In this document: positions 1 through 64,000 of the stretch, in pieces | Layout: the number at the start of each line of letters is the position of its first letter | How positions within the stretch are numbered: position 1 is the first letter of the stretch | Assembly: GCF_950100655.1 (NCBI RefSeq) | Contig: NZ_CATNLY010000054.1 | Location: 40,878-104,877, forward strand | DNA: 64,000 nucleotides | Direction: 5' to 3' | Source: Pleomorphomonas sp. T1.2MG-36 | GTDB lineage: Bacteria > Pseudomonadota > Alphaproteobacteria > Rhizobiales > Pleomorphomonadaceae | Notes under the pieces: model-generated | The model's database searches: none | The model's input: only the letters and a program-made list of their open reading frames with translations | What the model was told of the DNA's origin: nothing | Program-made: the position numbers and the translations under genes

Positions 1-79
1 TCGGTTGCATGGATCGGAGTTCTACGCAAACCTGTAGCGAGGCGAACCGTAACAGTTCGCCGAAGCGGAGGTTCCAGAC

Positions 80-538
80 ATGCTCCAGTCCGAAAGATAT
101 AAGGCGGCCGTACACGAAGCCGGGCATGCGATCATGGCCGTCGCCTGCGAGTTCAAGGGTATCCGGATCGAGTTGTCCGAAGCCGACAACAGCCTTGGCA
201 GGACGTTTTTCGATGACACACCCATCCTCTCCGAGCACGACCGTATCCGACACGTGCTTGTGGCACTTGCCGGAATGCTGACCGAACAACTGGTCACCGG
301 CGAAGCCCCTCCCCTTGACCACACCTGGGGGCATTTTGAAAAAGCCAGGTCCCATGCGGCAGCTCTACCCGGGCATACGCCTGAGAGCCTCGTTGAAAGA
401 GCATGGGACTATCTGAAGCATCACGTGCCGATGGGGCTGGTCGAGGAGGTGGCCATGGCAGCGATGCTCAACGACGGGCTCTCGGCCGAGGAGTTCACGG
501 AATACACGGACCGGATCTTGCCGATCGACCTAGGATAG
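80..538 (+). CDS. Small M41-like zinc metallopeptidase domain protein
   Basis: A 152-residue protein with an HEAGH zinc-binding motif at residues 12-16 (H12, E13, H16), the arrangement seen in the M41 (FtsH-type) peptidase domain. No AAA ATPase domain and no membrane segment is present, so this is a free-standing peptidase-like domain, far shorter than FtsH. The start is supported by a GGAGG ribosome site ending 6-7 bases before the ATG. The C-terminal part (PMGLVEEVAMAAMLNDGLS) is closely matched by a broken copy on the other strand near 4.9-5.06 kb, so the gene was once duplicated here. Substrate is unknown. Zinc binding follows from the motif; proteolytic activity is inferred. Confidence 0.8.
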   Translation: MLQSERYKAAVHEAGHAIMAVACEFKGIRIELSEADNSLGRTFFDDTPILSEHDRIRHVLVALAGMLTEQLVTGEAPPLDHTWGHFEKARSHAAALPGHTPESLVERAWDYLKHHVPMGLVEEVAMAAMLNDGLSAEEFTEYTDRILPIDLG

Positions 539-735
539 ATTTATTGCCTGAGTTATCGGCATTCCCATCAGACCTGTTGAAGATTTATCTATTGCGACTG
601 TAGATCGTTCAACGAAGCGTGAAACAAAGCCAGGGAAGGCAAAATACCTAATCGAATGAAAGGGTTTTCGGAGCGATGCGGTAACTCATTGTCAATGCAC
701 ACGAGCTAGATTCGTTCTAGAAGTGAGGCTAAGCT

Positions 736-2409
736 ATGCGCATCAAAACGAAAATCCTTTCACTTTCGGCGGCTTTCGCCATTGGTTTGGCGAGCCTTAC
801 CGGTTTAGGCGTTAACTCGATCCTTAGCTATGGCGAGATGGTCACAGAGCTCGACCACACGCATGTTCATGCGTTTCTAGGCGAGGAGCTCAATGGCATC
901 GTCACCTCGGTCGTCGCCGACTCTCGGGGGATCTACGCGGCTGCCGACACCAAGACGGCCGAGAACTATGCCAAGGGCATAAGGGCAAGCCTCGACAAGT
1001 TGAACAAGCTTCTCGTGGAGTGGGACAACATCGCCGACGAGGGTGACAAGGCGGCGCTTTCCGAAGTTAAAACACAAGCGGCGGACTTTACAAAGTTCCG
1101 GACCGAGCTGGCGCGTCTTGGTGTGGAGGTCTCTCCGGTCGAAGCCAACAAGTTCGGAAACAACGATGAGAACCGGGCGAACCGAAAGGCGTTTCAGGCT
1201 CGCATTGATGCCCTTGTAGAGCAAAACATGGCTGACCTTAAGGTTCAGCAAGACCTCATGGAGGTGTTCGCCCGGCAAAGGGTCACAACGTTTGTCCTGC
1301 TGGCCGCCGGCGGCTCTTCGCTTCTCCTGATCTACTCTCTTTGGCTCAGCATTTTTGCCGTGTCGCGGCCGCTCGATCGTGTGGCCAATGTCGTTGGCAA
1401 GATTGCCGATGGTGCCTATCAGACTGAAATTCCCGCCGTCAGCGGGACGGATGAGATTGCGAACCTCTGGCGAGCGACCGGCAAGCTTCGGGATAAGGCT
1501 GTTGAGGCGGAACAGCTGAAGGCGGAGCAGGAAGTAAACGATGCGAAGGCAGCACAGGAACTCATTCTGGAACGCAATCGCATTGCCGATCGGTTCCAGT
1601 CCAGCATGGGCAGGCTCGCTGAGGATTTTGTGAGTGTGTCCAAGGAAGTGGCCTCGTCGGCGGAGAATCTCTCTGCAACAGCCGAAGAGACCTCACGCCA
1701 AGCTCAAGCCGTGACCGGCGCCGCCGAGGAAGCCGCGCTCAACGTCGAGGGTGTTGCCTCAGCGACCGAGGAAATGACCGGTTCCGTGCAGGAGATCAAC
1801 AGCCAGGTTACGCGGTCAGCAGCGGTTGCGCTGACGGCGACCGAAGAAGCCTCCCGCACCGAGGCTCAAATCCGGGAACTGTCGGCTGCCGCCGCCCAGA
1901 TCGGCGATGTGGTCAATCTCATCTCAGCGATCGCTGGCCAGACCAACCTTCTGGCGCTCAACGCGACGATCGAAGCCGCCCGTGCCGGCGAGGCTGGCAA
2001 GGGCTTTGCCGTTGTTGCCTCGGAGGTGAAGAACCTTGCTGGACAGACCGCCAAGGCAACCGAGGAAATTTCCAAGAAGGTCAACGAGATCCAGGCTGCG
2101 ACCTCCGCCACGGTCGGATCAATCGAAACCATTGTCTCCACCATTGCCACCATCCGCGACCTCACCTCGGCGATTGCCGGATCTGTTGAGCAACAGGGCC
2201 ATGCTACCTCGGAAATCGCCAACAACACCCAGCGCGCGTCGGTTGGCACCCATGAGGTCACTCAGAACATCCACGGCGTTGGCCATGCCGCCGAGCAGAC
2301 GGGGGCGGCTGCCACACAGCTCATGCAGCTGTCATCCGGCCTCCAGGGGCGCGCCACGGACCTCGAAAGGGAAGTGGAGATTTTTGTGAGGACTCTACGC
2401 GCCGGCTGA
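736..2409 (+). CDS. Methyl-accepting chemotaxis protein (short periplasmic domain)
   Basis: A 557-residue receptor. An N-terminal membrane segment (about residues 8-30) is followed by a roughly 150-residue helical periplasmic domain rich in Lys/Asp/Ala, a second membrane segment (about 184-208), a HAMP linker and a long coiled-coil signalling domain. The hairpin tip carries the conserved core ([20 protein letters not shown]), which contacts CheA and CheW. The periplasmic part looks like a four-helix-bundle sensor rather than a Cache domain; the ligand is unknown. A GAGG ribosome site lies 8 bases before the ATG. No che genes are nearby, so it must couple to a chemotaxis array encoded elsewhere. 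Confidence 0.93.
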
Positions 2410-2417
2410 CGGCTGCC

Positions 2418-2438
2418 GAGCCATGCGGGGAATGGCTC
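2418..2438. terminator. Hairpin after the chemotaxis receptor gene
   Basis: GAGCCAT and ATGGCTC form a 7-bp stem with a 7-base loop just after the stop codon. There is no T-run, so it is only a weak candidate terminator. Confidence 0.35.
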
Positions 2439-3505
2439 AGGCCGTTGGCAGGCCAACAACAGGACATAACTTCATAAAAACCCTCTGCTTAAAGTTCACC
2501 TATTGGGCGAGCCTTACGACAAGTCGGATCCCTGTCGGCATGCTCTTCTGTCGCAGGGGTTTGAAGCCGACCGCTTGCCTCTCCAGCCAATGAGCATCGC
2601 GGGTGCCGGAGATGGCGACTTGTTGGTCATCACCGGCCGAACTGATCCCCGGATCCATACTCCGGAGAACCTGCTGCAGATCGTTGGCGACAGGAAGAAG
2701 CGGACCGTCCTCTACCTGACCGGCATGGCGTCCGATACCTTCATGGCATTTGAGCAGGCCGGCTTCCCGTTCATCAACATCACCACGGATGCGAGCGTGA
2801 CGGGCCTCGTCAACCTCATCGCCCAGGTTGATGCGAACGCAGTCTACCGCGCTTCCAGAGCAGCTGCGATCCGCGCCTCGATGTCCAACAAGATCGCCAA
2901 TTCCGTGGTCGACCTGTTCGCCCGGCTTCGTGCCAATCCGGTAGCGCCGAAGCTTGAAGAATTGTCGCGCCAGCGCAGGGCGATGAAAGAACTCATCGGC
3001 AAGTCGCCGATGTCGGCCTGGATCGACCTGATTCGAAACTATCACGATGGCACGGCTGAGCATTGATCCCTCGTGTCCGGCTATACGTTGGCCTTCGCGC
3101 GGGCTCTTGGGTTCGGCGAGATGCAGACGGGACGCCTGTTCGACGTCGCCTTCTTCCACAACGTGGGAAAAGCCAAGATACCGCTAGAGATCTTGGACAA
3201 GTCCGGTCAGACTCGAGTCTGAGGAATGGGAGATCATGAAACGTCATTTTCTCCATAGCTACGAAATCCTGCCCCGCGATGGGCACACCCGAGGCGAGAT
3301 CGCCCGGGTTGCTCGCGACCATCGCGAGTACCTTGACAGGTCAGGCTACCCGAACGGGCTTCGGGGCAACGAGATAGATGACATTACCCGCTTCATCACT
3401 ATCTGCGATATCTTTGCTGCCTTGACCGAAAAGCGAGCCTACAAGGCGCCTAAGCGACTCGACGAGGCCTATACCATCCTCGTTTCGATGGTGGGCACAA
3501 AGCTG

Positions 3506-4786
3506 GACGGTTCTAAAAACCTCGCCAAATCAGGGTTTTTGTGATTCCCTTCGTCCTATGGCGGAGGGCTCTGGAGATGTCTGGACTGCCTGGCTTTTTT
3601 GACTTTGACGACCGGCTGAAGCGCCTGAGCGATCTCGGCGATCAGTTGGAGGCGTTCGGCAAGACCGTTGATTTCGAGATGTTCCGCGGCGACCTATCGG
3701 CGGCGCTCGGCTATACCAGCGGCCCGCAGGGCGGTCGGCCACCGTTCGATCCGGTGATGATGTTCAAGGTGCTGGTGATCCAGGCGGCCAACAACCTCTC
3801 CGACGAGCGCGCCGAGTTCCTGATCAACGACCGCCTGTCGTTCATGCGCTTCCTCGGCTTGACGCTTTCGGACCGGGTGCCGGACGCGCGGACGATCTGG
3901 CTGTTCCGGGAGAAGCTCACTCGGGCCGAGGCGATCAAGCCGCTGTTCGACCGTTTCGATGCTGCGCTGCGCGCTTCCGGCTATATCGCCGTGTCCGGCC
4001 AGATCGTCGATGCGACGCTGGTGTCGGCCCCAAAGCAGCGCATGACCGACGAGGAGAGGGAGAAGGTCAAACAGGGACGGATTCCTGAAGGCTGGAAGGC
4101 TCGCCCCGCCAAACTCCGCCACAAGGACCGTGACGCTCGCTGGACGGTGAAGTTCAAGAAGGCCAAGCAGAAAGCCGACGGGACCAAGCCGCCGGTCGAC
4201 ATCGCCATCCCGACCTACGGCTATCAGAACCATGTGTCGATCGACGCCGGCTTTGGCTTCATCCGCAAATGGCAGGCTACCGATGCCGCCTTGTATGAAG
4301 GTGCCGTGCTGCGCAAGGGACTGCTCGACAAGACCAATACGGCAGGGAAAGTCTGGGCCGACACGGCTTACCGCAGCCAGGAGAACGAGAGGTTCATGGA
4401 TGACAACGGCTTCGTCAGCTGCGTCCATCGCAAAAAGCCCAAAGGCAAACCGATGAGTGAGGCGACGCGGAGAGCCAACAATCTCAAGTCCAAGGTGCGC
4501 TCTCACGTCGAGCACGTCTTTGCCGAACAGAAGAGCCGGATGGGGCTGTTCATCCGGACCATCGGCATTGCCAGGGCGACGACCAAGATCGGGCTCGCCA
4601 ACCTCGTCTACAACATCAAACGGCTGATCTGCCTGGAACGGAGAGCGGTGGCATAGGTGGGACCCATCCCGATGAGAGATGATGGCCCGCAAGGGACACC
4701 CAAAGCCCCTGCGATATTGCCCCCCTCAGGTCGCGCGTGCAATCGACGGTCCCGGCGTGTTGGCAAACCCGATTAATAGAACCGTC
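3506..4786 (+). mobile_element. IS5-like insertion sequence
   Basis: A 1.28-kb element with perfect 10-bp terminal inverted repeats, GACGGTTCTA at 3506-3515 and its complement at 4777-4786, with weaker matching inward. It is flanked by the direct repeat AAGCT (3500-3504 and 4787-4791), which reads as a target-site duplication: removing the element and one copy restores an in-frame Gly-Thr-Lys-Leu-Asp-Pro-Asp in the HD-GYP gene. The left junction could be one base further out. It carries one transposase gene. Five bases is not the commonest duplication length for IS5 relatives, so the subgroup is left open. Confidence 0.85.
3577..4656 (+). CDS. IS5-family DDE transposase
   Basis: A 359-residue transposase that appears intact. 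It has the N-terminal DUF772-like domain (about residues 40-110, GGRPPFDPVMMFKVLVIQ), then the DDE catalytic core: Asp in QIVDATLVSAP, Asp in WADTAYRS, and Glu in HVEHVFAEQKS with the following conserved Arg. The ATG at 3577 is preferred over an upstream GTG at 3541 because GGAGGG lies just upstream. It mobilises the surrounding element by cutting its GACGGTTCTA-type ends. Confidence 0.93.
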   Translation: MSGLPGFFDFDDRLKRLSDLGDQLEAFGKTVDFEMFRGDLSAALGYTSGPQGGRPPFDPVMMFKVLVIQAANNLSDERAEFLINDRLSFMRFLGLTLSDRVPDARTIWLFREKLTRAEAIKPLFDRFDAALRASGYIAVSGQIVDATLVSAPKQRMTDEEREKVKQGRIPEGWKARPAKLRHKDRDARWTVKFKKAKQKADGTKPPVDIAIPTYGYQNHVSIDAGFGFIRKWQATDAALYEGAVLRKGLLDKTNTAGKVWADTAYRSQENERFMDDNGFVSCVHRKKPKGKPMSEATRRANNLKSKVRSHVEHVFAEQKSRMGLFIRTIGIARATTKIGLANLVYNIKRLICLERRAVA

Positions 4787-4870
4787 AAGCTCGACCCGGA
4801 TCTGGTGCGCCTGTTCGGGCAAGTCGTAGATGAAGGATCCGTAAGATTTTGTTCAGACGTTGCTGCGGCT

Positions 4871-5056
4871 TAAGGGGCGATTGTGTGCTGAAATACCAGT
4901 AGCGTGATTTGCCGTCGCGTTACGATCGAGTCGAAATGGATCGGCTTTGTTCGCTCTGAATATTCAGAGAGCGCTTCGGTCGAAAGCCCGTCGCTCAGCA
5001 TCACCGCCATGGTCATTTCCTCGACGAGTCCCATCGGTAAGCCGTGCTTGAGAAGC
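4871..5056 (-). pseudogene. 3' fragment of a second M41-like peptidase gene
   Basis: Read on the minus strand, this stretch encodes LKHGLPMGLVEEMTMAVMLS and DGLSTEALSEYSER, closely matching the C-terminal third of the M41-like protein at 80-538 (LKHHVPMGLVEEVAMAAMLN, DGLSAEEFTEYTDR). The match begins abruptly near 5056; upstream sequence does not continue the gene, so the zinc-binding half is missing. The frame runs on to a stop near 4871. It also contains the 16-bp palindrome CTCTGAATATTCAGAG (4954-4969), which is coding sequence of the fragment. It is a decayed paralogue, in opposite orientation to the intact gene. Confidence 0.75.
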
Positions 5057-5147
5057 GGCCACGCTGTCTAAAAGTATAGCTTGGCGGCAATCTCTACTGC
5101 GCGCGAGCGAGGCAAGGCGCTGTGCGGGCCTCGCCTCGGCTCTTTGT

Positions 5148-7382
5148 TCAGTGCCAGCTTAGCAGATAACGACCGTTCGCAGGCACCACGAAACTCACTC
5201 GATCCGGCGTGGTTTCGTCGGCTTCGATGCTTGCTCCGGAAGCCGTCTTCAGGTCGAAGGTGCCAAGCTTCCTACGCTTCAGGCGTAGCAGAGCAATCCT
5301 CGTAACGCAGGCTTCGTCACCCTCCAGCACTATGGAAAGACTACCATCACCGGAACTCTGTATCTGCGGCCCGATATGGTCGCAGTACAGACGGAACGGC
5401 GCGCCGTCTACGTGGTGGAACGCGCGCGTTGCAAAGATGAATGCGGCACCCGCACCGTAAACCTCCTGGCCGACCTGTCCCGCAGGCTGGCCGTCGGCGT
5501 AGAGGTCCTCCAGCGGGAACGACAGCTTGCGGTCGATGTGTCCATTCGTCTCACGTTGCGTCGGCGATAGAACCTCCGGCGGCAGTGCGTCGGGATAGTA
5601 GTACCAGGCGCTATCAAGTGCGTATTTGCAGAATTCAACGATGAGCATGCGGACGGTTGGGTCAACGTCGGTGCCCGCGTCGTCGAGATAGCGCTCGAAC
5701 GCGGCGAACGAGTCGAACACCTCGTATACCGCCATGTAGGGGGCATCCTGCAGGCAGGTGACGCCCAAAAAATTGCGGTAGTGTACCGCAAGCTCTATCC
5801 GGCTTTCCCAGATCTCCGTGTTGTGCAGGAAGCTCGCGAGATAGACGTAGCTTTGTTCGAGGTAGGTCCGCTCGTTGGTCAACCTCCATAGCCGCATGCA
5901 GGCTACTGCGCCCCACGCCGTAAGATTGGCCTGATAGTTGATGTTGAAGCCCAACCCGACGGCTGCGTCGATGGCGGCTCGCGCCTCGTTCAGAAATTTC
6001 TCGTCGTCGGTCAGTTCGTAAGCTTGCAGCATGACCCAGGCGTAGATGCCTCCGACGTCCGTCTGGCCGCGGCCGTCCGCTTCGGCGGTCTCGGTGATAA
6101 TGCTGAAATCGGTGATCTTGTACTGGACAGGCCACTTGTACTTGAAGTGATGGGCGGCCTTGATGCCGAAGTCGATGGACTTCATGAGAAGGTCGCGCGC
6201 AGCCTCGTCACCGTCGAGGGCGAGGACGCCGAGGTTCATCATCGGGTGATAGAGATACCAGCTGTCGACCGCGTCCGCGTCCTTGTCGTCCCCGACGTTG
6301 GGGAGGTAGCGGCGCAGCGACTTCAGCTTCGGGTCGTAGAATTTTTCCAGCCCGGCCATGAACTCGGCCTTGAGCGGATGAGGTTCGCCGCACCACTTTC
6401 CCCAATCATGGACCGCCTCCACGATCGACATCTGCACCATGATGTCGGGATATTCGGCGTTCGTATATGGATGGATGTAGCGGTGGCCGTAATGCTCGCT
6501 GGTTGCCTCGGGAGCTCGATCGAGATCACGCAGCGTTCTCTCGGCCCGCTCCACCCAATCGTGGAAGTCGACCGTGGGCTTATCGATAATTCTATAAACC
6601 AGACCGAGCATCTGAAGGAAGCGGAGTGCCGAAATACGCTCGTTGGAGGGTACATCCTCGTCAAAGACCAGGAGGGCATCAGAGAGCGTGATTTCCACGC
6701 CGCCTTCCAGTGCGTCCGTCGGCGGAGTGCCGCTTTGCGGGGGTGTAGGGATCAGGTAGCCGAGCTCCGGCCACTCTCCGCCGACCGCGCCGTCGGGCTT
6801 GGTCTTCGTCGCCTGGTAGTAGTCGTTCATTGCGGTCAGGTTCTGGAAGTAAAGAACGCTGCCGAAGGACGGCTCCTTGATATGCAAATAAAGGAGCCCG
6901 CTGTTGAGTCCGCGCTGCCCGGCCTCCACGACGCCCCTTGCGCCTAGAGGATCATCCTTCGCGTCGAGGGGATATAGATCGCGCGGCATGAATGGAATGA
7001 CCATCCGCGCTACCGGCGTCAAGCGCACGGTGACCCGAAGCCGCTCGAACCCTTCACTTCCGGAACTTCCTGACACGAATGAAATTGCGTGCACTCCGAG
7101 CGCACTCCGAAGCTTAAGGCGGGCCGCTTCACCTTTTTTTCCTTTCAGCTCGGTACACTCGAACTCGCCTGCAAGATAGGCGACGCGTAACGCAATTCCT
7201 CCGCGCCCTTTCCTGCGAACGAATGCCCAAAGGGAGTCACTGCTTGCGATTATCTCGACCGACAGCTTTCCAAGGGAAAAATTGATGATGGGTTTGGCGT
7301 CTCGCTTTGTGCCCTGCCGACTCAGAGATAAGACGTAGGGGCTCACTCCGACAACCTCACGGTCCAATGCTAGTGTCGACAT
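5148..7382 (-). CDS. Large protein with a probable six-hairpin (alpha/alpha toroid) fold
   Basis: A 744-residue soluble protein with no signal peptide or membrane segment. The first 270 residues look beta-rich. From about 280 to 620 there are repeated amphipathic helices with aromatic and acidic patches (HYGHRYIHPYTNAEYPDIM, DSWYLYHPMMNLG, GGIYAWVMLQAYELTDDEKF), typical of alpha/alpha-toroid glycosidases, epimerases and lyases. A small beta-rich domain follows to the C-terminus. I do not recognise the exact family and assign no reaction. AGGAGAGG before the ATG supports the start. The gene stands alone, divergent from the histidine kinase at 7712. A carbohydrate-related role is inference from fold appearance only. 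Confidence 0.75.
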   Translation of the reverse strand: MSTLALDREVVGVSPYVLSLSRQGTKRDAKPIINFSLGKLSVEIIASSDSLWAFVRRKGRGGIALRVAYLAGEFECTELKGKKGEAARLKLRSALGVHAISFVSGSSGSEGFERLRVTVRLTPVARMVIPFMPRDLYPLDAKDDPLGARGVVEAGQRGLNSGLLYLHIKEPSFGSVLYFQNLTAMNDYYQATKTKPDGAVGGEWPELGYLIPTPPQSGTPPTDALEGGVEITLSDALLVFDEDVPSNERISALRFLQMLGLVYRIIDKPTVDFHDWVERAERTLRDLDRAPEATSEHYGHRYIHPYTNAEYPDIMVQMSIVEAVHDWGKWCGEPHPLKAEFMAGLEKFYDPKLKSLRRYLPNVGDDKDADAVDSWYLYHPMMNLGVLALDGDEAARDLLMKSIDFGIKAAHHFKYKWPVQYKITDFSIITETAEADGRGQTDVGGIYAWVMLQAYELTDDEKFLNEARAAIDAAVGLGFNINYQANLTAWGAVACMRLWRLTNERTYLEQSYVYLASFLHNTEIWESRIELAVHYRNFLGVTCLQDAPYMAVYEVFDSFAAFERYLDDAGTDVDPTVRMLIVEFCKYALDSAWYYYPDALPPEVLSPTQRETNGHIDRKLSFPLEDLYADGQPAGQVGQEVYGAGAAFIFATRAFHHVDGAPFRLYCDHIGPQIQSSGDGSLSIVLEGDEACVTRIALLRLKRRKLGTFDLKTASGASIEADETTPDRVSFVVPANGRYLLSWH

Positions 7383-7711
7383 TTCCTCTCCTTGACGTCA
7401 TCAGTACTTCGCAAAAAACGAAACGGACAAATGCAGGTTCCTTCTTTTTCCTCAGCGTCATCTGATTTTGAGACGACCGGCAAGGAAATGACCCCTTGGA
7501 GCGGCCGGAACCGATCCGTTGAGCTTCAAAACCTGACATATCACCTCCAGAATGCACTTAGTGTTTCTGATGTGAGTCGTGCATATGACGCTCTCTCACC
7601 AGATCTTGACACCTGACGGATGCTTCTGCACTAAGGAGACCCCTTATCGTTATGCTTCGAGAGGGAAGATATTCTTTTTAATTAGTTCATGCCGTCGGCA
7701 ACGGAGCTACC
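7383..7711. other. Intergenic region between divergent genes
   Basis: About 330 bases relatively rich in A and T toward 7680, between the toroid protein gene (minus) and the histidine kinase gene (plus). It must contain both promoters. No convincing coding sequence, repeat or RNA is seen; the short plus-strand reading frame at 7392-7616 has no ribosome site and no recognisable product. Confidence 0.5.
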
Positions 7712-9652
7712 ATGTTCACGAATCTCGCGACAGAAGATCTCGATTTGCGCGAACTGTTCAACGCCTCACCTAATGCGTACGTCGTATTCACGCGCGACTT
7801 GGTGATCGCCGGATGCAATGACGCTTATCTCAGGGCCGTCGGGCGCAATGCTCGTGAGGAAATAGTCGGCCGTCTCCTATTCGAGGCGTTTCCCGCCGAT
7901 CCGGCGTCGGATGCCTATCGAATACTGGCGACTTCACTAACTAGGGTTTTGGAGACGAACCAACCCGATCATATCGCGCTTATTCCCTACAACACGGCAA
8001 GACCGGATGAACCTCCTCTCGTCCGTTACTGGAGCGCCACGCACACCCCCATCAGGAATAAAAACGGCGAGCTTGCCTATATTCTTCAGCACACCGTCGA
8101 CGTGACCGAGCTGGAAACCTTGCGGCAACGAGACGCGCTTTCCAACATGGCGGAGTCCGGCGTGCTATCCCGCGCCCACGCCGTACAAACCACCAGCGCC
8201 AAGCTCTCGACCGAAATCGCGCTGCTGCGCGATCTATTTGCACAGGCCCCTGGCTTCATCGCCGTACTGAAGGGACCGGATCACGTCTTTGAGTTGGCTA
8301 ACGATGCCTATCAAATCCTAGTCGGCCGAAGGGACCTGATCGGGCGCAGCGTGGCCGAGGCGCTGCCGGAGGTGGTGAACCAAGGCTTTGTCGATATTCT
8401 GAACGACGTGTGGAAAAGCGGCCAGCCGTTCGTGGGACGCGCGGTTCCCGTTTTTCTCCGGCCTGCCGGTGGGGGCGAGCCGGAGCTCCGGCATATCGAC
8501 TTTATCTATCAACCTATCCGGCATGGGTCGGGCGCCGTCACCGGCATTTTCGTTCAGGGACATGACACGTCGGCGCAGTGGGAGGCACAGCGCGACCTGC
8601 AACGCCAGACGGAATTGCTGCGGCTCGCGCAGGAGGGCGGGGGCTTCGGCACCTACGACTGGGACCTGATGAGCAACACAGTCAGGGGCACGCGCGTGTT
8701 TCGCGAGCTCTTCGGCCTTGCCGATGCCCAGGACGATATTCCGGTCCCAGACCTCATGACGCGTATTCACCCCGAGGATGCCGCGCGAACGAACGCGATG
8801 ACGTCCGGCCCAAGCGACGAGATCGAGACTTCGCACGAATTCCGATTGCTGCTCGACGGCCGTGTGAGTTGGATAGGCGCCCGCGGCACGATCATACGCG
8901 ATGTCCATAACCGCCCGGAGCGGGTGCTGGGCGCCGTGCACGATCTGACGCGGCGAAAACAGATCGAGGAGCGCCTCGACATGTTGGCACGCGAGAGTGC
9001 CCACCGGGTCAAGAATATACTCACCATCATGCAGATCATCGTCGACAACACCCTACGCAGGGCACCCTCGCTAGAATCTGCGCGGGAGAGCCTCGGAGAG
9101 CGCATCGCCGCACTCAACAAGGCGCAAACCAGAATTCTTGCCGGACCTGAGGAATGTCGCCTGACGGATATCGTGCAGGACACGCTGACCGTCATAAGCA
9201 ATCCGAGCGGGCGCGTGACGATCGAAGCCAAGGTCGATGCTGAGCTCAGCCCTCGCACCGGGCTTGGAGTAGCGCTTGCGCTACACGAGCTGATCACGAA
9301 CGCGCTGAAGTACGGCGCACTTTCCAACGCCGAAGGCAGGGTCATCATCGGATGGCGAGTCGTCACCGACGGGGCAGCGGATTCTGCCGTCGTAACCTTG
9401 GATTGGTGCGAGGTCGGCGGCCCGCCGATCGACGGCAGCAAGAAGGGCTTCGGTTCGATATTGATCAGAAATAGTCTTGCCCACGATCCGAGAGGGCGGG
9501 CTGAATGGATGGCGACTCCGGAAGGACTTTGTTGCCAGTTTGCCTTTAGCGCAAAAGCAATAGCATTCGAAACGAAACCAAGTAACGCAAAATCAATAAT
9601 TCATGGCGGAATGCCTAGTTCGCTGGTACCTGCGACGAGTCCGAAGCTGTAA
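7712..9652 (+). CDS. PAS-domain sensor histidine kinase, HWE family
   Basis: A 646-residue cytoplasmic kinase with no membrane segments. Two PAS folds are clear (about residues 12-130, starting LRELFNASPNAYVVFTRD, and about 170-290, LRDLFAQAPGFIAVLKG), then a third PAS of the PAC/PAS_3 type (about 305-420). The HWE-type transmitter follows: phospho-acceptor His431 in AHRVKNILTIMQ, an N-box in HELITNALKYGALS, and the diagnostic Trp-x-Glu in LDWCEVGGPPI. HWE kinases often sense light, redox or general stress and signal to PhyR-like or single-domain receivers; no receiver gene is adjacent. GGAG precedes the ATG. A symmetrical terminator follows at 9666. Confidence 0.92.
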   Translation: MFTNLATEDLDLRELFNASPNAYVVFTRDLVIAGCNDAYLRAVGRNAREEIVGRLLFEAFPADPASDAYRILATSLTRVLETNQPDHIALIPYNTARPDEPPLVRYWSATHTPIRNKNGELAYILQHTVDVTELETLRQRDALSNMAESGVLSRAHAVQTTSAKLSTEIALLRDLFAQAPGFIAVLKGPDHVFELANDAYQILVGRRDLIGRSVAEALPEVVNQGFVDILNDVWKSGQPFVGRAVPVFLRPAGGGEPELRHIDFIYQPIRHGSGAVTGIFVQGHDTSAQWEAQRDLQRQTELLRLAQEGGGFGTYDWDLMSNTVRGTRVFRELFGLADAQDDIPVPDLMTRIHPEDAARTNAMTSGPSDEIETSHEFRLLLDGRVSWIGARGTIIRDVHNRPERVLGAVHDLTRRKQIEERLDMLARESAHRVKNILTIMQIIVDNTLRRAPSLESARESLGERIAALNKAQTRILAGPEECRLTDIVQDTLTVISNPSGRVTIEAKVDAELSPRTGLGVALALHELITNALKYGALSNAEGRVIIGWRVVTDGAADSAVVTLDWCEVGGPPIDGSKKGFGSILIRNSLAHDPRGRAEWMATPEGLCCQFAFSAKAIAFETKPSNAKSIIHGGMPSSLVPATSPKL

Positions 9653-9665
9653 GCGTTCATTGTAA

Positions 9666-9696
9666 TTTAGCCCCGTCCGGTTCGGACGGGGCTAAA
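9666..9696. terminator. Bidirectional rho-independent terminator
   Basis: TTTAGCCCCGTCC and GGACGGGGCTAAA make a perfect 13-bp stem with a 5-base loop, flanked by T on one side and A on the other, so it can stop transcription from both strands. It sits between the ends of the convergent histidine kinase gene and nirK. Confidence 0.88.
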
Positions 9697-9763
9697 GGTT
9701 AATTGTGGCTTTTCCCGCCTGATAGGTTCGGGTCTCTAAAAACATGGACTAGCGCCTGTCAGG

Positions 9764-10894
9764 CTATTTGGTGATTGCGCCGGGCGCAAGGATTTGAGTC
9801 ATGAGATCGTGGTTCCACTCGCCGTCGACTTTCACATGTGCCAGAGCGCCAAGCTGCTCCGCCTTGATTAGATTGTGGTCGACGTAGTTGTAGATTCCGG
9901 GCTGCAGGAAGGTGTAGACCATCGCGCCGGAACTTCCCCCGCGAATGAACCACGTCTCGAAATCTCTCTGCGGGGGATTGTTGAACTTCCCATGTTCCCA
10001 AGCCCAATCGGCATGACCGCCGATAAGATGCGGTCGGCAATCCATGATGCCGGACGAGTGGATGAACAGGACCGTGTCGCCTACCTTTGCCTTCATGGCG
10101 TTATCGCCTGTGAGCGCGCCAACCTTGCCATTAAAGACTACATGGGTGGGGATGAGCTTTTTCATGACCTCCACCGTGTCGGCGAAGGCATCTCCGGCGC
10201 TCTCATAGCTCCTGTATGCTCCCGTCTCGTCGCGCGGAACATAAAGATCGAACTCGCCGATCGTATAGACCTGATCGTAGCTAATGCGCTTGCCGTTAGC
10301 GTCCTTGAGGCCGTCGCGCGGCAACACCATGAGTGTGCCGCTCATACCGGACATGACATGCCAGGAGATCATGCCTGGAGGCGCGCAGTGATAGAGAAAC
10401 ACCCCGGCGCGAGTCGCCTTAAAGCGAATCGTTGCCTGCTCTCCCGGATTGATTAGTGTCAATTGCGCTCCGCCCAGCGCACCCGTCGCACCGTGGAAAT
10501 CGATGTTGTGGGGCAGGGTATTGGATTCGGGGTTTATGAGATTGAGTTCCACATAGTCGCCCTCGTGCACCACGAAGGTCGGGCCAGGCATCGATCCTTC
10601 GAAGGTCAGCGCCTGGAAGGATGTGCCCTCGTCGTCGATGACGATCTCCTTCTCGTGAACCGTCATTTGGAATTCGACGATTTTCGGCCCGCCCTTAGCG
10701 ACCTGATCATGCTTCATGACGTTGGGGGGCGGAACCAACTCCGCCTTGACGCGCGGCAGCTTGGCAAGTGCCTTCGGGTCGGCGACGGTGCCGCCCATGG
10801 GGTTGTCGGATTCATCCTGGGCCATAGCCGGAACGGCTGAAACGATGGCAGCCGCGGCCGCGGCTCCGAAAAGAGCGGAACGACGGGTGAGCAT
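9764..10894 (-). CDS. nirK: Copper-containing nitrite reductase NirK
   Basis: A 376-residue precursor, the usual length. It starts with a signal of the twin-arginine type ([20 protein letters not shown]) and is exported to the periplasm, where it reduces nitrite to nitric oxide. Two cupredoxin domains are seen. Copper ligands and catalytic residues are in place: [15 protein letters not shown] (type 1 His, catalytic Asp, type 2 His), [19 protein letters not shown] (type 2 His, type 1 Cys, His and Met), and the second-domain His in [14 protein letters not shown]. The ATG at 10894, with GGAGGT 6 bases upstream, is chosen over a longer frame to 11122. No nirV, nor genes or regulator gene is adjacent, so electron donors and nitric oxide removal must come from elsewhere. 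Confidence 0.96.
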
Positions 10895-11203
10895 CAAGCA
10901 CCTCCTATGCAACGAGTTATGCAACGCTAATCTGCCAAGTTTGTTCCTGACTGCGGGAATTCTGTAAGGGCGAGCCAATAAGGGGCGAAGCCGCATCAAC
11001 TCGGGATTTGCGATTTGCCCGATGCCGCTTCGGCTCTTGCTCTTGGTCTCAAGGCGGATTTCAGAGCCCTGACGAAACGCGCTTATAGCAAAACCCAGCA
11101 GCGCAGGTTTTTCAGTCCCCAAAGCTGACCCAAGCCTGGAAACCGCGCCGCACGTCGGACGTTAACGAGGGGCGTCCGACCTTGAGACATGGAGACCAAA
11201 TTA

Positions 11204-11629
11204 ATGCTCAAAGAATTTGAAAAGTTCGCCTTGCGCGGCAATCTGATCGATCTTGCTATTGGCGTAATAATAGGCGGCGCCTTCGGCGGGCTCGTCAACT
11301 CTATCGTTGCCGACATTCTTATGCCGGTGATCGGCCTCATCACCGGCGGCATAGATTTTACCAATCAATATGTTCAGCTCTCTGGGCCACCCGTGCCCAG
11401 CGACCTCGCGGCTGCTCGAAAGGCAGGAGCAACGATAGCCTACGGCAATTTCGTGACGCTCACCATCAACTTCGTGATCGTTGCCTTCGTGCTGTTCCTG
11501 TTAGTTAAGTTGGTGAACCGTCTCAAGGATGCCGCCACGCCCCCCGTCGACGCCCCGCCGCAAGTACCTGCCGACGTCGCGCTTCTTACAGAAATTCGGG
11601 ACCTACTCAGGAACGCTGCAGCCCGATAA
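11204..11629 (+). CDS. mscL: Large-conductance mechanosensitive channel MscL
   Basis: A 141-residue inner-membrane protein opening with the family signature [20 protein letters not shown], with two membrane helices (about residues 15-45 and 85-110) around a short periplasmic loop and a C-terminal helical bundle. It releases solutes when membrane tension rises. The ATG at 11204 matches the usual start of the family and has GGAGA upstream; an in-frame ATG at 11189 would add five atypical residues. Divergent from nirK. Confidence 0.95.
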
Positions 11630-11713
11630 GGCTACCTGCAATGGCGAAATAGAAAGGAAACAGCCCTTTTCTTGCCGGACAGATTCGTTACCAAAATGCG
11701 AACGTCCTAAGCA

Positions 11714-11744
11714 AAAGCCCGGCCGTTGTGCGCGGCCGGGCTTT
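11714..11744. terminator. Bidirectional rho-independent terminator
   Basis: AAAGCCCGGCCG and CGGCCGGGCTTT form a 12-bp stem with a 7-base loop, with flanking A and T runs. It separates the convergent mscL and chemotaxis receptor genes. Confidence 0.87.
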
Positions 11745-11768
11745 GCGATTCTCGATGACTCGACGTTG

Positions 11769-13715
11769 TCAGGCGGCGTCGATCTCGGCGAGGAAGCTTT
11801 CGACCTTGCGGCCGAGGTCGACCGACGAGGCCTTCAGCGAGGTAACCGCGTCGAGCACCGTCCGGGCTTCCGAGCGGGTGGTGGCGGCGCCGTTGCTAAG
11901 TTCGATGATCGTCCGCGACAGTTCACTGTTGCCGCGCGCCGCTTCCTGCATGTTGCGGGTGATCTCGCCGGTGGCGCCGGCCTGCTGGGTGACGGCGGAG
12001 GTGATGCTGGTCGACACCGAGTTCACTTCCTCGATGATGTCACCGATCTCGGCGATGGCGTTGACGGTGTTGTCTGACACGAGCTTAATCTCGCCGATCT
12101 TGCGCGAGATGTCGTCAGTGGCCTTGGCGGTCTGGTTGGCCAGCGACTTCACCTCGGCGGCGACGACGGCAAACCCCTTGCCCGCTTCGCCGGCCCGCGC
12201 CGCCTCGATGGTGGCGTTGAGGGCGAGCAGGTTGGTCTGTTCGGCAATGGCAGTGATCAGGCTGACCACCTGAGTGATCTGGTCGGTGGCGGCCAGTAGC
12301 CGGCCGACCGTCTCGCGGGTCTCGTTGGCCGAGGCGCGCGCCTTGCCAGCCACAGTCTGGGAGGTGCCGACCTGACGGGCGATCTCGGTGGTGGAGGCTT
12401 CGAGTTCCTCGCAGGTGGCGGCGACCGAGCGAACGTTGCCGGAGGCCTGTTCGGCGGCGGAGGCAGCAACGCTGCTGCTGCGTTCGCTGCCCTCGGCGGT
12501 GGCCATCAGCTCCTGGGCGGAGGCCTCGAGGCGCTGGGCGGCGCCGACCACCACGTTGATCGTGCTGGTGGCTTCGGCACGGAAGCCCTGGATGAGCGCT
12601 TCGGCGCGGGCGGCGCGGCGTTCACGTTCCTCCACCGAGGCTCGTTGGCTCGCCTCAAGGCGATCGCGTTCCTCGGCATTGCTGCGAAACACGGCGACGG
12701 CCGCTGCCATCTGACCGATCTCGTCGCGGCGGTCGAGACCGGGGATGTCGGTCCTGAGGTTGCCGTCGGCTAGCGAGCGCATTGCGCCAGTCATGGTAGT
12801 GATAGGCTGGGCGACGACGCGCTTCAGAACCAGGCTGAGGGCCAGCAGCATCAGCGCGGTGGCGATCAGGGTCGCGACGAGAGCAGTGATCCCCAGCCGG
12901 TTGAGGCTAGCATAGGCCATGTCCCTGTCGACCGCGACGCCGACGTACCATTTGACCGGCAAGCCGTCGACCGCGACGAAGCTTGCGACCTGCGCGCGGT
13001 TGGCGAAGGAGGTATCGATCATGCCGGCGCTGGTGGGAGCCGACAGTCCGGCAAACGCGTCGGACATGGGCTTGCCGACCAGGCTGGCGTCCGGGTGCAC
13101 CAGGATCCTGCCTTCCGAGGAGACCAGGAAAGCCTGGCCGATGCCGCCAAAATTGGAGGCTTTGATGCGGGCAATCAAGGCATCGAGGGCGAAATCGCCG
13201 CCAAACACGCCGATCAGCTTGCCATCCGCCGTCACGGGTACGCAGGCCGAAATGACCATCTTGTTGGTCGCCATGTCCATGTAGGGCTCAGTGAGCTGGG
13301 TCGCATTGACCTTGGCAGTGTCGATGTACCAGGGACGCTTGCGGGGGTCATAGCCCTCAGGCATCTCGGCCTTCGGCGAGATGATGAAGTCACCATTCTC
13401 CTCGCCCAGATAAACCGACAGGAACTCTGAGCTCAGCGTCTTGCCGGTCAGGATGAGATCTAGGGAATCTCTGGAGGTACCGATGGCGTCGGCGGCCTGC
13501 TTGGCCATCAGCAGGCGCCCCTGAAACCAGTTGCCGGTGCCGGAGGCAACGCTGTTTCCGGTTGTTGCCAGGGTACGGGCGACATTGTCCTGGAGATCCT
13601 GGCGCTCCAGCACGTAGATCGTGGCGGAGAAGACAGCAAAGCTTACCACTACGATAAGCGACGCGGTAAGGATGATCCGGTGTAGCAGTTTGCTGCGGAC
13701 GTTGACAAAGGGCAT
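11769..13715 (-). CDS. Methyl-accepting chemotaxis protein with double-Cache sensor
   Basis: About 648 residues. There is an N-terminal membrane helix, a periplasmic domain of about 240 residues, a second membrane helix (near residues 275-300), HAMP, and a signalling domain with the conserved tip ([20 protein letters not shown]). The periplasmic part carries [14 protein letters not shown], then EPYMD and GVFGGDFAL, the pattern of double-Cache (dCache_1) domains that bind amino acids or similar small ligands; the ligand is inferred only by motif. The ATG at 13715 has GGAA just upstream and is preferred; an in-frame ATG at 13730 is possible. It ends at a shared terminator with mscL. Confidence 0.94.
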
Positions 13716-14448
13716 GTCATTCCATCTCATTGAAAAGTGTACGGATTGGGTACCCCTTCGATTGTTGACGAACGGTAACTTTTGTCATTCTCGCGTAAAA
13801 ATCGAGCAACAAAATTGCTTTTTAAGTAATCACACTTAATCGCTCATGGGTCGAATGCCTATAAATATTCGTACGTAAAATTATAGAATAATGAAGAATA
13901 TATGTTCAACACATCGTAAAGCTGCAGATCGATAGCATCGAAACATTCGATTATCTAGAAATGTGTCCGCCGGTATGGCAGATGTTATTAACACTATAGT
14001 TCTCGCCGATCTGCCATATATCGCAAAGGCCCCATTGGTCTTGCCAATAAGCAGATGACGGCTGTCGGACGGCGTCTCGACCGACGCACCAGCACAAATG
14101 CCGGGCGATTCATGACGACGACACCGATGTTCCGCACTGTCACTTTATACCGAGCCGTTGATGTCCTGAGGGGAAACCAAGATTGTCGGCGCCCAACCCT
14201 GGAGCTATAACAGGTCTAGGACGGTACGCGCCGTCCCGAAGCGTAGAAACTTCGAACACAGCGGCTGATGTCGGCCGTTACGACATCGGATCCTCTGGCC
14301 ATTTGGCCGGGGGCCTGAGACATATGTCCAGGTGCCTCGGTGCTAAAGGTCTCAGGGGCCGACTGTGTTCGGTTTTCTAACCCCCGGCTTGGGGTCAAAG
14401 GATAACGTCGGCGGGGGCGAACCGTGGACCTATCTCAGAAGCAATTCA
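13716..14448. other. AT-rich intergenic region with a long-range inverted repeat
   Basis: About 730 bases with no supportable gene. 13740-13960 is clearly more AT-rich than the rest of the window and should hold the receptor promoter. TATGGCAGAT (13974-13983) and ATCTGCCATA (14009-14018) are a perfect 10-bp inverted repeat 25 bases apart, which could be an operator pair or a hairpin. The rest, toward traM, shows nothing recognisable. Confidence 0.5.
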
Positions 14449-14778
14449 ATGGAAGAAAGCGCTGGACGTGCGAACTCGGAAAATAGAACTGAAATCAAGC
14501 CAATTGTCGGCTTAACAAAGGTGCTTCCGAAAAGCGTATTAGAGTCGATCGTAATGGAAGCGATGCTGCGTCATCGCTTCCTTCGTGATGTCGCTGAGCT
14601 CCGCTTGGCAGAACTCCGGGACGAAGCGCGTGGCCGTGACGCTTTCGATTCCGCTCGTCTGGCCTACATTAGGGCGATGATCGAGTGTCATGCCCAACAA
14701 GCATGCCTTTCCACTCTGCTCGACGTGCTTGGCTATGTGCCCGAAATTGGCAGAATAGACGATGTAGACCTCAAATGA
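14449..14778 (+). CDS. traM: TraM, anti-activator of the quorum-sensing regulator TraR
   Basis: A 109-residue, mostly helical protein. The segments KPIVGLTKVLPKSVLESIV, RLAYIRAMIECHAQQACLST and LLDVLGYVPEIG match the TraM family of Agrobacterium and Rhizobium conjugative plasmids, which binds TraR and blocks its DNA binding until the autoinducer quorum is reached. The length fits the family (about 102). The ATG at 14449 is chosen because upstream residues of the longer frame are unrelated to the family. It converges on traR and their 3' ends overlap by 8 bases. Confidence 0.85.
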   Translation: MEESAGRANSENRTEIKPIVGLTKVLPKSVLESIVMEAMLRHRFLRDVAELRLAELRDEARGRDAFDSARLAYIRAMIECHAQQACLSTLLDVLGYVPEIGRIDDVDLK

Positions 14779-15472
14779 GTCCAAGCTTGGTGGCAATGGC
14801 TGTTGCTTGTGCCAGACTGCAGGCGTCGAGCGCCTTGCGCGCGTTGTTCAGGTGAAAATTCACCGTCGCGAACGACATGTTCTCGAGCACTGCAATGTCG
14901 CGCATCGTCTTGCCCTCGGCCGACCACTTAAGACAAAGTGCCTGCTTCGGGGTAAGTTCACGGCTACCCCCAACAACGCCACTGTCCTGTTGCTCAATCT
15001 TGGCATGAAGATAGCCGACTGCCGTGACAGCGGCGATCTGATCAATGTCGTTGTCGAGGTCAAGCGAGGGTTTGTCGGAGGCAAGCGTGAGCATCGAGAT
15101 GTGCTGAAATGCTGTTCTTACGGGGATACTGATCCCGGACCTTATCCCGAAATCGTAAGCCTCCTCATAAAATCCTCGAACTGCGCGAGTTTTAGCCGAC
15201 CGAGGGTTGCCCAATCCCCACGTGAACGGTTGGAGGCGGGCACGTGCCGTCTTCACAATGGGATCAATGGTGGGATAGTTCCCTTCAAGATAGCGTTGTT
15301 GCCACTCGCTCGGATAATTTGAGACGGCGACTGTGCGTGAAGGCTCGACGTGCAGGAAGGCGAAGCTACCAAAGCCAAGGTCTTGGATGAGATGTGCAAC
15401 CGTCTTCCGGAGCGTTTCTTCCGTCTGTATGACCGCGAGGCTGTCGATTAGTCTCTGAAACCATAACCGCAA
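14771..15472 (-). CDS. traR: TraR, LuxR-type acyl-homoserine-lactone-dependent activator
   Basis: About 233 residues from a proposed TTG start at 15472 (GGAG about 10 bases upstream), the usual length of TraR; the frame is open to 15616, which would add 48 basic residues. The autoinducer-binding domain has the family residues in SNYPSEWQQRYLEGNYPTID (Tyr, Trp, Asp) and FTWG, then FGIRSGISIPV. The C-terminal LuxR helix-turn-helix spans LTPKQALCLKWSAEGKTM to the end. With TraI-made signal it should activate tra/trb and rep transcription; TraM opposes it. The start is uncertain, the identity is not. Confidence 0.88.
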   Translation of the reverse strand: MRLWFQRLIDSLAVIQTEETLRKTVAHLIQDLGFGSFAFLHVEPSRTVAVSNYPSEWQQRYLEGNYPTIDPIVKTARARLQPFTWGLGNPRSAKTRAVRGFYEEAYDFGIRSGISIPVRTAFQHISMLTLASDKPSLDLDNDIDQIAAVTAVGYLHAKIEQQDSGVVGGSRELTPKQALCLKWSAEGKTMRDIAVLENMSFATVNFHLNNARKALDACSLAQATAIATKLGLI

Positions 15473-15688
15473 TGAACGTCGTCTCCGTCTTGCGGCCTCT
15501 GTGGACGTCAAACTCTCTTTTGAGATGACGCATCGGAACGCCGCATTGCCCAGCTCGCCAAACTGCTTGAGTGCTAGCCTTCGTCTCAGGGTGATTATAG
15601 CAAAGATGCTACTCAAGATAGAGAGAATTTAAACATGTCAAAATTATGGGTGATGCGAGGCAGCTGAGTACGCTCCATATTGGCGAAC

Positions 15689-15792
15689 TGTTTCCGAACA
15701 GATAGCGCAGTATCTGCGCAAGTTAAGCATTAATGACGCAGTTCCATGTCAACCTAATGCATATTTCCCAATGTGGCTCATATGAATATGAG
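15689..15792. promoter_or_regulatory. Three palindromes upstream of traR, one resembling a tra box
   Basis: Three inverted repeats lie within about 100 bases between traR and the end of trbI: CTGTTtccgAACAG (15689-15702), GCGCAGtatCTGCGC (15705-15719) and CTCATATgaATATGAG (15777-15792). The middle one resembles the GTGCAG/CTGCAC half-sites bound by TraR but with a 3-base centre instead of 2. It may be a TraR site; the last one may instead be a transcription stop after trbI. Confidence 0.45.
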
Positions 15793-15804
15793 ACATGCAT
15801 AATT

Positions 15805-17136
15805 CTAGTTAGTACTTTCTCCTGGGAATACGATATCTTGATCGACAAGAACGTTGAATTGAAAGCCTGGTCTTATCGCGAGCGTAGGCTGTAGGTCGAG
15901 ATTTTTCGAAATCGTTCGCTCGGTAACGCGGCCGAAGGTCTCGGTAAAGTTGCGCCGGGCTGCGTCCGATGCGGTGGTCTGATTTGCTAGCGTCGAGTTT
16001 TCCGGGACGGCCATATCCACTCCGGTGCCGATCAAGGCCAGCAGCACCGCCGATCCGAAGGTTTTGAAATAATGGTTGTCGACCTGATCGTTGAAGCCGC
16101 CATAGCCTTCGGCGTCGGTTCCGGCCATGCCGCCGATCTGCAGGGTTGAGCCGTTCGGGAAGATGATGTCGGTCCAGACAACGAGGACGCGGGATTGGCC
16201 GAAAGCGACCTTGCTGTCATAGCGGCCCATCAGCCGCGTTCCTTGCGGGATGAGGAGACGATAGCCGGTCGCACTGTCGTACACGTTCTGGCTGACCTGG
16301 GCGGTGATCCTTCCCGGCAGATCGGAATTGATGCCGGTGATGAGCGTTGCCGGGATGACTGATCCTCGCTTCAGCTCATAGGGTGACTGCTGGGCCACCA
16401 CCCGGTTCGGCAGATAGCCAAGCTTGGTGAGATCGGAATTGAAGAAATCCTCCTTCTTGCCCTGTCCATTCGGATCGGCATTTTGGCCATTCAGGCCGGC
16501 CTGAAGGGCGGCACTGAAGAGGTCGGCGGCAGGCGAAGCCGCTGTTCTCCCGGAAAGAGCGGCCTGACTGCCTGTGTTGGTCTGCACTGCATCCGTGACC
16601 GCGGCCTTCAGCTTGTCAGTGCTGACGGCAAGCGGGGAGTCGAGCGCCACATTGGCGGCCTGGAGACGGGCCATGCGCTGACGCTGCTGCTCGCGGAAAA
16701 CCTGTTCCTGCTGTTCACGCATAAGCCGTGCCCGCCAGGCCGCTTCGGATTCCAACTCGTTCTGACGGGTTGGGTCTTCCGCTTGCTTTGTCCCGGAACT
16801 GAACGGGTTCGGCTTTGCTTCATGCGGATCATTGGCGGGAGCAGCGGCAAAGACCGCCGGCGGCTGAGGCTCGCCGATGATCCCGTCGGTGACACCGCGT
16901 TTCATCTGGTCGGCAAAGGTTGACGCGGGCAGGCCTCCGCTCGCGTTTTGGTCGCCACGATCACGGAAGACGAGGCCGCGCGACGTCAGACCGAAAAGGA
17001 TCACAGCGAAGAAGGCGACGGCGAGCGCGATCGCGATGATGACGGGCAGACGGTTGAGCCGGCGGATGCCGGCGCCGGGCTTCTGATTGCCGCCATGCCC
17101 TTGTCCAGAGCCGCCAAGTTTCAGCGATTGAACCAT
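15805..17136 (-). CDS. trbI: TrbI, VirB10-like type IV secretion channel protein
   Basis: A 443-residue inner-membrane protein with one membrane helix near residues 32-52, a long Gln/Arg-rich coiled stretch (REQQEQVFREQQRQRMARLQ) and a C-terminal beta-barrel domain of VirB10 type (SPYELKRGSVIPATLITGIN, LIPQGTRLMGRYDSKVAFGQ). VirB10-like proteins span from the inner membrane to the outer-membrane pore and couple ATPase energy to the channel. It is the last gene of the traI-trb operon, 9 bases after trbH. Confidence 0.95.
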   Translation of the reverse strand: MVQSLKLGGSGQGHGGNQKPGAGIRRLNRLPVIIAIALAVAFFAVILFGLTSRGLVFRDRGDQNASGGLPASTFADQMKRGVTDGIIGEPQPPAVFAAAPANDPHEAKPNPFSSGTKQAEDPTRQNELESEAAWRARLMREQQEQVFREQQRQRMARLQAANVALDSPLAVSTDKLKAAVTDAVQTNTGSQAALSGRTAASPAADLFSAALQAGLNGQNADPNGQGKKEDFFNSDLTKLGYLPNRVVAQQSPYELKRGSVIPATLITGINSDLPGRITAQVSQNVYDSATGYRLLIPQGTRLMGRYDSKVAFGQSRVLVVWTDIIFPNGSTLQIGGMAGTDAEGYGGFNDQVDNHYFKTFGSAVLLALIGTGVDMAVPENSTLANQTTASDAARRNFTETFGRVTERTISKNLDLQPTLAIRPGFQFNVLVDQDIVFPGESTN

Positions 17137-17144
17137 CGATCCCC

Positions 17145-17624
17145 CTACCCACGCTGCATGACGGAGACGGGACTGGCCGGGATCGCCCCCGTGCCCGAGG
17201 TGGTGTAGATCCGGCCGATTTCCAGCGAGCCCGTCGTGAGACGAGCAAGGATCTGGCCGTCAACAGGTGCCAGCACATAGGCGAGGCGGATCGCGTTCTG
17301 ATCCTTCACTTCCCCGTCCGTGGTGACGGCAAATCCCCAGGTGCGTAGTGCGGCCTCAAGAGCGGCGCCGAAGACGGAGTTGTCAGGCTTCAGGACGATG
17401 GTGGCTTTGCCCTGCCCGAGCTGTTCGGCAAGGCGCGGCACGAGATCCCCGGCGATGGCGGACGCCACCAATGTCGTCATCTCGGTCGGAGCCGTGCTGG
17501 CGACAAGGCCGCTGGTTCCAAACCCGTCGAACCCCATCCCGGCGCAGCCCGAGACTAGCGTGGCGACCATAACGACCATGGCCGTCCTGGCGAGCATGGG
17601 GCGGACGAATAGAGACTTCGTCAT
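17145..17624 (-). CDS. trbH: TrbH, conjugal transfer lipoprotein
   Basis: A 159-residue protein. A signal sequence ends in a lipobox (LVSGCAG), so it is a lipoprotein, probably at the outer membrane with TrbG, like VirB7. GGAGGGTG lies a few bases before the ATG at 17624, which is chosen over an upstream start in the same frame at 17672. It overlaps nothing and is followed closely by trbI. Confidence 0.88.
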   Translation of the reverse strand: MTKSLFVRPMLARTAMVVMVATLVSGCAGMGFDGFGTSGLVASTAPTEMTTLVASAIAGDLVPRLAEQLGQGKATIVLKPDNSVFGAALEAALRTWGFAVTTDGEVKDQNAIRLAYVLAPVDGQILARLTTGSLEIGRIYTTSGTGAIPASPVSVMQRG

Positions 17625-17628
17625 CGGA

Positions 17629-18474
17629 TCACCCTCCCCTCTTGATGGTGATCTTTTCCTGATTCCAGCCAACGCCGGAGATCAGGATCGCCTTGTCGAC
17701 CGCGAAATCGACGATCATCATGTTGCTCTTCATTCGATAGTTGACGATGCGGTTCTGACCTCCCGAGACGACGAAGAGGACTGGGGCCTCACGGGCGGCG
17801 ACGGACTCCGGGAACTGGATGTAGGTCTTGGTGCCGTCGGTGTAGACGCGTGTTGGCCGGAAGCGGGCGCTGCCTGAAATCGAGTAGCCGAAGTTCAGCT
17901 GATCGGCGGGAATGCCGGCGCCTGGAATAGTGCTCGCCTCGATGCGGGCGTTGATGTCGGCCATCCGTGTCGAGACGTCTTCCGGGTAGTCGAAGCCGAC
18001 GCGGGCCATGTATTGGGTCGGATGGGATTTGAGCTGGATATGATAGGTGCGGCGCGAAGTCGTCACCACCATGGAGGTGAGGAGTCCCGGCTCGGTGGGC
18101 TTGACGATCAGGTGGATGGCCTGTCCGCCTGGCGCACCAGAGGTTGCTGGCTCAACCTTCCAGCGCACGGTGTCGCCGACCAGCACGTCGCGCACGATTT
18201 CTCCACCCTGGAGCTCGATGTCACAGACCTGGAGCGGCGAACAGATCACCGAGGGCTGAACCTCGCCATAAAGAAAGATGACCTTGCCGTCCGGGCCTTT
18301 GGTGACCAGTCCGGTCTGGCCGCGCCATTGTCCGGAGATCTCCACCCCCTTTGCCTCCTTGAAGGTCATCGATTGCGCGTCGGCGCGCGATTGAAGGAGG
18401 AACGAGCAGACGAGCGTGAGAGCCAGCAAGGAGCGCAGCCGCACCGCGCTGGAGGTTGGGGAATTCGCCTTCAT
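17629..18474 (-). CDS. trbG: TrbG, VirB9-like outer-membrane channel protein
   Basis: A 281-residue periplasmic protein with a cleavable signal peptide ([16 protein letters not shown]). The beta-rich C-terminal half carries the VirB9/TrbG pattern ([40 protein letters not shown]). It forms the outer-membrane core ring with TrbI and TrbH. It lies between trbF and trbH with spacings of 14 and 4 bases. Confidence 0.94.
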
Positions 18475-18488
18475 GGGAGCGCGGCCTT

Positions 18489-19148
18489 TCAGATCTGGGC
18501 GGTCCAGTCAAAGTCCTTGAGGTACAGACCGATTGGGTTGAGGCGGATGACGCTTTCATCCTGGGGCGGGATCAGCACGACATTGGCGATGCCACGAAAG
18601 CGGCGCGTGGCGACCTCCTTGCCCTTGCGATCGCGCTCATATTCGGTCCAGTCGATCTGGAAAGATTGACCGGAGAGTGGGACCACATTGTTGACTTCGA
18701 TGGCGACCGTCGCGGTCTTTGCCTTGTCGAAGGGGGAGGATGAGCGGAACCAGTTGTTGACCTTTTCGGTCGCCGGATCCGAGGTGCGCAAGAGGGCGTA
18801 GGTGCGGTCGATATATTGCTTCTGGACGACCGCATCAGGTGTGACCGACCGGAAGTTCGTCACGAAGGCAGCCAGGCTTGCCCGCACGACGCGTGGATCG
18901 GCATATTCGATTTGCGCGGGAAACCCGGCATTGACGGCGGAGCCGAGCTTGTCGACCTCGACGATGTAGGGAACGAGCTTGACCTCGGTGCTCTGGTAGA
19001 GAGCATAGCCGGTGCTGAGGGTTGCCAGCGACAGGCTCACGATGCCAACGAGGCGCCAGGCAGAGGCGGCGCGAACATAGGAGCCATAGCGTTCGGTCCA
19101 TTCCTGCCGTGCGGCGAGATAGGGATTGTCGGGATGATGCTCGGCCAC
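18489..19148 (-). CDS. trbF: TrbF, VirB8-like assembly protein
   Basis: A 219-residue bitopic inner-membrane protein. One membrane helix (about residues 34-56, [20 protein letters not shown]) is followed by a VirB8-fold periplasmic domain ([40 protein letters not shown]). VirB8-type proteins nucleate assembly of the mating channel. It is in the trb operon between trbL and trbG. Confidence 0.94.
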
Positions 19149-19168
19149 GACGGGGCTCCTTCATGAAG

Positions 19169-20371
19169 TCAATCTTGATGCTTTGGTGGCGGCGGTGGCG
19201 AAGCCGGACGCCCCTGCCCGGCCGATTGCCCCTGATCCAGCTTGGCATTAGCCAGCCCAAGGAGAGATCCGGAATAGGCGCCCGGCGAACCGATGGCTTT
19301 GTCCTTCGCGGCCGACGCAACGGCACTGCCGGCGGACGCCGCGCCCCTCAGTCCGGAGAGAGCGGCGCTGCCGAAGGAGGAACCGCCTGCGCGCGCCGAT
19401 GTGTAGGCGGACGCCCCTGCCCTAGCCCCGCCCCAGGCGAGAGCCGCGCCGCCGGCCGCGAAACTCGCCGCTTGACCGCCATGGCGGATCGATTCCATGC
19501 CGCCAGTGACTGACGCGCCCTGGACGACGCCCTGAAGGATGGTCGGCACATACATGGCGATGACGAAGACCACGACGGCAATGCCGGCGATCGCAAGGGC
19601 GGTTTGATACTGGTCGCCGATGGCGGCGTCATTCGCGAGACCGATCAGCACGTCCGAACCGATCTTGGCGATCATCACGAGCGCCATCAGCTTCATGCCG
19701 ACGGAAAATGCATAGACGAGATAACGGACTGCAAAATCCTTGGTGTAGGACGAGCCACCGAGGCCAAGAAGGATCATACCGGCAAGGAGCCCGACATACA
19801 TTTCGACGAGGACCGAAAGGAAGATCGCGGCAACGAGCGAAAAAGCGATCACGCTGACGATCATGGCAAGCGAGGCTGACAGCGCCAGGGCATTGTCCTG
19901 GAACACGCCGAAGGAGATTTTCTCCGACATCTTCGAGGCGACGGTGAGCCCGGCGTTGAAAACATTGGCGGGCGAAGCCGATCCGCCGCCGGCACCGATC
20001 TGGAACAAGCTGTCGACGATCGCTTTGGCAAGCGCTGGCCCCCGGTCCAGCACGAAGGCGAAGAAGCCGACGAACATGATGCGGCGGGCAAGTTCGGCAA
20101 ACCAGGCGTCGAGCGAGGCGGCCTGCAAGGCAAGCCAGACGGCGGCAATCCCGATCTCGATCCCGGCGAGGATCCAGAACAGCGACCGCGCCGCATCCAT
20201 GATGGTGGTCTCCCAGCCCTTGGCCGCTCCCACCACCTGGTTTTCCAGGGTGGTGAGCACGCTGCCGTCGGCGGCAAGGGCGGGGGAAGAAGTGATGAAA
20301 ACGGCAACGGCGGCACAGGCCGCCACAGCCAAAGCTGGGTTCAGGGCCGCGGGCCTCATGACTGCTACCAT
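19169..20371 (-). CDS. trbL: TrbL, polytopic VirB6-like inner-membrane protein
   Basis: About 400 residues. A signal-like N-terminus (ALAVAACAAVAVFITSSPAL) is followed by five or six membrane helices, and then a Gly/Ala/Ser-rich tail ending in a proline run (ASPPPPPKHQD). This matches TrbL, the VirB6-like platform component. The ATG at 20371 overlaps the last codons of trbK and has GAGG upstream; a second ATG at 20359 lacks one. Longer frame upstream (to 20605) lies inside trbK and trbJ and is not used. Confidence 0.92.
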   Translation of the reverse strand: MVAVMRPAALNPALAVAACAAVAVFITSSPALAADGSVLTTLENQVVGAAKGWETTIMDAARSLFWILAGIEIGIAAVWLALQAASLDAWFAELARRIMFVGFFAFVLDRGPALAKAIVDSLFQIGAGGGSASPANVFNAGLTVASKMSEKISFGVFQDNALALSASLAMIVSVIAFSLVAAIFLSVLVEMYVGLLAGMILLGLGGSSYTKDFAVRYLVYAFSVGMKLMALVMIAKIGSDVLIGLANDAAIGDQYQTALAIAGIAVVVFVIAMYVPTILQGVVQGASVTGGMESIRHGGQAASFAAGGAALAWGGARAGASAYTSARAGGSSFGSAALSGLRGAASAGSAVASAAKDKAIGSPGAYSGSLLGLANAKLDQGQSAGQGRPASPPPPPKHQD

Positions 20372-20583
20372 CGTGGCCTCATTTCCTGGCCACCGGTAAG
20401 GGGTGGGGCCGTCGATTTGAAGAAGTCGCTTTGCCGCCTGTCGGTCGATGCTGTTGGTTGCGCCGGAGCGTTGCCTTCGATGCAGGTTCTCGAACCAGCG
20501 ACTTGCCAGCTGATCGCTCCGGCGATCGAGGCCGAGAGCAAGCTCGCGATCATCGTGGTAAAGAAAAGAGTGCGGTTCACCAT
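20365..20583 (-). CDS. trbK: TrbK-like small entry-exclusion protein
   Basis: A 72-residue protein with an N-terminal hydrophobic segment (LFFTTMIASLLSASIAGAI) and a short polar tail, in the position of trbK between trbJ and trbL. TrbK blocks redundant mating into cells that already carry the plasmid. Its start overlaps the end of trbJ by 7 bases. The last 20 residues (FFKSTAPPLTGGQEMRPRW) nearly repeat the end of TrbJ. No lipobox is clear, unlike classical TrbK; function rests on position and size. Confidence 0.75.
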   Translation of the reverse strand: MVNRTLFFTTMIASLLSASIAGAISWQVAGSRTCIEGNAPAQPTASTDRRQSDFFKSTAPPLTGGQEMRPRW

Positions 20584-21371
20584 CTCGGGCGCATCTCCTG
20601 TCCACCGGATATCGATGGCGCGGTCGACTTGAAGAACTCCTCGCGGCGAGCCTGAGACAGGTCCTTTTCGGACTGCTCGGATTGGTACCAGGTCGCCATC
20701 ATGGTCATCTGCTGGGAGACAAGACCCCGCAGCTTCTGCATCTGCGCGACCTCTTGGGCGGCGATGTCATGGCCGACCTGAAGCGCCTTCATCTGGCCGT
20801 CGGCGCCTTCAGACATCGAGCGCAACTGCGACATGGTCGCCTCCTCACTGCCGAACTGACCGGCGGTGAGGTTTGCGGCCTTTAGCGTTCCCGAGATCGT
20901 GTCGCGATTGGTCGCCGACCAGGTCTGGTAGGAGGAAGAGAAACTCGACTCGCTCGGCAGGTTGGTCTTGAAGTCGGCGTAGCTCTGGAAGCGCTGTTTC
21001 AGGACATCATCGACATTGCCCATGGAAAAGGCGATGCCCTGCCCCTGATTGACGATCGAGCGTAACTGGTTGAGGTCGCCCTGGACCTCGCCCCAGACGT
21101 GGGTCGGCAACTGCGCGGTGTTCTGCAGCATGTTCTGATAAATGCGAAGCTGGTTCTGGATCTGCTCGGCGAGCTGCGAGATCTGGGTGATCTGATTGTT
21201 GATCTGCTGCGAGGACTGGCCGACGAGGTGGACGAGTTCGCCATTGTTGAGAATCTGCGTCCATTCGGTCGCTCCGCTGGTGAGCCCGCCGCCAGTGTGC
21301 CCCTCGGTGCACGAAAGCGACAAGGTGAGCGCAGCCGCGAGGATGCGGCCGATCGCATGAGGCTTGTTCAT
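20577..21371 (-). CDS. trbJ: TrbJ, VirB5-like pilus-associated protein
   Basis: A 264-residue exported protein with a short signal sequence (ILAAALTLSLSCTEG) and long Gln/Asn-rich helices (SSQQINNQITQISQLAEQIQ, IQNQLRIYQNMLQNTAQLP), the pattern of TrbJ/VirB5. The ATG at 21371 overlaps the trbE stop (ATGA), which settles the start against an upstream frame to 21464. The C-terminus (FFKSTAPSISGGQEMRPRW) is shared with the next gene product. Confidence 0.92.
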   Translation of the reverse strand: MNKPHAIGRILAAALTLSLSCTEGHTGGGLTSGATEWTQILNNGELVHLVGQSSQQINNQITQISQLAEQIQNQLRIYQNMLQNTAQLPTHVWGEVQGDLNQLRSIVNQGQGIAFSMGNVDDVLKQRFQSYADFKTNLPSESSFSSSYQTWSATNRDTISGTLKAANLTAGQFGSEEATMSQLRSMSEGADGQMKALQVGHDIAAQEVAQMQKLRGLVSQQMTMMATWYQSEQSEKDLSQARREEFFKSTAPSISGGQEMRPRW

Positions 21372-23869
21372 TCTGCCCTCTCCGTTTGTGGTTCCACTCG
21401 GCTCGGACCAAGCACTTGCTGCGCATGGGCAATTCCGCGCGCTTCCAGCCAATGCACCGGCCAATTGGTGCCATGGGCGGCCTTGAGTTCGAGGATGCGT
21501 TTGAGATGGTCGCGACTGGAGGCGCCGACGAAGGCGAGCGCTACGGGGCCGAGTGCCATGTCAAAAAGGCGCCGGCCGTCGGTTGAGGTGACGTAATAGT
21601 CGCGCTTCGGAATGGCTGAGGCGATGATGTCGATCTGCCGCTCGTTGAAGCCGAGCTTCTCGTAGAACTCGCGGGTGCCGGGTTCGCGCGCCGAGCCATT
21701 TGGCAGACAAATCTTGGTCGGGCAGGATTCCTTCAGGACATCGATGATGCCAGAGCGGTCCGCGTCGGAGATCGACTGGGTGGCGAGTACGACGGCACAG
21801 TTGGCCTTGCGCAGCACCTTCAGCCACTCGCGGATCTTGTCGCGAAAGAGGGGGTGGCCGAGCATCAGCCAGGCCTCGTCGAGCAGGATCAGGCTCGGCG
21901 CGCCGGTCAGGCGCTTCTCAATCCGGCGGAAGAGATAGGTGAGCACGGCGACGAGGTTGCGTGTCCCCATGTTCATCAGCTCTTCGATCTCGAAGGTTTG
22001 GAAGGACTGAAGCGTCAACCCGTCCTGTTCCGCATCCATGAGATGGCCCATGGGGCCATCGACAGTGTAGGCGTGGAGTGCGTCCTTGATCTCGCGCATC
22101 TGCACCCCCGACACGAAATCGGAGAGCGAGCGGCCCGGTGCGTTGGCCATCAGGTCGACCTGGCGGGCGATGGCGTTGCGATGATCTGGTGTGATGGTGA
22201 CGCCCTGCAAAGCAACCAGCATCTCCAGCCAGTCCGTCGCCCAGGCTTTGTCGCCATCGGTTGAGAGCTCGCCGAGTGGGCAAAACGAGAGTGAAGCTCT
22301 CAGTTCGTCGTCGCTGTCTCCTCCGATTTCATAGTGATCGCCGCCCGCGGCGAGCGTCAGCGGCATGAGCGATCGGCCCTTGTCGAAGGCGAAGATCTGC
22401 GCGCCGTCATAGCGACGGAACTGTGCCGCGATCAGCGCCAGCAGGGTTGATTTGCCCGAGCCTGTCGGCCCGAAGATCAGCGTGTGGCCGACGTCATCGA
22501 CGTGAAGGTTCAGCCGAAATGGGGTCGAGCCGGAGGCGACTTGGCAGAGTGGCGGCGAGTTAGGCGGATAGAACGGGCATGGCGCCACAGGGCTCCCCGA
22601 CCAGACGGAGTTGAGCGGCAGGAGATCAGAGAGATTGCGGGTGTTGATCAGCGGTTCGCGGATATTGGCGTACCAGTTGCCGGGGAGGCTGCCGAGAAAG
22701 GCCTCGGTGGCGTTCAGCGTCTCGACGCGCGCCCCGAACCCCTCAGCCTGGACGACGCGGCGAATGCTTTCGCAGTTTTCTCGCAAGCGCTCGGCGTCAC
22801 TGTCATGCAGTACGATGACCGGGGTGTAATAGCCATAAGCCACCAGTTGGGAGGCAGCTTCCGCAATCGCGTCCTCCGTTTCCGTGACCATGGCCATAGC
22901 GTCCTGGTCGACGGAGCGCGATTGGGTTTGAAATAGCTGGTCGAAGAAGGGCCGGACCTTCTGCTGCCATTTCTTGCGTGTGCGCTCGAGCCGGTCGCGC
23001 GCCTCCAGCTCATCGAGGAACATGAAGCGGCTCGACCAGCGGTAGGTGAGCGGCATCCGGTCGAGGCTGTTGAGGATGCCCGGCCAGCTTTCAGCCGGCA
23101 GACCGTCGATGGCGACAACGCCGACAAAGCGACCCTCGACCATGGGCGTCAGGCCATGCTGGTATTCCGCCGTCACCAGCCAGTCGAGATACATGGGGAT
23201 CTCTGGCAGGCGCACCGGGTGGTTCTCAGCGGTGACGCAATAGCGGATGAACTGAAAGAGATCGTCGAACCGGGCAATGCGGGACCGGCCCGCCTTCCCT
23301 CCCCGCTCGACGAGCTTCCGCGTGCGCATGCGCTCGATGGAAATGGCATTTGCGAGATATTGCTCGACCTCGCGGATCGAGGTTTCGAAGGACTGCAGAG
23401 CGGTTTCGGCGAATGTGGCCGTCCGACTGGCCTCGTCGGAATAGACATAGCGGGCAAGGCCGGACCTGCGACGTTCCGGCGGCCGCCAGGTCAGGATTAG
23501 GGCGTGCCGGCTTTCGAAATGCCCCCGCTCCTGCTTGAAATGCGCCCGCCGTTCCGCGTCGATCGCGCGGGTAACGGCGTCGGGGAAATGGCCGGCGTCT
23601 TCCGTCGGGTAGTCGGTTGTCGAAATGCGCAGCGCCTCGACCTGGATCATCCAGCCGGAGCCGAGGCGTGCAAGGATCGCATTGATCTGGCGCGAGACCT
23701 CATTGCGCTCGACGTCAGTGGAACTCTCCGAATCCGGCCCTGCGAAATACCAGCCTGCCATCAGCGAGCCGTCCTTCAGGAGAATAACGCCATTTGCGAC
23801 GAGCCCGGCATAGGGCACGAGATCCGAGAAGGACGGATCGCGGTGGCGGAAGGCGGAAAGCGCGGCCAT
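21368..23869 (-). CDS. trbE: TrbE, VirB4-family transfer ATPase
   Basis: An 833-residue ATPase, full length for TrbE. The N-terminal CagE/TrbE domain (YAGLVANGVILLKDGSLMAG) is followed by the ATPase core with Walker A in IFGPTGSGKSTLLALI (about residues 472-480), Walker B in PSLILLDEAWLMLGHPLF, and the conserved ATQSISDADRSG. It energises pilus assembly and substrate transfer at the inner membrane. Confidence 0.96.
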   Translation of the reverse strand: MAALSAFRHRDPSFSDLVPYAGLVANGVILLKDGSLMAGWYFAGPDSESSTDVERNEVSRQINAILARLGSGWMIQVEALRISTTDYPTEDAGHFPDAVTRAIDAERRAHFKQERGHFESRHALILTWRPPERRRSGLARYVYSDEASRTATFAETALQSFETSIREVEQYLANAISIERMRTRKLVERGGKAGRSRIARFDDLFQFIRYCVTAENHPVRLPEIPMYLDWLVTAEYQHGLTPMVEGRFVGVVAIDGLPAESWPGILNSLDRMPLTYRWSSRFMFLDELEARDRLERTRKKWQQKVRPFFDQLFQTQSRSVDQDAMAMVTETEDAIAEAASQLVAYGYYTPVIVLHDSDAERLRENCESIRRVVQAEGFGARVETLNATEAFLGSLPGNWYANIREPLINTRNLSDLLPLNSVWSGSPVAPCPFYPPNSPPLCQVASGSTPFRLNLHVDDVGHTLIFGPTGSGKSTLLALIAAQFRRYDGAQIFAFDKGRSLMPLTLAAGGDHYEIGGDSDDELRASLSFCPLGELSTDGDKAWATDWLEMLVALQGVTITPDHRNAIARQVDLMANAPGRSLSDFVSGVQMREIKDALHAYTVDGPMGHLMDAEQDGLTLQSFQTFEIEELMNMGTRNLVAVLTYLFRRIEKRLTGAPSLILLDEAWLMLGHPLFRDKIREWLKVLRKANCAVVLATQSISDADRSGIIDVLKESCPTKICLPNGSAREPGTREFYEKLGFNERQIDIIASAIPKRDYYVTSTDGRRLFDMALGPVALAFVGASSRDHLKRILELKAAHGTNWPVHWLEARGIAHAQQVLGPSRVEPQTERAE

Positions 23870-23879
23870 GACGGATCCC

Positions 23880-24179
23880 TCAAGCGCGCCGCCAGGGCGA
23901 CGATGTCGGGCGATAGTGCGAGCGGTAGGTGATGTGGCGCAGATAGACGCGCCGCATCAGCGGATCTGCCTTGGCCATCATGCGCAGAAGGCCGACGATC
24001 ACCGTCCAGACGGCGAGACCGAAGAGAGCCGAGATCCAGGTCAGCACGACGAAGATCAGGATGATCGAGGCAAGACCCGTGACGAGCACCAGTTCGCGGT
24101 CGGCCCCCATCAGGAGATTTGGCCGCGACAGGGCTCGATGGATGCGGGTGCGTTGGAGGGATGAGCCAAGGTCAGCCAT
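23880..24179 (-). CDS. trbD: TrbD, VirB3-like inner-membrane protein
   Basis: A 99-residue protein opening with the family pattern (LQRTRIHRALSRPNLLMGAD) and one or two hydrophobic helices (LVLVTGLASIILIFVVLTWI, LFGLAVWTVIVGLL). Its start shares a base with the trbC stop (TGATG), showing translational coupling. VirB3-type proteins work with the VirB4-like TrbE. Confidence 0.93.
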   Translation of the reverse strand: MADLGSSLQRTRIHRALSRPNLLMGADRELVLVTGLASIILIFVVLTWISALFGLAVWTVIVGLLRMMAKADPLMRRVYLRHITYRSHYRPTSSPWRRA

Positions 24180-24550
24180 CAGCGCTCAGCCCCTGCCCTG
24201 TCGGATGCCGGCGTGCTCTCGTCCCCTGCGATGCCGATCGAGGCTCCCGTGGCACCGAACAGCGCGACGATCTGGGTGGCACCGAGCAGGATGCCGGCGA
24301 CAAGCACGACATACATGAGCCGTCGCGCGAAATCGTTGAGTTCGCCGCCGAAGATAAGCATGCCGCCAGCGACCGCGACAGCGGCGAGCGCAATGAAGCC
24401 GGCGACTGGTCCGGTGATCGATTGCTGGATCTGCTGGAGCGGTCCCTCCCAAGGTAGACTGCCGCCAGACGAGGCGAAGGCCGGGTGGCTGAGTGCTGCC
24501 CCGACGACGAAAGCAAGGACAATGCGGGCAAGGAGGGCTTTACGCGACAT
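24179..24550 (-). CDS. trbC: TrbC, prepilin of the conjugative pilus
   Basis: A 123-residue protein with a signal peptide ([17 protein letters not shown]) and two hydrophobic helices ([40 protein letters not shown]), the pattern of TrbC/VirB2 pilins that are cleaved and, in related systems, cyclised. It overlaps the end of trbB by 11 bases. Confidence 0.93.
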
Positions 24551-25508
24551 GGGCGCGGTCCTTTTGTGCGTAGGATTCGATCTGGTAGCGGCCGCTGGAG
24601 AAACTCTCGACGTGAAGGACGTCCCTGACGATGCGGCCCTTCGGCGTTCGCTCGATGGAGACGATCAGGTCGACGGCTTCGCCAATGACGTCCTGCATTG
24701 GCTGCTGGCTTGCTTCGGCCGTCAGCTGTTCGAGCCGGCGTAGTGCTGATTCCGCTGAGTTGGCATGGATAGTGGCGACACCGCCCGGGTGTCCGGTGTT
24801 CCAGGCCTTGAGGAGGGTTAGTGCCGCGCCGTCGCGGACTTCACCGACGATGATCCGGTCGGGTCTCAATCGCATGGTGCTTTTGAGGAGGCGCGCCATG
24901 TCCACGGTGTCGGAGGTGTGCAGCGCCACGACATTCTCTCCGTCGCACTGGATCTCGGCGGTATCCTCAAGGACAAGCAGGCGATCATCTGGAGCGTTGT
25001 CGGCGATCTCGGCGATCACGGCATTGGCCAGCGTCGTCTTGCCCGATCCCGTCCCCCCGGAGATGACGATGTTGAGTTTCGATGCCACCGCATTGCGGAT
25101 AATGTCGGCCTGAGCGGCGGTCATTACTCTGCCGCTCACATAATCGGCGAGCGGTATCAGCCTTGATGCCCTGCGACGGATGGTGAAGGTTGGCCCACCC
25201 ACGACGGGCGGCAATAGTCCTTCAAATCGATGACCGCCGATTGGCAACTCGCCCGAGATGATCGGCTGCTCGTCATCTGCCTCCGAGTTCAGAGCGTGGG
25301 CAACACTGCCGATGACGATTTCGGCGGTGGCCGCCGTCATCTCGCCGGCTGGAGCAATGCCGTGGCCGAGCCGTTCGATGAAGAGCTTACCATCGGGGTT
25401 GAGCATAATTTCGACGACGGTCGGATCGTCGAGAGCGACACAGAGCTGGTCGCCGAGCGCGTCCTGGAGCTTGCGCACCAGACGGGGGTGTGAGCGGAGC
25501 TGGGTCAT
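24540..25508 (-). CDS. trbB: TrbB, VirB11-family traffic ATPase
   Basis: A 322-residue hexameric secretion ATPase. Walker A is in [19 protein letters not shown] (about residues 147-158), the Asp box in [12 protein letters not shown], Walker B in [17 protein letters not shown] and the His box in [13 protein letters not shown]. It starts 14 bases after traI and begins the trb part of the operon. Confidence 0.96.
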
Positions 25509-25522
25509 GGACGATGTCCCGC

Positions 25523-26158
25523 TTATGCTGCTCGCCGCGTCGGCCGGACGATCGGCGAATAGTCCGCTGGCCTAACGACCGCAAAGCTAGTCCTGTCGGC
25601 CGGCAGCAAGCCCACCACGGCCTTTGTATTGCCGATGGGTTTGGGTTCGCCAATCCGCGCCATCGGCCAACCGGCCCGCCGCAGGATCCGCTCGATCCGA
25701 AGGTCCGTCGCCGTGATCAGCTCGCCGTAGCCATTGGCCATCGACCATTCGATGATGGCGGCAAACAGGGTCCAGGTCGCGCTGTGCAATGCTTGGCCCT
25801 GCTCGCCAGGCTCGTATGCAGTGGTGACCGAGGTGTCGACGCAAAAGCGCGAACTCTCGATCATGCCGGCATGCGGCCGGAACAGTCCCTGCCCTCTCAA
25901 CTCCGGGAAGAGCACGGACAGGAGCGTCGGTCCCGTCGCTGGCAGGAGACGAACGGTACCAACCACCGTTTCCCGCGCATCGACGACAAGAATGTAGGTC
26001 GGCTGGCAGAGGTCGAACTCGTCGTGCTCGCGCCCGTCGCGAACCTTCACGTCCCAGTTCAGGCGGTCATGAAAGACCCGTGCTCGCAACTGATGCATCC
26101 GGTCGAGAATGGCCGCCTGGGACCGATAATGCTCAGGAGAAATCGCGATCGCTCGCAT
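25523..26158 (-). CDS. traI: TraI, acyl-homoserine-lactone synthase
   Basis: A 211-residue LuxI-family enzyme that joins S-adenosylmethionine and an acyl carrier protein-bound fatty acid to make the signal sensed by TraR. Family residues are present: Arg, Phe and Trp in LRARVFHDRLNWDV, Asp and Tyr in EFDLCQPTYILVVD, the Arg in VGTVRLLPATGPTLL and ESSRFCVD. The ATG at 26158 has GGAG 8 bases upstream. It is the first gene of the traI-trb operon and is divergent from repA, as on Ti-type plasmids. Confidence 0.95.
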   Translation of the reverse strand: MRAIAISPEHYRSQAAILDRMHQLRARVFHDRLNWDVKVRDGREHDEFDLCQPTYILVVDARETVVGTVRLLPATGPTLLSVLFPELRGQGLFRPHAGMIESSRFCVDTSVTTAYEPGEQGQALHSATWTLFAAIIEWSMANGYGELITATDLRIERILRRAGWPMARIGEPKPIGNTKAVVGLLPADRTSFAVVRPADYSPIVRPTRRAA

Positions 26159-26472
26159 GTTTCTGGCTCCGAATCTAGCAATTGAGGAGCGCAAGAAGCC
26201 ATGTCTGGGGTGGCGTGACGACTAATGAAAGTATGAGTGCTTGGGGGCTTGGCTGTGGACTAGACTAGGTCCCGAGTCGGAGATACGGGGCGGCTGCGGG
26301 CCATGAGCCAGCAGGGAAAGCCATTATGCACACTCGGTTCTGAGAGGCTGATGCCATCCAAGGGGTCATTAGGATTTCGTTAACCCAATATTCCTTTACG
26401 GAATCGGGGAATCGTGTTCATTCTGACGGCAATGAAGCGCTTGAGGGCGTAAATACCGTTGGAGGCCACGGA
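26159..26472. promoter_or_regulatory. Divergent promoter region of traI-trb and repABC
   Basis: About 315 bases between the two operons. On Ti-type plasmids this region holds TraR sites controlling both; I could not identify a clear 18-bp tra box here. The inverted repeat ATTCCtttacGGAAT (26390-26404), about 70 bases before repA, is a candidate RepA operator. Confidence 0.5.
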
Positions 26473-27684
26473 ATGGCGTCGAAAGCCGCCCCGCTCCCCA
26501 CTTCGAATGAAGTGCCCCAGCAAATGGGTTTCGACCGCCTTGCCGAGGTGCTTTCGTCACGCATCTCCAAGATGCGGCAGAAGATTTATGCGCCCGATGC
26601 GCGGAAGCAGCTTCGCAAATTCAGTTCCGGTGAGGCTTCGAAGCTTCTGGGGATCAGCGACTCTCATCTCAGGCAGCTTAGCATAGATGGCATTGGTCCC
26701 CAGCCAGAGCTTGGTGCTGGCGGCAAGAGGCTGTACTCGCTTGCGGATATAAACGTTCTTCGGCAGCATTTCGCTGGAACGCGTCCTAAGAACGCGCTTC
26801 AGGTGTTCCCACGTCGCCGGCCGGGAGAGAAGTTGCAGGTGATCGCCTGCGCCTCGTTTAAGGGCGGTTCCGGCAAAACGACGACGAGTGCGACGGCGGC
26901 GCATTACTTGGCGCTGCGCGGCTACCGGGTGCTGGCTATCGACCTCGACCCGCAAGGATCCATGACGGCCATTTTCGGCATTCAGCCCGAGACAGATCTT
27001 GGTGACAACGAGAGCCTCTACGGCGCGATCCGTTACGATGACGATCGCCGCGATATCCGAGACGTAATCCGCGAGACCTATTTCGAAGGCATTGATCTCA
27101 TTCCGGGTGCCATTGAGCTCCAGGAGTGGGAGCATGAAGTTCCCGTTGCCATGCAGCAGCGCGGAACGTCTCCGTTTTTCCGCCGGATCGCCGAAGTGCT
27201 AGCCGAGGTCGAGGACGACTACGACGTCGTCGTGCTCGATTGCCCTCCTCAGCTCGGCTTTCTGACGCTCTCCGCTTTGACGGCCGCCACGGGGGTTCTG
27301 ATCCCGGTATTCCCCCACATGCTGGACGTAATGAGTTTGTCGGCCTTCCTTCTAATGGCTTCGGACCTGCTCAACGTTGTAGAGAAGCGCGGTGGTGCGT
27401 TCCAACGCGATTGGATCAACTTCCTGATCACCAGGCACAACCCGAATGACGCAACGGAGGTCGATATTGTCTCCTTGCTCCGTTCGCTCTTCAAGCAGCA
27501 AGTACTGACGCGCCCGGCCGTCCAGTCGGCAGCCATTTCGAGCGCTGGTCTCTTTCGTCGGACGATCTATGAAATCGATCGCGGCGATGTCGGCCGTGGC
27601 ACCTACGACCGCGCCCTAGAGTCGATGAACGGAGTTTGCGAGGAAATCGAGAGCCTGCTCACCAAGTCGTGGGGGCGCACATGA
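26473..27684 (+). CDS. repA: RepA, ParA-type partition ATPase and rep repressor
   Basis: A 403-residue protein. The N-terminal DNA-binding region (SSGEASKLLGISDSHLRQLS) is followed by a ParA ATPase with the deviant Walker A in FKGGSGKTTTSATAAHYLAL (about residues 137-145), the A' motif in VLAIDLDPQGSMT and Walker B in DVVVLDCPPQLGFL. It moves plasmid copies with RepB and represses the repABC promoter. GGAGG precedes the ATG. The stop overlaps the repB start. Confidence 0.97.
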   Translation: MASKAAPLPTSNEVPQQMGFDRLAEVLSSRISKMRQKIYAPDARKQLRKFSSGEASKLLGISDSHLRQLSIDGIGPQPELGAGGKRLYSLADINVLRQHFAGTRPKNALQVFPRRRPGEKLQVIACASFKGGSGKTTTSATAAHYLALRGYRVLAIDLDPQGSMTAIFGIQPETDLGDNESLYGAIRYDDDRRDIRDVIRETYFEGIDLIPGAIELQEWEHEVPVAMQQRGTSPFFRRIAEVLAEVEDDYDVVVLDCPPQLGFLTLSALTAATGVLIPVFPHMLDVMSLSAFLLMASDLLNVVEKRGGAFQRDWINFLITRHNPNDATEVDIVSLLRSLFKQQVLTRPAVQSAAISSAGLFRRTIYEIDRGDVGRGTYDRALESMNGVCEEIESLLTKSWGRT

Positions 27685-28769
27685 GCAAGCAGCGTGATCG
27701 CAGCCGGGGGATTCTCGGGCTGATTGACGACGATGAAGATGTCTCTGGTGCCCCCTCGCCGGCCGATAAGGCCGACGCATCAACGCGGGCGCTAAAGCAC
27801 ATGCCCTCCGGCAGCATCAAAACGCTGGAGAGTACGCTGACGAGGGCTGAACGCGAAGCCGAAGAGCTTCGCAGGCTGGTCGCGTCCGGTGCGCAGGTCA
27901 TCGAGCTCGATGTGAGCCTCGTGCAGCCTTCTCCCCATGCTGACCGCATGGAAGATGACAGTGCCGAGGCGTTCGACACACTAAAGGCGTCGATTGCGGA
28001 GAACGGGCAACAGGTACCGATCCTGGTTCGACCCCACCCGACTGATCCGGACCGCTACGAGGCTGCCTACGGCCATCGGCGGCTTCGAGCTGCGGCTGAT
28101 CTCGGGCTAACGGTTCGTGCCGTTGTTAAGCCCCTGACAGACGAACAACTGGTACTCGCCCAGGGCATCGAAAACTCGGCTCGGCAGGACCTTTCCTGGA
28201 TCGAGCAAGCTGTCTTTGCGTTGAAGCTGGGTGAGCGTGGTTTCCCGCAGCGGGCAATTGCAGCGGCTCTTTCCATTCAGCGTCAGAACGCGAACCAAAT
28301 GATCTCGGCGGCGCGGAAGATCCCGGCTGACATCATTCACGCTATCGGGCGTGCGCCCAAGGTCGGCCGACCGAGATGGCTGGAACTGGCTGACCGGCTG
28401 GCGAATGGTGTTTCGCCCTCTGTTCGCTCTGTCCTCTCCGCTCCGGCTTTTTCCTCGCTCCCTTCGGACGAGCGCTTCGAGGCCCTCCTGATGGCCGCCA
28501 CGCCAGATACCGAGGTATCCCGGCCGGCGCATGTGCCGCGGTTGTCCGCAGCCACGCTGTCCCTACCGGGCGGCCGTACGGTGGGGTCGTTCGTTCGCGG
28601 CGCTAAGACGGCGACGCTAAAACTTGAGGACGTGGATTTCGGAACTTGGCTTGCCGAGCGCGTACCCGCGCTACATGCCGAGTTCTCAGCTCAAACCGGG
28701 GACCCAACGCGGAACCCAGAATCAGCTAGTGTTTCCGGCACATCGGTCGGCAACACTCAAGAGGAGTGA
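27681..28769 (+). CDS. repB: RepB, ParB-type centromere-binding protein
   Basis: A 362-residue protein starting at an ATG that overlaps the repA stop (ATGA). It has the N-terminal RepA-interaction leader (SKQRDRSRGILGLIDD), a ParB/Spo0J domain with the arginine patch (YEAAYGHRRLRAAADLGLTV) and box II (LAQGIENSARQDLSWIEQAV), a helix-turn-helix (FPQRAIAAALSIQRQNANQM) and a RepB C-terminal domain. It should bind the parS-like palindromes downstream of repC. Confidence 0.96.
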   Translation: MSKQRDRSRGILGLIDDDEDVSGAPSPADKADASTRALKHMPSGSIKTLESTLTRAEREAEELRRLVASGAQVIELDVSLVQPSPHADRMEDDSAEAFDTLKASIAENGQQVPILVRPHPTDPDRYEAAYGHRRLRAAADLGLTVRAVVKPLTDEQLVLAQGIENSARQDLSWIEQAVFALKLGERGFPQRAIAAALSIQRQNANQMISAARKIPADIIHAIGRAPKVGRPRWLELADRLANGVSPSVRSVLSAPAFSSLPSDERFEALLMAATPDTEVSRPAHVPRLSAATLSLPGGRTVGSFVRGAKTATLKLEDVDFGTWLAERVPALHAEFSAQTGDPTRNPESASVSGTSVGNTQEE

Positions 28770-28780
28770 CTCGGACAAAG

Positions 28781-28833
28781 GAAAAGGGGCCACCAACGTT
28801 TCCGCCGGAAGCCCCATCTCTGATGTGTAGCAA
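28781..28833 (-). ncRNA. repABC antisense counter-transcribed RNA (incompatibility RNA)
   Basis: On the minus strand, TTGACG (complement of 28863-28868), a 17-base spacer and TTATCT (complement of 28840-28845) make a strong promoter. About 52 bases downstream comes a terminator: GGGGC and GCCCC pair around a loop including GGCGGAAACGTTGG, followed by TTTT. The transcript is antisense to the repB-repC leader. In repABC plasmids this RNA lowers repC expression and sets copy number and incompatibility. Exact ends are estimated. Confidence 0.88.
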
Positions 28834-28845
28834 CGACAGAGATAA

Positions 28846-28932
28846 TCGCTCCCGGACATAGTCGTCAAGACCTCGGAACGCCCAAACGGGTGATCTCTCT
28901 AACTTTGTTCTCGCACGAGAGGACAGGGAACG
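28846..28932 (+). promoter_or_regulatory. repC leader
   Basis: Sense-strand leader between the ctRNA target and the repC ATG. It overlaps the ctRNA promoter on the other strand. By analogy with other repABC plasmids it folds to mask the repC start when the ctRNA binds. Confidence 0.55.
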
Positions 28933-30138
28933 ATGAATCATATCTCTAGCGCCCCCTTTGGGGGGCGCCTGACGGTCGCGCAAGCGGTCGTGCAGGCAAC
29001 GGCTGCGGCTTGTCCGCAAGAAACCAAAGCCTCAAAATGGGCCGTCCTGCGGTCGATCTCTGATGCCCGCACGCGGCTTGGTGTCTCTGACCGTGCTGTG
29101 GCGGTGCTTCATGCCATGCTGTCATTTGTTCAAGGCGATGAGATCAAGGTCGGGGAGGTCGTCTTCCCATCGAATGCCACGCTTTCTGCCCGTGCGCATG
29201 GGATGGCCGCGCCGACGCTCCGGAGGCATATCGCCCAGCTCGTTGAGAGAGGGCTCGTCATCCGGCGCGACAGTCCGAACGGCAAGCGGTATGCCCGCAA
29301 GGGCGACGACGGCTCGATTGCCCTCGCCTTCGGCTTTGAGCTCACGCCGCTTGTCGTCAGAGCGGCCGAACTTGAGCGCATCGCTGCCGAGATGGCCCGT
29401 GACCGCAGGCTTCTCAAGGAGGCGCGAGAAAAGGTCACTTTGCTGCGGAGAGATATTGCCGGGACGGTCGAGTGCCTTGTCAATGAGGGCGCCGCAGTGA
29501 CCGTGCGGCCCATCCCCCCCGCTCCCTCACGGACGGCATCGCTCACGGAACTTGAAGATTTGGCCTTCGATCTCGGCATGTTGAAGGCGGAAGCCGATAA
29601 GGCGCTGACAGTTCTTATTAATTCCAAGAATCCGAGCGGCAATGTGACTCAGACTGAGCGTCACATACAGGATTCAAATCCACACTTTCATGAATCTGAA
29701 CTGCCCCAGGAAAAGGTGCGGGCGACTGGGCCAGAGGTTACACCCGACATGAAGAGGCCTTCGGCAGCCGCAAGGCAAGGCTCGCATCCCAACGAACCGC
29801 CGAGGATCGATCTTCCCGCCGTGCTTGCGGCATGTCCGAGTTTACGTGATTGGACCACGGGTAAGGTCCGGTCGTGGGAGGACTTGGTGCGAGCTGCCGA
29901 AGCCGTCCGCCCTGCCCTCGGCATCTCGCCTGACGCCTGGGAGGAAGCCGTTGGAAGCATGGGTGAAAGCGGAGCGGCCGTAACGGTGGCGACCATTCTG
30001 CAGCGGGCGGAATCCATCGCCTCGCCTGGTGGGTATTTGCGAAGCCTTTCATCGAGGGCGCGCAGTGGGCAGTTCTCGCCTGGTCCTATCGTGGTGTCAC
30101 TGCTACGGCAGAGGGCGAAAGCGCAGATGGCAGTATGA
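28933..30138 (+). CDS. repC: RepC, replication initiator
   Basis: A 401-residue protein. The N-terminal replication domain (SKWAVLRSISDARTRLGVSD, NATLSARAHGMAAPTLRRHI) has the winged-helix pattern of RepC. A middle coiled region is followed by a C-terminal domain ending QRAESIASPGGYLRSLSSR. RepC starts replication and acts on an origin inside its own coding sequence. Preceded by AGGG near the ATG and controlled by the antisense RNA. Confidence 0.96.
   Translation: MNHISSAPFGGRLTVAQAVVQATAAACPQETKASKWAVLRSISDARTRLGVSDRAVAVLHAMLSFVQGDEIKVGEVVFPSNATLSARAHGMAAPTLRRHIAQLVERGLVIRRDSPNGKRYARKGDDGSIALAFGFELTPLVVRAAELERIAAEMARDRRLLKEAREKVTLLRRDIAGTVECLVNEGAAVTVRPIPPAPSRTASLTELEDLAFDLGMLKAEADKALTVLINSKNPSGNVTQTERHIQDSNPHFHESELPQEKVRATGPEVTPDMKRPSAAARQGSHPNEPPRIDLPAVLAACPSLRDWTTGKVRSWEDLVRAAEAVRPALGISPDAWEEAVGSMGESGAAVTVATILQRAESIASPGGYLRSLSSRARSGQFSPGPIVVSLLRQRAKAQMAV
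29605..29700. other. Candidate replication origin inside repC
   Basis: A distinctly AT-rich stretch in an otherwise GC-rich gene. It contains TTCTT/AAGAA (29612-29630), ATGTGAC/GTCACAT (29642-29666, with further inner pairing) and a near-perfect repeat CAGgATTCA/TGAATCTG (29668-29698). RepC-family origins lie in an AT-rich region of repC, so this is the expected site. Confidence 0.6.
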
Positions 30139-30170
30139 CAGGTATCGTACGTAAGTGGTCCCGCTTCCAG

Positions 30171-30190
30171 GGTGTCTCAGCTGAGACACC
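30171..30190. repeat. parS-like palindrome, copy 1
   Basis: GGTGTCTCAGCTGAGACACC is a perfect 20-bp palindrome 33 bases after repC. Its centre (T-N-N-C-N-G-C-N-G-N-N-A) fits the core of the RepB-binding parS consensus of repABC plasmids, with differences in the outer bases. It is a likely partition centromere site for the RepB encoded upstream. Confidence 0.75.
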
Positions 30191-30230
30191 TTCCTAGGTG
30201 TCGGGCCAAACAAGGCTCGATTCTGTAAGA

Positions 30231-30250
30231 GGTGTCTCAACTGAGACACT
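30231..30250. repeat. parS-like palindrome, copy 2
   Basis: GGTGTCTCAACTGAGACACT, differing from copy 1 at two positions (centre base and last base), starts exactly 60 bases after it. The same orientation-independent core is kept. Confidence 0.75.
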
Positions 30251-30620
30251 ATTTCATCCAAACCGCGTGAGCTTCTGTTGCGGATAAGGCACCAACGGCA
30301 GCAGGTCGGACGAGCGGCGCGTCACCGCCGTATTTCAAGTTACCTCCACCAGTGAGGTGATGCCGGCGAGCTCCTGCTTGTTTCCAGCTCAAACTAATGC
30401 CGTGCTGTTCCAGGGGCGTCCTGCGAGACCTGCCCAATCCCGCTCTTCGTGCGATGGCGTCCTGAACTGATCCGGATCTTCTCCGATCAACCCGCTTCGG
30501 GGTCGGCTACGCCAGCGTGCCGTCGCTGCCGCTTTGCTTTCGCGATGACCGCGACCGATCTCAGTTCTTTCGGGGAGCCATCGAGCGGGAATTGGCCCGC
30601 TCCCGGTGGAGCCCTTCAAA
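30251..30620. other. Non-coding leader before a small backbone gene
   Basis: About 370 bases with no gene. Near the end, GCCATCGAG (30577-30585) is followed by a stem GAGCGGG/CCCGCTC (30583-30602) and then GGAG. This arrangement recurs before the DUF736 genes at 63 kb and may mark a shared cis-regulatory leader. Confidence 0.45.
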
Positions 30621-30806
30621 ATGTCACATGACCTCGCTGTTGCTCAACAACACGCCTTTCAGCTCGCCCACATCCTGATGGTCCCGGTCACACTGTTCAA
30701 GTCAGGCTCGGAATACGGTGTTCTGCCGTCCAACGAACTCGATGCCGATGACGATTTGGATGTCATCAATGAGTTTGATCCGCACATGTTCCGGCCGGCT
30801 AATTGA
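30621..30806 (+). CDS. Small acidic hypothetical protein
   Basis: A 61-residue protein with GGAG 9 bases before the ATG (an ATG at 30606 is also possible). A short amphipathic helix (HAFQLAHILMVPVTLFKSG) is followed by an acidic tail (ELDADDDLDVINEFDPHMF). No family recognised. Its position after repABC and a structured leader argues that it is real. Confidence 0.55.
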   Translation: MSHDLAVAQQHAFQLAHILMVPVTLFKSGSEYGVLPSNELDADDDLDVINEFDPHMFRPAN

Positions 30807-31014
30807 GCCGGCATTGGTCTGCCTGGTGCCGCTTGCGGGCGGCGCTGGCCAAGGGAGGCTGCCGCCGCGCGCGATTCCACTCCCTATTTCGTTAGTTGCA
30901 TCACTCGCGCCCTTGGCAAGGCTTGCCCTTCGCGGACTGACGGCGGTGTCGCGCGAGACGCGCGAAGATCCAAGTAAACTCGAAAAGGGCAGGCGGGCCA
31001 CGTCTGGGAAGACA

Positions 31015-31923
31015 ATGGAAGCACGAGAAATCGAGGATCTGAAAGGGAGGGTGGAATGCTCTGCCGTGCTGGAGAAAGCAGGCTTTGCCATCGACATAAG
31101 GGAGAGCACCCGCCGGGCGATCAAGTTCCGCCGAGGCGACGACGTCATCATCGTCATCCATGATGGCAAAGGTTGGTTTGACCCGTTATCGGACGCCAAG
31201 GGTGATGTACTCTCCCTGATCCAGCATCTGGAAGGCGCTTCGTTCACAGGCGCGCTCGCCCTAGCCGCCGATCTTGTCGGGTTTACCCCGTGTGAGCCGC
31301 GATGGGCGCGGCCGTTACGGTCGCGGGAAAACACGATGTCCTTGGCGGAGCGATGGCGGGTGCGTCGGCCGCCCTGGCGCGGCTCGGCGACATGGAGCTA
31401 TCTCCGGGACATCAGGGGAATTTCCGAGCAAGTCCTCCGTGTGACGACGGATCAGAATGTCCTGCGAGAGGGGCCACATGGCAGCATGTGGGCGGCTCAT
31501 GTCGACGATAAGGGGATCGTGACCGGCTGGGAGGAGCGCGGACCGGACTGGCGCGGTTTTGCCCGCGGTGGCGCCAAGATCCTGTTCAGGCTCGGGGCGC
31601 TTGACGGCCTTCGGCTTCTGGTCACCGAGGCGGCGATTGACGCCATGAGCCTCGCCAGTTTCGAAGGCTTCCGTGAGGAAAGCCTTTATCTCAGCACCGG
31701 TGGCGGCTGGTCCCCGGCAACGGCGGCGGCCATGCGCTCGCTGGCCGACCAGCCCGGCACCCAGCTTGTCGCTGCGACCGATGCCAATGCGCAAGGGGAA
31801 GCCTTTGCTGTCCGATTGAGGGAAATTGCTGACGCTGCGGGTTGTGACTGGCTCCGGCTCAAGCCTCCCGCAGAAGACTGGAATGATGCTCTACGAGTGC
31901 ATGGTTTCTGCCGCCGAAGATGA
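31015..31923 (+). CDS. DUF3991/Toprim-domain plasmid protein
   Basis: About 302 residues. The N-terminal half resembles the DUF3991/zinc-lacking primase-like domain (VIIVIHDGKGWFDPLSDAKG, DVLSLIQHLEGASFTGALAL), and the C-terminal half has a Toprim fold (LLVTEAAIDAMSLASFEGF with the catalytic-type Glu, QLVAATDANAQGEAFA with Asp-x-Asp-like acidic residues). Such proteins are common on rhizobial plasmids and are thought to take part in DNA metabolism or transfer; the activity here is not shown. The ATG at 31015 is chosen because residues upstream are unlike the family. Confidence 0.82.
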   Translation: MEAREIEDLKGRVECSAVLEKAGFAIDIRESTRRAIKFRRGDDVIIVIHDGKGWFDPLSDAKGDVLSLIQHLEGASFTGALALAADLVGFTPCEPRWARPLRSRENTMSLAERWRVRRPPWRGSATWSYLRDIRGISEQVLRVTTDQNVLREGPHGSMWAAHVDDKGIVTGWEERGPDWRGFARGGAKILFRLGALDGLRLLVTEAAIDAMSLASFEGFREESLYLSTGGGWSPATAAAMRSLADQPGTQLVAATDANAQGEAFAVRLREIADAAGCDWLRLKPPAEDWNDALRVHGFCRRR

Positions 31924-31952
31924 CGCCCGGCACGGCGCCGGTCTTGGCGCGT

Positions 31953-32396
31953 TCAGCGGATGGGCCGACCGGCATCCTCAAGGGCAAAGCACAATCCTGC
32001 AAGCTCCGACGAACCTCTTTGTGCGACCGTCGCCAGCAAGCGCTTGTCCGCGGTGACGAAGCGGAGCTTTTGCCGCAACGCGAGGGCCAGGTAGACGCAG
32101 TCATAGGCGGGATGGCCAAGCTCGATGGCAAGGCGCGTTGCCGTTTCGCTGAGGCCCTGCATGGACTGAAACGAAATGCCGGAACGCTCTATGAGGGCGA
32201 TAGCAAGGGCGGCTTCGTTTGGCTCCAATTCTTTCCGCTGGACCTTCTTCCAGAGAATATTGGCGCATTCCGGCAGCAGGAGTTCCGGCGCGATATAAAT
32301 GAAGGTCGAGCGTAACCGGACCGCATCTTCGCCGCCATCTTCCGAAATGACCCACTTCACGGCGACGCTTGCGTCGATGACCAGTGTTTCTTTCAC
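31953..32396 (-). CDS. vapC: VapC-type PIN-domain toxin
   Basis: A 147-residue PIN-domain ribonuclease. Acidic active-site residues are seen in LVIDASVAVKWVISEDG, LLLPECANILWKKVQ, HPAYDCVYLALALRQ and FVTADKRLL. It cleaves RNA when free of antitoxin. The start overlaps the antitoxin gene by 4 bases, so the pair is translationally coupled and should stabilise the plasmid by post-segregational killing. Confidence 0.93.
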   Translation of the reverse strand: MKETLVIDASVAVKWVISEDGGEDAVRLRSTFIYIAPELLLPECANILWKKVQRKELEPNEAALAIALIERSGISFQSMQGLSETATRLAIELGHPAYDCVYLALALRQKLRFVTADKRLLATVAQRGSSELAGLCFALEDAGRPIR

Positions 32397-32632
32397 CGTT
32401 CATCCCGTCCTTCGCGCTGGAGAAGCTCGGACGGGGTCTGTTTGCGCGAGGCGGTGAGCTCCCGCAGTTCGGCAGCCAGATCATCGAAAGAGGGTTCCGG
32501 CTCGGTGTCGAGAACCTGACGCAAGATGGCCCGGTGTTCGGCCTCGGCCGAGCGGCCGTGGCGCGCGGCGCGCAGTTTCAATTTCGAGATCAGATCTTCG
32601 TCGAGGTTGCGGACGTGCAGGCTTCCGGCCAT
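32393..32632 (-). CDS. vapB: FitA/VapB-type antitoxin
   Basis: A 79-residue protein with an N-terminal ribbon-helix-helix of the FitA type (SLHVRNLDEDLISKLKLRAA, HGRSAEAEHRAILRQVL) and a flexible C-terminal tail that should wrap the PIN toxin. It binds its own promoter with the toxin. It precedes the toxin gene. Confidence 0.92.
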   Translation of the reverse strand: MAGSLHVRNLDEDLISKLKLRAARHGRSAEAEHRAILRQVLDTEPEPSFDDLAAELRELTASRKQTPSELLQREGRDER

Positions 32633-32642
32633 GGATCACCCC

Positions 32643-32663
32643 ATTGCTAGCAATGCTATCATT
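32643..32663. promoter_or_regulatory. vapBC operator
   Basis: Immediately upstream of the antitoxin start: the perfect palindrome ATTGCTAGCAAT (32643-32654), followed by TGCTATCAT. The TGCTA half-sites resemble those bound by FitA-like antitoxins. Confidence 0.6.
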
Positions 32664-32892
32664 ATGGGTGAGAAATCGGGAAAAGCAAGAAAGAGGAAAT
32701 GGAAAGGAACATCAGACCTGCCGCATGTCCGCCGGTCGCGTCAAGGGTGAAGCCTCGCCCGGCTGGCGCCGGCCCTTGACCCGCCCGGACGGAGAGGCGG
32801 CGACGGGGAAGGGGTCACGAGGACCCGGAGAAAAGGATCGGATGAGCGATCCGCCGGGCTCGGTCGACCACCTTTGAGCGAAGGAGTTCCCC

Positions 32893-33498
32893 ATGATCTC
32901 GTCCGACAACTTCCGCAAAATCTGGTTCGGATGCGCCGACCGGCCGCAGATGTTCCGCCTGTTCGATCGCCATGCCAAGCAACCAGGGCGGTTCGCGGCA
33001 GACGCAATCCCGCTCTATGCCGGCGAGTGGTTTGAACTTGGCCAGAGCGAATGCGACTACATGCTGGATGTCCTGCCGCCGCTCTGGATGAGAGGAGGCA
33101 TGTTCGTCCTGCGCGAGTTCATGATCGGGGCCGTCACCAGCGTCTTCTTCACCATCCCGATCAACGACCGTGTCAGGCATTTTCACGGGTATTGCGATCT
33201 CTCCCGGCGCCAGGAAGTTGAGCGAATGCGGCAGGCCATCGTGACAAGGGTGTCTCGTCCGGAACGGGCAATGAGCGAGGCCGAGCGGCTCGAACACATC
33301 TGGAGCGACACCAGGGACGCCTATCGGGGCTATGCCGACGAGACTTGGCCCTCCTCGGTTCGAGGCGAGCGCTGGGTGATGGTCTATTCCAGCAAACCAC
33401 AGGGCGAGGCCAAGCTCCTGACCGATCTCACCGAGGCGGAGATCGTCGCCAAGCTGCCCATCCACTACCGGCCCACGCACCAGGCTCTCGCTGCGTGA
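32893..33498 (+). CDS. DUF1419-family protein
   Basis: A 201-residue protein resembling DUF1419 proteins of rhizobial plasmids (GRFAADAIPLYAGEWFELGQ, EWFELGQSECDYMLDVLPPL). AAGGAG lies 7 bases before the ATG. The function is unknown. It lies just upstream of the helicase/methylase gene, a neighbourhood usual for these plasmids. The leader before it has a stem GGATCG/CGATCC. Confidence 0.8.
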   Translation: MISSDNFRKIWFGCADRPQMFRLFDRHAKQPGRFAADAIPLYAGEWFELGQSECDYMLDVLPPLWMRGGMFVLREFMIGAVTSVFFTIPINDRVRHFHGYCDLSRRQEVERMRQAIVTRVSRPERAMSEAERLEHIWSDTRDAYRGYADETWPSSVRGERWVMVYSSKPQGEAKLLTDLTEAEIVAKLPIHYRPTHQALAA

Positions 33499-33638
33499 AA
33501 CTCACGGCCGGATCATAGGCCTCCGATCGGACAGCCCTGACATTCGCCATTGCCGGAATATTCGACGTGGCGATGGCGCGCGTCTTCACATCTCACCCTC
33601 CGCTTTCTCATTCCTCGAGCTATCAGGAGCCTTTCGGC

Positions 33639-36600
33639 ATGACCCAGGATGCCTCCTTCACCCTTGACCACTTTGGCAATCTCTCCGGTTTCGGGCAGAA
33701 CGACTTGTCAGCGGGCTTTGGCCTTGGCGTTACCGCGCTCGCCGGCAGCGTCGCTGTCCAACCGGACAATGACGACGATCCCGATCCCGTACCGCCCGCT
33801 CCAGGAGCCGGCCGTCCGGTCGGGGCGCCAACGGCTGAACCTCGCACGCAGGGCGCGCCGGCCAACTTCTATCTCGACGAGGGCGACCGGGGCCTGGCTA
33901 CCAGCTGGAGGGAGAGGGCAGGGGCCAATGTCGCCATAATTGAACTTGCCAATGAGATCGTCCGTGATGGTCGGCAGGCCACACGCGAGGAACAAGCCAG
34001 GTTGATCCGCTTCACCGGCTTCGGGGCCTCGGAGCTTGCCAACGGAATGTTCCGCCGTCCCGGCGAAGAGGGATTTCGCGATGGCTGGGACGGGCTCGGC
34101 AGTTCGCTCGAAAGCGCGGTTTCGGCCGGTGACTACGCCTCGCTGGCCCGCTCGACCCAATATGCTCATTTCACGCCGGAGTTCATCATCCGGGCGATCT
34201 GGAAAGGTCTGATAAGGCTTGGTTGGCGGGGAGGGCGGGTGCTTGAACCCGGCATCGGCACGGGGCTCTTTCCGGCACTGATGCCAGACAGCTTTCGTGA
34301 TTGCTCCCTCGTTACCGGCGTCGAACTGGACCCAGTGACCGCTCGCATTGTCCGGCTGTTGCAGCCGAAGGCACGGATCTTGGAAGGGGACTTCACGAGG
34401 ACCAATCTGCCGGAACACTTCGATCTTGCCATCGGCAATCCGCCGTTCTCGGACCGCATAGTGCGCTCGGATCGCGCTTATCGGTCACTGGGGCTGCGCC
34501 TTCATGACTATTTTCTCGCGCGGTCGATCGATCTTCTCAAGCCCGGCGCACTCGCCGCCTTCGTCACCTCGCATAGCACGCTCGACAAAGCGGACAAAAC
34601 CGCAAGAGAACATATAGCGAACAAAGCCGACCTGGTCACGGCGATCCGCCTGCCAGAGGGCAGCTTCCAGCAGGGGGCTGGAACCGATGTGGTCGTTGAT
34701 ATCCTGTTCTTTCGCAAGCGGCGGGCCGGCGACATCGAGGTCGGTCGGTCCTGGCTCGATCTTGCCGATGTTTGCCTCGGTGCCGACACTGACGGGGAGG
34801 GCAGGGGAGTGGTCTCCGTCAATGGCTGGTTCGCCCGCCACCCGGAAATGATGCTAGGCACTCATGCGCTCGTAACCGGGCCATTCGGGGAGACCTACAC
34901 TTGCCTGCCCAGGGCGGGCGAAAATCTGGAAGCCGCACTCGATGCCGCCGTCGCGCGTTTGCCGGAGGGACTCTACGACGGCGCGCCCGACGTCATCGAC
35001 CTCGAGGCCGAGTTCGCGGAAATGCCGCTGGCGGCCGTTTCCGGCGATACCTCCCATGTCCGGGAGGGCAGCTATGTCATGGATACCCGCAACGGCCTGA
35101 TGCAGATCACCGACGGGGCGCCCGTTCCGGTGAAGGTGCGCAAGGGCAAGAGCGGCGACGGCATGCCCGAGAAACACGTTCGTATCATCGCAAAACTCAT
35201 TCCAATTCGCGATGCCGTGCGCGACATCCTGAAGTTTCAAGAAACCGACCGCCCTTGGCAGGACACGCAGGTCCGCCTGCGCATCGCCTGGTCTTCCTTC
35301 GTGCGGGAGTTCGGGCCGATCGATCACACGACGGTTTCCATCGCCGAGCACGAAGCGAGCGGCGAGGTTCGCGAGAGCTATCGTCGTCCGAATATTCAGC
35401 CCTTCCTGGACGATCCCGATTGCTGGCTGGTCGCGTCGATCGAGGACTATGATCTTGAGACCGACACCGCGCGTCCCGGTCCGATCTTTTCCGAACGGGT
35501 GATCGCGCCGCCCGCGGCCCCGACAATCACGTCCGCGGCTGACGCTCTTGCCGTCGTGCTCAACGAACGCGGCCAAGTCGATCTCGACCATATCGCCGAA
35601 CTCCTGCACAGGGACGTGGACGATGTGCTCGCCGACCTCGGAGCATCCGTCTTCCGCGATCCGGCGAATGGCAATTGGCTGACGGCGGACGCCTATCTCT
35701 CGGGCCCGGTGCGCGACAAGCTGAAACTGGCCGAGGCCGTCGCCGAGCTTGATCCGCCCTTCCGGCGCAATGTTCTTGCGCTCCGCGATGTTCAGCCCGC
35801 CGATCTTGGCCCGGCCGATATCACGGCGCGGCTGGGCGCCCCGTGGATTCCGGCCGACGATGTGGTCCGCTTCGTCAAGGAAACCATGGATGCCGATATC
35901 CGCATCCACCACGTGCCGGAACTCGCCACCTGGACCGTGGACGCGCGCCAGCTCGGGTACCTGGCCTCCGGCACGTCGGAATGGGGCACCGAACGGCGCC
36001 ATGCCGGGGAACTGCTTGACGATGCGCTCAACAGCCGGGTGCCGCAGATTTTCGACACTGTCAGGGACGGCGACACGGAACGGCGGGTGCTCAACGTCGT
36101 CGATACCGAGGCGGCCAAGGAGAAGCTCCAGAAAATCAAGGCTGCCTTCCAGAACTGGGTCTGGACTGACCCAGATCGGACCGACCGGCTGGCGCGGATC
36201 TACAATGACCGCTTCAACAATATCGCGCCGCGCGCCTTCAATGGCGACCACCTGAAGCTTCCAGGCGCCAGCACGGCGTTCACGCTCTATCCGCACCAGA
36301 AGCGTGGCATATGGCGCATCGTCGCGAGCGGCTCCACCTATCTTGCCCATGCCGTCGGCGCCGGCAAGACCATGACCATGGCCGCCGCCATCATGGAACA
36401 ACGCCGCCTCGGGCTGATCGCCAAGGCCATGCTGGTCGTTCCCGGCCATTGCCTGGCGCAGGTCGCGCGCGAATTCCTCGCGCTCTATCCCAACGCCCGC
36501 ATTCTTGTTGCCGACGAGACGAACTTTTCCAAGGACAAGCGCCAGCGGTTCCTGTCGCGAGCGGCAACCGCCACATGGGACGCGATCATCATCACGCATT

Positions 36601-38777
36601 CGGCATTCCGCTTCATCTCCGTCCCCGCCGCCTTTGAGAAGCAGATGATCGAGGACGAGCTCTCGCTCTACGAGGACCTGATGGGCCGGGTAGAGCGGGA
36701 TGATCGCGTCTCGCGCAAGCGCCTCGAGCGGCTGAAAGAGGGCCTGAAAGAGCGGCTGGAGGCGCTCGCCACCCGGAAGGACGATCTCCTGACGATCTCC
36801 GAGCTCGGTATCGACCAGATCATCGTTGACGAGGCGCAGGAGTTCAGAAAGCTCTCCTTCGCGACGAACATGGCGACTTTGAAGGGCGTCGATCCCAACG
36901 GATCGCAGCGCGCCTGGGATCTCTATGTCAAATCCCGGTTCCTGGAGGTGAAGAACCCCGGTCGCGCCCTGGTGCTCGCCTCTGGTACGCCGATCACCAA
37001 CACCCTTGGAGAAATGTTCTCTGTCCAGCGCCTGATGGACCATGCGGCACTTGAGGCGCGCGGCCTGCATGAGTTCGACGCCTGGGCCGCCACCTTCGGC
37101 GACACGACGACGGAACTGGAGCTTCAGCCCTCCGGCAAATACAAACCGGTCAGTCGCTTTGCAAGCTTCGTCAACGTCCCCGAACTGATCGCCCTGTTCC
37201 GCAGCTTCGCCGATGTGGTGATGCCGGAAGATCTCAGGCGCTTCGTGAAGGTGCCGAACATTTCGACCGGACGGCGACAGATTATCACCGCCAAGCCGAC
37301 CGCCGCCTTCAAGCGCTATCAGACGATGCTCGACGCCCGCATCAAGGCGATTGAGGAGCGGGATCGCCCGGCCGAGCCCGGTGACGACATCCTGCTCTCC
37401 GTCATCACCGACGGCCGTCATGCCGCCATCGATCTCAGGCTCGTCGACGCGGACAACGACAATGAGCCGGCGAACAAGCTCAATCTGCTGATCGAGACCG
37501 CGCTCCGCATCTGGCGGGAGACCGCTGAGAGCACCTACCGACAGACAGACGGGCGGGGCTTTGACCTTCCCGGCGCGGCGCAGATGATCTTCTCCGATCT
37601 CGGCACGATAAGCGTGGAGAAGAGCAGGGGGTTCTCCGCCTATCGCTGGATCCGTGGCGAACTCGTCCGGCGGGGTGTTCCCGCCTCCGAAATCGCCTTC
37701 ATGCAGGACTACAAGAAAGCCGAAGCGAAACAGCGCCTGTTCGCAGACGTCCGCGCCGGCAAGGTGCGCTTCCTGATCGGCTCGTCCGATACCATGGGCA
37801 CCGGCGTCAACGCGCAGCTCCGGCTCAAAGCCCTCCACCACCTCGACGTGCCCTGGCTACCCTCGCAGATCGAGCAGCGGGAAGGGCGCATTGTCCGGCA
37901 GGGCAATCAGCATGACGAGGTCGACATCTTCGCCTATGCGACGGAGGGTTCGCTCGACGCCACCATGTGGCAGAACAACGAGCGCAAGGCTCGCTTCATC
38001 GCTGCCGCTCTTTCGGGCGACACCTCCATCCGCCGGCTGGAAGATCTCGACGGGGGGCAGGCCAACCAGTTCGCCATGGCCAAGGCGATAGCCTCGGGCG
38101 ATCAGCGGCTGATGCAGAAGGCGGGGCTGGAGGCCGACATCGCCCGGCTGGAACGCCTACAGGCCGCGCACCGAGATGACCAGTTCGCCATCCGTCGCCA
38201 AATGCGTGACGCCGAGCGCGACATCGAGCACGCGACGCGCCGCATCGCGGACATCGGCGAGGATATCGCCCGCCGCGTTTCGACGACGGGCGATGCCTTC
38301 CAGATGGTGGTGGCAGGCGAGCCTCACGTCGAACGCAAACTCGCCGGGCGCGCGCTCATGAAGGATATCATCACCCTCGTCCAGCTTCAGCACGCCGGCG
38401 AGACAGAGATCGCCTCGATCGGCGGCTTCGATCTCGTTTTCACGGGGCTCGCCGACAATACTCGGCGCACCGAGGATTACCAGTACAGCACGCATCTCGC
38501 CCGCACCGGCGCCGGCCACGAGATCGACTTGCCGCTGACGGTCACCCTGCTCGGAGCCGTCGCCCGTCTCGAACATGCCCTCAATGGGTTCGAAGACGAG
38601 CACATGGCACAACGCAACAAGCGTGATGAGGCAGCCACCCGCCTTGCGTCCTACCGCTCACGCGAAGGTGGGACATTCACCTTCGCCGGGGAGCTCCAGG
38701 AGAAGAGGAGGCTGCTGGAGGAAGTGGAGAGGGAGCTGATGGAGGAAGCGGGGATGGGAGCGAGGCAAGCGGCATGA
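33639..38777 (+). CDS. Giant DNA methylase-helicase fusion protein
   Basis: About 1,712 residues from the ATG at 33639 (AGGAG upstream; a longer frame opens at 33567). The N-terminal part is an adenine-specific methyltransferase fold: cofactor loop VLEPGIGTGLFPALM and catalytic LAIGNPPFSD. A central region of unknown function follows. The C-terminal half is a superfamily 2 (SNF2-like) helicase: LYPHQKRGIWRIV, Walker A-like LAHAVGAGKTMTMAAAIMEQ, DEAQ box in QIIVDEAQEFRK, LVLASGTPITNTLGEMFS, and the helicase C-lobe FLIGSSDTMGTGVNAQLRLK with QIEQREGRIVRQGNQ. Related giants occur on many alphaproteobacterial plasmids and phages; they may protect or remodel transferred DNA. No nuclease domain is seen. 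Confidence 0.9.
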   Translation: MTQDASFTLDHFGNLSGFGQNDLSAGFGLGVTALAGSVAVQPDNDDDPDPVPPAPGAGRPVGAPTAEPRTQGAPANFYLDEGDRGLATSWRERAGANVAIIELANEIVRDGRQATREEQARLIRFTGFGASELANGMFRRPGEEGFRDGWDGLGSSLESAVSAGDYASLARSTQYAHFTPEFIIRAIWKGLIRLGWRGGRVLEPGIGTGLFPALMPDSFRDCSLVTGVELDPVTARIVRLLQPKARILEGDFTRTNLPEHFDLAIGNPPFSDRIVRSDRAYRSLGLRLHDYFLARSIDLLKPGALAAFVTSHSTLDKADKTAREHIANKADLVTAIRLPEGSFQQGAGTDVVVDILFFRKRRAGDIEVGRSWLDLADVCLGADTDGEGRGVVSVNGWFARHPEMMLGTHALVTGPFGETYTCLPRAGENLEAALDAAVARLPEGLYDGAPDVIDLEAEFAEMPLAAVSGDTSHVREGSYVMDTRNGLMQITDGAPVPVKVRKGKSGDGMPEKHVRIIAKLIPIRDAVRDILKFQETDRPWQDTQVRLRIAWSSFVREFGPIDHTTVSIAEHEASGEVRESYRRPNIQPFLDDPDCWLVASIEDYDLETDTARPGPIFSERVIAPPAAPTITSAADALAVVLNERGQVDLDHIAELLHRDVDDVLADLGASVFRDPANGNWLTADAYLSGPVRDKLKLAEAVAELDPPFRRNVLALRDVQPADLGPADITARLGAPWIPADDVVRFVKETMDADIRIHHVPELATWTVDARQLGYLASGTSEWGTERRHAGELLDDALNSRVPQIFDTVRDGDTERRVLNVVDTEAAKEKLQKIKAAFQNWVWTDPDRTDRLARIYNDRFNNIAPRAFNGDHLKLPGASTAFTLYPHQKRGIWRIVASGSTYLAHAVGAGKTMTMAAAIMEQRRLGLIAKAMLVVPGHCLAQVAREFLALYPNARILVADETNFSKDKRQRFLSRAATATWDAIIITHSAFRFISVPAAFEKQMIEDELSLYEDLMGRVERDDRVSRKRLERLKEGLKERLEALATRKDDLLTISELGIDQIIVDEAQEFRKLSFATNMATLKGVDPNGSQRAWDLYVKSRFLEVKNPGRALVLASGTPITNTLGEMFSVQRLMDHAALEARGLHEFDAWAATFGDTTTELELQPSGKYKPVSRFASFVNVPELIALFRSFADVVMPEDLRRFVKVPNISTGRRQIITAKPTAAFKRYQTMLDARIKAIEERDRPAEPGDDILLSVITDGRHAAIDLRLVDADNDNEPANKLNLLIETALRIWRETAESTYRQTDGRGFDLPGAAQMIFSDLGTISVEKSRGFSAYRWIRGELVRRGVPASEIAFMQDYKKAEAKQRLFADVRAGKVRFLIGSSDTMGTGVNAQLRLKALHHLDVPWLPSQIEQREGRIVRQGNQHDEVDIFAYATEGSLDATMWQNNERKARFIAAALSGDTSIRRLEDLDGGQANQFAMAKAIASGDQRLMQKAGLEADIARLERLQAAHRDDQFAIRRQMRDAERDIEHATRRIADIGEDIARRVSTTGDAFQMVVAGEPHVERKLAGRALMKDIITLVQLQHAGETEIASIGGFDLVFTGLADNTRRTEDYQYSTHLARTGAGHEIDLPLTVTLLGAVARLEHALNGFEDEHMAQRNKRDEAATRLASYRSREGGTFTFAGELQEKRRLLEEVERELMEEAGMGARQAA

Positions 38778-38934
38778 AATTGGGCGAAAAGGAAATGGCA
38801 GCTTTGCGCCCCCAAACGGATCGTTCTTGCACGCTTTCCGTTTTCCAGAAGCGGCCATTCAAGATGGCCTGGAGGGCGCTGCTGACCTCAAGATTGATGA
38901 CCTGCAGTAGCCGCTGACGCTCGTCCGGCCTGAG

Positions 38935-39336
38935 TCAGCCGTCGTCGCGCGACAGCGCCGCCGCCGTACCCAGCTGGGCGGCCCTTACGGCTTCCAGCGC
39001 CATCAACGCAGCGGCCACTTTGGCGCGCGCTTCTTCGATGTCGGCCATGACTAGGCAGTCGTTCCGCTGGATGGCCGCCAGAAAGGCAGCAAGCACGGCG
39101 GGGCAGTTCGCCGCCAAGCCTAGAAAGTGGTCCCCGCTCGGCGCCCTCTCGCCGGAAAGCCAGTTCTTCACAGTCCGCTCGTTCGCGCCGGTCCAAAGAG
39201 CAACCGTCTTGACCTTGGACGACTGCCCTTTGAGCGATGCCCGTAAGGCTGTCGACACCAACCGAGCAAACGACGGCTTGCGCGGCTTCCCGTGCCGCTG
39301 ACTGGGTAACATATTGCCCGACTTCGGAAAGGACAT
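38935..39336 (-). CDS. Small helix-turn-helix-like regulator
   Basis: A 133-residue protein whose middle (SSKVKTVALWTGANERTVKN, WLSGERAPSGDHFLGLA) looks like a helix-turn-helix that reads an operator, and whose C-terminal half is an alanine-rich helix. A strong GGAGG ribosome site lies 7 bases before the ATG. It is divergent from the serine recombinase gene, with the start only about 70 bases away, so it may control that promoter. No family name is assigned. Confidence 0.65.
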   Translation of the reverse strand: MSFPKSGNMLPSQRHGKPRKPSFARLVSTALRASLKGQSSKVKTVALWTGANERTVKNWLSGERAPSGDHFLGLAANCPAVLAAFLAAIQRNDCLVMADIEEARAKVAAALMALEAVRAAQLGTAAALSRDDG

Positions 39337-39356
39337 TCCACTACCTCCGCGCTGTA

Positions 39357-39379
39357 GTGTCAGGCGACTGCGCCGACAC
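39357..39379. promoter_or_regulatory. Imperfect inverted repeat between regulator and recombinase
   Basis: GTGTCAGGCG and GCGCCGACAC form an imperfect inverted repeat centred near 39368, in the tiny divergent region. It is a candidate operator for the adjacent helix-turn-helix-like protein. Confidence 0.4.
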
Positions 39380-39404
39380 GGCGCAAAGAGTGGAGCGTAA
39401 GTGC

Positions 39405-40976
39405 TTGAGTGGGCGTGACAGACCAGCGCGGACGGCTAAAAGCACCGGGGAGTGGTCAGCCCGTGCTGCCGCTTATGTGCGGATGTCAACCGATCACCAG
39501 CGCTACTCGACCGAGAACCAACTCGCCACAATCAAACAGTTCGCGGAGGCTCGGGACATCGAGATCGTGCGGGTCTACGAGGATGCCGGCAAAAGCGGGT
39601 TGAATTTGGAGGGGCGCGGCGCTTTCCAGCGTCTGCTTGCTGACGTCGAGCAGGGTACCGCGGACTTCGGTACGATCCTCGTCTACGATGTCAGTCGTTG
39701 GGGGCGCTTCCAGAATGCCGACCACGGCGCGCACCTGGAGTTTCTATGCTCCCGGGCTGACATCGTCGTCCACTATTGTGCCGAGCAGTTCGAGAACGAT
39801 GGCAGCATCGGGTCCAATCTGCTGAAGACCGTGAAGCGTGTCATGGCCGGCGAATACAGCCGCGAACTCTCCGTGAAGGTCTTCGCCGGCCAGTGCCGCC
39901 TTATCGAGAAGGGGTATCGCCAGGGCGGGATGGCAGGCTACGGCTTGCGGCGGCTATTGGTCGACGAGAACGGCGAGCCCAAGTCCGAGCTGTCGATCGG
40001 TGAGCGCAAAAGCCTTCAGACCGATCGCGTGATTCTGGTTCCCGGACCGATTGAGGAGGTCAAGGTCGTCCAGCGCATCTATCACCTCTTCGTCGAACTT
40101 GGAGTCCAAGAAGTCGAGATTGCGGCTAGACTGAATGGCGAAGGCCTTGTCACCGACTTAGGGCGACCTTGGACGCGCGGTACGGTCCACCAAGTCCTGA
40201 CCAACCCCAAATACATCGGGGACAATGTCTTTAACCGTATATCCTTCAAGCTGAAAATGCGCCGGGTCGTCAACACCCAGGAATATTGGGTGCGCGCCTG
40301 CGGCGTGTTCAAGGCGATCGTTGATGTCACAACCTTCGCGTGCGCCGCGAGGATCGTGGAGGATCGAAGCCGAAGGCTCGGCGATGACGAACTCCTCGAT
40401 CTGCTCCGATCGCTGCTGGAAGCGCAAGGCTCCCTTTCCGGGATCGTCATCGACGAGTGCGAGGATATGCCATCGAGCAGCGTCTACAAAAACCGCTTCG
40501 GCAGCCTGTTGCGCGCCTATCAACTCGTCGGCTATAGCCCTTGGCGAGACTATCGCTATATCGAGATCAACCGTCGTCTGCGGATGATGCACCCTGATGT
40601 CGTCGCGAAGGTGGTTGACGGCCTCCGCGCTGCCGGCGGCGATGTCCGCGTCGATCACCAAACGGGGCTGATCGATGTCAACGGCGAGTTCACCACCTCG
40701 GTCGTTGTGGCCCGCTGTTGCGAGTCGCAAGGGGGAGCGCCTCGCTGGCGCATTCGGTTCGACGCTGGCCTCGCGCCCGATATCACAGTCGCCGTCCGTA
40801 TGGATCGCGGTAACATGTCCCCACTCGACTACTACCTGCTCCCGCGTCTTGACATGACCGAGCCAAAGCTTCGTCTCAGCGAGAGCAATGGCCTGTCGCT
40901 GGACGGCTATCGCTTTGAGACGCTGGACTTCCTGTTCTCTCTCGCGGCACGAGCCCAATTTGGGGAGGCGGCATGA
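39405..40976 (+). CDS. Large serine recombinase
   Basis: About 523 residues from a proposed TTG at 39405 with GGAG 9 bases upstream; the frame is open further back to 39237 and an exact start is not certain. The resolvase/invertase catalytic domain is clear: nucleophile Ser in YVRMSTDHQRYSTENQ, then VYEDAGKSGLNLEGRGAFQR and ILVYDVSRWGR. A recombinase DNA-binding domain follows (RGTVHQVLTNPKYIGDNVFN). The C-terminal 200 residues carry no clear zinc ribbon. It likely moved or inverts the island. It is coupled by overlapping stop and start codons to two ParB-like genes. Confidence 0.88.
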   Translation: MSGRDRPARTAKSTGEWSARAAAYVRMSTDHQRYSTENQLATIKQFAEARDIEIVRVYEDAGKSGLNLEGRGAFQRLLADVEQGTADFGTILVYDVSRWGRFQNADHGAHLEFLCSRADIVVHYCAEQFENDGSIGSNLLKTVKRVMAGEYSRELSVKVFAGQCRLIEKGYRQGGMAGYGLRRLLVDENGEPKSELSIGERKSLQTDRVILVPGPIEEVKVVQRIYHLFVELGVQEVEIAARLNGEGLVTDLGRPWTRGTVHQVLTNPKYIGDNVFNRISFKLKMRRVVNTQEYWVRACGVFKAIVDVTTFACAARIVEDRSRRLGDDELLDLLRSLLEAQGSLSGIVIDECEDMPSSSVYKNRFGSLLRAYQLVGYSPWRDYRYIEINRRLRMMHPDVVAKVVDGLRAAGGDVRVDHQTGLIDVNGEFTTSVVVARCCESQGGAPRWRIRFDAGLAPDITVAVRMDRGNMSPLDYYLLPRLDMTEPKLRLSESNGLSLDGYRFETLDFLFSLAARAQFGEAA

Positions 40977-41866
40977 CCGAAGCGAAACATACCCATGTGG
41001 AGATGATCCCAATCGACCGGATCGTCATCCTGAACCCGCGCGCCCGCAACCGGCGCAAGTTCCTAGAGGTGGTCGAAAGCATCAAATCGGTCGGGCTGAA
41101 ACGCCCGATCCGCGTCAACACCATGATTGGCCCGGACGGCCAACGATCCTACGGACTTGCTTGCGGCCAAGGGCGCATTGAAGCCTTCCGTGAGCTTGGC
41201 CGGACGGAGATTCCCGCCATCGTCACAGAGGCGTCGGAGGAAGAATGCCTTGTCATGAGCCTGGTTGAGAACTGCGCCCGCCGACAGCACCGATCCATAG
41301 ACCTACTCCAGGATGTCGCGACGTTGCGCAAGCGCGGCTACAGCGACAAGCAGATTGGGGAGAAGATCGGCACGTCGTCGGAGTGGGTCAATATGATGGC
41401 CACACTTATCGAGAAGGGCGAGCAGCGCCTCATCGAGGCAGTCGATGCGGGAACCATCCCTATCTCGGTGGCGATTGAGATCGCCCGCGCTGACGACGAG
41501 ACCGTCCAGCAGATGCTGGCTGAAGCCTACACCGAGGGCAGGATTTCAGGTCCTCGGCTGATAAAGATGCGGCGCCTGATCGAGCAGAGGACGCGGCGTG
41601 GCAAACACATGTCCACGAATCCGTTTGGCAAGAAGCTAAGTAAGGCCAAGACATCCGAGGCCTTCGTCCGTGTCTTTCAGCAGGAGGCAGACAAGCAGCG
41701 CCTGTTGGTGAAAAAGGCCGAGGTGACACAAACCCGCCTACTCTTCGTCGTGGAAGCCCTCAAAAACCTGCGGACCGACGAGAACTTCGTCACGCTCCTA
41801 CGAGCCGAACACCTTGACACCTTACCGAAGGACTTGGAGATACGCATCCTGGGAGAGCCAGCATGA
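40973..41866 (+). CDS. ParB-like protein with RepB C-terminal domain (first of two)
   Basis: A 297-residue protein starting within the recombinase stop (ATGA). It has a ParB/Spo0J N-domain (IPIDRIVILNPRARNRRKFL, ACGQGRIEAFRELGRTEIPA, SLVENCARRQHRSIDLL), a helix-turn-helix (YSDKQIGEKIGTSSEWVNMM) and the RepB-type C-terminal domain (LIKMRRLIEQRTRRGKHM). The usual GHRR arginine patch is GQGR here. It probably binds DNA at the element; whether it acts in partition or as a recombination accessory factor is unknown. Confidence 0.85.
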   Translation: MTEAKHTHVEMIPIDRIVILNPRARNRRKFLEVVESIKSVGLKRPIRVNTMIGPDGQRSYGLACGQGRIEAFRELGRTEIPAIVTEASEEECLVMSLVENCARRQHRSIDLLQDVATLRKRGYSDKQIGEKIGTSSEWVNMMATLIEKGEQRLIEAVDAGTIPISVAIEIARADDETVQQMLAEAYTEGRISGPRLIKMRRLIEQRTRRGKHMSTNPFGKKLSKAKTSEAFVRVFQQEADKQRLLVKKAEVTQTRLLFVVEALKNLRTDENFVTLLRAEHLDTLPKDLEIRILGEPA

Positions 41867-42765
41867 CGGACCCCGAAACATCGACGAAAATCTCCTTCGA
41901 GCCCCAATGCATTATCGTGCCGATCGCCTCCCTCCTGCCCGTACGGCCGCCTCGGGCGTCGGTGAAGGTTAGCTGTAAGTACCAGCAGATACGCAGCTCG
42001 GTGATTGAGATTGGTCTGGTCGAGCCGCCCGTGATCGCTAGGATTGACGGCAACCCTCATAACTTCCTCCTGCTCGACGGCCATATCCGCGTCGAGATTC
42101 TGAGGGATCTTGGCAGGATCGAAGTAGAATGCCTCGTCTCGACCGACGATGAAAGCTTCACCTTCAACAAGCGGATCAGCCGCCTCTCCGCCGTCCAGGA
42201 GCATTCTATGATCCTGAAGGCCATTGCCCGCGGAGTCTCCAACGAGAAGCTCGCCCGGGCGCTCAGCCTTCATGTCAATAGCGTGCGACGGAAGGCGACT
42301 CTACTGGACGGAATCTGTCATGAGGTCGTGTCGATGCTGAAGGACACGATGTGCCCAATGGCTGTGTTCGAGATCCTCAAGCGGATGAAACCGCTGCGCC
42401 AGATCGAGGCGACCGAGCTCATGATTGCCGCGAACAACTATACGGCAGCCTACGCCACAGCGCTCCTCGCCGGTACGCCAACCAACGAACTCGCTGGCGA
42501 GAGGAAGTCGAAGAAGGTACGTGGAGTCACTCCGGAGGCAATGGCCCGGATGGAGAAGGAACTTGCCCGGCTCCAGGAATCCATGGCCGAGATCCAGGAC
42601 ACCTACGGTAAGGAGCATCTCCAACTGACCGTCGTGAAGGGTTATCTTGGCAAGCTACTCGGCAATCCCCGTGTCGTGCGCTACCTTCTTCAGCACCGAC
42701 CAGAATACCTTGAGCAATTTCAGGCGATCACTGATGTTGCGTCTTTTGCCGACCAGGCCGCATGA
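41863..42765 (+). CDS. ParB-like protein with RepB C-terminal domain (second of two)
   Basis: A 300-residue protein starting inside the stop of its neighbour (ATGA). A ParB-like N-domain is seen (LVEPPVIARIDGNPHNFLLL, LDGHIRVEILRDLGRIEVEC), then a helix-turn-helix (SNEKLARALSLHVNSVRRKA) and a RepB-like C-terminal domain with a coiled helix (ARMEKELARLQESMAEIQ). It is distinct in sequence from the first copy, so the pair is an old duplication or two specialised subunits. Last gene of the recombinase operon. Confidence 0.84.
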   Translation: MTDPETSTKISFEPQCIIVPIASLLPVRPPRASVKVSCKYQQIRSSVIEIGLVEPPVIARIDGNPHNFLLLDGHIRVEILRDLGRIEVECLVSTDDESFTFNKRISRLSAVQEHSMILKAIARGVSNEKLARALSLHVNSVRRKATLLDGICHEVVSMLKDTMCPMAVFEILKRMKPLRQIEATELMIAANNYTAAYATALLAGTPTNELAGERKSKKVRGVTPEAMARMEKELARLQESMAEIQDTYGKEHLQLTVVKGYLGKLLGNPRVVRYLLQHRPEYLEQFQAITDVASFADQAA

Positions 42766-43148
42766 TCTGCTTTCGCGCTGGCTGATCAGGATGCCACTGA
42801 CCTCGTCGCAGACTATGGTGTCCGACTTTTGCTATCTCGAAACTTCGAAATTCTCAATTCAACCACGCATCTTCGAAGGCGCCACAATTGGCTGACAGAC
42901 AATATGGCGTTGGAGCACAACAGAAGGCGCGTCTACAGCCAATTGGATCGCACTGCCATCCGCTGTTGCATGGTTTAATAAGCTATAACATCAGTATGTT
43001 TTGCCGGCCTTGGTCGCATTGCGCCCCATTTCGGCCTTTGAACACATTTTCGCGTTCTCCAAAAATCGACGTCCGGCTGGCGCGGCGATGATGTCCCTGA
43101 CGAGATGGAAAGCAGCAAGAAAGTTATGGACCGGAGGGGCAGATAGGC
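42766..43148. other. Intergenic region at the recombinase operon's 3' side
   Basis: About 380 bases with no gene that I can support. Composition is somewhat more AT-rich near 42960-43060. It could contain one boundary of the recombinase element, but no repeat matching the other side was found by eye. Confidence 0.45.
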
Positions 43149-43560
43149 CTAGATCGCGCCCTCAATGAGCGGGCTGTCTTCTTCCCATCCCGGTCGCTGA
43201 AAGGCGGCGAACAGCCAGCTGAGCATAGGGTCATCGAGCAACCCGACAAGAAATACTGACCGCCAGTTGTTGCGACTGCCGTAGGTGTGGTCCTGACGGT
43301 CCAGTTCTGCCGCAAGGATGTTCTCCAGCGCTTGCAGCGAAGCTGGTGCCTTGCTACGTCGGCCGCTGCGAGGCTTGGCCGACATAGCAAATTGGTCCAG
43401 CTGGTGCACAGATGCAGCAGGATTGAGGTGCGTTCGACCACATTTGCGATATGGAAGCGCACTTCAGCATCAAAGAAATCTCGCAGAACTCTTGCAGTTC
43501 GACAACAAGGATTCGCTCAAAGGCGCGCGTGAAATCGAAGTGGGGCGCCGACGCGACTAA
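43149..43560 (-). pseudogene. Frameshifted gene remnant of unknown family
   Basis: Three consecutive minus-strand frames join into one plausible protein: HFDFTRAFERILVVELQEFC, then DFFDAEVRFHIANVVERTSI with LLHLC, then HQLDQFAMSAKPRSGRR and so on to a stop at 43149. Two single-base shifts (near 43475 and 43405) would explain it. No start codon is visible in the first piece, which abuts the stop of the Rad50-like gene. I do not recognise the family. It could also be chance open frames. Confidence 0.4.
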
Positions 43561-46500
43561 TGGAGTTCGTGAATTAAGACTCCCGGGACCGTCCGCACGG
43601 CCAACTCGCATAAATGCCGGTGATGGGTGAGGTAAATCACCTGTCCTACACCCGCCATCTGTCCGAACAATCGAAACACCTCTTCTGAACGTGGCTCATC
43701 AAAGGTCTCCATGATGTCGTCGGCGATGAAGGGAACCGAAGGGCGGGCTGCTGCAAACTCCTCATATCCTGCCAATCGTAGCGCTAAATACAGCTGAAAC
43801 TGGGTGCCCTTTGACAATTCGGTCGCAATCTTCGAGCCACCCTTGCGCGATAATCCAATCAGGACTTCGCGGTCCTTGTCAGGACGAGTAGCAAGACCGG
43901 TATACTCGTCGCGGGTGATGAGCCGGAAGGCTTCAGATGCTCGATCCATCATCGCGCTGCGGTGTTTGTCCCTGTAGGTGCGAATGCCGTATTCGGCGAC
44001 AAGGCTGCCCGCCTTGAGGCAAAGATAGCGCATTGCGAGGTCCTCGATTTCCAAAAGCAGTGTGCGCCGGTTCGCCTCAAGGCGGGCAGCCGCATCATCG
44101 CCGCCGATGGCGGTCAGTCGGTCAGTTGCACGCGCCTTATCAGCGAATAGGTTCTTTGCTCGTCCGTCCAGGTCTTCATTACGCGTTACAAGTTCCGCCT
44201 GCTCCCGCTGCAGCTCAGCCAAATCGGCATCAGCAAGGCTGTCCATGGCGACCTCCAGTGATGATGTCTGCATGTCACCGACGATCTGCCGCTCAAGCTT
44301 GCTCTGCTGCTCGACCAGTTCATCTCTTTTCCGGCTGCATTCGAGGGCTTGCCGCACATCCGCAAGGGTCTCGACCTGGAAGAAGTCGGTCAATTCCTTC
44401 TTGCGGGTGGCATGGACCGCGATCTCGCCGTCTACCCGCTCGCGTTCGATCGCAAGATCGGCAAGGACTCGGTCCCGTTCCTGCCGCTTCGCGTCGACTT
44501 GTCTGGCTTCCTCAAGCCGCCGTATCAGGGCCTTGGCAGCGTCAAGGGGATTGCTGCCATCGAATGTGTCGCCGAGAGCTTCATGCCGTTGGGCGACGGC
44601 GTTGACGAAGGAATTTCGATCTGCCTCCATGGACCCTATGCGATGTCGCAGATCATCCTTTTCGCGCAGAGCTTCAGGAAGGCCGGCGATCGCGTCGAGA
44701 AGCTCCCGGACAGCGCCGACACTGCATTCTTTGTCGGTGAACCATGTGCTTGCAAGAGCGATCGCCCAGTTTCTCTGCCACTCTTCGGAGGCGGTGATCG
44801 CCTTGTCGAGTGTCGACTTCCGTTGAACTGTAGCTGTTTCAACTTCACAGAGGCGCTTGTCCGCCTCCAGTCGTTTTGTCTGCGTCGCAATATGATCCGC
44901 AAGGATGGTGTCGGCGGCCTGCATCATGGCTGCCACATCCAGTCCATCGACAACGATCCCAACACTAATCAGCGTTGTTGCGAGCGTATCCCGCTCCGTC
45001 GCGAGTGCGGCCCCGACATCTTCAACATCACTTAAGGCACGGTGCAGATCATCCCACGCAGTTAACGTCGAAGAGCGGGTCTCAGCCCATTGGCCGATCC
45101 TCGCCAGCCAAGACCCGACGGATGCATGGTCGTCCAGATCAATTTCGGGTGGCGTTGCCATCCTGATCTCGCTGCGCAGTGTCTGCAGTTCTTCATTGGT
45201 CTCCCGCAGCAATTGGTGTTGGCGGTCAACCCTCGCCCTTGTCACCAACAACCCGGCTGTCACGGAACGCAGTTCCTCGAGTTCCCTGGCGTTGTTAAGA
45301 CGTGCGACCGCGGCTGCATCGGTCGCTCGCATTCGGGTCTCGAAACGATCGGCCGTTTCCCGATCGAGAACCGACAGATGCTGCGCCCAGGCTTCTTCCC
45401 GTTCGACAAGGGCGGCCCTCGTCTCATCATCATCCATGATGTCGATCGCTTCGCGTAGTGCTGCGATGCGTGCAGCATCTTCCTCCTGCTTCGTCGAGAG
45501 CTCTCGTTCACGCTCGACGATCTGCGAGCGGCGCTTCTCTATGTCGCTGGAAGCCCCCTTCCAGAACTCAAGACGATCGGCAGCGGGTGGCGACATGCGC
45601 CGAAGTTTGTCACCGTCACCGGACCATGGATGCAGCCCGTCGACCGCATCTTCAAAATGCTGGCGTTTGGCGGTAACAGCCCGTTCGGCAAGGTGCAGTT
45701 CAGAAACTAGATTACCGTCACGCAGGCGCCGCAGCACCGATTGGAGCTGTGCCACCTTGCCGGCATCAAGCGCAACACTCTGGCTATCGAGTACCTGTCG
45801 GTCACGCTGCTCTTTCTCAAGGGCCTGGCGGGCTGACTCATGCTCCTTCTCGGCCGACTGTCGTGCAACATCGACGCCAGACCTGTCGCTGATCAGATCA
45901 CGGAGCGTTCCAATCGCCGCCGCCGGCATGAGCAGCGAGTTCGGATCATCGACATCCGTCTGGCCCAGCGTGGCGAGGATGACATCAACCTTGCGGTTCG
46001 ATGCGGACAGTGCATCGTTTCGTTTCGGCAGATCCTCTTGCGCGGTCGCATATCGTGCGGCTGCGTCTGCGAGCTGATTGAGGAGATCTCCCATCTCGAG
46101 CAGTCGGTCCTCGACTATGAGTCCTTCGAGTTCCTCCCGGACCTTCTGCTCGCGCTGTCCAATGCTGGCAAGCTGGGTCTGAAGCCGCGTCTCTTCGACT
46201 ATCAGGTCTGGAAGTTCGGCCGCCCACTCAGCTGGTGGATGCGGCAGGTCCGCATATTCGGAAAGCTGCTCGTCTCCCCGACGGTAGTCAGCGGAAAGGG
46301 GGTGCGCACGCAGGACGCGGGCGATCTCGTCATGGCGAGCCTTTGCGGTACCGACCTCCTTCATGACAGAGTTATAGGCCGCCTCGGCCTGCTCGAACGC
46401 TGTCTTCAACGTTCTGTAAGCTGAAGCCTGAACGTCGATCTCGTCGCGCTGCAATTTGAGGTCCGCGATCTGTCGTTTGAGAACGGCGATCTTCGTCGAG

Positions 46501-47039
46501 CTGGCGCGCTTCCGGAAAATGCCGTCGGCCTCAGTGACAGCGGTTTCGAGAATTGAACTGATGCCGGCGAGGCCGGCGCTCGCAGAGAATAGCAATTCCC
46601 CCAGATCGCCCTTGCTTTCTAGGATAGCGTTGCCGCCATCCTCCAACGTCTGATCGTCGAGGGAGAACATCATCCGATAGGCGTCGCGAGTTAGACCCGC
46701 GAGCGGAGCGCTTAGCAACGCTTCGTTGACCGGCTGACCTTGCTCATTCAGCAGCGAATTGCTCCGCTGCTTAACACGCTTGAACTCATGCAACTGCCCA
46801 TCAAATTCGAGGCAGGCGCCGATTTCCATTGCCTTGCCCTGATGCAGGAAGCCGTACTTCGTGCGCTCTTCGATCCCAAACAGCAGGTCGAGATAGGCTG
46901 ATAGCGACGTCGATTTTCCCGCCTCGTTTAGTCCGTAGACGATATGCAGGTCAGGCGTTCCTGCGACATGTTCCCCGAAATTGATCTTATCGGCGGTGAA
47001 CTTTCCGTAGCGGGTGAGGTCAAGCCGGCGCAGGCGCAT
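43557..47039 (-). CDS. Rad50/SbcC-like (YhaN-type) SMC ATPase
   Basis: A 1,160-residue ATPase. The N-terminal half-site has Walker A in VYGLNEAGKSTSLSAYL (about residues 36-44). Two long coiled-coil arms span roughly 170-1000. The C-terminal half-site has the signature SKGTQFQLYLALRLAGYEEF and Walker B in VPFIADDIMETFDEPR. It resembles YhaN, the partner of the nuclease YhaO. The pair should hold and process DNA ends, as in the Mre11/Rad50 complex. Its ATG shares a base with the stop of the nuclease gene (TGATG), so the two subunits are coupled. Confidence 0.9.
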   Translation of the reverse strand: MRLRRLDLTRYGKFTADKINFGEHVAGTPDLHIVYGLNEAGKSTSLSAYLDLLFGIEERTKYGFLHQGKAMEIGACLEFDGQLHEFKRVKQRSNSLLNEQGQPVNEALLSAPLAGLTRDAYRMMFSLDDQTLEDGGNAILESKGDLGELLFSASAGLAGISSILETAVTEADGIFRKRASSTKIAVLKRQIADLKLQRDEIDVQASAYRTLKTAFEQAEAAYNSVMKEVGTAKARHDEIARVLRAHPLSADYRRGDEQLSEYADLPHPPAEWAAELPDLIVEETRLQTQLASIGQREQKVREELEGLIVEDRLLEMGDLLNQLADAAARYATAQEDLPKRNDALSASNRKVDVILATLGQTDVDDPNSLLMPAAAIGTLRDLISDRSGVDVARQSAEKEHESARQALEKEQRDRQVLDSQSVALDAGKVAQLQSVLRRLRDGNLVSELHLAERAVTAKRQHFEDAVDGLHPWSGDGDKLRRMSPPAADRLEFWKGASSDIEKRRSQIVERERELSTKQEEDAARIAALREAIDIMDDDETRAALVEREEAWAQHLSVLDRETADRFETRMRATDAAAVARLNNARELEELRSVTAGLLVTRARVDRQHQLLRETNEELQTLRSEIRMATPPEIDLDDHASVGSWLARIGQWAETRSSTLTAWDDLHRALSDVEDVGAALATERDTLATTLISVGIVVDGLDVAAMMQAADTILADHIATQTKRLEADKRLCEVETATVQRKSTLDKAITASEEWQRNWAIALASTWFTDKECSVGAVRELLDAIAGLPEALREKDDLRHRIGSMEADRNSFVNAVAQRHEALGDTFDGSNPLDAAKALIRRLEEARQVDAKRQERDRVLADLAIERERVDGEIAVHATRKKELTDFFQVETLADVRQALECSRKRDELVEQQSKLERQIVGDMQTSSLEVAMDSLADADLAELQREQAELVTRNEDLDGRAKNLFADKARATDRLTAIGGDDAAARLEANRRTLLLEIEDLAMRYLCLKAGSLVAEYGIRTYRDKHRSAMMDRASEAFRLITRDEYTGLATRPDKDREVLIGLSRKGGSKIATELSKGTQFQLYLALRLAGYEEFAAARPSVPFIADDIMETFDEPRSEEVFRLFGQMAGVGQVIYLTHHRHLCELAVRTVPGVLIHELH

Positions 47040-48310
47040 CAGTTAATCTCCGACGCTTCCGGCTTCAACCGGGCCAGCATGTCCTCGCTGCCGTCCGTCA
47101 GCAGCTGGTCGATCAGGGCTTCGAACGCGGCTTCGTCATCGCCGCTGAACCCACGCGCTTCAGGGGGCAGGTCATCGCGCAGTTCCTTGACCAAATCGCC
47201 CACAGCTTCACGAACACCGTGCTGGTGAATGATGTCGCTTCGCATCAGTTCGCCAAGTTCTAGGACCGGGTCGGCGGTTGCAGTTCCAACCTGTGCGCTC
47301 ACCGGTGCTGTGGTCGCGATCTCGATCTTCTCGATCCAAACCTTACCGAGCCCCTCGGCGCGTTGCTCGATCTCCGCCAGCAGCAGTTCGCGATCGCGAC
47401 GCAACTGCCATGACAACGGCGTTGCCCCTGCCAATTGAAGGCGGCCGACGAGATGGGCCGAGCGTGCGCCGTCACGAGCGACACCTACTCCTTGCTCAAC
47501 GAGTTCGGCTGCTTCGCGCCATGATCGGGCGGAAGAGAGATCGACTGAAATCCTTTCGAACTGCGCAATGCTGGTCAGTCGCTCCTCGCTAGAGATGCTT
47601 CGATCGTCGTGTACCGTAACGAGGGTGGCCGACTTCTCGCCACCCTCGTTGATATCTCGCCCTTGAGGGATACCAGGCATGATTACCATCCGGTCCCCGG
47701 CGTGCTGCGCGCGCGCATGGATATGGCCCAGGGCCCAATAGTCGTACCCCCATCCATGCAAGTCAGCTGCCTTGCATGGCGCATAAAGATCGTGGCCTGG
47801 AGCTCCGGCTATACTGGTGTGCATGATGCCGATGTTGACAGTATCTGGGGAGGGCCGTCGATACTTATCGAGGAGGCTTTCAGGAGCCTGAGGTTTGGCA
47901 AAACTCAGTCCGTGAACGTGGATTTTCAAGCTGTCTTTCGACAGCTCCACCGCATCGGCGCGACCTTGGAAGACCTTGACTGAGGGCGGAAGGACCAGTT
48001 CCTGGGTGATACGGGAGAGAGCATCGTGGTTTCCGCGGATGACAAAGGTGGCGATACCCGCCTCGTGCAGACGCTGCATCTGGCTTGCAAGAAAACGTGC
48101 CGTCTTCATCGACGTCTGGTCGCCGTCATACAGATCACCAGCAATCATCAGTGCGTCGACCCGCTCGTCGATGCAGAGGTCGACTATCGACACCAGCGAT
48201 TGGCGCGTCGCGTCTCCGATCAGGCCGGCAAGATCGCTGTTGCGCATCGCAAGCGAGCGCAATGGCGAATCCAGGTGAATGTCGGCCGTATGGACAAACC
48301 GGAATGACAT
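47039..48310 (-). CDS. Mre11/SbcD-like (YhaO-type) metallophosphoesterase nuclease
   Basis: A 423-residue protein with all calcineurin-type metal motifs: FVHTADIHLDSPL, LMIAGDLYDGDQTS, FVIRGNHDALSRI, IGIMHTSIAG and YWALGHIHARAQH. The C-terminal 150 residues are a capping and SMC-binding part. Expected role is exo/endonuclease on DNA ends together with the downstream ATPase. Placed in an island with other defence-like genes, so a role in phage or plasmid DNA degradation is possible, but DNA repair is equally consistent. Confidence 0.9.
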   Translation of the reverse strand: MSFRFVHTADIHLDSPLRSLAMRNSDLAGLIGDATRQSLVSIVDLCIDERVDALMIAGDLYDGDQTSMKTARFLASQMQRLHEAGIATFVIRGNHDALSRITQELVLPPSVKVFQGRADAVELSKDSLKIHVHGLSFAKPQAPESLLDKYRRPSPDTVNIGIMHTSIAGAPGHDLYAPCKAADLHGWGYDYWALGHIHARAQHAGDRMVIMPGIPQGRDINEGGEKSATLVTVHDDRSISSEERLTSIAQFERISVDLSSARSWREAAELVEQGVGVARDGARSAHLVGRLQLAGATPLSWQLRRDRELLLAEIEQRAEGLGKVWIEKIEIATTAPVSAQVGTATADPVLELGELMRSDIIHQHGVREAVGDLVKELRDDLPPEARGFSGDDEAAFEALIDQLLTDGSEDMLARLKPEASEIN

Positions 48311-48344
48311 GCCGGCACGCTCCTCTGCCCTGCGAGGAATTTCT

Positions 48345-48357
48345 ACCTATTGTAGGT
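48345..48357. promoter_or_regulatory. Inverted repeat between divergent operons
   Basis: ACCTAttgTAGGT, with partial extension on both sides (TTCTACCTA and TGTAGGTGAA), lies between the nuclease gene (minus) and the plus-strand operon. It is a candidate shared operator. Confidence 0.4.
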
Positions 48358-48403
48358 GAATAGTGCGCTCTGGATACGGTGCGCGGCCGCTCATTCACAA
48401 GAA

Positions 48404-48709
48404 ATGACTGAGAGGCTGGAATCTATCGTTCCTAGTGGGCCGCGCGCAGGATGGGCGCGCGAGCGGGAGGGTCTTCGATTGCAGTTGGTGCAACCTCTGC
48501 AGATGCTCGTGCTCGCAGATCGAATTTTGTGGCCCATTTCAGCAGACGCGGAGATCGCTAATCTTCTACCTGTCGAGATTGATCGCGCTGGAGCGCTAAG
48601 GACCGTTCAAATGCGAGCAAGCGAAGACGGTCTTGGCTGGCTGTTGGAGTACAAAAACGGGCGAATCGCGTGGGTTCTCGACATTGTGGCGGTTCAGCGA
48701 GGTGGCTGA
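48404..48709 (+). CDS. Hypothetical protein, first gene of the island operon
   Basis: A 101-residue protein (GTG at 48356 would add 16 residues). Two segments stand out, LRLQLVQPLQMLVLADRILW and GLGWLLEYKNGRIAWVLDIV, suggesting a small alpha/beta fold. No family is recognised and no strong ribosome site is seen. It is 1 base upstream of the next small gene and runs with the sigma-like gene. Confidence 0.5.
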   Translation: MTERLESIVPSGPRAGWAREREGLRLQLVQPLQMLVLADRILWPISADAEIANLLPVEIDRAGALRTVQMRASEDGLGWLLEYKNGRIAWVLDIVAVQRGG

Positions 48710-48710
48710 C

Positions 48711-48956
48711 ATGCGCTGCGTCGTCGGAGATGTCCCGGCAGTTGCGGTAGAGCCAGTCGAACTGGCTACCTTCCAGGAGCGTCGATACTTGGATTGCCTT
48801 AGCGCCTTGCAGTCCTTGCGTGAGAAAGTCCTTCGCGTTGAAATGCAACCCCATCAGTTCACCAGCGGGCTTGAGCTGGGTCTTCAATTGAAGATTGCTG
48901 CGTATTACAATCAGGGCTTCGTAAAGAAAATTGGATCGTCGCTTCCGAATTTCTGA
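48711..48956 (+). CDS. Hypothetical small protein
   Basis: An 81-residue protein with AGGTGG just before its ATG. A helical segment (ERRYLDCLSALQSLREKVLR) is its main feature. No family is recognised. It follows the previous gene by one base, which favours a real operon. Confidence 0.42.
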   Translation: MRCVVGDVPAVAVEPVELATFQERRYLDCLSALQSLREKVLRVEMQPHQFTSGLELGLQLKIAAYYNQGFVKKIGSSLPNF

Positions 48957-49005
48957 GCCTGCGTTCGCATTCATATTGAAAGCCATTTTGAGCGGGTAAC
49001 CCCAC

Positions 49006-49707
49006 ATGATTTCAAGTACGAAGATGGTCGAGGAGCCCCCGCCGAGCGATGACTTGCAAGCCTGGCAGGAGATCGCGCATGCGCGGCGTCTAGGCGAGTT
49101 TTGCCCCGAAGATCTGGTGAAGGTAGTCCAGCGGATCGGGCCAAATGGCAATCAGCGACTCCTGACGATTCTTGTTGGTCATCTCTCGGAAGTGGTCTTC
49201 AAGATGCTGTGCCGCTCTATCCGTAAGTCTGCTTGGCAGAGGGACGACGAACACATCTGGCGGCCGCACCACAAGATCATTGTCGCCATCCTCACGCCGA
49301 GTTCAGCGGATGGGAAGGCGCTCTGCCGGACCTTTAAGGCCATCGTTGAGCTGCGCGCTCTCGATGAGATGGTAGAAAGAAAGAAGCAGAAGGCGCGATA
49401 CATCTCATCGACTTTGCCGGTGAACGACGACAAGCCCAATGCAAGCGATCAACTGGACTCGGCTGATCCAAAGCCGGGCGATTTCCTCGAACAGCAAGCT
49501 CACGTCGAGAGCGTGCTCAAGAAAATTTCTGACCCAAGGAAACGCGAAGCGTTTCGTATGCACATGGAGGGAATCTCTATCGGTCCCACAAAGAAGGGCA
49601 CCCCCTCGATCGCGGAAAGGCTTGGCGTCAGCTCGAAGACCGCGGGAGAGTGGATCGAAGAGGTTCAGACTTTCCTGAAAACAGCGATGGAGAGTCAAAA
49701 TGACTAA
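49006..49707 (+). CDS. Sigma-70-like transcription factor
   Basis: A 233-residue protein with two conserved-looking parts. Residues about 30-125 (NQRLLTILVGHLSEVVFKML, ILTPSSADGKALCRTFKAIV) resemble sigma region 2, and residues about 165-225 (SDPRKREAFRMHMEGISIGP, IAERLGVSSKTAGEWIEEVQ) resemble a region 4 helix-turn-helix. It may direct RNA polymerase to the operon or be a sigma-derived activator. Its end overlaps the next start by 8 bases. Assignment is by pattern only. Confidence 0.6.
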   Translation: MISSTKMVEEPPPSDDLQAWQEIAHARRLGEFCPEDLVKVVQRIGPNGNQRLLTILVGHLSEVVFKMLCRSIRKSAWQRDDEHIWRPHHKIIVAILTPSSADGKALCRTFKAIVELRALDEMVERKKQKARYISSTLPVNDDKPNASDQLDSADPKPGDFLEQQAHVESVLKKISDPRKREAFRMHMEGISIGPTKKGTPSIAERLGVSSKTAGEWIEEVQTFLKTAMESQND

Positions 49708-50311
49708 CCCCATAATGAGCGCCGATCGCGATCAGGTCCTAATCGCGTTCAATGAAGTGGCTGATGTTCCGTCCGAGAAGCAGGTTCGGGACTGGATGAA
49801 TCGTTACCCGCAGTTCGCAGAGGACATTCGCGAGCATGCCGAGTTCAAGCGTGAACTGGCTGAAGCGCCGGAGGAGGATTTCGCTGAGCCTGACGATGCA
49901 ATGCTTGCGACGGCTCGTAGCCGTGCGCTGAACATTCTTCACGACATACAGCAGAAAGCGGCCGCGAATCAAACACAAAGTCCTACCTGGAGCGAGATCC
50001 TTTCCTCGTCGGCGATGGATATTCCAGCGCTTGCACGTAAGATCGACATCGACCGTTCGGTGTTGGCGGAATTGAACGCAGGACGCATGAGGTTCCCGAT
50101 TGGCGAACGACTCCTTTTAGCCTTATGCGATGCGCTCGATCTCTCACGAGGATGCATAGAGATGGCGATCGAACAGTTGTCGTCAGGTCCAAGGAAGCTG
50201 GGGCAAGCTAAGGCTCGAGGTCCCATGACAATTAATTCGCGTAGCTACGAGGAGGTCATTAACGCAAGCCAGATGACGCCGGAAAAAAAGCAATATTGGC
50301 TCGGTGACTGA
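49700..50311 (+). CDS. Helix-turn-helix-like protein, possible repressor or anti-sigma factor
   Basis: A 203-residue acidic protein. The N-terminal half (VPSEKQVRDWMNRYPQFAED, AEFKRELAEAPEEDFAEPDD) could bind a sigma factor. The second half has a helix-turn-helix-like core (MDIPALARKIDIDRSVLAEL, ERLLLALCDALDLSRGCIEM). It lies between the sigma-like gene and the protease-helicase gene and overlaps both, so all three are coupled. An ImmR-like target of the adjacent peptidase is an attractive inference. Confidence 0.55.
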   Translation: MTNPIMSADRDQVLIAFNEVADVPSEKQVRDWMNRYPQFAEDIREHAEFKRELAEAPEEDFAEPDDAMLATARSRALNILHDIQQKAAANQTQSPTWSEILSSSAMDIPALARKIDIDRSVLAELNAGRMRFPIGERLLLALCDALDLSRGCIEMAIEQLSSGPRKLGQAKARGPMTINSRSYEEVINASQMTPEKKQYWLGD

Positions 50312-53300
50312 TCCTATGGACGTTTGGCGTGAGGTTAGGCTCAAGGCCCGTGCCGCACATCTGGCGGCCCTAGAGAAAAACGGTGGCAACTATGTCGCCG
50401 CCGAACTCATTAGGGGAGCGCTCGAAGTAGATGACCTGCAACTCGCCCCGTACGAGCCAGGGTCCATTGTCAGCGTGGGTGTTCTCGGTTTTCTCGATCG
50501 TGCGAGCAAGATCGTCAACATTGCTAATGGGCAAGGGGCGGCCGAGAAAGCGGTCGTCATTGCTCATGAGATTGGTCACTTTAGGCTTCACAAAGACCCG
50601 CGCAATGAAGTAACGGCGGTGGCCCACGGCCTTGGAGGCGACCCGATCGATTCTGGAGCTGGTCGTGTGGAAGGCTATTCTCCACGCGAGCGAAAGGAAG
50701 TACAGGCCGACGTCTTCGCAGGCGAGTTTTTGTGTCCGAGCGATTGGCTTCGTAGCGAAATTGTCGATAAGGGTCGCAAGCCTTCCGATATCGCGAGCGA
50801 ACTTGGCTTACCTAATAGCCTGGTCACGAACCAGACCGTCAGAGCGCTTTTACTACCGCCTTTGCGTCCGTCTCCCGACGCCGAAGAGGGCGTTATTTAC
50901 GAACTCGACCCAAGTCAGCGAGAAGCGGCACTATGGGACCAAGGACCGTTGCTAGTCGATGCAGGACCAGGGACTGGGAAGACGAGGACGCTCGTGCACC
51001 GTGTTCTGCACCTGCTGCTGGTGAAGAAGGTTTCCCCGGCATCCATATTGGCACTGACCTTTTCGAACAAGGCCGCTGAGGAAATGCGCGAGCGCATCGC
51101 CGCGGACAATGTCGATGCCAGTATCGAAATGTGGACTGGGACGTTCCATGCGTTCGGGTTGGAGTTGGTTACGAAATATCCTGGTCGTATTAAGCGCACA
51201 GGGAACGTGAGGATACTTGACGAAGCCGGACAGTTGGCTCTGCTAGAAGATAATCTTACGCGGCTCCCACTTTATCATTTTCAGAACCTCTATGAGCCCG
51301 CCTATGAACTTGTTCACGTTCTGCGCGCCATATCACGGTGCAAGGACGAGCTAATATCTCCAGATTTGTATCACGCGGAAGCAAAGGCTGCCAAAGCTGC
51401 GGCGCGATCCGAGGAGGAGAATGAAGCGGCCGACAAAGCGCTGGAGATTGCTGCAATCTACAGAATATACGAGGAGGAGCTTGAAAAGGCGGACGCTGTT
51501 GATTTCGGCGATCTCGTACTTCACGCCACCAATCTCCTCAACGACAATCCTGATATTCGTGCCGAGTATCATGCTCGCTTCGACCACATCCTGGTCGATG
51601 AATTTCAGGATGTGAATCTCGCTAGCGCGCGGCTATTGAAGGCATTGTGCAAGGCCCAGGCGGATATCTGGGTCGTCGCCGACCAGCGGCAGTCAATCTA
51701 TCGCTTTCGAGGCGCTGCGCCGAGCAACGTTCAGCAGTTCACAACCGAATTTTCTGGGCAACAGCGCTCTCTGGGCGTGAATTATAGGTCCGGCGCTCCC
51801 GTCGTGCGAAGCTTTCAGACATTTGCCAGAACGATGCGATCTGCGCCAGGCGGATCGAGCTGGGTTCCGAACCGAGGGCAAGTTGGCGCTGTTTCGCAAA
51901 TTCAAGCGCCAACTGTCGTCGAGGAGGCCACTGCCGTCCGCGACCATATCGAGGAAATGCGGGCACAGGGAATAGCATATCGAGATCAGGTCATATTAGC
52001 GCGAAGCCATCTCACGCTGGCACGCGTCACAAGCGTGCTCGAACAGCTCGGTGTGCCGCTCCTCTACCTCGGAGATCTGTTTGAGCGAGCGGAAATCCGC
52101 GACTTGCTCTCGCTTCTATCCATCGACGCAGAACCTGGCGCCGTCGGTCTGGTGCGCGTGGCCCAGCTTAGCGAATACAACGCCTCCAAGGCCGATGCTC
52201 TAGCCGTCATAGCGTGGGCAGCTTCCCAGGATATTTCAGTTTTTGAAGCCCTGCGTCGCACCGATGAGATTAAGGATGTATCCGAGCACGGCAAGGTCGG
52301 ACTGGGGCTTCTCGGCTTTCACCTCCGGGATATGGGGCCGCATACTTCGCCCTGGGTATTGTTGACGACATGGCTTTTCGAACGAAGTTCCTATCTATCG
52401 AAAATGCTCGTCGCCAATCATGCCCAGGCTCAGCAAAAGCTCATCGCGATCTATCAGATTCTGAAAGTATGTGGTGAGGCCGCCGAGGCGGGCATAAACA
52501 AGCGCAAGCAGTTCTTGGCCCGGATTCGGCGTATCGAAGCGCTCGATGATGATCGAGTTTATCGGGCGATTTCCTCCGAAGCGTCTGACATGGATGGTGT
52601 TCGGGTTATGACCATTCACGGGAGCAAAGGTCTTGAATTTAAGGCTGTGCATCTTCCGGCGCTGGCTACCCGTTATATGCCTTCCAGCCGTCAGGGAACA
52701 CGCTGCCCTCCTCCTCCAACCTTGCCTCAGCTGGCTCGATCCTCAGATGAGCATGACGCGGAGGAGGAATGTCTGTTCTTTGTCGCCCTGTCCCGTGCGC
52801 AAGATTACCTCTTCCTTAGTCGCGCCGAGCGATACAGCGCAGCGCAAAGCGCCAGCCCGTCGAAATTTCTGGCCTCCATAAACGGCCTAGCACCGGCGCG
52901 CAGATGCGCATCTAGCGGTCTTCCTCCGCCAAATGCTCCCATTATGGTTCCGTTGGCGACACGCAGCCGTTACGAAGAGCGGGAGCTCAGTTTGTACCTT
53001 CAATGTGCGCGTCGATATCAAAGTGAAGCCGTCGATGGCCTTCGCGTGTTCCGGGACGACTCGCCTTACCTGAACTTTCATCGGTGCGTGTTCCGTACCA
53101 TTGCGTGGCTAGGCTCTCAGCGAACCTCGGGCACTGCCATTACTCGCGAAATGGCGCTTGCGCACCTACGAGAGGAATGGACTGCGCGCGGCCCGAATGG
53201 GCATGGCTTCGAGCCGTACTATCGAGCGTCGGCAGAGGCTATGGTCGAACGCATGGCGGATATCACCAATAGCGAGGTTGGCCAGTATGATACAGATGAG

Positions 53301-53684
53301 TGGAGTATCGATTTCGCAGGCAAGACAATAACGCTCACTCCAGATCGCGTCCTGATAGAGCCAGATGGACGCGTGCGTGTTCAACGGGTTCGCACAGGAC
53401 GACGCTCTAAGAGCGAAGCCGACAATCGCATCTATGCGCTCCTGCGTCATGGCGCGGGCGCTAGATATCCCGGCACAACAATATCCATCGAGACGCTGTA
53501 TCTGGCGACGCGCGAAATCGTACCTGTCATGGCCCGGAACGATCAAAAGCTTCTGGACGAGTACGCCGATGCCATCGGCGCCATCGAGCAGGGCATCTTC
53601 GGTACCAAGCCCAACGACACCCGCGGCTGCCCGAACTGTCAATGCTACTTTACCTGCGACTTCGTCAACGGCATCGCCAGCTAG
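50304..53684 (+). CDS. ImmA/IrrE peptidase - UvrD helicase - degenerate nuclease fusion
   Basis: A 1,126-residue protein (GTG at 50304; ATG at 50316 also possible). Residues 1-200: ImmA/IrrE zinc peptidase with VIAHEIGHFRLH (H88, E89, H92) and the downstream acid in EVQADVFAGEFLCPSDW. Residues about 205-850: superfamily 1 UvrD/RecB helicase with Walker A in VDAGPGTGKTRTL, LALTFSNKAAEEMRER, Walker B in ILVDEFQDVN, VVADQRQSIYRFRGA, MTIHGSKGLEFKAVHLPAL and VALSRAQDYLFLSRAE. Residues about 895-1126: a RecB/Cas4-like module with Cys in LYLQCARRYQ and a terminal cluster GCPNCQCYFTCDF fit for an iron-sulphur site. The nuclease motif that should read D-Y-K-T-G is VQRVRTG, so cutting is probably lost. 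It may sense and unwind foreign DNA while cleaving a regulator. Confidence 0.88.
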   Translation: MTDPMDVWREVRLKARAAHLAALEKNGGNYVAAELIRGALEVDDLQLAPYEPGSIVSVGVLGFLDRASKIVNIANGQGAAEKAVVIAHEIGHFRLHKDPRNEVTAVAHGLGGDPIDSGAGRVEGYSPRERKEVQADVFAGEFLCPSDWLRSEIVDKGRKPSDIASELGLPNSLVTNQTVRALLLPPLRPSPDAEEGVIYELDPSQREAALWDQGPLLVDAGPGTGKTRTLVHRVLHLLLVKKVSPASILALTFSNKAAEEMRERIAADNVDASIEMWTGTFHAFGLELVTKYPGRIKRTGNVRILDEAGQLALLEDNLTRLPLYHFQNLYEPAYELVHVLRAISRCKDELISPDLYHAEAKAAKAAARSEEENEAADKALEIAAIYRIYEEELEKADAVDFGDLVLHATNLLNDNPDIRAEYHARFDHILVDEFQDVNLASARLLKALCKAQADIWVVADQRQSIYRFRGAAPSNVQQFTTEFSGQQRSLGVNYRSGAPVVRSFQTFARTMRSAPGGSSWVPNRGQVGAVSQIQAPTVVEEATAVRDHIEEMRAQGIAYRDQVILARSHLTLARVTSVLEQLGVPLLYLGDLFERAEIRDLLSLLSIDAEPGAVGLVRVAQLSEYNASKADALAVIAWAASQDISVFEALRRTDEIKDVSEHGKVGLGLLGFHLRDMGPHTSPWVLLTTWLFERSSYLSKMLVANHAQAQQKLIAIYQILKVCGEAAEAGINKRKQFLARIRRIEALDDDRVYRAISSEASDMDGVRVMTIHGSKGLEFKAVHLPALATRYMPSSRQGTRCPPPPTLPQLARSSDEHDAEEECLFFVALSRAQDYLFLSRAERYSAAQSASPSKFLASINGLAPARRCASSGLPPPNAPIMVPLATRSRYEERELSLYLQCARRYQSEAVDGLRVFRDDSPYLNFHRCVFRTIAWLGSQRTSGTAITREMALAHLREEWTARGPNGHGFEPYYRASAEAMVERMADITNSEVGQYDTDEWSIDFAGKTITLTPDRVLIEPDGRVRVQRVRTGRRSKSEADNRIYALLRHGAGARYPGTTISIETLYLATREIVPVMARNDQKLLDEYADAIGAIEQGIFGTKPNDTRGCPNCQCYFTCDFVNGIAS

Positions 53685-53725
53685 GCCACTTCCGAATTTT
53701 CGCTCCTGCGTTCGCTTTACCAGTA

Positions 53726-53744
53726 AGGGCCGCCTGTTGGCCCT
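53726..53744 (+). promoter_or_regulatory. Small hairpin before bilA
   Basis: AGGGCC and GGCCCT pair around a 7-base loop in the 77-base gap between the helicase fusion and bilA. There is no T-run. It may mark a partial stop or protect the bil transcript. Confidence 0.4.
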
Positions 53745-53761
53745 CACCCAGGAGAAAAGCG

Positions 53762-54253
53762 ATGACGAAGGCGAATATTTTTGTCCAAGTTCAGGGTAAG
53801 CTTGGCATTTCCGATTTGGAAATCACTACTCCCATCACTGTTGGCGGACTCCACGATGCCCTGAAAGAACTGGGCATCGATGTGTCTGACGACATGGAGA
53901 TCTTCATCGACGAGGCTGACGAGGCCGAGACCAAGAACCGGATGGCTCCAATCAAGGAGCTGAAGCACGGTGCCCGCATTCATGTCACGCGTTGCAAGAA
54001 GATCAAGGTGACTGTGAACTATCTCGACCAGAGCGCCGACCACATCTTCGCCCCCGGCAAGCGCGTTCGCGCGGTGAAGAAGTGGGCCGTGAGCCACTTC
54101 CACATCAACGCCACGGATGCAGGCGAGCATGTCCTTCGGCTCTGCAATACCAACACGCAGCCACCGACCGACACCCCGCTGGCCGAGTTGGTCTCTGGCC
54201 ACGAGTGCTCTGTTTGCTTCGACCTCGTTCCCGAGAAGCGCGTGGAGGGGTGA
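53762..54253 (+). CDS. bilA: BilA-like protein with two ubiquitin-like domains
   Basis: A 163-residue protein made of two beta-grasp units in tandem, as in eukaryotic ISG15. Residues 1-78 open with [20 protein letters not shown]; residues 79-155 open with [20 protein letters not shown]. It ends in Val-Glu-Gly, so the C-terminal glycine is exposed and could be adenylated by the E1 without trimming. AGGAG lies 7 bases before the ATG, and a longer upstream frame is rejected. It heads an E2-JAB-E1 operon. In the described Bil systems the Ub-like protein is attached to phage structural protein; attachment here is inferred. Confidence 0.85.
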
Positions 54254-54255
54254 AC

Positions 54256-54741
54256 ATGAACCAGGCTGTCCAACCCGACCGCCTGCTTCTCGAAGCAGAT
54301 CTGTCCGCGCCAACCTTTCGGTGCGGACAGATCGAAGGGAAGTGGCACCACATCGAAACCCACTGGCCGCATGTTATCATCGCCGTGTCGGCTGCCGAGC
54401 GTCCCAACGCGCCGACCGAATACGGCTTTCGCTTCGATTGCGCCGGATATCGTGAGACTGCGCCGACGGCGCAACCGTGGGATGTAGCAAAATCCGCGCC
54501 ACTGGCAGCGGCACAATGGCCGGTCGGCCGAGCCATCGTGCCCTCCGTCTTCAGACCCGAGTGGAAGGGCGGCCTGTGCCTCTATCTGCCATGCGATCGC
54601 CTGTCCTTCGACGGCCATCCGAACTGGATTCATGAACATCCCAACCGACTGTGGCAGCCGGCGCGAGGCATCGTCTGCTACCTGGAGCAAATCCATGACC
54701 TTTTCAATCAAGAGGACTATTCGGGCGTTCGTGGCGCCTAA
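54256..54741 (+). CDS. bilB: BilB-like E2 ubiquitin-conjugating-type enzyme
   Basis: A 161-residue protein. The segment [19 protein letters not shown] resembles the E2 active site (Gly-x-hydrophobic-Cys-Leu), so Cys108 is the best nucleophile candidate; Cys113 is the alternative. [10 protein letters not shown] and [18 protein letters not shown] match the His-Pro-Asn and Trp-Pro-Ala followed by helix of E2 folds, though the order is altered. GGAGG inside the end of bilA precedes its ATG. It should receive the Ub-like protein from the E1 and pass it to target. Confidence 0.82.
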
Positions 54742-55213
54742 CTACAAGCTCAATGTGCCCAAAACGCTCTGGCGTGATGTCATACGAAACCTTCATGCCC
54801 GCGGACGGCGACAGCACGAGTCGGGCGCCTTTCTTCTCGGTCGCCAAGAGGGCAGACGCTTCGAAGCCGTCAGCGCGATCTTCTACGACGATCTCGACGG
54901 AAGCGCTTATGCCTCCGGCGTCTGCGTCCTGAAGGCCGACAGTTTCTCAAAACTGTGGGCGATCTGTCGGGAACAGAAGCTCACTGTCGTCGCCGACATG
55001 CATACGCATCCTGGCGCCGCGTTTCAGAGCGAGTCTGATCGGAAGAACCCAATGGTCGCGCGCGCTGGTCACATCGCCATCATCATTCCGAACTTTGCGT
55101 CACCGCCGATCGAACACAAGCAACTCGGGTTCTACGAGTATCTCGGCGACCATCGCTGGAACGATCGAAGCGCGGCCCGACGGAGCTTCGTCTACTATGG
55201 CTTTTGGAGCTGA
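54695..55213 (+). CDS. bilC: BilC-like JAB/JAMM deconjugating peptidase
   Basis: A 172-residue zinc isopeptidase. The complete JAMM set is present: Glu42 in [10 protein letters not shown], His103 and His105 in [10 protein letters not shown], Ser112 and Asp115 in QSESDRKNP. It would release or recycle the Ub-like protein. The ATG at 54695 has GGAG upstream and lies within the end of bilB (47-base overlap), so the two are coupled. Confidence 0.9.
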
Positions 55214-55215
55214 CC

Positions 55216-56580
55216 ATGAGCATCACTCTCGATCACACCAATCTTCATCGCACTGCAAAATACTTTATGGATAGCGGTCGCGCCCAAACTCACGACGATG
55301 CCATGGCGATACTGAGCGGCTTCGGCCTTAGCATCTGGGTGGGACAGGAAGTCTATCACTCTGCCGCTCACCAGATCGCCTTGCTAACTTTGGTCAACCT
55401 GGCCCGCAGAACCTTTCTCGGTGGAGTCGAGGTTGTCGGCGCCGAGGATGCTCCATCTCTCACGCCGCTGGCGCAGGGAGCGTCCTTGTCTGAAGCTATT
55501 ATTGATTTCGGTGGCCGCCCCACATTGGAGGCGCATGCGACCTGGCCTGTCGCCGTGATAGGCACCCACACCTCGCGTTCGCTTGATACCGTCAACGGGT
55601 GGCGGCTGACCTGGCAGGGCTGGCGTGGAGGTGTCACGCCTCTTCGCGACCCGAATTATCTCACCGAAGACAGCGCCAATCCGCTCGCGCCTGCCATCGC
55701 TGCTGCCGCCTGCGCCGCAGAGGCCTTCGCATGGCATGCGGCCGATCATGTCATGGCTGGGCGCAGACCAGTCGGTCTGTCCCTTTGGGATCCCACGCGT
55801 AATTGGTTGGAGCAGGACGCCAGCGAACCCGAGCTTTCGTACTTGCCGTCACGCCTCTGGTTGATCGGTCTGGGCAACCTCGGCCAGGCAATCTCGTGGC
55901 TACTGGCCTGCCTGCCTTATGCCGACCGCAGCCAAGTTGAGCTGCTTCTTCAAGACTTCGATGAAATGGCCGAGTCGAATGACAGCACGTCGCTGTTGTC
56001 GTCACGGTCCCTCGTCGGTCAGAAGAAGACCAGGGTTGTTTCACAGTGGCTTGAGCAGATCGGTTTCCGTACGCTGATTGAAGAGCGCAGGTTTGGCCGA
56101 TGGATCGTTCGCGGGCCGCACGATCCTGGCGTGGCTCTATGCGGCGTCGACAATGCCTTGGCGCGATCGGAGCTCGACAAGCCGGGCTTTGACCTTATCG
56201 TCGAGGCTGGCCTTGGTGCCGGTCCTGGCGGCTTCCGTAATTTCTCAATGCACAGCTTCCCGTCATCGCTAACGCCCGACCGCATCTGGGGGCGGCAACA
56301 ACATGGTGAGACGGTCGATGTCTCATCCATGCCCGCATATGATGCTCTAAGGAAGGCGGGTGTCGGCGCCTGTGGCTTGGCGCAGCTTGCCTCCCGCACG
56401 GTTGGCGTTCCATTCGTGGGCCTTATCGCCGCTGCCCTTGTCGTCGCCGAACTGCTTCGCAGGCTTCATGGGGCGCGAGGTCTAGAATACGTTTCCGGTT
56501 CAACGTTTTGTCTCGACGACGTCGAAAAATCTGAGATGGGTCTCAGTCCCTATCAGTCCGCCTTTGTCAGAGCGCGCTGA
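55216..56580 (+). CDS. bilD: BilD-like E1 activating enzyme (ThiF fold)
   Basis: A 454-residue protein. The first 200 residues are an extra domain. Residues about 213-420 form the ThiF/E1 nucleotide-binding fold: LWLIGLGNLGQAISWLL (Gly loop 217-223), the Asp in LLLQDFDEMAESNDS for ribose or magnesium, and the catalytic-loop Cys386 in AGVGACGLAQLASRTVG. It adenylates the C-terminus of the Ub-like protein and carries it as a thioester. GGAG precedes the ATG, 2 bases after bilC. A strong hairpin follows the gene. Confidence 0.9.
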   Translation: MSITLDHTNLHRTAKYFMDSGRAQTHDDAMAILSGFGLSIWVGQEVYHSAAHQIALLTLVNLARRTFLGGVEVVGAEDAPSLTPLAQGASLSEAIIDFGGRPTLEAHATWPVAVIGTHTSRSLDTVNGWRLTWQGWRGGVTPLRDPNYLTEDSANPLAPAIAAAACAAEAFAWHAADHVMAGRRPVGLSLWDPTRNWLEQDASEPELSYLPSRLWLIGLGNLGQAISWLLACLPYADRSQVELLLQDFDEMAESNDSTSLLSSRSLVGQKKTRVVSQWLEQIGFRTLIEERRFGRWIVRGPHDPGVALCGVDNALARSELDKPGFDLIVEAGLGAGPGGFRNFSMHSFPSSLTPDRIWGRQQHGETVDVSSMPAYDALRKAGVGACGLAQLASRTVGVPFVGLIAAALVVAELLRRLHGARGLEYVSGSTFCLDDVEKSEMGLSPYQSAFVRAR

Positions 56581-56584
56581 GATT

Positions 56585-56617
56585 CCCATACCGGACTATG
56601 CAAGAGTCCGGTATGGG
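56585..56617 (+). terminator. Strong hairpin after bilD
   Basis: CCCATACCGGACT and AGTCCGGTATGGG form a perfect 13-bp stem with a 7-base loop, 5 bases after the bilD stop. There is no T-run, but its place suggests transcript ending or 3' protection for the island operon. Confidence 0.7.
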
Positions 56618-57144
56618 CCCAGAAGCGATCCTTGCTGGAGGGATGCGCCAATGGCAGCAATGTGGTCGGTAGCCAACGCCGGGGCTACCGAGCGCTCAAC
56701 GGCAGCTTATTGATCCTCACTTCCAGAATCCGGATTGTCTGTCTCCGGCCAATCTCGGTCGTTCGTCAGGCTGCACAGTGATGCCCGGTCCCTTGCGTCG
56801 TTTCCTGATAACCCAAAGCGCCGGATTTGGCACCTAAAGCGGCTTTCGCTCCCAAATGCAAACGTCATTGAAGCAAGACGGGAAGGGGAAGAAGGCCTAG
56901 AGAAAGCTCCCTCGCAGAGCGGCCGCTCCGGCAACGCTGTCGCTCAAACGCGGCCTGACGCGATCCCGGCCCGTCGTCTTGCGCAAGGGCTGAAAGCCCT
57001 GCTTGTCCGGCCGGGCAGGGATGCTCAGCCGCCTTTGTGCCGGCTCGCCCGTTCCGCGGGTGCTGGAGGTGTCTTCGAGAAGAAGACGGAAGAGGACCGG
57101 GAAAGGGACCCCGGTTCGCAAACCTCCGGCAAAGGAACGAACCC
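56618..57144. other. Long GC-rich leader before the ParB-like gene
   Basis: About 530 bases without a supportable gene. It returns to backbone-like composition after about 56870. Several GC-rich stems are possible, for example GACCGGG/CCCCGGT near 57098-57116 shortly before the ribosome site. The left end is one candidate boundary of the island. Confidence 0.45.
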
Positions 57145-58884
57145 ATGCGCCTCATGACTGTCGATCCGCGCGCGCTCAAGGAAAATCCTGATCGTACGCG
57201 CCAGACCAAATCCAGCCCGCAGGCCAACGCCCTGCTGCTGGCCACCATCCGCCAGGTCGGCATCGTCCAGCCGCCGGTCATTGTCCCTCAAGGGGAGGGC
57301 GGCAATGGCTACGTCATCAACTCTGGCCACCGGCGCGTCGCCCAGGCGATCGTCGCCGGCCTCACGGAAATCACCGTGCTGGTGGACGAGGCAGCCAATG
57401 ACAACGGCGCCATGCGGTCGATGGTGGAAAACATCGCGCGCGAGGTGCTGAACCCGGTCGATCAGTGGCGGGCCGTCGAGCGTCTCGTCGCGCTCGGCTG
57501 GACCGAGGAAGCCATCGGCGTCGCGCTGGCGCTGCCGGTGCGCCAGATCCGCAAACTGCGGCTGCTTGCCAATGTGCTGCCGGCGATGCTCGAGCAGATG
57601 GCCAAGGGCGACATGCCGAACGAGCAGCAGCTGCGCACCATCGCGGCGGCTTCGCTCGAAGAACAGCGCGAGGTCTGGAAGGCACACAAGCCGAAAAAGG
57701 GCGACCCGCAGGTCTCCTGGTGGAGTCTGGCCAACGCGCTGACCAAGAAGCGCCTATACGCGCGGGATGCTAGCTTCGGCGACGAGCTTGCCCGGGCCTA
57801 TGGCATCGAATGGCTGGAGGACCTGTTCGCGCCGGCCGACGAGGACAGCCGCTACACCACCAATGTCGAGGCCTTCCTCGGCGCTCAGCAGGAGTGGATG
57901 ACGGCCAACCTGCCGAAAGGCGGTCTGGTCGCCGAGGTGAACAATTACGGTCAGGCATCGCTGCCGCTCAAGGCCGAGCGCGTTTATGGCAAGCCCGGCA
58001 AGGGCGACCGTGCCGCGCTCTACATCGACCGCGACGGCAAGGTGCAGACAACATATTTCCGGATAGCGGAGCCGAAGAAGGCCAAGGGCCAGGCGAACGG
58101 GACCTCGGATTCGGGGATCGGGGCCGACGAGCATGTTGCCACTAGGTCGCGTCCCGACGTGACGCGCAAAGGCGTCGAGATGATCGGCGACCTGCGCACC
58201 AATGCGCTGCACGAAGCGCTTGCCCGCGCTCCCATCGAGGACGACACGCTGATGGCTCTCCTGGTGCTGGCGCTCGCCGGCACCAATGTGTCAGTGCAGT
58301 CGGGCGCCTCCGACGGTGTCTATGGCTTTGCCCGCATGAGGCGGCACGCGGCCCGATTGGTTGGGGAGGATGGTGGGCTCGATCCTGAACCGGGCACCTT
58401 GCGTGTCGCTGCCCGTTCGGCGCTGATCGACGTGTTCTCGGTACGCGAGAACCGCACCAACAGCGGTCTTGTCGCCCGCCTTGCCGGTCAGGCCATCGGA
58501 GCTGACCGCTTTCTGCCCAACATGGGGACCGAGGACTTCCTCGCCTGCCTGTCGCGTCCCGCGCTGGAACGGTGCTGCCAGGAGACGCCGGTTCTGCCGC
58601 GCGCCAAAGTCCGGGAGACGCGTGCCGCGCTGGTCGACCATTTCAAGAGCGATCGCTTCGTTCACCCATCGGCGTTGTTCGCGGTCGGCGCGGCGGAGAT
58701 CGCCGGTTGGCGCGGACCATCCGACGGCAGCTTCCGTGACATGCCCCATGAGGACGAGAGCGATGTCGTTCCCTCGGGTGGGGCGCTCGGTTCCCCGGAG
58801 AGCATCGACGGAGACGTTGGCTCCGCTGATGACGAATTGACGGACGAGCTGGCTGACGAGCCTTGGTCGGTCGCTGCGGAGTAA
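57145..58884 (+). CDS. Plasmid ParB/Spo0J-domain protein
   Basis: A 579-residue protein with AAGGAA before its ATG. The N-terminal ParB domain is clear: VDPRALKENPDRTRQTKSSP, VINSGHRRVAQAIVAGLTEI, SMVENIAREVLNPVDQWRAV, then a helix-turn-helix (LGWTEEAIGVALALPVRQIR). A long C-terminal extension of unknown function follows and ends in an acidic tail. It is larger than partition ParBs and is common next to DUF1419, methylase-helicase and ArdC genes on rhizobial plasmids. It probably binds plasmid DNA; the role is unknown. Confidence 0.87.
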   Translation: MRLMTVDPRALKENPDRTRQTKSSPQANALLLATIRQVGIVQPPVIVPQGEGGNGYVINSGHRRVAQAIVAGLTEITVLVDEAANDNGAMRSMVENIAREVLNPVDQWRAVERLVALGWTEEAIGVALALPVRQIRKLRLLANVLPAMLEQMAKGDMPNEQQLRTIAAASLEEQREVWKAHKPKKGDPQVSWWSLANALTKKRLYARDASFGDELARAYGIEWLEDLFAPADEDSRYTTNVEAFLGAQQEWMTANLPKGGLVAEVNNYGQASLPLKAERVYGKPGKGDRAALYIDRDGKVQTTYFRIAEPKKAKGQANGTSDSGIGADEHVATRSRPDVTRKGVEMIGDLRTNALHEALARAPIEDDTLMALLVLALAGTNVSVQSGASDGVYGFARMRRHAARLVGEDGGLDPEPGTLRVAARSALIDVFSVRENRTNSGLVARLAGQAIGADRFLPNMGTEDFLACLSRPALERCCQETPVLPRAKVRETRAALVDHFKSDRFVHPSALFAVGAAEIAGWRGPSDGSFRDMPHEDESDVVPSGGALGSPESIDGDVGSADDELTDELADEPWSVAAE

Positions 58885-59440
58885 TCCGGCCGCTCCAGTT
58901 CCCTTTCTCCGAACGAACCCGCGCCGCCGGAAGGTTTCTGGCGGCGTGTCCGTTTGAGGTGCCGGCCTTGTGTGCGGAGCAGGGGAGGGCGGCATGAGGG
59001 GCGGACCTGGCGGGAGCTGGTGTTGAACGTGGAGGGCGAGCGTACTCGGGTTGGTCCCTTCGCTTTGGATGTCACCGGTCGTGCCTCCGGGCGGGCGATC
59101 TTGGGCTTTTCCCAGTCTCCTGTTTGGGCATCTGGACATTGAGCCCCCCTGCCGGGCAACCCCTCGGTTTCGGGCGGTCTTGAACCGTCGGCCGGTCGTT
59201 TCAAGGTCGCGTGGCGCCGCGTTGCGGTCCAGTCCAGCTCGCTCGCAAAGCGAACCCGCTCAGGCGCCTGAGGCTGGCTTTGGCCAACCTCGCCCCTCGC
59301 AAGCCCGCTTCGCTCGCCGCGCAGGACCGGAACCTCTGAAAACGACCGTCCTCGCGACGGTTCTTTTTGACCGCACCGAGGGGCAGCCGGCAGGGGCCGG
59401 TCAAGATCCCGAGGAGCCTCAAAGACAGGAGTTTTCCAAA
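58885..59440. other. Long non-coding leader before the 195-residue gene
   Basis: About 555 bases with no recognisable gene. Near its end, TTTTTGACCGCACCGAGG (from about 59365) and a GC-rich stem resemble the leader end before the truncated DUF736 gene at 63 kb (TTTTTGACTGCCATCGAGG). It may be a conserved cis-acting leader. Confidence 0.45.
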
Positions 59441-60028
59441 ATGGCCAAGCCCGCAACCGCCTCCCGCCCCGCTTCCAAGGTCGTTCCGCTCCACAAGGGA
59501 ACCACCCTCGAAATGGTCCGCCTCGCCTGTCCCGACACCACCCAGGCCGCACGCATCTCCTCGAGTTTCGGCCTTCCCCTTCTCGACAGCGATGGCATCC
59601 GCGACACCCACTTGCAGCTGATCGCCGAAACGGCGTCGGCGCTCTCCGAGGGTCTCAAGGAGCGCGCCATGCAGATCCATCTGCAGCGGATCGTCGGCGC
59701 CTATGTCGGCTCGGCCCATGGTGCCGGTCAGTTCTATTCCCGCGCTGTCACCGAGGCGCGCGATGCAACCGCCAAGGCGGCCTGCGACGCCCGCGACGAA
59801 GACGTCGACGGTCCCGTCGGCTTTGATGGTCCTGCCCAGCGCAAACGGGAATTCGCTGCCGACATGGGTCTACAGGCGCACGCTCTGCGCATGGCGGCCG
59901 AGGGTGCGGTTGCCGCCTACGAGCAAGTGGTCGGCGAGCGCTGGAAGCCTTTCGAGCGCCCGGCCGATCCGTCCGCGCCGACACTGGACCGCAAGGCGGC
60001 CGCAGTGCAGATGGCCGTCTTCGGCTGA
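59441..60028 (+). CDS. Conserved-looking plasmid protein of unknown function
   Basis: A 195-residue soluble protein with AGGAG upstream of its ATG. The N-terminus is Ala/Pro-rich, followed by helices (DTHLQLIAETASALSEGLKE, QIHLQRIVGAYVGSAHGAGQ) and an acidic loop (DARDEDVDGPVGFDG). No family is recognised. It sits between the ParB-like and ArdC-like genes, so it is probably a backbone gene. Longer upstream frame is not used because it lacks family-like sequence and crosses the leader. Confidence 0.7.
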   Translation: MAKPATASRPASKVVPLHKGTTLEMVRLACPDTTQAARISSSFGLPLLDSDGIRDTHLQLIAETASALSEGLKERAMQIHLQRIVGAYVGSAHGAGQFYSRAVTEARDATAKAACDARDEDVDGPVGFDGPAQRKREFAADMGLQAHALRMAAEGAVAAYEQVVGERWKPFERPADPSAPTLDRKAAAVQMAVFG

Positions 60029-60389
60029 AGCTCCCGACATCTGGGCGAGGCCGAAAGGTCCCGCCTCCGACTTTTACCATCCCCGTATTGAGTCGGAACG
60101 CTTGGCGTTTCCGGCTCTTTTGCGTCGGCACGACCTTTGGTCGCGGCCGAAAACGGTCTTGAGACCGGTTCATCGCAGCCCCGTCCGGCGCTTGTTGTGC
60201 CGGAGCCGGGGTACGGCGCAACGGCTTTCGCCGTCCTCCGCTTCGGTCCGGCCCGTCAACCTGGTTCTACACTTTCGACAAGGGCGACTGCGGGTGCGCC
60301 GCTCCCCTGATCGCTCCGGCGTCCAACGCGCCTCGTGGCAGGGCCGCGATGGACGCGGAGCCCCGGAAAAATGATGAAGGGACCAGGAA
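60029..60389. other. Leader region before the ArdC-like gene
   Basis: About 360 bases, GC-rich, with no gene I can support. Strong local stems are likely (for example around GGTCTTGAGACC near 60157-60168). It ends with AGGGACCAGG before the ArdC ATG. Confidence 0.45.
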
Positions 60390-61319
60390 ATGAGTGGACA
60401 GAAGGACCAACCGCGCGGCGACATCTACACTCGGATCACCACCAGGATTGTCGCGGACCTTGAGCGCGGCGTGCGGCCGTGGATGCAGCCGTGGAAGGCC
60501 AGCAATGTTGTGGGCCGGGTCACGCGCCCTCTGCGGCACAATGGAATGCCCTATTCCGGCATGAATGTGCTGTTGCTGTGGTCGGAGGCGGTGGCGCGCG
60601 GCTTCACCATGCCGATGTGGATGACGTTTCGCCAAGCGCTCGAACTCGGCGGTGCCGTGCGGAAAGGCGAGGTGGGCGCGACCGTCGTCTTTGCCAGTCG
60701 CTTCACCAAGACCGAGCTTGGCGCGGGCGGCGAAGAGATCGACCGGGAGATTCCGTTCCTGAAGGCCTATTCGGTCTTCAACGTCGCTCAGGTCGATGGG
60801 TTGCCCGAGCATTTCTACACCCGAGAGGCCGAGCCCGTCGCCGAGCCGATGCGCGGCTGCGAGCGCGCGGATCGCTTTTTTGCTCAGACCAAAGCCGACA
60901 TCCGCTATGGCGGGGATAGGGCCTTCTATGCCCCGGCAACGGACCACATTCAGATGCCGCCGCTGCCGGCCTTCCGTGACGCTGACTCTTTCGTGGCGAC
61001 CCTCAGCCATGAGGCCGTCCACTGGACTGCGGCGCACCATCGGGTCAACCGTGATCTCAGCCGCTATGCCAAGGACCGGAGCGAGCGGGCGCGCGAGGAG
61101 CTGATCGCCGAGCTTGGAAGCTGTTTTCTCTGCGCCGATCTCGGCATCGTGCCGGAACTGGAACCTCGCCCGGATCATGCGGCTTACCTTCAGTCCTGGC
61201 TGAAGGTGCTCGGCGATGACCGACGGGCGATCTTCTCGGCGGCGGCGCAAGCCCAGAGTGCCGTTGCCTATCTGCATGGCCTGCAGGGGGAGATGACGGA
61301 AGAGCAGTATGCGGCGTGA
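60390..61319 (+). CDS. ArdC-like antirestriction protein with zincin domain
   Basis: A 309-residue protein. Residues 1-130 are the ArdC N-terminal single-strand DNA-binding domain (DIYTRITTRIVADLERGVRP, MPYSGMNVLLLW). Residues about 190-300 are a zinc metallopeptidase-like domain with SHEAVHWTAAHHRVNRDL (His207, Glu208, His211) and EELIAELGSCFL. ArdC proteins shield incoming plasmid DNA during conjugation from restriction. A good fit for an early-transfer backbone gene. Confidence 0.93.
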   Translation: MSGQKDQPRGDIYTRITTRIVADLERGVRPWMQPWKASNVVGRVTRPLRHNGMPYSGMNVLLLWSEAVARGFTMPMWMTFRQALELGGAVRKGEVGATVVFASRFTKTELGAGGEEIDREIPFLKAYSVFNVAQVDGLPEHFYTREAEPVAEPMRGCERADRFFAQTKADIRYGGDRAFYAPATDHIQMPPLPAFRDADSFVATLSHEAVHWTAAHHRVNRDLSRYAKDRSERAREELIAELGSCFLCADLGIVPELEPRPDHAAYLQSWLKVLGDDRRAIFSAAAQAQSAVAYLHGLQGEMTEEQYAA

Positions 61320-61388
61320 CGTTTTCTGCGACTCCTCAGGTCCGTTGTGCACTCTCTGTCTTCTTCTATGACGGCAGCGAACCTTATC

Positions 61389-61453
61389 GGATGGAAATGG
61401 ATGGACAAATGGGTGAGGGAGGCGCTACAGGTATTTGGATGGAAATGGATGGA
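61389..61453. repeat. Pair of 17-bp direct repeats before fic
   Basis: GGATGGAAATGGATGGA occurs exactly at 61389-61405 and again at 61437-61453, just before the fic start. The 48-base period, with internal ATGGA repeats, suggests an operator that binds a dimer or two proteins. Confidence 0.7.
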
Positions 61454-61460
61454 ATAATGG

Positions 61461-62516
61461 ATGATGGTCTTTGACACATCGACCGTGCGGATCACGGCGG
61501 ACATTCTGTCCCTGATAGCGGAGATCGATGAGTTCAAGGGTGCTTGGCGAGCGCTTGGTCGTATCGCGCCCGACCGGTTGTCGAGCCTGCGCCGTGTAGC
61601 CACGATCGAAAGTATCGGATCGTCAACTCGCATCGAAGGGGCGAAGCTGAGTGATCGTGACGTTGAGAAGTTGCTCTCTAACCTGAAAATCGGTTCCTTT
61701 GTCACGCGCGACGAGCAGGAAGTCGCTGGCTATGCCGAAGTCATGGAGACGGTATTTTCGGCCTACGACGTGGTCCCGCCGACAGAGAACCATATCCGCC
61801 AGCTTCATCGCGACCTTCTGATTCACTCATCCAAAGATGAGCGTCATCGTGGCGAATGGAAGTCGCTGGCCAACCATGTCGAAGCGTTCGATGAAAGAGG
61901 CCAGAGCCTTGGCATTGTATTTGCCACGGCGTCACCCTTCGATACCCCGCGGTTGATGAGTGAGCTTGTTGATTGGGTGCATGCCCGCGAGATTGATAAA
62001 GCTCTACATCCGCTGTTGATGGTCGCCGTATTCATCGTCGTCTTTCTTGAGATCCATCCGTTTCAGGATGGCAATGGACGCCTGTCCCGGGTCTTGACAA
62101 CTCTCCTGCTTCTGCGTGCTGGCTACGCCTATGTGCCGTACAGTTCATTGGAAAGCGTCATTGAGCAGAACAAGGAAGGCTACTACCTCGCCCTTCGCCG
62201 CACACAGGGTACCATCCGCAGCGCCCAGCCGGATTGGAACCCCTGGCTCGAGTTCTTCCTGCGCAGCCTTCAGCTTCAGAAACGGCGGCTTGAACACAAG
62301 ATCGAGCGCGAGCGAATCGTTCTCGGTGATTTGCCGGAGCTTTCGATCGCGATTCTTGAGCTAGCGCGGGAGCGAGGGAGGGTGACTGTCATGGAAGCAA
62401 CACGGATAACGGGCGCGAGCAGGAACACGGTGAAGGACCACATAAGAGTGCTGACGGAACATGGTCATCTGTCGCAACATGGCGCCGGGCGGGGAACCTG
62501 GTATGGCCTCGCCTGA
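61461..62516 (+). CDS. Fic-domain AMP-transferase with N-terminal inhibitory motif and winged helix
   Basis: A 351-residue protein. The Fic core holds HPFQDGNGRLSR (His199), which transfers AMP or another nucleotide part to hydroxyl groups. An N-terminal inhibitory helix motif, SSTRIEG (Ser55, Glu59, Gly60), places it among class II Fic proteins that block themselves. The C-terminal 90 residues contain a winged-helix (GRVTVMEATRITGASRNTVK), so it may bind its own promoter, where two 17-bp direct repeats lie. The target is unknown. It could act as a toxin-like or regulatory enzyme. Confidence 0.93.
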   Translation: MMVFDTSTVRITADILSLIAEIDEFKGAWRALGRIAPDRLSSLRRVATIESIGSSTRIEGAKLSDRDVEKLLSNLKIGSFVTRDEQEVAGYAEVMETVFSAYDVVPPTENHIRQLHRDLLIHSSKDERHRGEWKSLANHVEAFDERGQSLGIVFATASPFDTPRLMSELVDWVHAREIDKALHPLLMVAVFIVVFLEIHPFQDGNGRLSRVLTTLLLLRAGYAYVPYSSLESVIEQNKEGYYLALRRTQGTIRSAQPDWNPWLEFFLRSLQLQKRRLEHKIERERIVLGDLPELSIAILELARERGRVTVMEATRITGASRNTVKDHIRVLTEHGHLSQHGAGRGTWYGLA

Positions 62517-63041
62517 CCCCGCTGCGCGCTGTGAATCTGCCTTCCTCGGAGCCCGGTGCACGCGTCTTTGAACCTCGGTCCCTTCCTTGTGTGTCCGGCC
62601 TTCTGGCGGATGTCGTCTCTCTGCCGGCTACCGCGACGTTTGATCGCGCGCCCATATGAATGCCCATGCGGTCGGGCTATCGGACGTTTGTTCGCTTGAG
62701 GAGCAGCGCTTCAATGTGAGCCTCGACGGCGGAAGCAATGCCGAATTGCCTTTGACGCATTCTGTTCCTTTCTCGTCTGCTGGCCGACGCTTCAGCGGGC
62801 TCGATATGGCATGTCTGACCGGAGCACGGCTTCGCCTCGATCGTCTTCCCGCAACGGCTCGTCCAAAACTTTCTTCCCCTGCTCACAGGTTCGCATTCCT
62901 CGCGGGACAAGAAAGCTTTGTCCGTCCGCCCTCCACATGCGTTCCGGCTCTGACGAGTGCGGTTCGATCGTCCCCGGTCTTTTTGACTGCCATCGAGGCC
63001 GCGAAGGGAGCGGCCCGAGACACGCGAAAAGGAACACCATC
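62517..63041. other. Leader region before the truncated DUF736 gene
   Basis: About 525 bases with no supported gene. CTTCTTCCCCTG, CATTCCTCGCG and then GACTGCCATCGAGG (from about 62985) are matched, in the same order, in the leader of the other DUF736 gene (complement strand, 63670-63800). A stem follows (GGCCGC/GCGGCC) before the ribosome site. Confidence 0.5.
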
Positions 63042-63233
63042 ATGGCGACCATCGGTTCTTTCACCGCCTCCGACAACGGCTTCACCGGTTCGATCCGCAC
63101 GCTGACGCTCAACGTCAAGGCCCGCTTCCAGCGCGTCGACAACCCTTCGGACAAGGGGCCGCACTACCGCATCTACGCAGCCGGCAATGTTGATTATGCG
63201 GAGAGCGGGATTATGTGGAGTGTTGGCCTGTAA
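63042..63233 (+). pseudogene. Truncated DUF736 gene
   Basis: The first 50 residues are a good DUF736 start ([35 protein letters not shown]), but the second half (YLSLKLDDPSF-type) is missing. After 63191 the frame enters a repeat-ended element and stops at 63233. The product would be 63 residues and probably non-functional. An intact, divergent copy lies at 63330-63629 on the other strand. Confidence 0.8.
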
Positions 63234-63277
63234 GGCTTGGTTTTCCGCCGGTTCCGGCGGGTTCTGCTCCGCATAAT
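63192..63277. mobile_element. Short repeat-ended element truncating the DUF736 gene
   Basis: GATTATGCGGAG (63192-63203) and GATTATGTGGAG (63209-63220) are direct repeats 5 bases apart, and CTCCGCATAAT (63267-63277) is their inverted copy. Between them lies a stem CCGCCGG/CCGGCGG (63245-63260). Paired direct repeats at one end with an inverted copy at the other recall ends of tyrosine-recombinase elements. At about 86 bases it could be a non-autonomous relic; no recombinase is present. Confidence 0.5.
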
Positions 63278-63329
63278 TTCGGGGCTTGGAAGGCGGGCGC
63301 CCCGCCGTGAGCGGAGCGCCGTTGGCCAG

Positions 63330-63629
63330 TCATCGTGACCAGATGAGCCTGTGCTCGCCCTTGTCGCCCTGAACGAGGGAGGCGTAGACCGGGGCGGTGA
63401 AGGACGGATCGTCGAGCTTGAGCGAGAGGTATTCGGCGCCCGTCTCGCGGGCGGTCCGGCTCCAGCCGGCTCCGAACTCGACGCCGTTGGCGGTGACGCG
63501 ATAGTCGGGCGCCTTGTCGTTGTCGCGGTCGCAGGGCTTGATGGTGGCCTTGACGTTTAGGGTGAGGGTCTTGATCGTGCCGGCAAAAGCGCCGTTGTCG
63601 TCGCGGGTGAAGGTGCCGATCTGAGCCAT
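63330..63629 (-). CDS. DUF736-family protein
   Basis: A 99-residue protein, full length for the family: AQIGTFTRDDNGAFAGTIKT, VEFGAGWSRTARETGAEYLS, LKLDDPSFTAPVYASL and a terminal LIWSR. GGAG lies 8 bases before the ATG at 63629, which is chosen over an open frame to 63929. DUF736 proteins are small, common on rhizobial plasmids and of unknown function. Convergent with the truncated copy. Confidence 0.88.
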   Translation of the reverse strand: MAQIGTFTRDDNGAFAGTIKTLTLNVKATIKPCDRDNDKAPDYRVTANGVEFGAGWSRTARETGAEYLSLKLDDPSFTAPVYASLVQGDKGEHRLIWSR

Positions 63630-64000
63630 TGTCGTATCTCCTGAGAGTTGCCCGAAGCCGCCCGATGCGACCTCGATGGCGGTCGAGAGGCGCCGGACCG
63701 GACGGCTGCACCCCTTGGGGGCCGTAGCGGCAGCGCAGGACGGCGGCAGCCGAGCTTGTTGGTTCGCGAGGAATGACCGCTCGCGGTCAGGGGAAGAAGG
63801 TCGGCGGAGCCGTTGCAGGCCAAGGCCGGGCCGGCGCCAGACCAGCCCAAAAGAGAGGCCGCCTGGGGGCTTCGCCGCATGATCGTCAGAGATCGACGCT
63901 GGCGGTCGGTACCTCCTCGGCACGCTCATTGCCGCCGGTGCGTCACCCTCCCGCCGTCACGGCCACCCTGCCTCCCGACCCAACGACACCAACCGCGCCC
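63630..64000 (-). other. Leader of the intact DUF736 gene, cut by the window end
   Basis: About 370 bases with no supported gene. On the minus strand it contains CTTCTTCCCCTG, CATTCCTCGCG and GCCATCGAGG (complement of 63671-63680) in the same order as the leader of the truncated copy. The similarity of non-coding sequence between the two suggests conserved RNA or regulatory function, or recent duplication. Confidence 0.5.

Follow-up and report, generated by a model that had tools for sequence, protein, structure and literature searches.

A conserved triad of genes was found beside a ubiquitin-like (Ubl) conjugation operon of Pleomorphomonas sp. T1.2MG-36. The window (the whole stretch of DNA analysed, 64,000 nucleotides) carries S, an ECF-sigma-like factor, H, an XRE-HTH protein, and F, a peptidase-helicase-nuclease-like fusion. 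These three proteins probably act together as a controller that responds to DNA and governs ubiquitin-like immune operons. At the level of sequence, the locus holds the triad and its domains, intact peptidase and helicase motifs, a degraded nuclease motif, two promoter-like sites and a sigma-like predicted fold.

All features are on the + strand. S (49006..49707; 233 aa) overlaps H (49700..50311; 203 aa) by 8 nt, and F occupies 50304..53684. The start of F may be ATG 50316 instead of GTG 50304, as the starts used by 14 plasmid homologues align there (M5). The downstream genes are BilA (ubiquitin-like protein; 53762..54253; PADLOC 6.5e-51), BilB (E2-like; 54229..54741; PADLOC 2.6e-64; DUF7665), BilC (JAB/JAMM peptidase; 54632..55213; PADLOC 2.8e-64; Prok-JAB) and BilD (E1-like; 55204..56580; PADLOC 2.5e-167), in that order. 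The open reading frames listed in the original prediction are all present, and the operon that it called Bil is BilABCD according to PADLOC (6.5e-51 to 2.5e-167). S, H and F are real members of the operon that it described, but the two small upstream ORFs that it included (48404-48709 and 48633/48711-48956) were rejected as parts because homologues are absent from related loci (phmmer in the other compared loci, no match at E<=1). They have no Pfam match above cut-off and no NCBIfam match, and probably lie outside the triad.

Profiles of H and S were built solely from the window and 14 plasmid loci and tested on independent genome loci (44 fusion loci, 41 of them assessable for an Ubl operon). 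H was found upstream of F in 41/44 loci and S in 37/44, which, judged by these profiles, makes S-H-F a conserved triad, beyond chance; homologous fusions elsewhere do keep HTH-like and sigma-like neighbours. Another ECF-like gene is in the S position in four further loci of the 44. Among 74 UvrD loci not scored as fusions, H was found in one (L062), where a fusion match (6-1118) is not a single ORF in the scan. Weak S hits were found in four of these 74 loci (L062, L071, L072, L082); in the last three they are ORFs of 369-379 aa, distant from the match.

In 35 of the 41 assessable fusion loci, the neighbour is an Ubl conjugation operon of Bil or multiubiquitin type, which in 33 of these 35 has the same direction as the triad. 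None adjoins the fusion in L025, L035, L041, L049, L053 and L059. L041 has neither S nor H. L049 was scored as devoid of an Ubl operon because the 1,674 bases past F are without match, vs about 220 bases within which the operon begins elsewhere. The association is not restricted to Bil, multiubiquitin operons being found as well and some loci having none.

S of the window matches TIGR02937 at E=3.6e-4, below the curated cut-off; relatives in L059 (7.7e-13) and L015 (5e-12) are above it. Sigma70_r4_2 was found at E<=0.01 in 22 of the 35 members of the S family. In a profile search, the PDB entries that score best are ECF sigma factors, aligned mainly across region 4. The model (pLDDT 86.4) includes two helical parts, helices 17-134 and helices 158-232 (the latter with an HTH), joined by a low-confidence linker, as for a Sigma2-like plus a sigma4 domain. 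The best 22 Foldseek matches of the model are chains of sigma-factor/RNA-polymerase initiation entries, read as the sigma subunit (TM-scores 0.2-0.3, none at E 0.001). The predicted fold of S is sigma-like, and the sigma-70-like nature proposed for this protein is upheld by both family matches and model.

A bipartite promoter-like site, as sought in the own locus of an ECF-type factor, is present. P1 (CTTCCGAATTT N5 CCTGCGTTCGC; 48942..48968) lies 37 bases 5' of S and overlaps the 3' end of the second small ORF. The second copy, P2 (53689..53715), lies between F and BilA and shares 27/34 bases with P1. It matches the window twice (never in 100 shuffles), and with up to 3 mismatches allowed the whole 5.2-Mb genome yields exactly these two copies, P1 ahead of S and P2 ahead of BilA. 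It is non-palindromic and has sigma-like spacing. This putative sigma-type motif is new in this analysis; its positions support the proposal that S activates its own gene or the Bil operon that follows. An ImmA/ImmR-type induction switch belonging to a plasmid or ICE, located beside Bil by chance, would account for the peptidase family with its HTH partner and for the homologues found on plasmids and on two contigs (L101, L102) with a viral classification. It is very improbable, given that the triad keeps its order next to Ubl operons in records from several phyla and that the site does not occur a third time in the genome of the window.

Loci were examined by operon type (29 multiubiquitin, 17 Bil); gap refers to the stretch before the Ubl operon. 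A motif search in the multiubiquitin gaps gave a likelihood of 337 vs 101-118 for 3 shuffled sets (12 starts for shuffled sets vs 40). A strict pattern, defined once the motif was known, hits the gap in 20 of the 29 multiubiquitin loci, S itself in 20 and the region upstream of S in 1, with 3 hits elsewhere (584,365 bases, both strands). The in-S site is constrained as DNA, since its Ile codon is ATT in 20/23 cases vs 131/413 at the other Ile codons of these genes (p=1.6e-7) and its Arg codon is CGG or CGA in 24/25 vs 292/815 (p=6e-10). The variable base of TT[A/T]CCG agrees between in-S and gap sites in 22/23 loci (p=1.8e-4), and permutation of whole sites gave p=5e-5 (22 pairs), relatedness being ignored in both tests.

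For the Bil type, the motif search used shortened gaps (longer ones gave the ribosome-binding site); the likelihood was 137, against 83-91 in four shuffled sets, which were run with fewer starts (20 vs 80). The site is also found upstream of S in 12/17 loci; no significant one was found there in L013, L021, L028, L030 and L052. A stretch common to the gap and the region upstream of S beats all 40 shuffles in 9/44 loci, all 9 of Bil type. A loose pattern, with 7 matches in the gap, 7 upstream of S and 98 elsewhere in the 17 Bil loci, was discarded as an unspecific site finder. The site is absent from the expected place of the gap in L027 and L060 (L060 has one at +194) and from the divergent promoter of L054, which has an S of another kind. 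The multiubiquitin matrix found no site in six triad-less Ubl operons (best 1.0); the Bil matrix reached 10.6 in triad-less L145, level with the weakest true Bil gaps. With the Bil matrix, 10/29 multiubiquitin gaps rank among the best 5% of windows of their locus, and with the multiubiquitin matrix 9/17 Bil gaps do; the matrices transfer between operon types only in part. The chances are about even that the triad is a modular, transferable cassette that goes with at least two kinds of Ubl operons, at times stands by itself, and gains feedback from a promoter inside the sigma gene.

H includes N-terminal helices (10-89), an XRE-type HTH (97-162), a linker and two C-terminal helices (183-201). 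Its match to HTH_26 (E=5.7e-4) is just under the cut-off; the 203-residue protein is indeed HTH-like, as had been claimed. Matches to CapH and DdrO do not exceed the level of any XRE domain (all E>0.1), and no anti-sigma family or fold is found among the H matches shown, although such a domain of a new type may be present. Co-variation was analysed with relatedness ignored throughout. With S, the helicase and the H N-terminus held constant, the H C-terminus co-varies with the peptidase (partial r 0.33, p 0.002); with F held constant, it does not co-vary with S (0.06, p 0.20). The N-terminus co-varies with the peptidase as much as the C-terminus does (0.34) and weakly with S (0.14, p 0.03), less than the HTH does (0.30). 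Co-variation is too weak a guide to place an S contact in the H N-terminus, and this placement was not retained.

The co-variation of HTH and S also suits H as a DNA repressor. In such a CapH-type arrangement, H would be bound at P1/P2 and cleaved by F, and S would be an activator not bound by H. This reading is unlikely but deserves some weight: H has an XRE fold, as in CapH and DdrO, its HTH and S co-vary like two readers of one promoter, and peptidase genes with HTH partners occupy the same slot of other Ubl operons (a peptidase gene with an HTH gene or domain is in the controller slot in 4/6 other operons of the class). Against it, the site is non-palindromic with the spacing of a sigma-type promoter, and a palindromic operator between site and start codon is not clearly enriched (5/43 loci rank in the top 5% against shuffles, where about 2 would do so by chance). 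In addition, where S belongs to another ECF lineage (L035/L049, L054, L064), the H N-terminus differs by eye and the C-terminus is kept.

F carries three domains. The first (50496..50813) is an ImmA/IrrE-like M78 peptidase (H88-E89-x-x-H92, E132; Peptidase_M78 at residues 65-170, 36.0 bits vs a cut-off of 22). The second (50904..52883) is an UvrD/Rep-type helicase (Walker A K226, D432-E433, R831; UvrD-helicase 241 bits, UvrD_C also matched). The ORF is the protease-helicase fusion that had been predicted. The third (52983..53657), PDDEXK_1 (residues 894-1118, 36.3 bits vs a cut-off of 22), has conserved cysteines (901, 1109, 1112, 1118) and had gone unnamed. Among 54 full-length fusions, the residues H88 and E89 singled out in the original prediction are conserved in 54 and 52 (E89 is replaced in two) and H92 in 53. 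When the peptidase part was compared with PDB sequences, no relative emerged (one chance match, E 0.43). The nuclease-like domain looks catalytically dead, since its D/E-x-K motif is replaced, mostly by R-x-R (acidic residue at 1028 in 0/54, Lys at 1030 in 7/54); D1014 is retained in 44/54.

F could alternatively be a Gabija-like or RecBCD-like effector acting on phage DNA, S and H regulating F and the Ubl operon and the peptidase having a side function. Helicase motifs are invariant, GajB profiles match the helicase part and fusions without Ubl operon occur. This role is nonetheless improbable: the nuclease motif is lost, no GajA was found among the nine operon proteins scanned, and peptidase residues are conserved nearly like those of the helicase.

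An M78 peptidase is nearby in 5/6 other Ubl operons of the class, in keeping with the controller model favoured here. In this model, S would be a dedicated ECF-type sigma factor for the bipartite promoter before the Ubl operon and would recognise a second copy, before S (Bil type) or inside S, ahead of H (multiubiquitin type). H would restrain S, most likely by binding it. The helicase and the inactive nuclease-like domain would load F onto DNA ends or gaps, and this loading would switch on its ImmA-like peptidase. The peptidase would then cut H, the probable place being close to the linker or the C-terminal helices; destruction of H by F is plausible from family knowledge and from the co-variation of H with the peptidase. 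Freed S would direct expression of the Ubl operon and of more regulators. That S binds the sites, that H inhibits S and is cleaved, and that DNA is the trigger are inferences. Of the switch first proposed, sigma-like control of the Bil operon or of its own promoter is supported; the small ORFs probably drop out, operons other than Bil come in, and the nuclease-like domain has been added.

If true, this would be a new route for arming bacterial immunity, in which a DNA-triggered switch acts on the Ubl defence operon next door and a DNA-processing motor is linked directly to transcription of ubiquitin-like immunity. It would also be a DNA-triggered parallel to the CRISPR CASP-sigma switch, and the promoter motif would be a ready handle for finding targets of such sigma factors. 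A literature text search, with the primary Bil, Bub and CapH/CapP papers outside its scope, gave no recognised description of the fusion or triad.

CapH+CapP, which sits next to immune operons such as CBASS and Bub, consists of an ssDNA-activated protease and an HTH repressor. The triad likewise has an M78 HExxH peptidase and an XRE-HTH partner in controller position beside an immune operon. Unlike these two stand-alone small proteins, its peptidase is part of a fusion of about 1120 aa with helicase and nuclease-like domains, a third gene (S) is present, its site is promoter-type, not palindromic, and the triad has the same direction as the Ubl operon (33/35). F has an UvrD-type helicase like GajB of Gabija, but no GajA was found in its operon and F adds peptidase and nuclease-like domains. 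PprI/IrrE is described as an ssDNA-activated metallopeptidase that cleaves the XRE repressor DdrO (PMC10904395). The triad also pairs a metallopeptidase with an XRE protein. PprI/IrrE-DdrO is not known to include a helicase fusion or a sigma factor. CapK+CapS and CapW/BrxR are reported to control immune operons, Bub/Bil among them, from an upstream position in response to DNA damage (PMC13373217); they use kinase/STAS or WYL proteins, unlike the triad. The counts given in that source are CapW or CapH+CapP in 219/544 Bub operons and CapK+CapS in 59; the triad may explain part of the remainder. The CASP system of type III-E CRISPR is described as comprising the protease Csx29, the inhibitor Csx30 and the ECF factor CASP-sigma with sites in its own locus (PMC10028731). 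The triad similarly has a protease, an HTH protein (proposed inhibitor), a sigma-like protein and own-locus sites, but a DNA helicase and a metallopeptidase instead of an RNA-guided caspase-like protease; no relation was seen between H and the CASP inhibitor. The triad resembles both CapH+CapP and the CRISPR CASP-sigma switch, yet is neither.

Directly upstream of the Bil operon, on the + strand, lie S (49006-49707; 233 aa, an ECF-sigma-like protein), H (49700-50311; 203 aa, an XRE-HTH protein) and F (50304-53684; 1126 aa, a peptidase-helicase-nuclease-like fusion). BilA-D (53762-56580, +) follow after a 77-base gap. The M78 peptidase, UvrD helicase and PDDEXK_1 domains of F all score above the Pfam cut-off. 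Residue conservation was assessed in 54 fusions of at least 1,050 aa, from the window and from plasmid, genome and viral loci. In the peptidase, H88 (54/54) and E89 (52/54), the pair named in the original prediction, are kept together with H92 and E132 (53/54 each), as are K226, D432, E433 and R831 of the helicase (54/54). Four cysteines (53/54, one gap) form the pattern seen in Fe-S AddB/Cas4-like nucleases. The nuclease D/E-x-K motif is absent (acidic at 1028, 0/54; Lys at 1030, 7/54); D1014 is retained in 44/54. Since the peptidase and helicase residues are kept and D/E-x-K is lost, F resembles a protease mounted on a DNA motor whose far end would bind DNA without cutting it. Next to the triad (43557-48310, − strand), an SbcD-like phosphoesterase (Metallophos) is paired with an AAA_27-type ATPase; L012, L015 and L020 (L numbers designate homologous loci) also have SbcCD-like pairs, as annotated, close to their triads. 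Such a pair is a possible DNA-end source for the triad or a possible partner of it. Elsewhere in the window, two adjacent ORFs on opposite strands (62811-63929) encode similar protein stretches (26 / 27 letters), an apparent duplication.

Searching plasmids with F's peptidase part alone gave 89 records. All 14 examined, picked for spread of organisms, have the order S-like gene, ~200-aa gene, fusion, ubiquitin-like conjugation (Ubl) operon. Acinetobacter accounts for 45/89 records; the two of its plasmids examined (L010, L019) carry the triad and a multiubiquitin operon, with a mer operon near the triad of L019. From a scan of genome contigs, the best 80 of 557 relatives were kept, and 44 of these 80 encode peptidase and helicase in one ORF by profiles. 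With S and H profiles trained on the window and plasmid loci only, H was found upstream of F in 41 and S in 37 of these 44 loci among the best 80 of 557, which bears out the neighbour conservation proposed as a check in the original prediction. H is missed in L037 and L039, both cut by a contig end, and in L041. Further S-profile misses (L035, L049, L054, L064) have another ECF-like gene in the S place. The genes of L035 and L064 match TIGR02937 (1.7e-4 and 4.3e-9, both below its cut-off); that of L054, with no NCBIfam match, was called by eye, and that of L049 was seen, like that of L035, in translation only. Among 74 control UvrD loci not scored as fusions, H was detected in one (L062); S gave matches in this locus too, and also in L071, L072 and L082, where they lie at a distance from the UvrD match. 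In 30/52 loci, the H start that can be placed nearest to S gives an overlap of 4 bases with it. Two viral-classed contigs carry triad parts, and genes close by look, by eye, tail-like or endolysin-like: S(cut)-H-F in L101 (1-4316), where no Ubl operon was found, and H-F(cut) in L102 (3660-5143), which ends inside F.

A Ubl operon adjoins the fusion in 35 of the 41 assessable loci; three of the 44 are cut off (L056, L057, L065). Co-occurrence with Bil, a check named in the original prediction, is seen downstream at 9 of the 44 loci; the downstream operon is of the multiubiquitin type at 24, and the operon is divergent at two (L054, L064). No Ubl operon was found in the fetched flank of L025, L035, L041 (also without S and H), L049, L053 and L059. 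A tree of F (quick method, 53 rows, 52 labelled) needs six changes among Bil, multiubiquitin and none, and groups multiubiquitin loci L015 and L027 with Bil locus L013; the S-H-F cassette has therefore probably been transferred between operon types.

The original prediction had S switching on the Bil operon or itself. A candidate bipartite site, CTTCCGAATTT N5 CCTGCGTTCGC, lies before both S (P1, 48942-48968) and BilA (P2, 53689-53715); the 5.2-Mb genome has no further copy with up to 3 mismatches allowed. The two stretches are identical at 27/34 bases. Sharing between the gap (the stretch before the Ubl operon) and the region upstream of S exceeds all 40 shuffles in 9/44 loci, all of Bil type. 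In 29 multiubiquitin loci, motif finding gave TTaCCGG ... CGATTRa in the gap, with a spacer of ~17 bases; its likelihood is 337, against 101, 118 and 108 in shuffled sets run with fewer starts. A strict pattern, drawn up with the motif already known, matches in the gap in 20/29, inside S in 20/29 and upstream of S once; its matches elsewhere, in 584,365 bases, are one on + and two on −. The in-S site is in frame, about 207-225 bases before the S end in the loci counted, hence slightly more than 200 bases before H. Its codons were compared across all 27 multiubiquitin-type S genes, in alignment columns that a single reference defined: ATT encodes Ile in 20/23 (131/413 elsewhere) and CGG/CGA encode Arg in 24/25 (292/815 elsewhere). 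This codon usage indicates that the site is held at the DNA level. It also varies together with the gap site of its locus: their A/T base matches in 22/23 loci (misfit L060, best site at +194), and identity is 19.6 bases within vs 17.1 across loci (permutation p 5e-5, 22 pairs, uncorrected for relatedness; L015, L027, L045 and L050 left out for low score or place).

The Bil gap motif is weaker (17 loci; likelihood 137 vs 83-91 for shuffled sets with fewer starts); its matrix places a site upstream of S in 12/17 Bil loci. The gap site is the top-scoring one of the whole locus in 21/29 multiubiquitin and 12/17 Bil loci. Six Ubl operons without a triad score at most 1.0 with the multiubiquitin matrix and up to 10.6 (L145) with the Bil matrix, on a par with the weakest Bil gaps; this control is thus clean for just one of the two matrices. 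The usual motif was not found in the divergent promoter region of L054, where S is of another kind and F has the F of L048 as its sister; the region common to the two operons (about 4235-4376) holds an inverted repeat, GGTCTTGCCA...TGGCAAGACC. Palindromes near the site are not clearly enriched (5/43 loci). In direction, spacing and lack of symmetry, the sites are closer to a sigma promoter than to a repressor operator.

For the S model (mean pLDDT 86.4), the top 22 fold matches in the PDB are chains of sigma-factor or initiation-complex entries, read as the sigma subunit from chain and length. The predicted sigma-like nature of S is supported by these matches, none of which reaches E 1e-3 (best 1.2e-3, probability 1.00); TM is 0.2-0.3 because two domains are joined loosely. 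The H model (pLDDT 89.5) has N-terminal helices, an XRE-type domain, a linker and two end helices. Its matches are XRE domains, among them those of C proteins, Stl, DdrO and CapH (7t5u), with TM by target of 0.68 for DdrO and 0.74 for CapH. E exceeds 0.1 for every one of them, and H is thus assigned an XRE fold and nothing beyond. Where another ECF stands in the S place (L035/L049, L054, L064), H lacks the N-terminal YPxxA motif and keeps its C-terminus (by eye). Partial distance correlations (46 loci, 500 permutations each) relate the H C-terminus to the peptidase (0.33-0.35, p 0.002; S 0.06, p 0.20), the N-terminus to the peptidase (0.34, p 0.002) and S (0.14, p 0.03), and the HTH to S (0.30, p 0.002) and the peptidase (0.20, p 0.004). 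As co-variation, the H-peptidase link is clear.

Read from sequence, these comparisons show the anatomy of the triad and its putative promoter logic. We infer that H inhibits S, that F cleaves H and that DNA is the trigger: DNA ends or gaps would engage F, engaged F would cleave H, and S, once free, would turn on P1 and P2. In 289 genomes drawn from Alphaproteobacteria, the class of the window, H occurs in three (own genome counted), and in all three a Ubl operon follows directly. Bil or multiubiquitin matches occur in 10/289, seven of them without H; six were assessed, L149 being too short. An M78 peptidase lies near the Ubl genes in five of the six, with an HTH gene or domain in four of those five, a CapH+CapP-like arrangement; in the sixth, L146, whose genes lay outside the scan, neither was seen. 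The triad therefore seems to occupy the slot of known controllers. It is filed among immune controllers. Neither the fusion nor the triad was found described in the literature searched, which did not extend to the primary papers on Bil, Bub and CapH/CapP. CapP is activated by ssDNA and cuts XRE proteins (PMC13373217), PprI likewise combines ssDNA activation with XRE protein cleavage (PMC10904395), and the CASP protease cleaves a sigma inhibitor, with CASP-sigma sites within its own locus (PMC10028731). Compared with these accounts, S-H-F would unite two themes, XRE cleavage of the CapP/PprI type and sigma-inhibitor cleavage of the CASP type.
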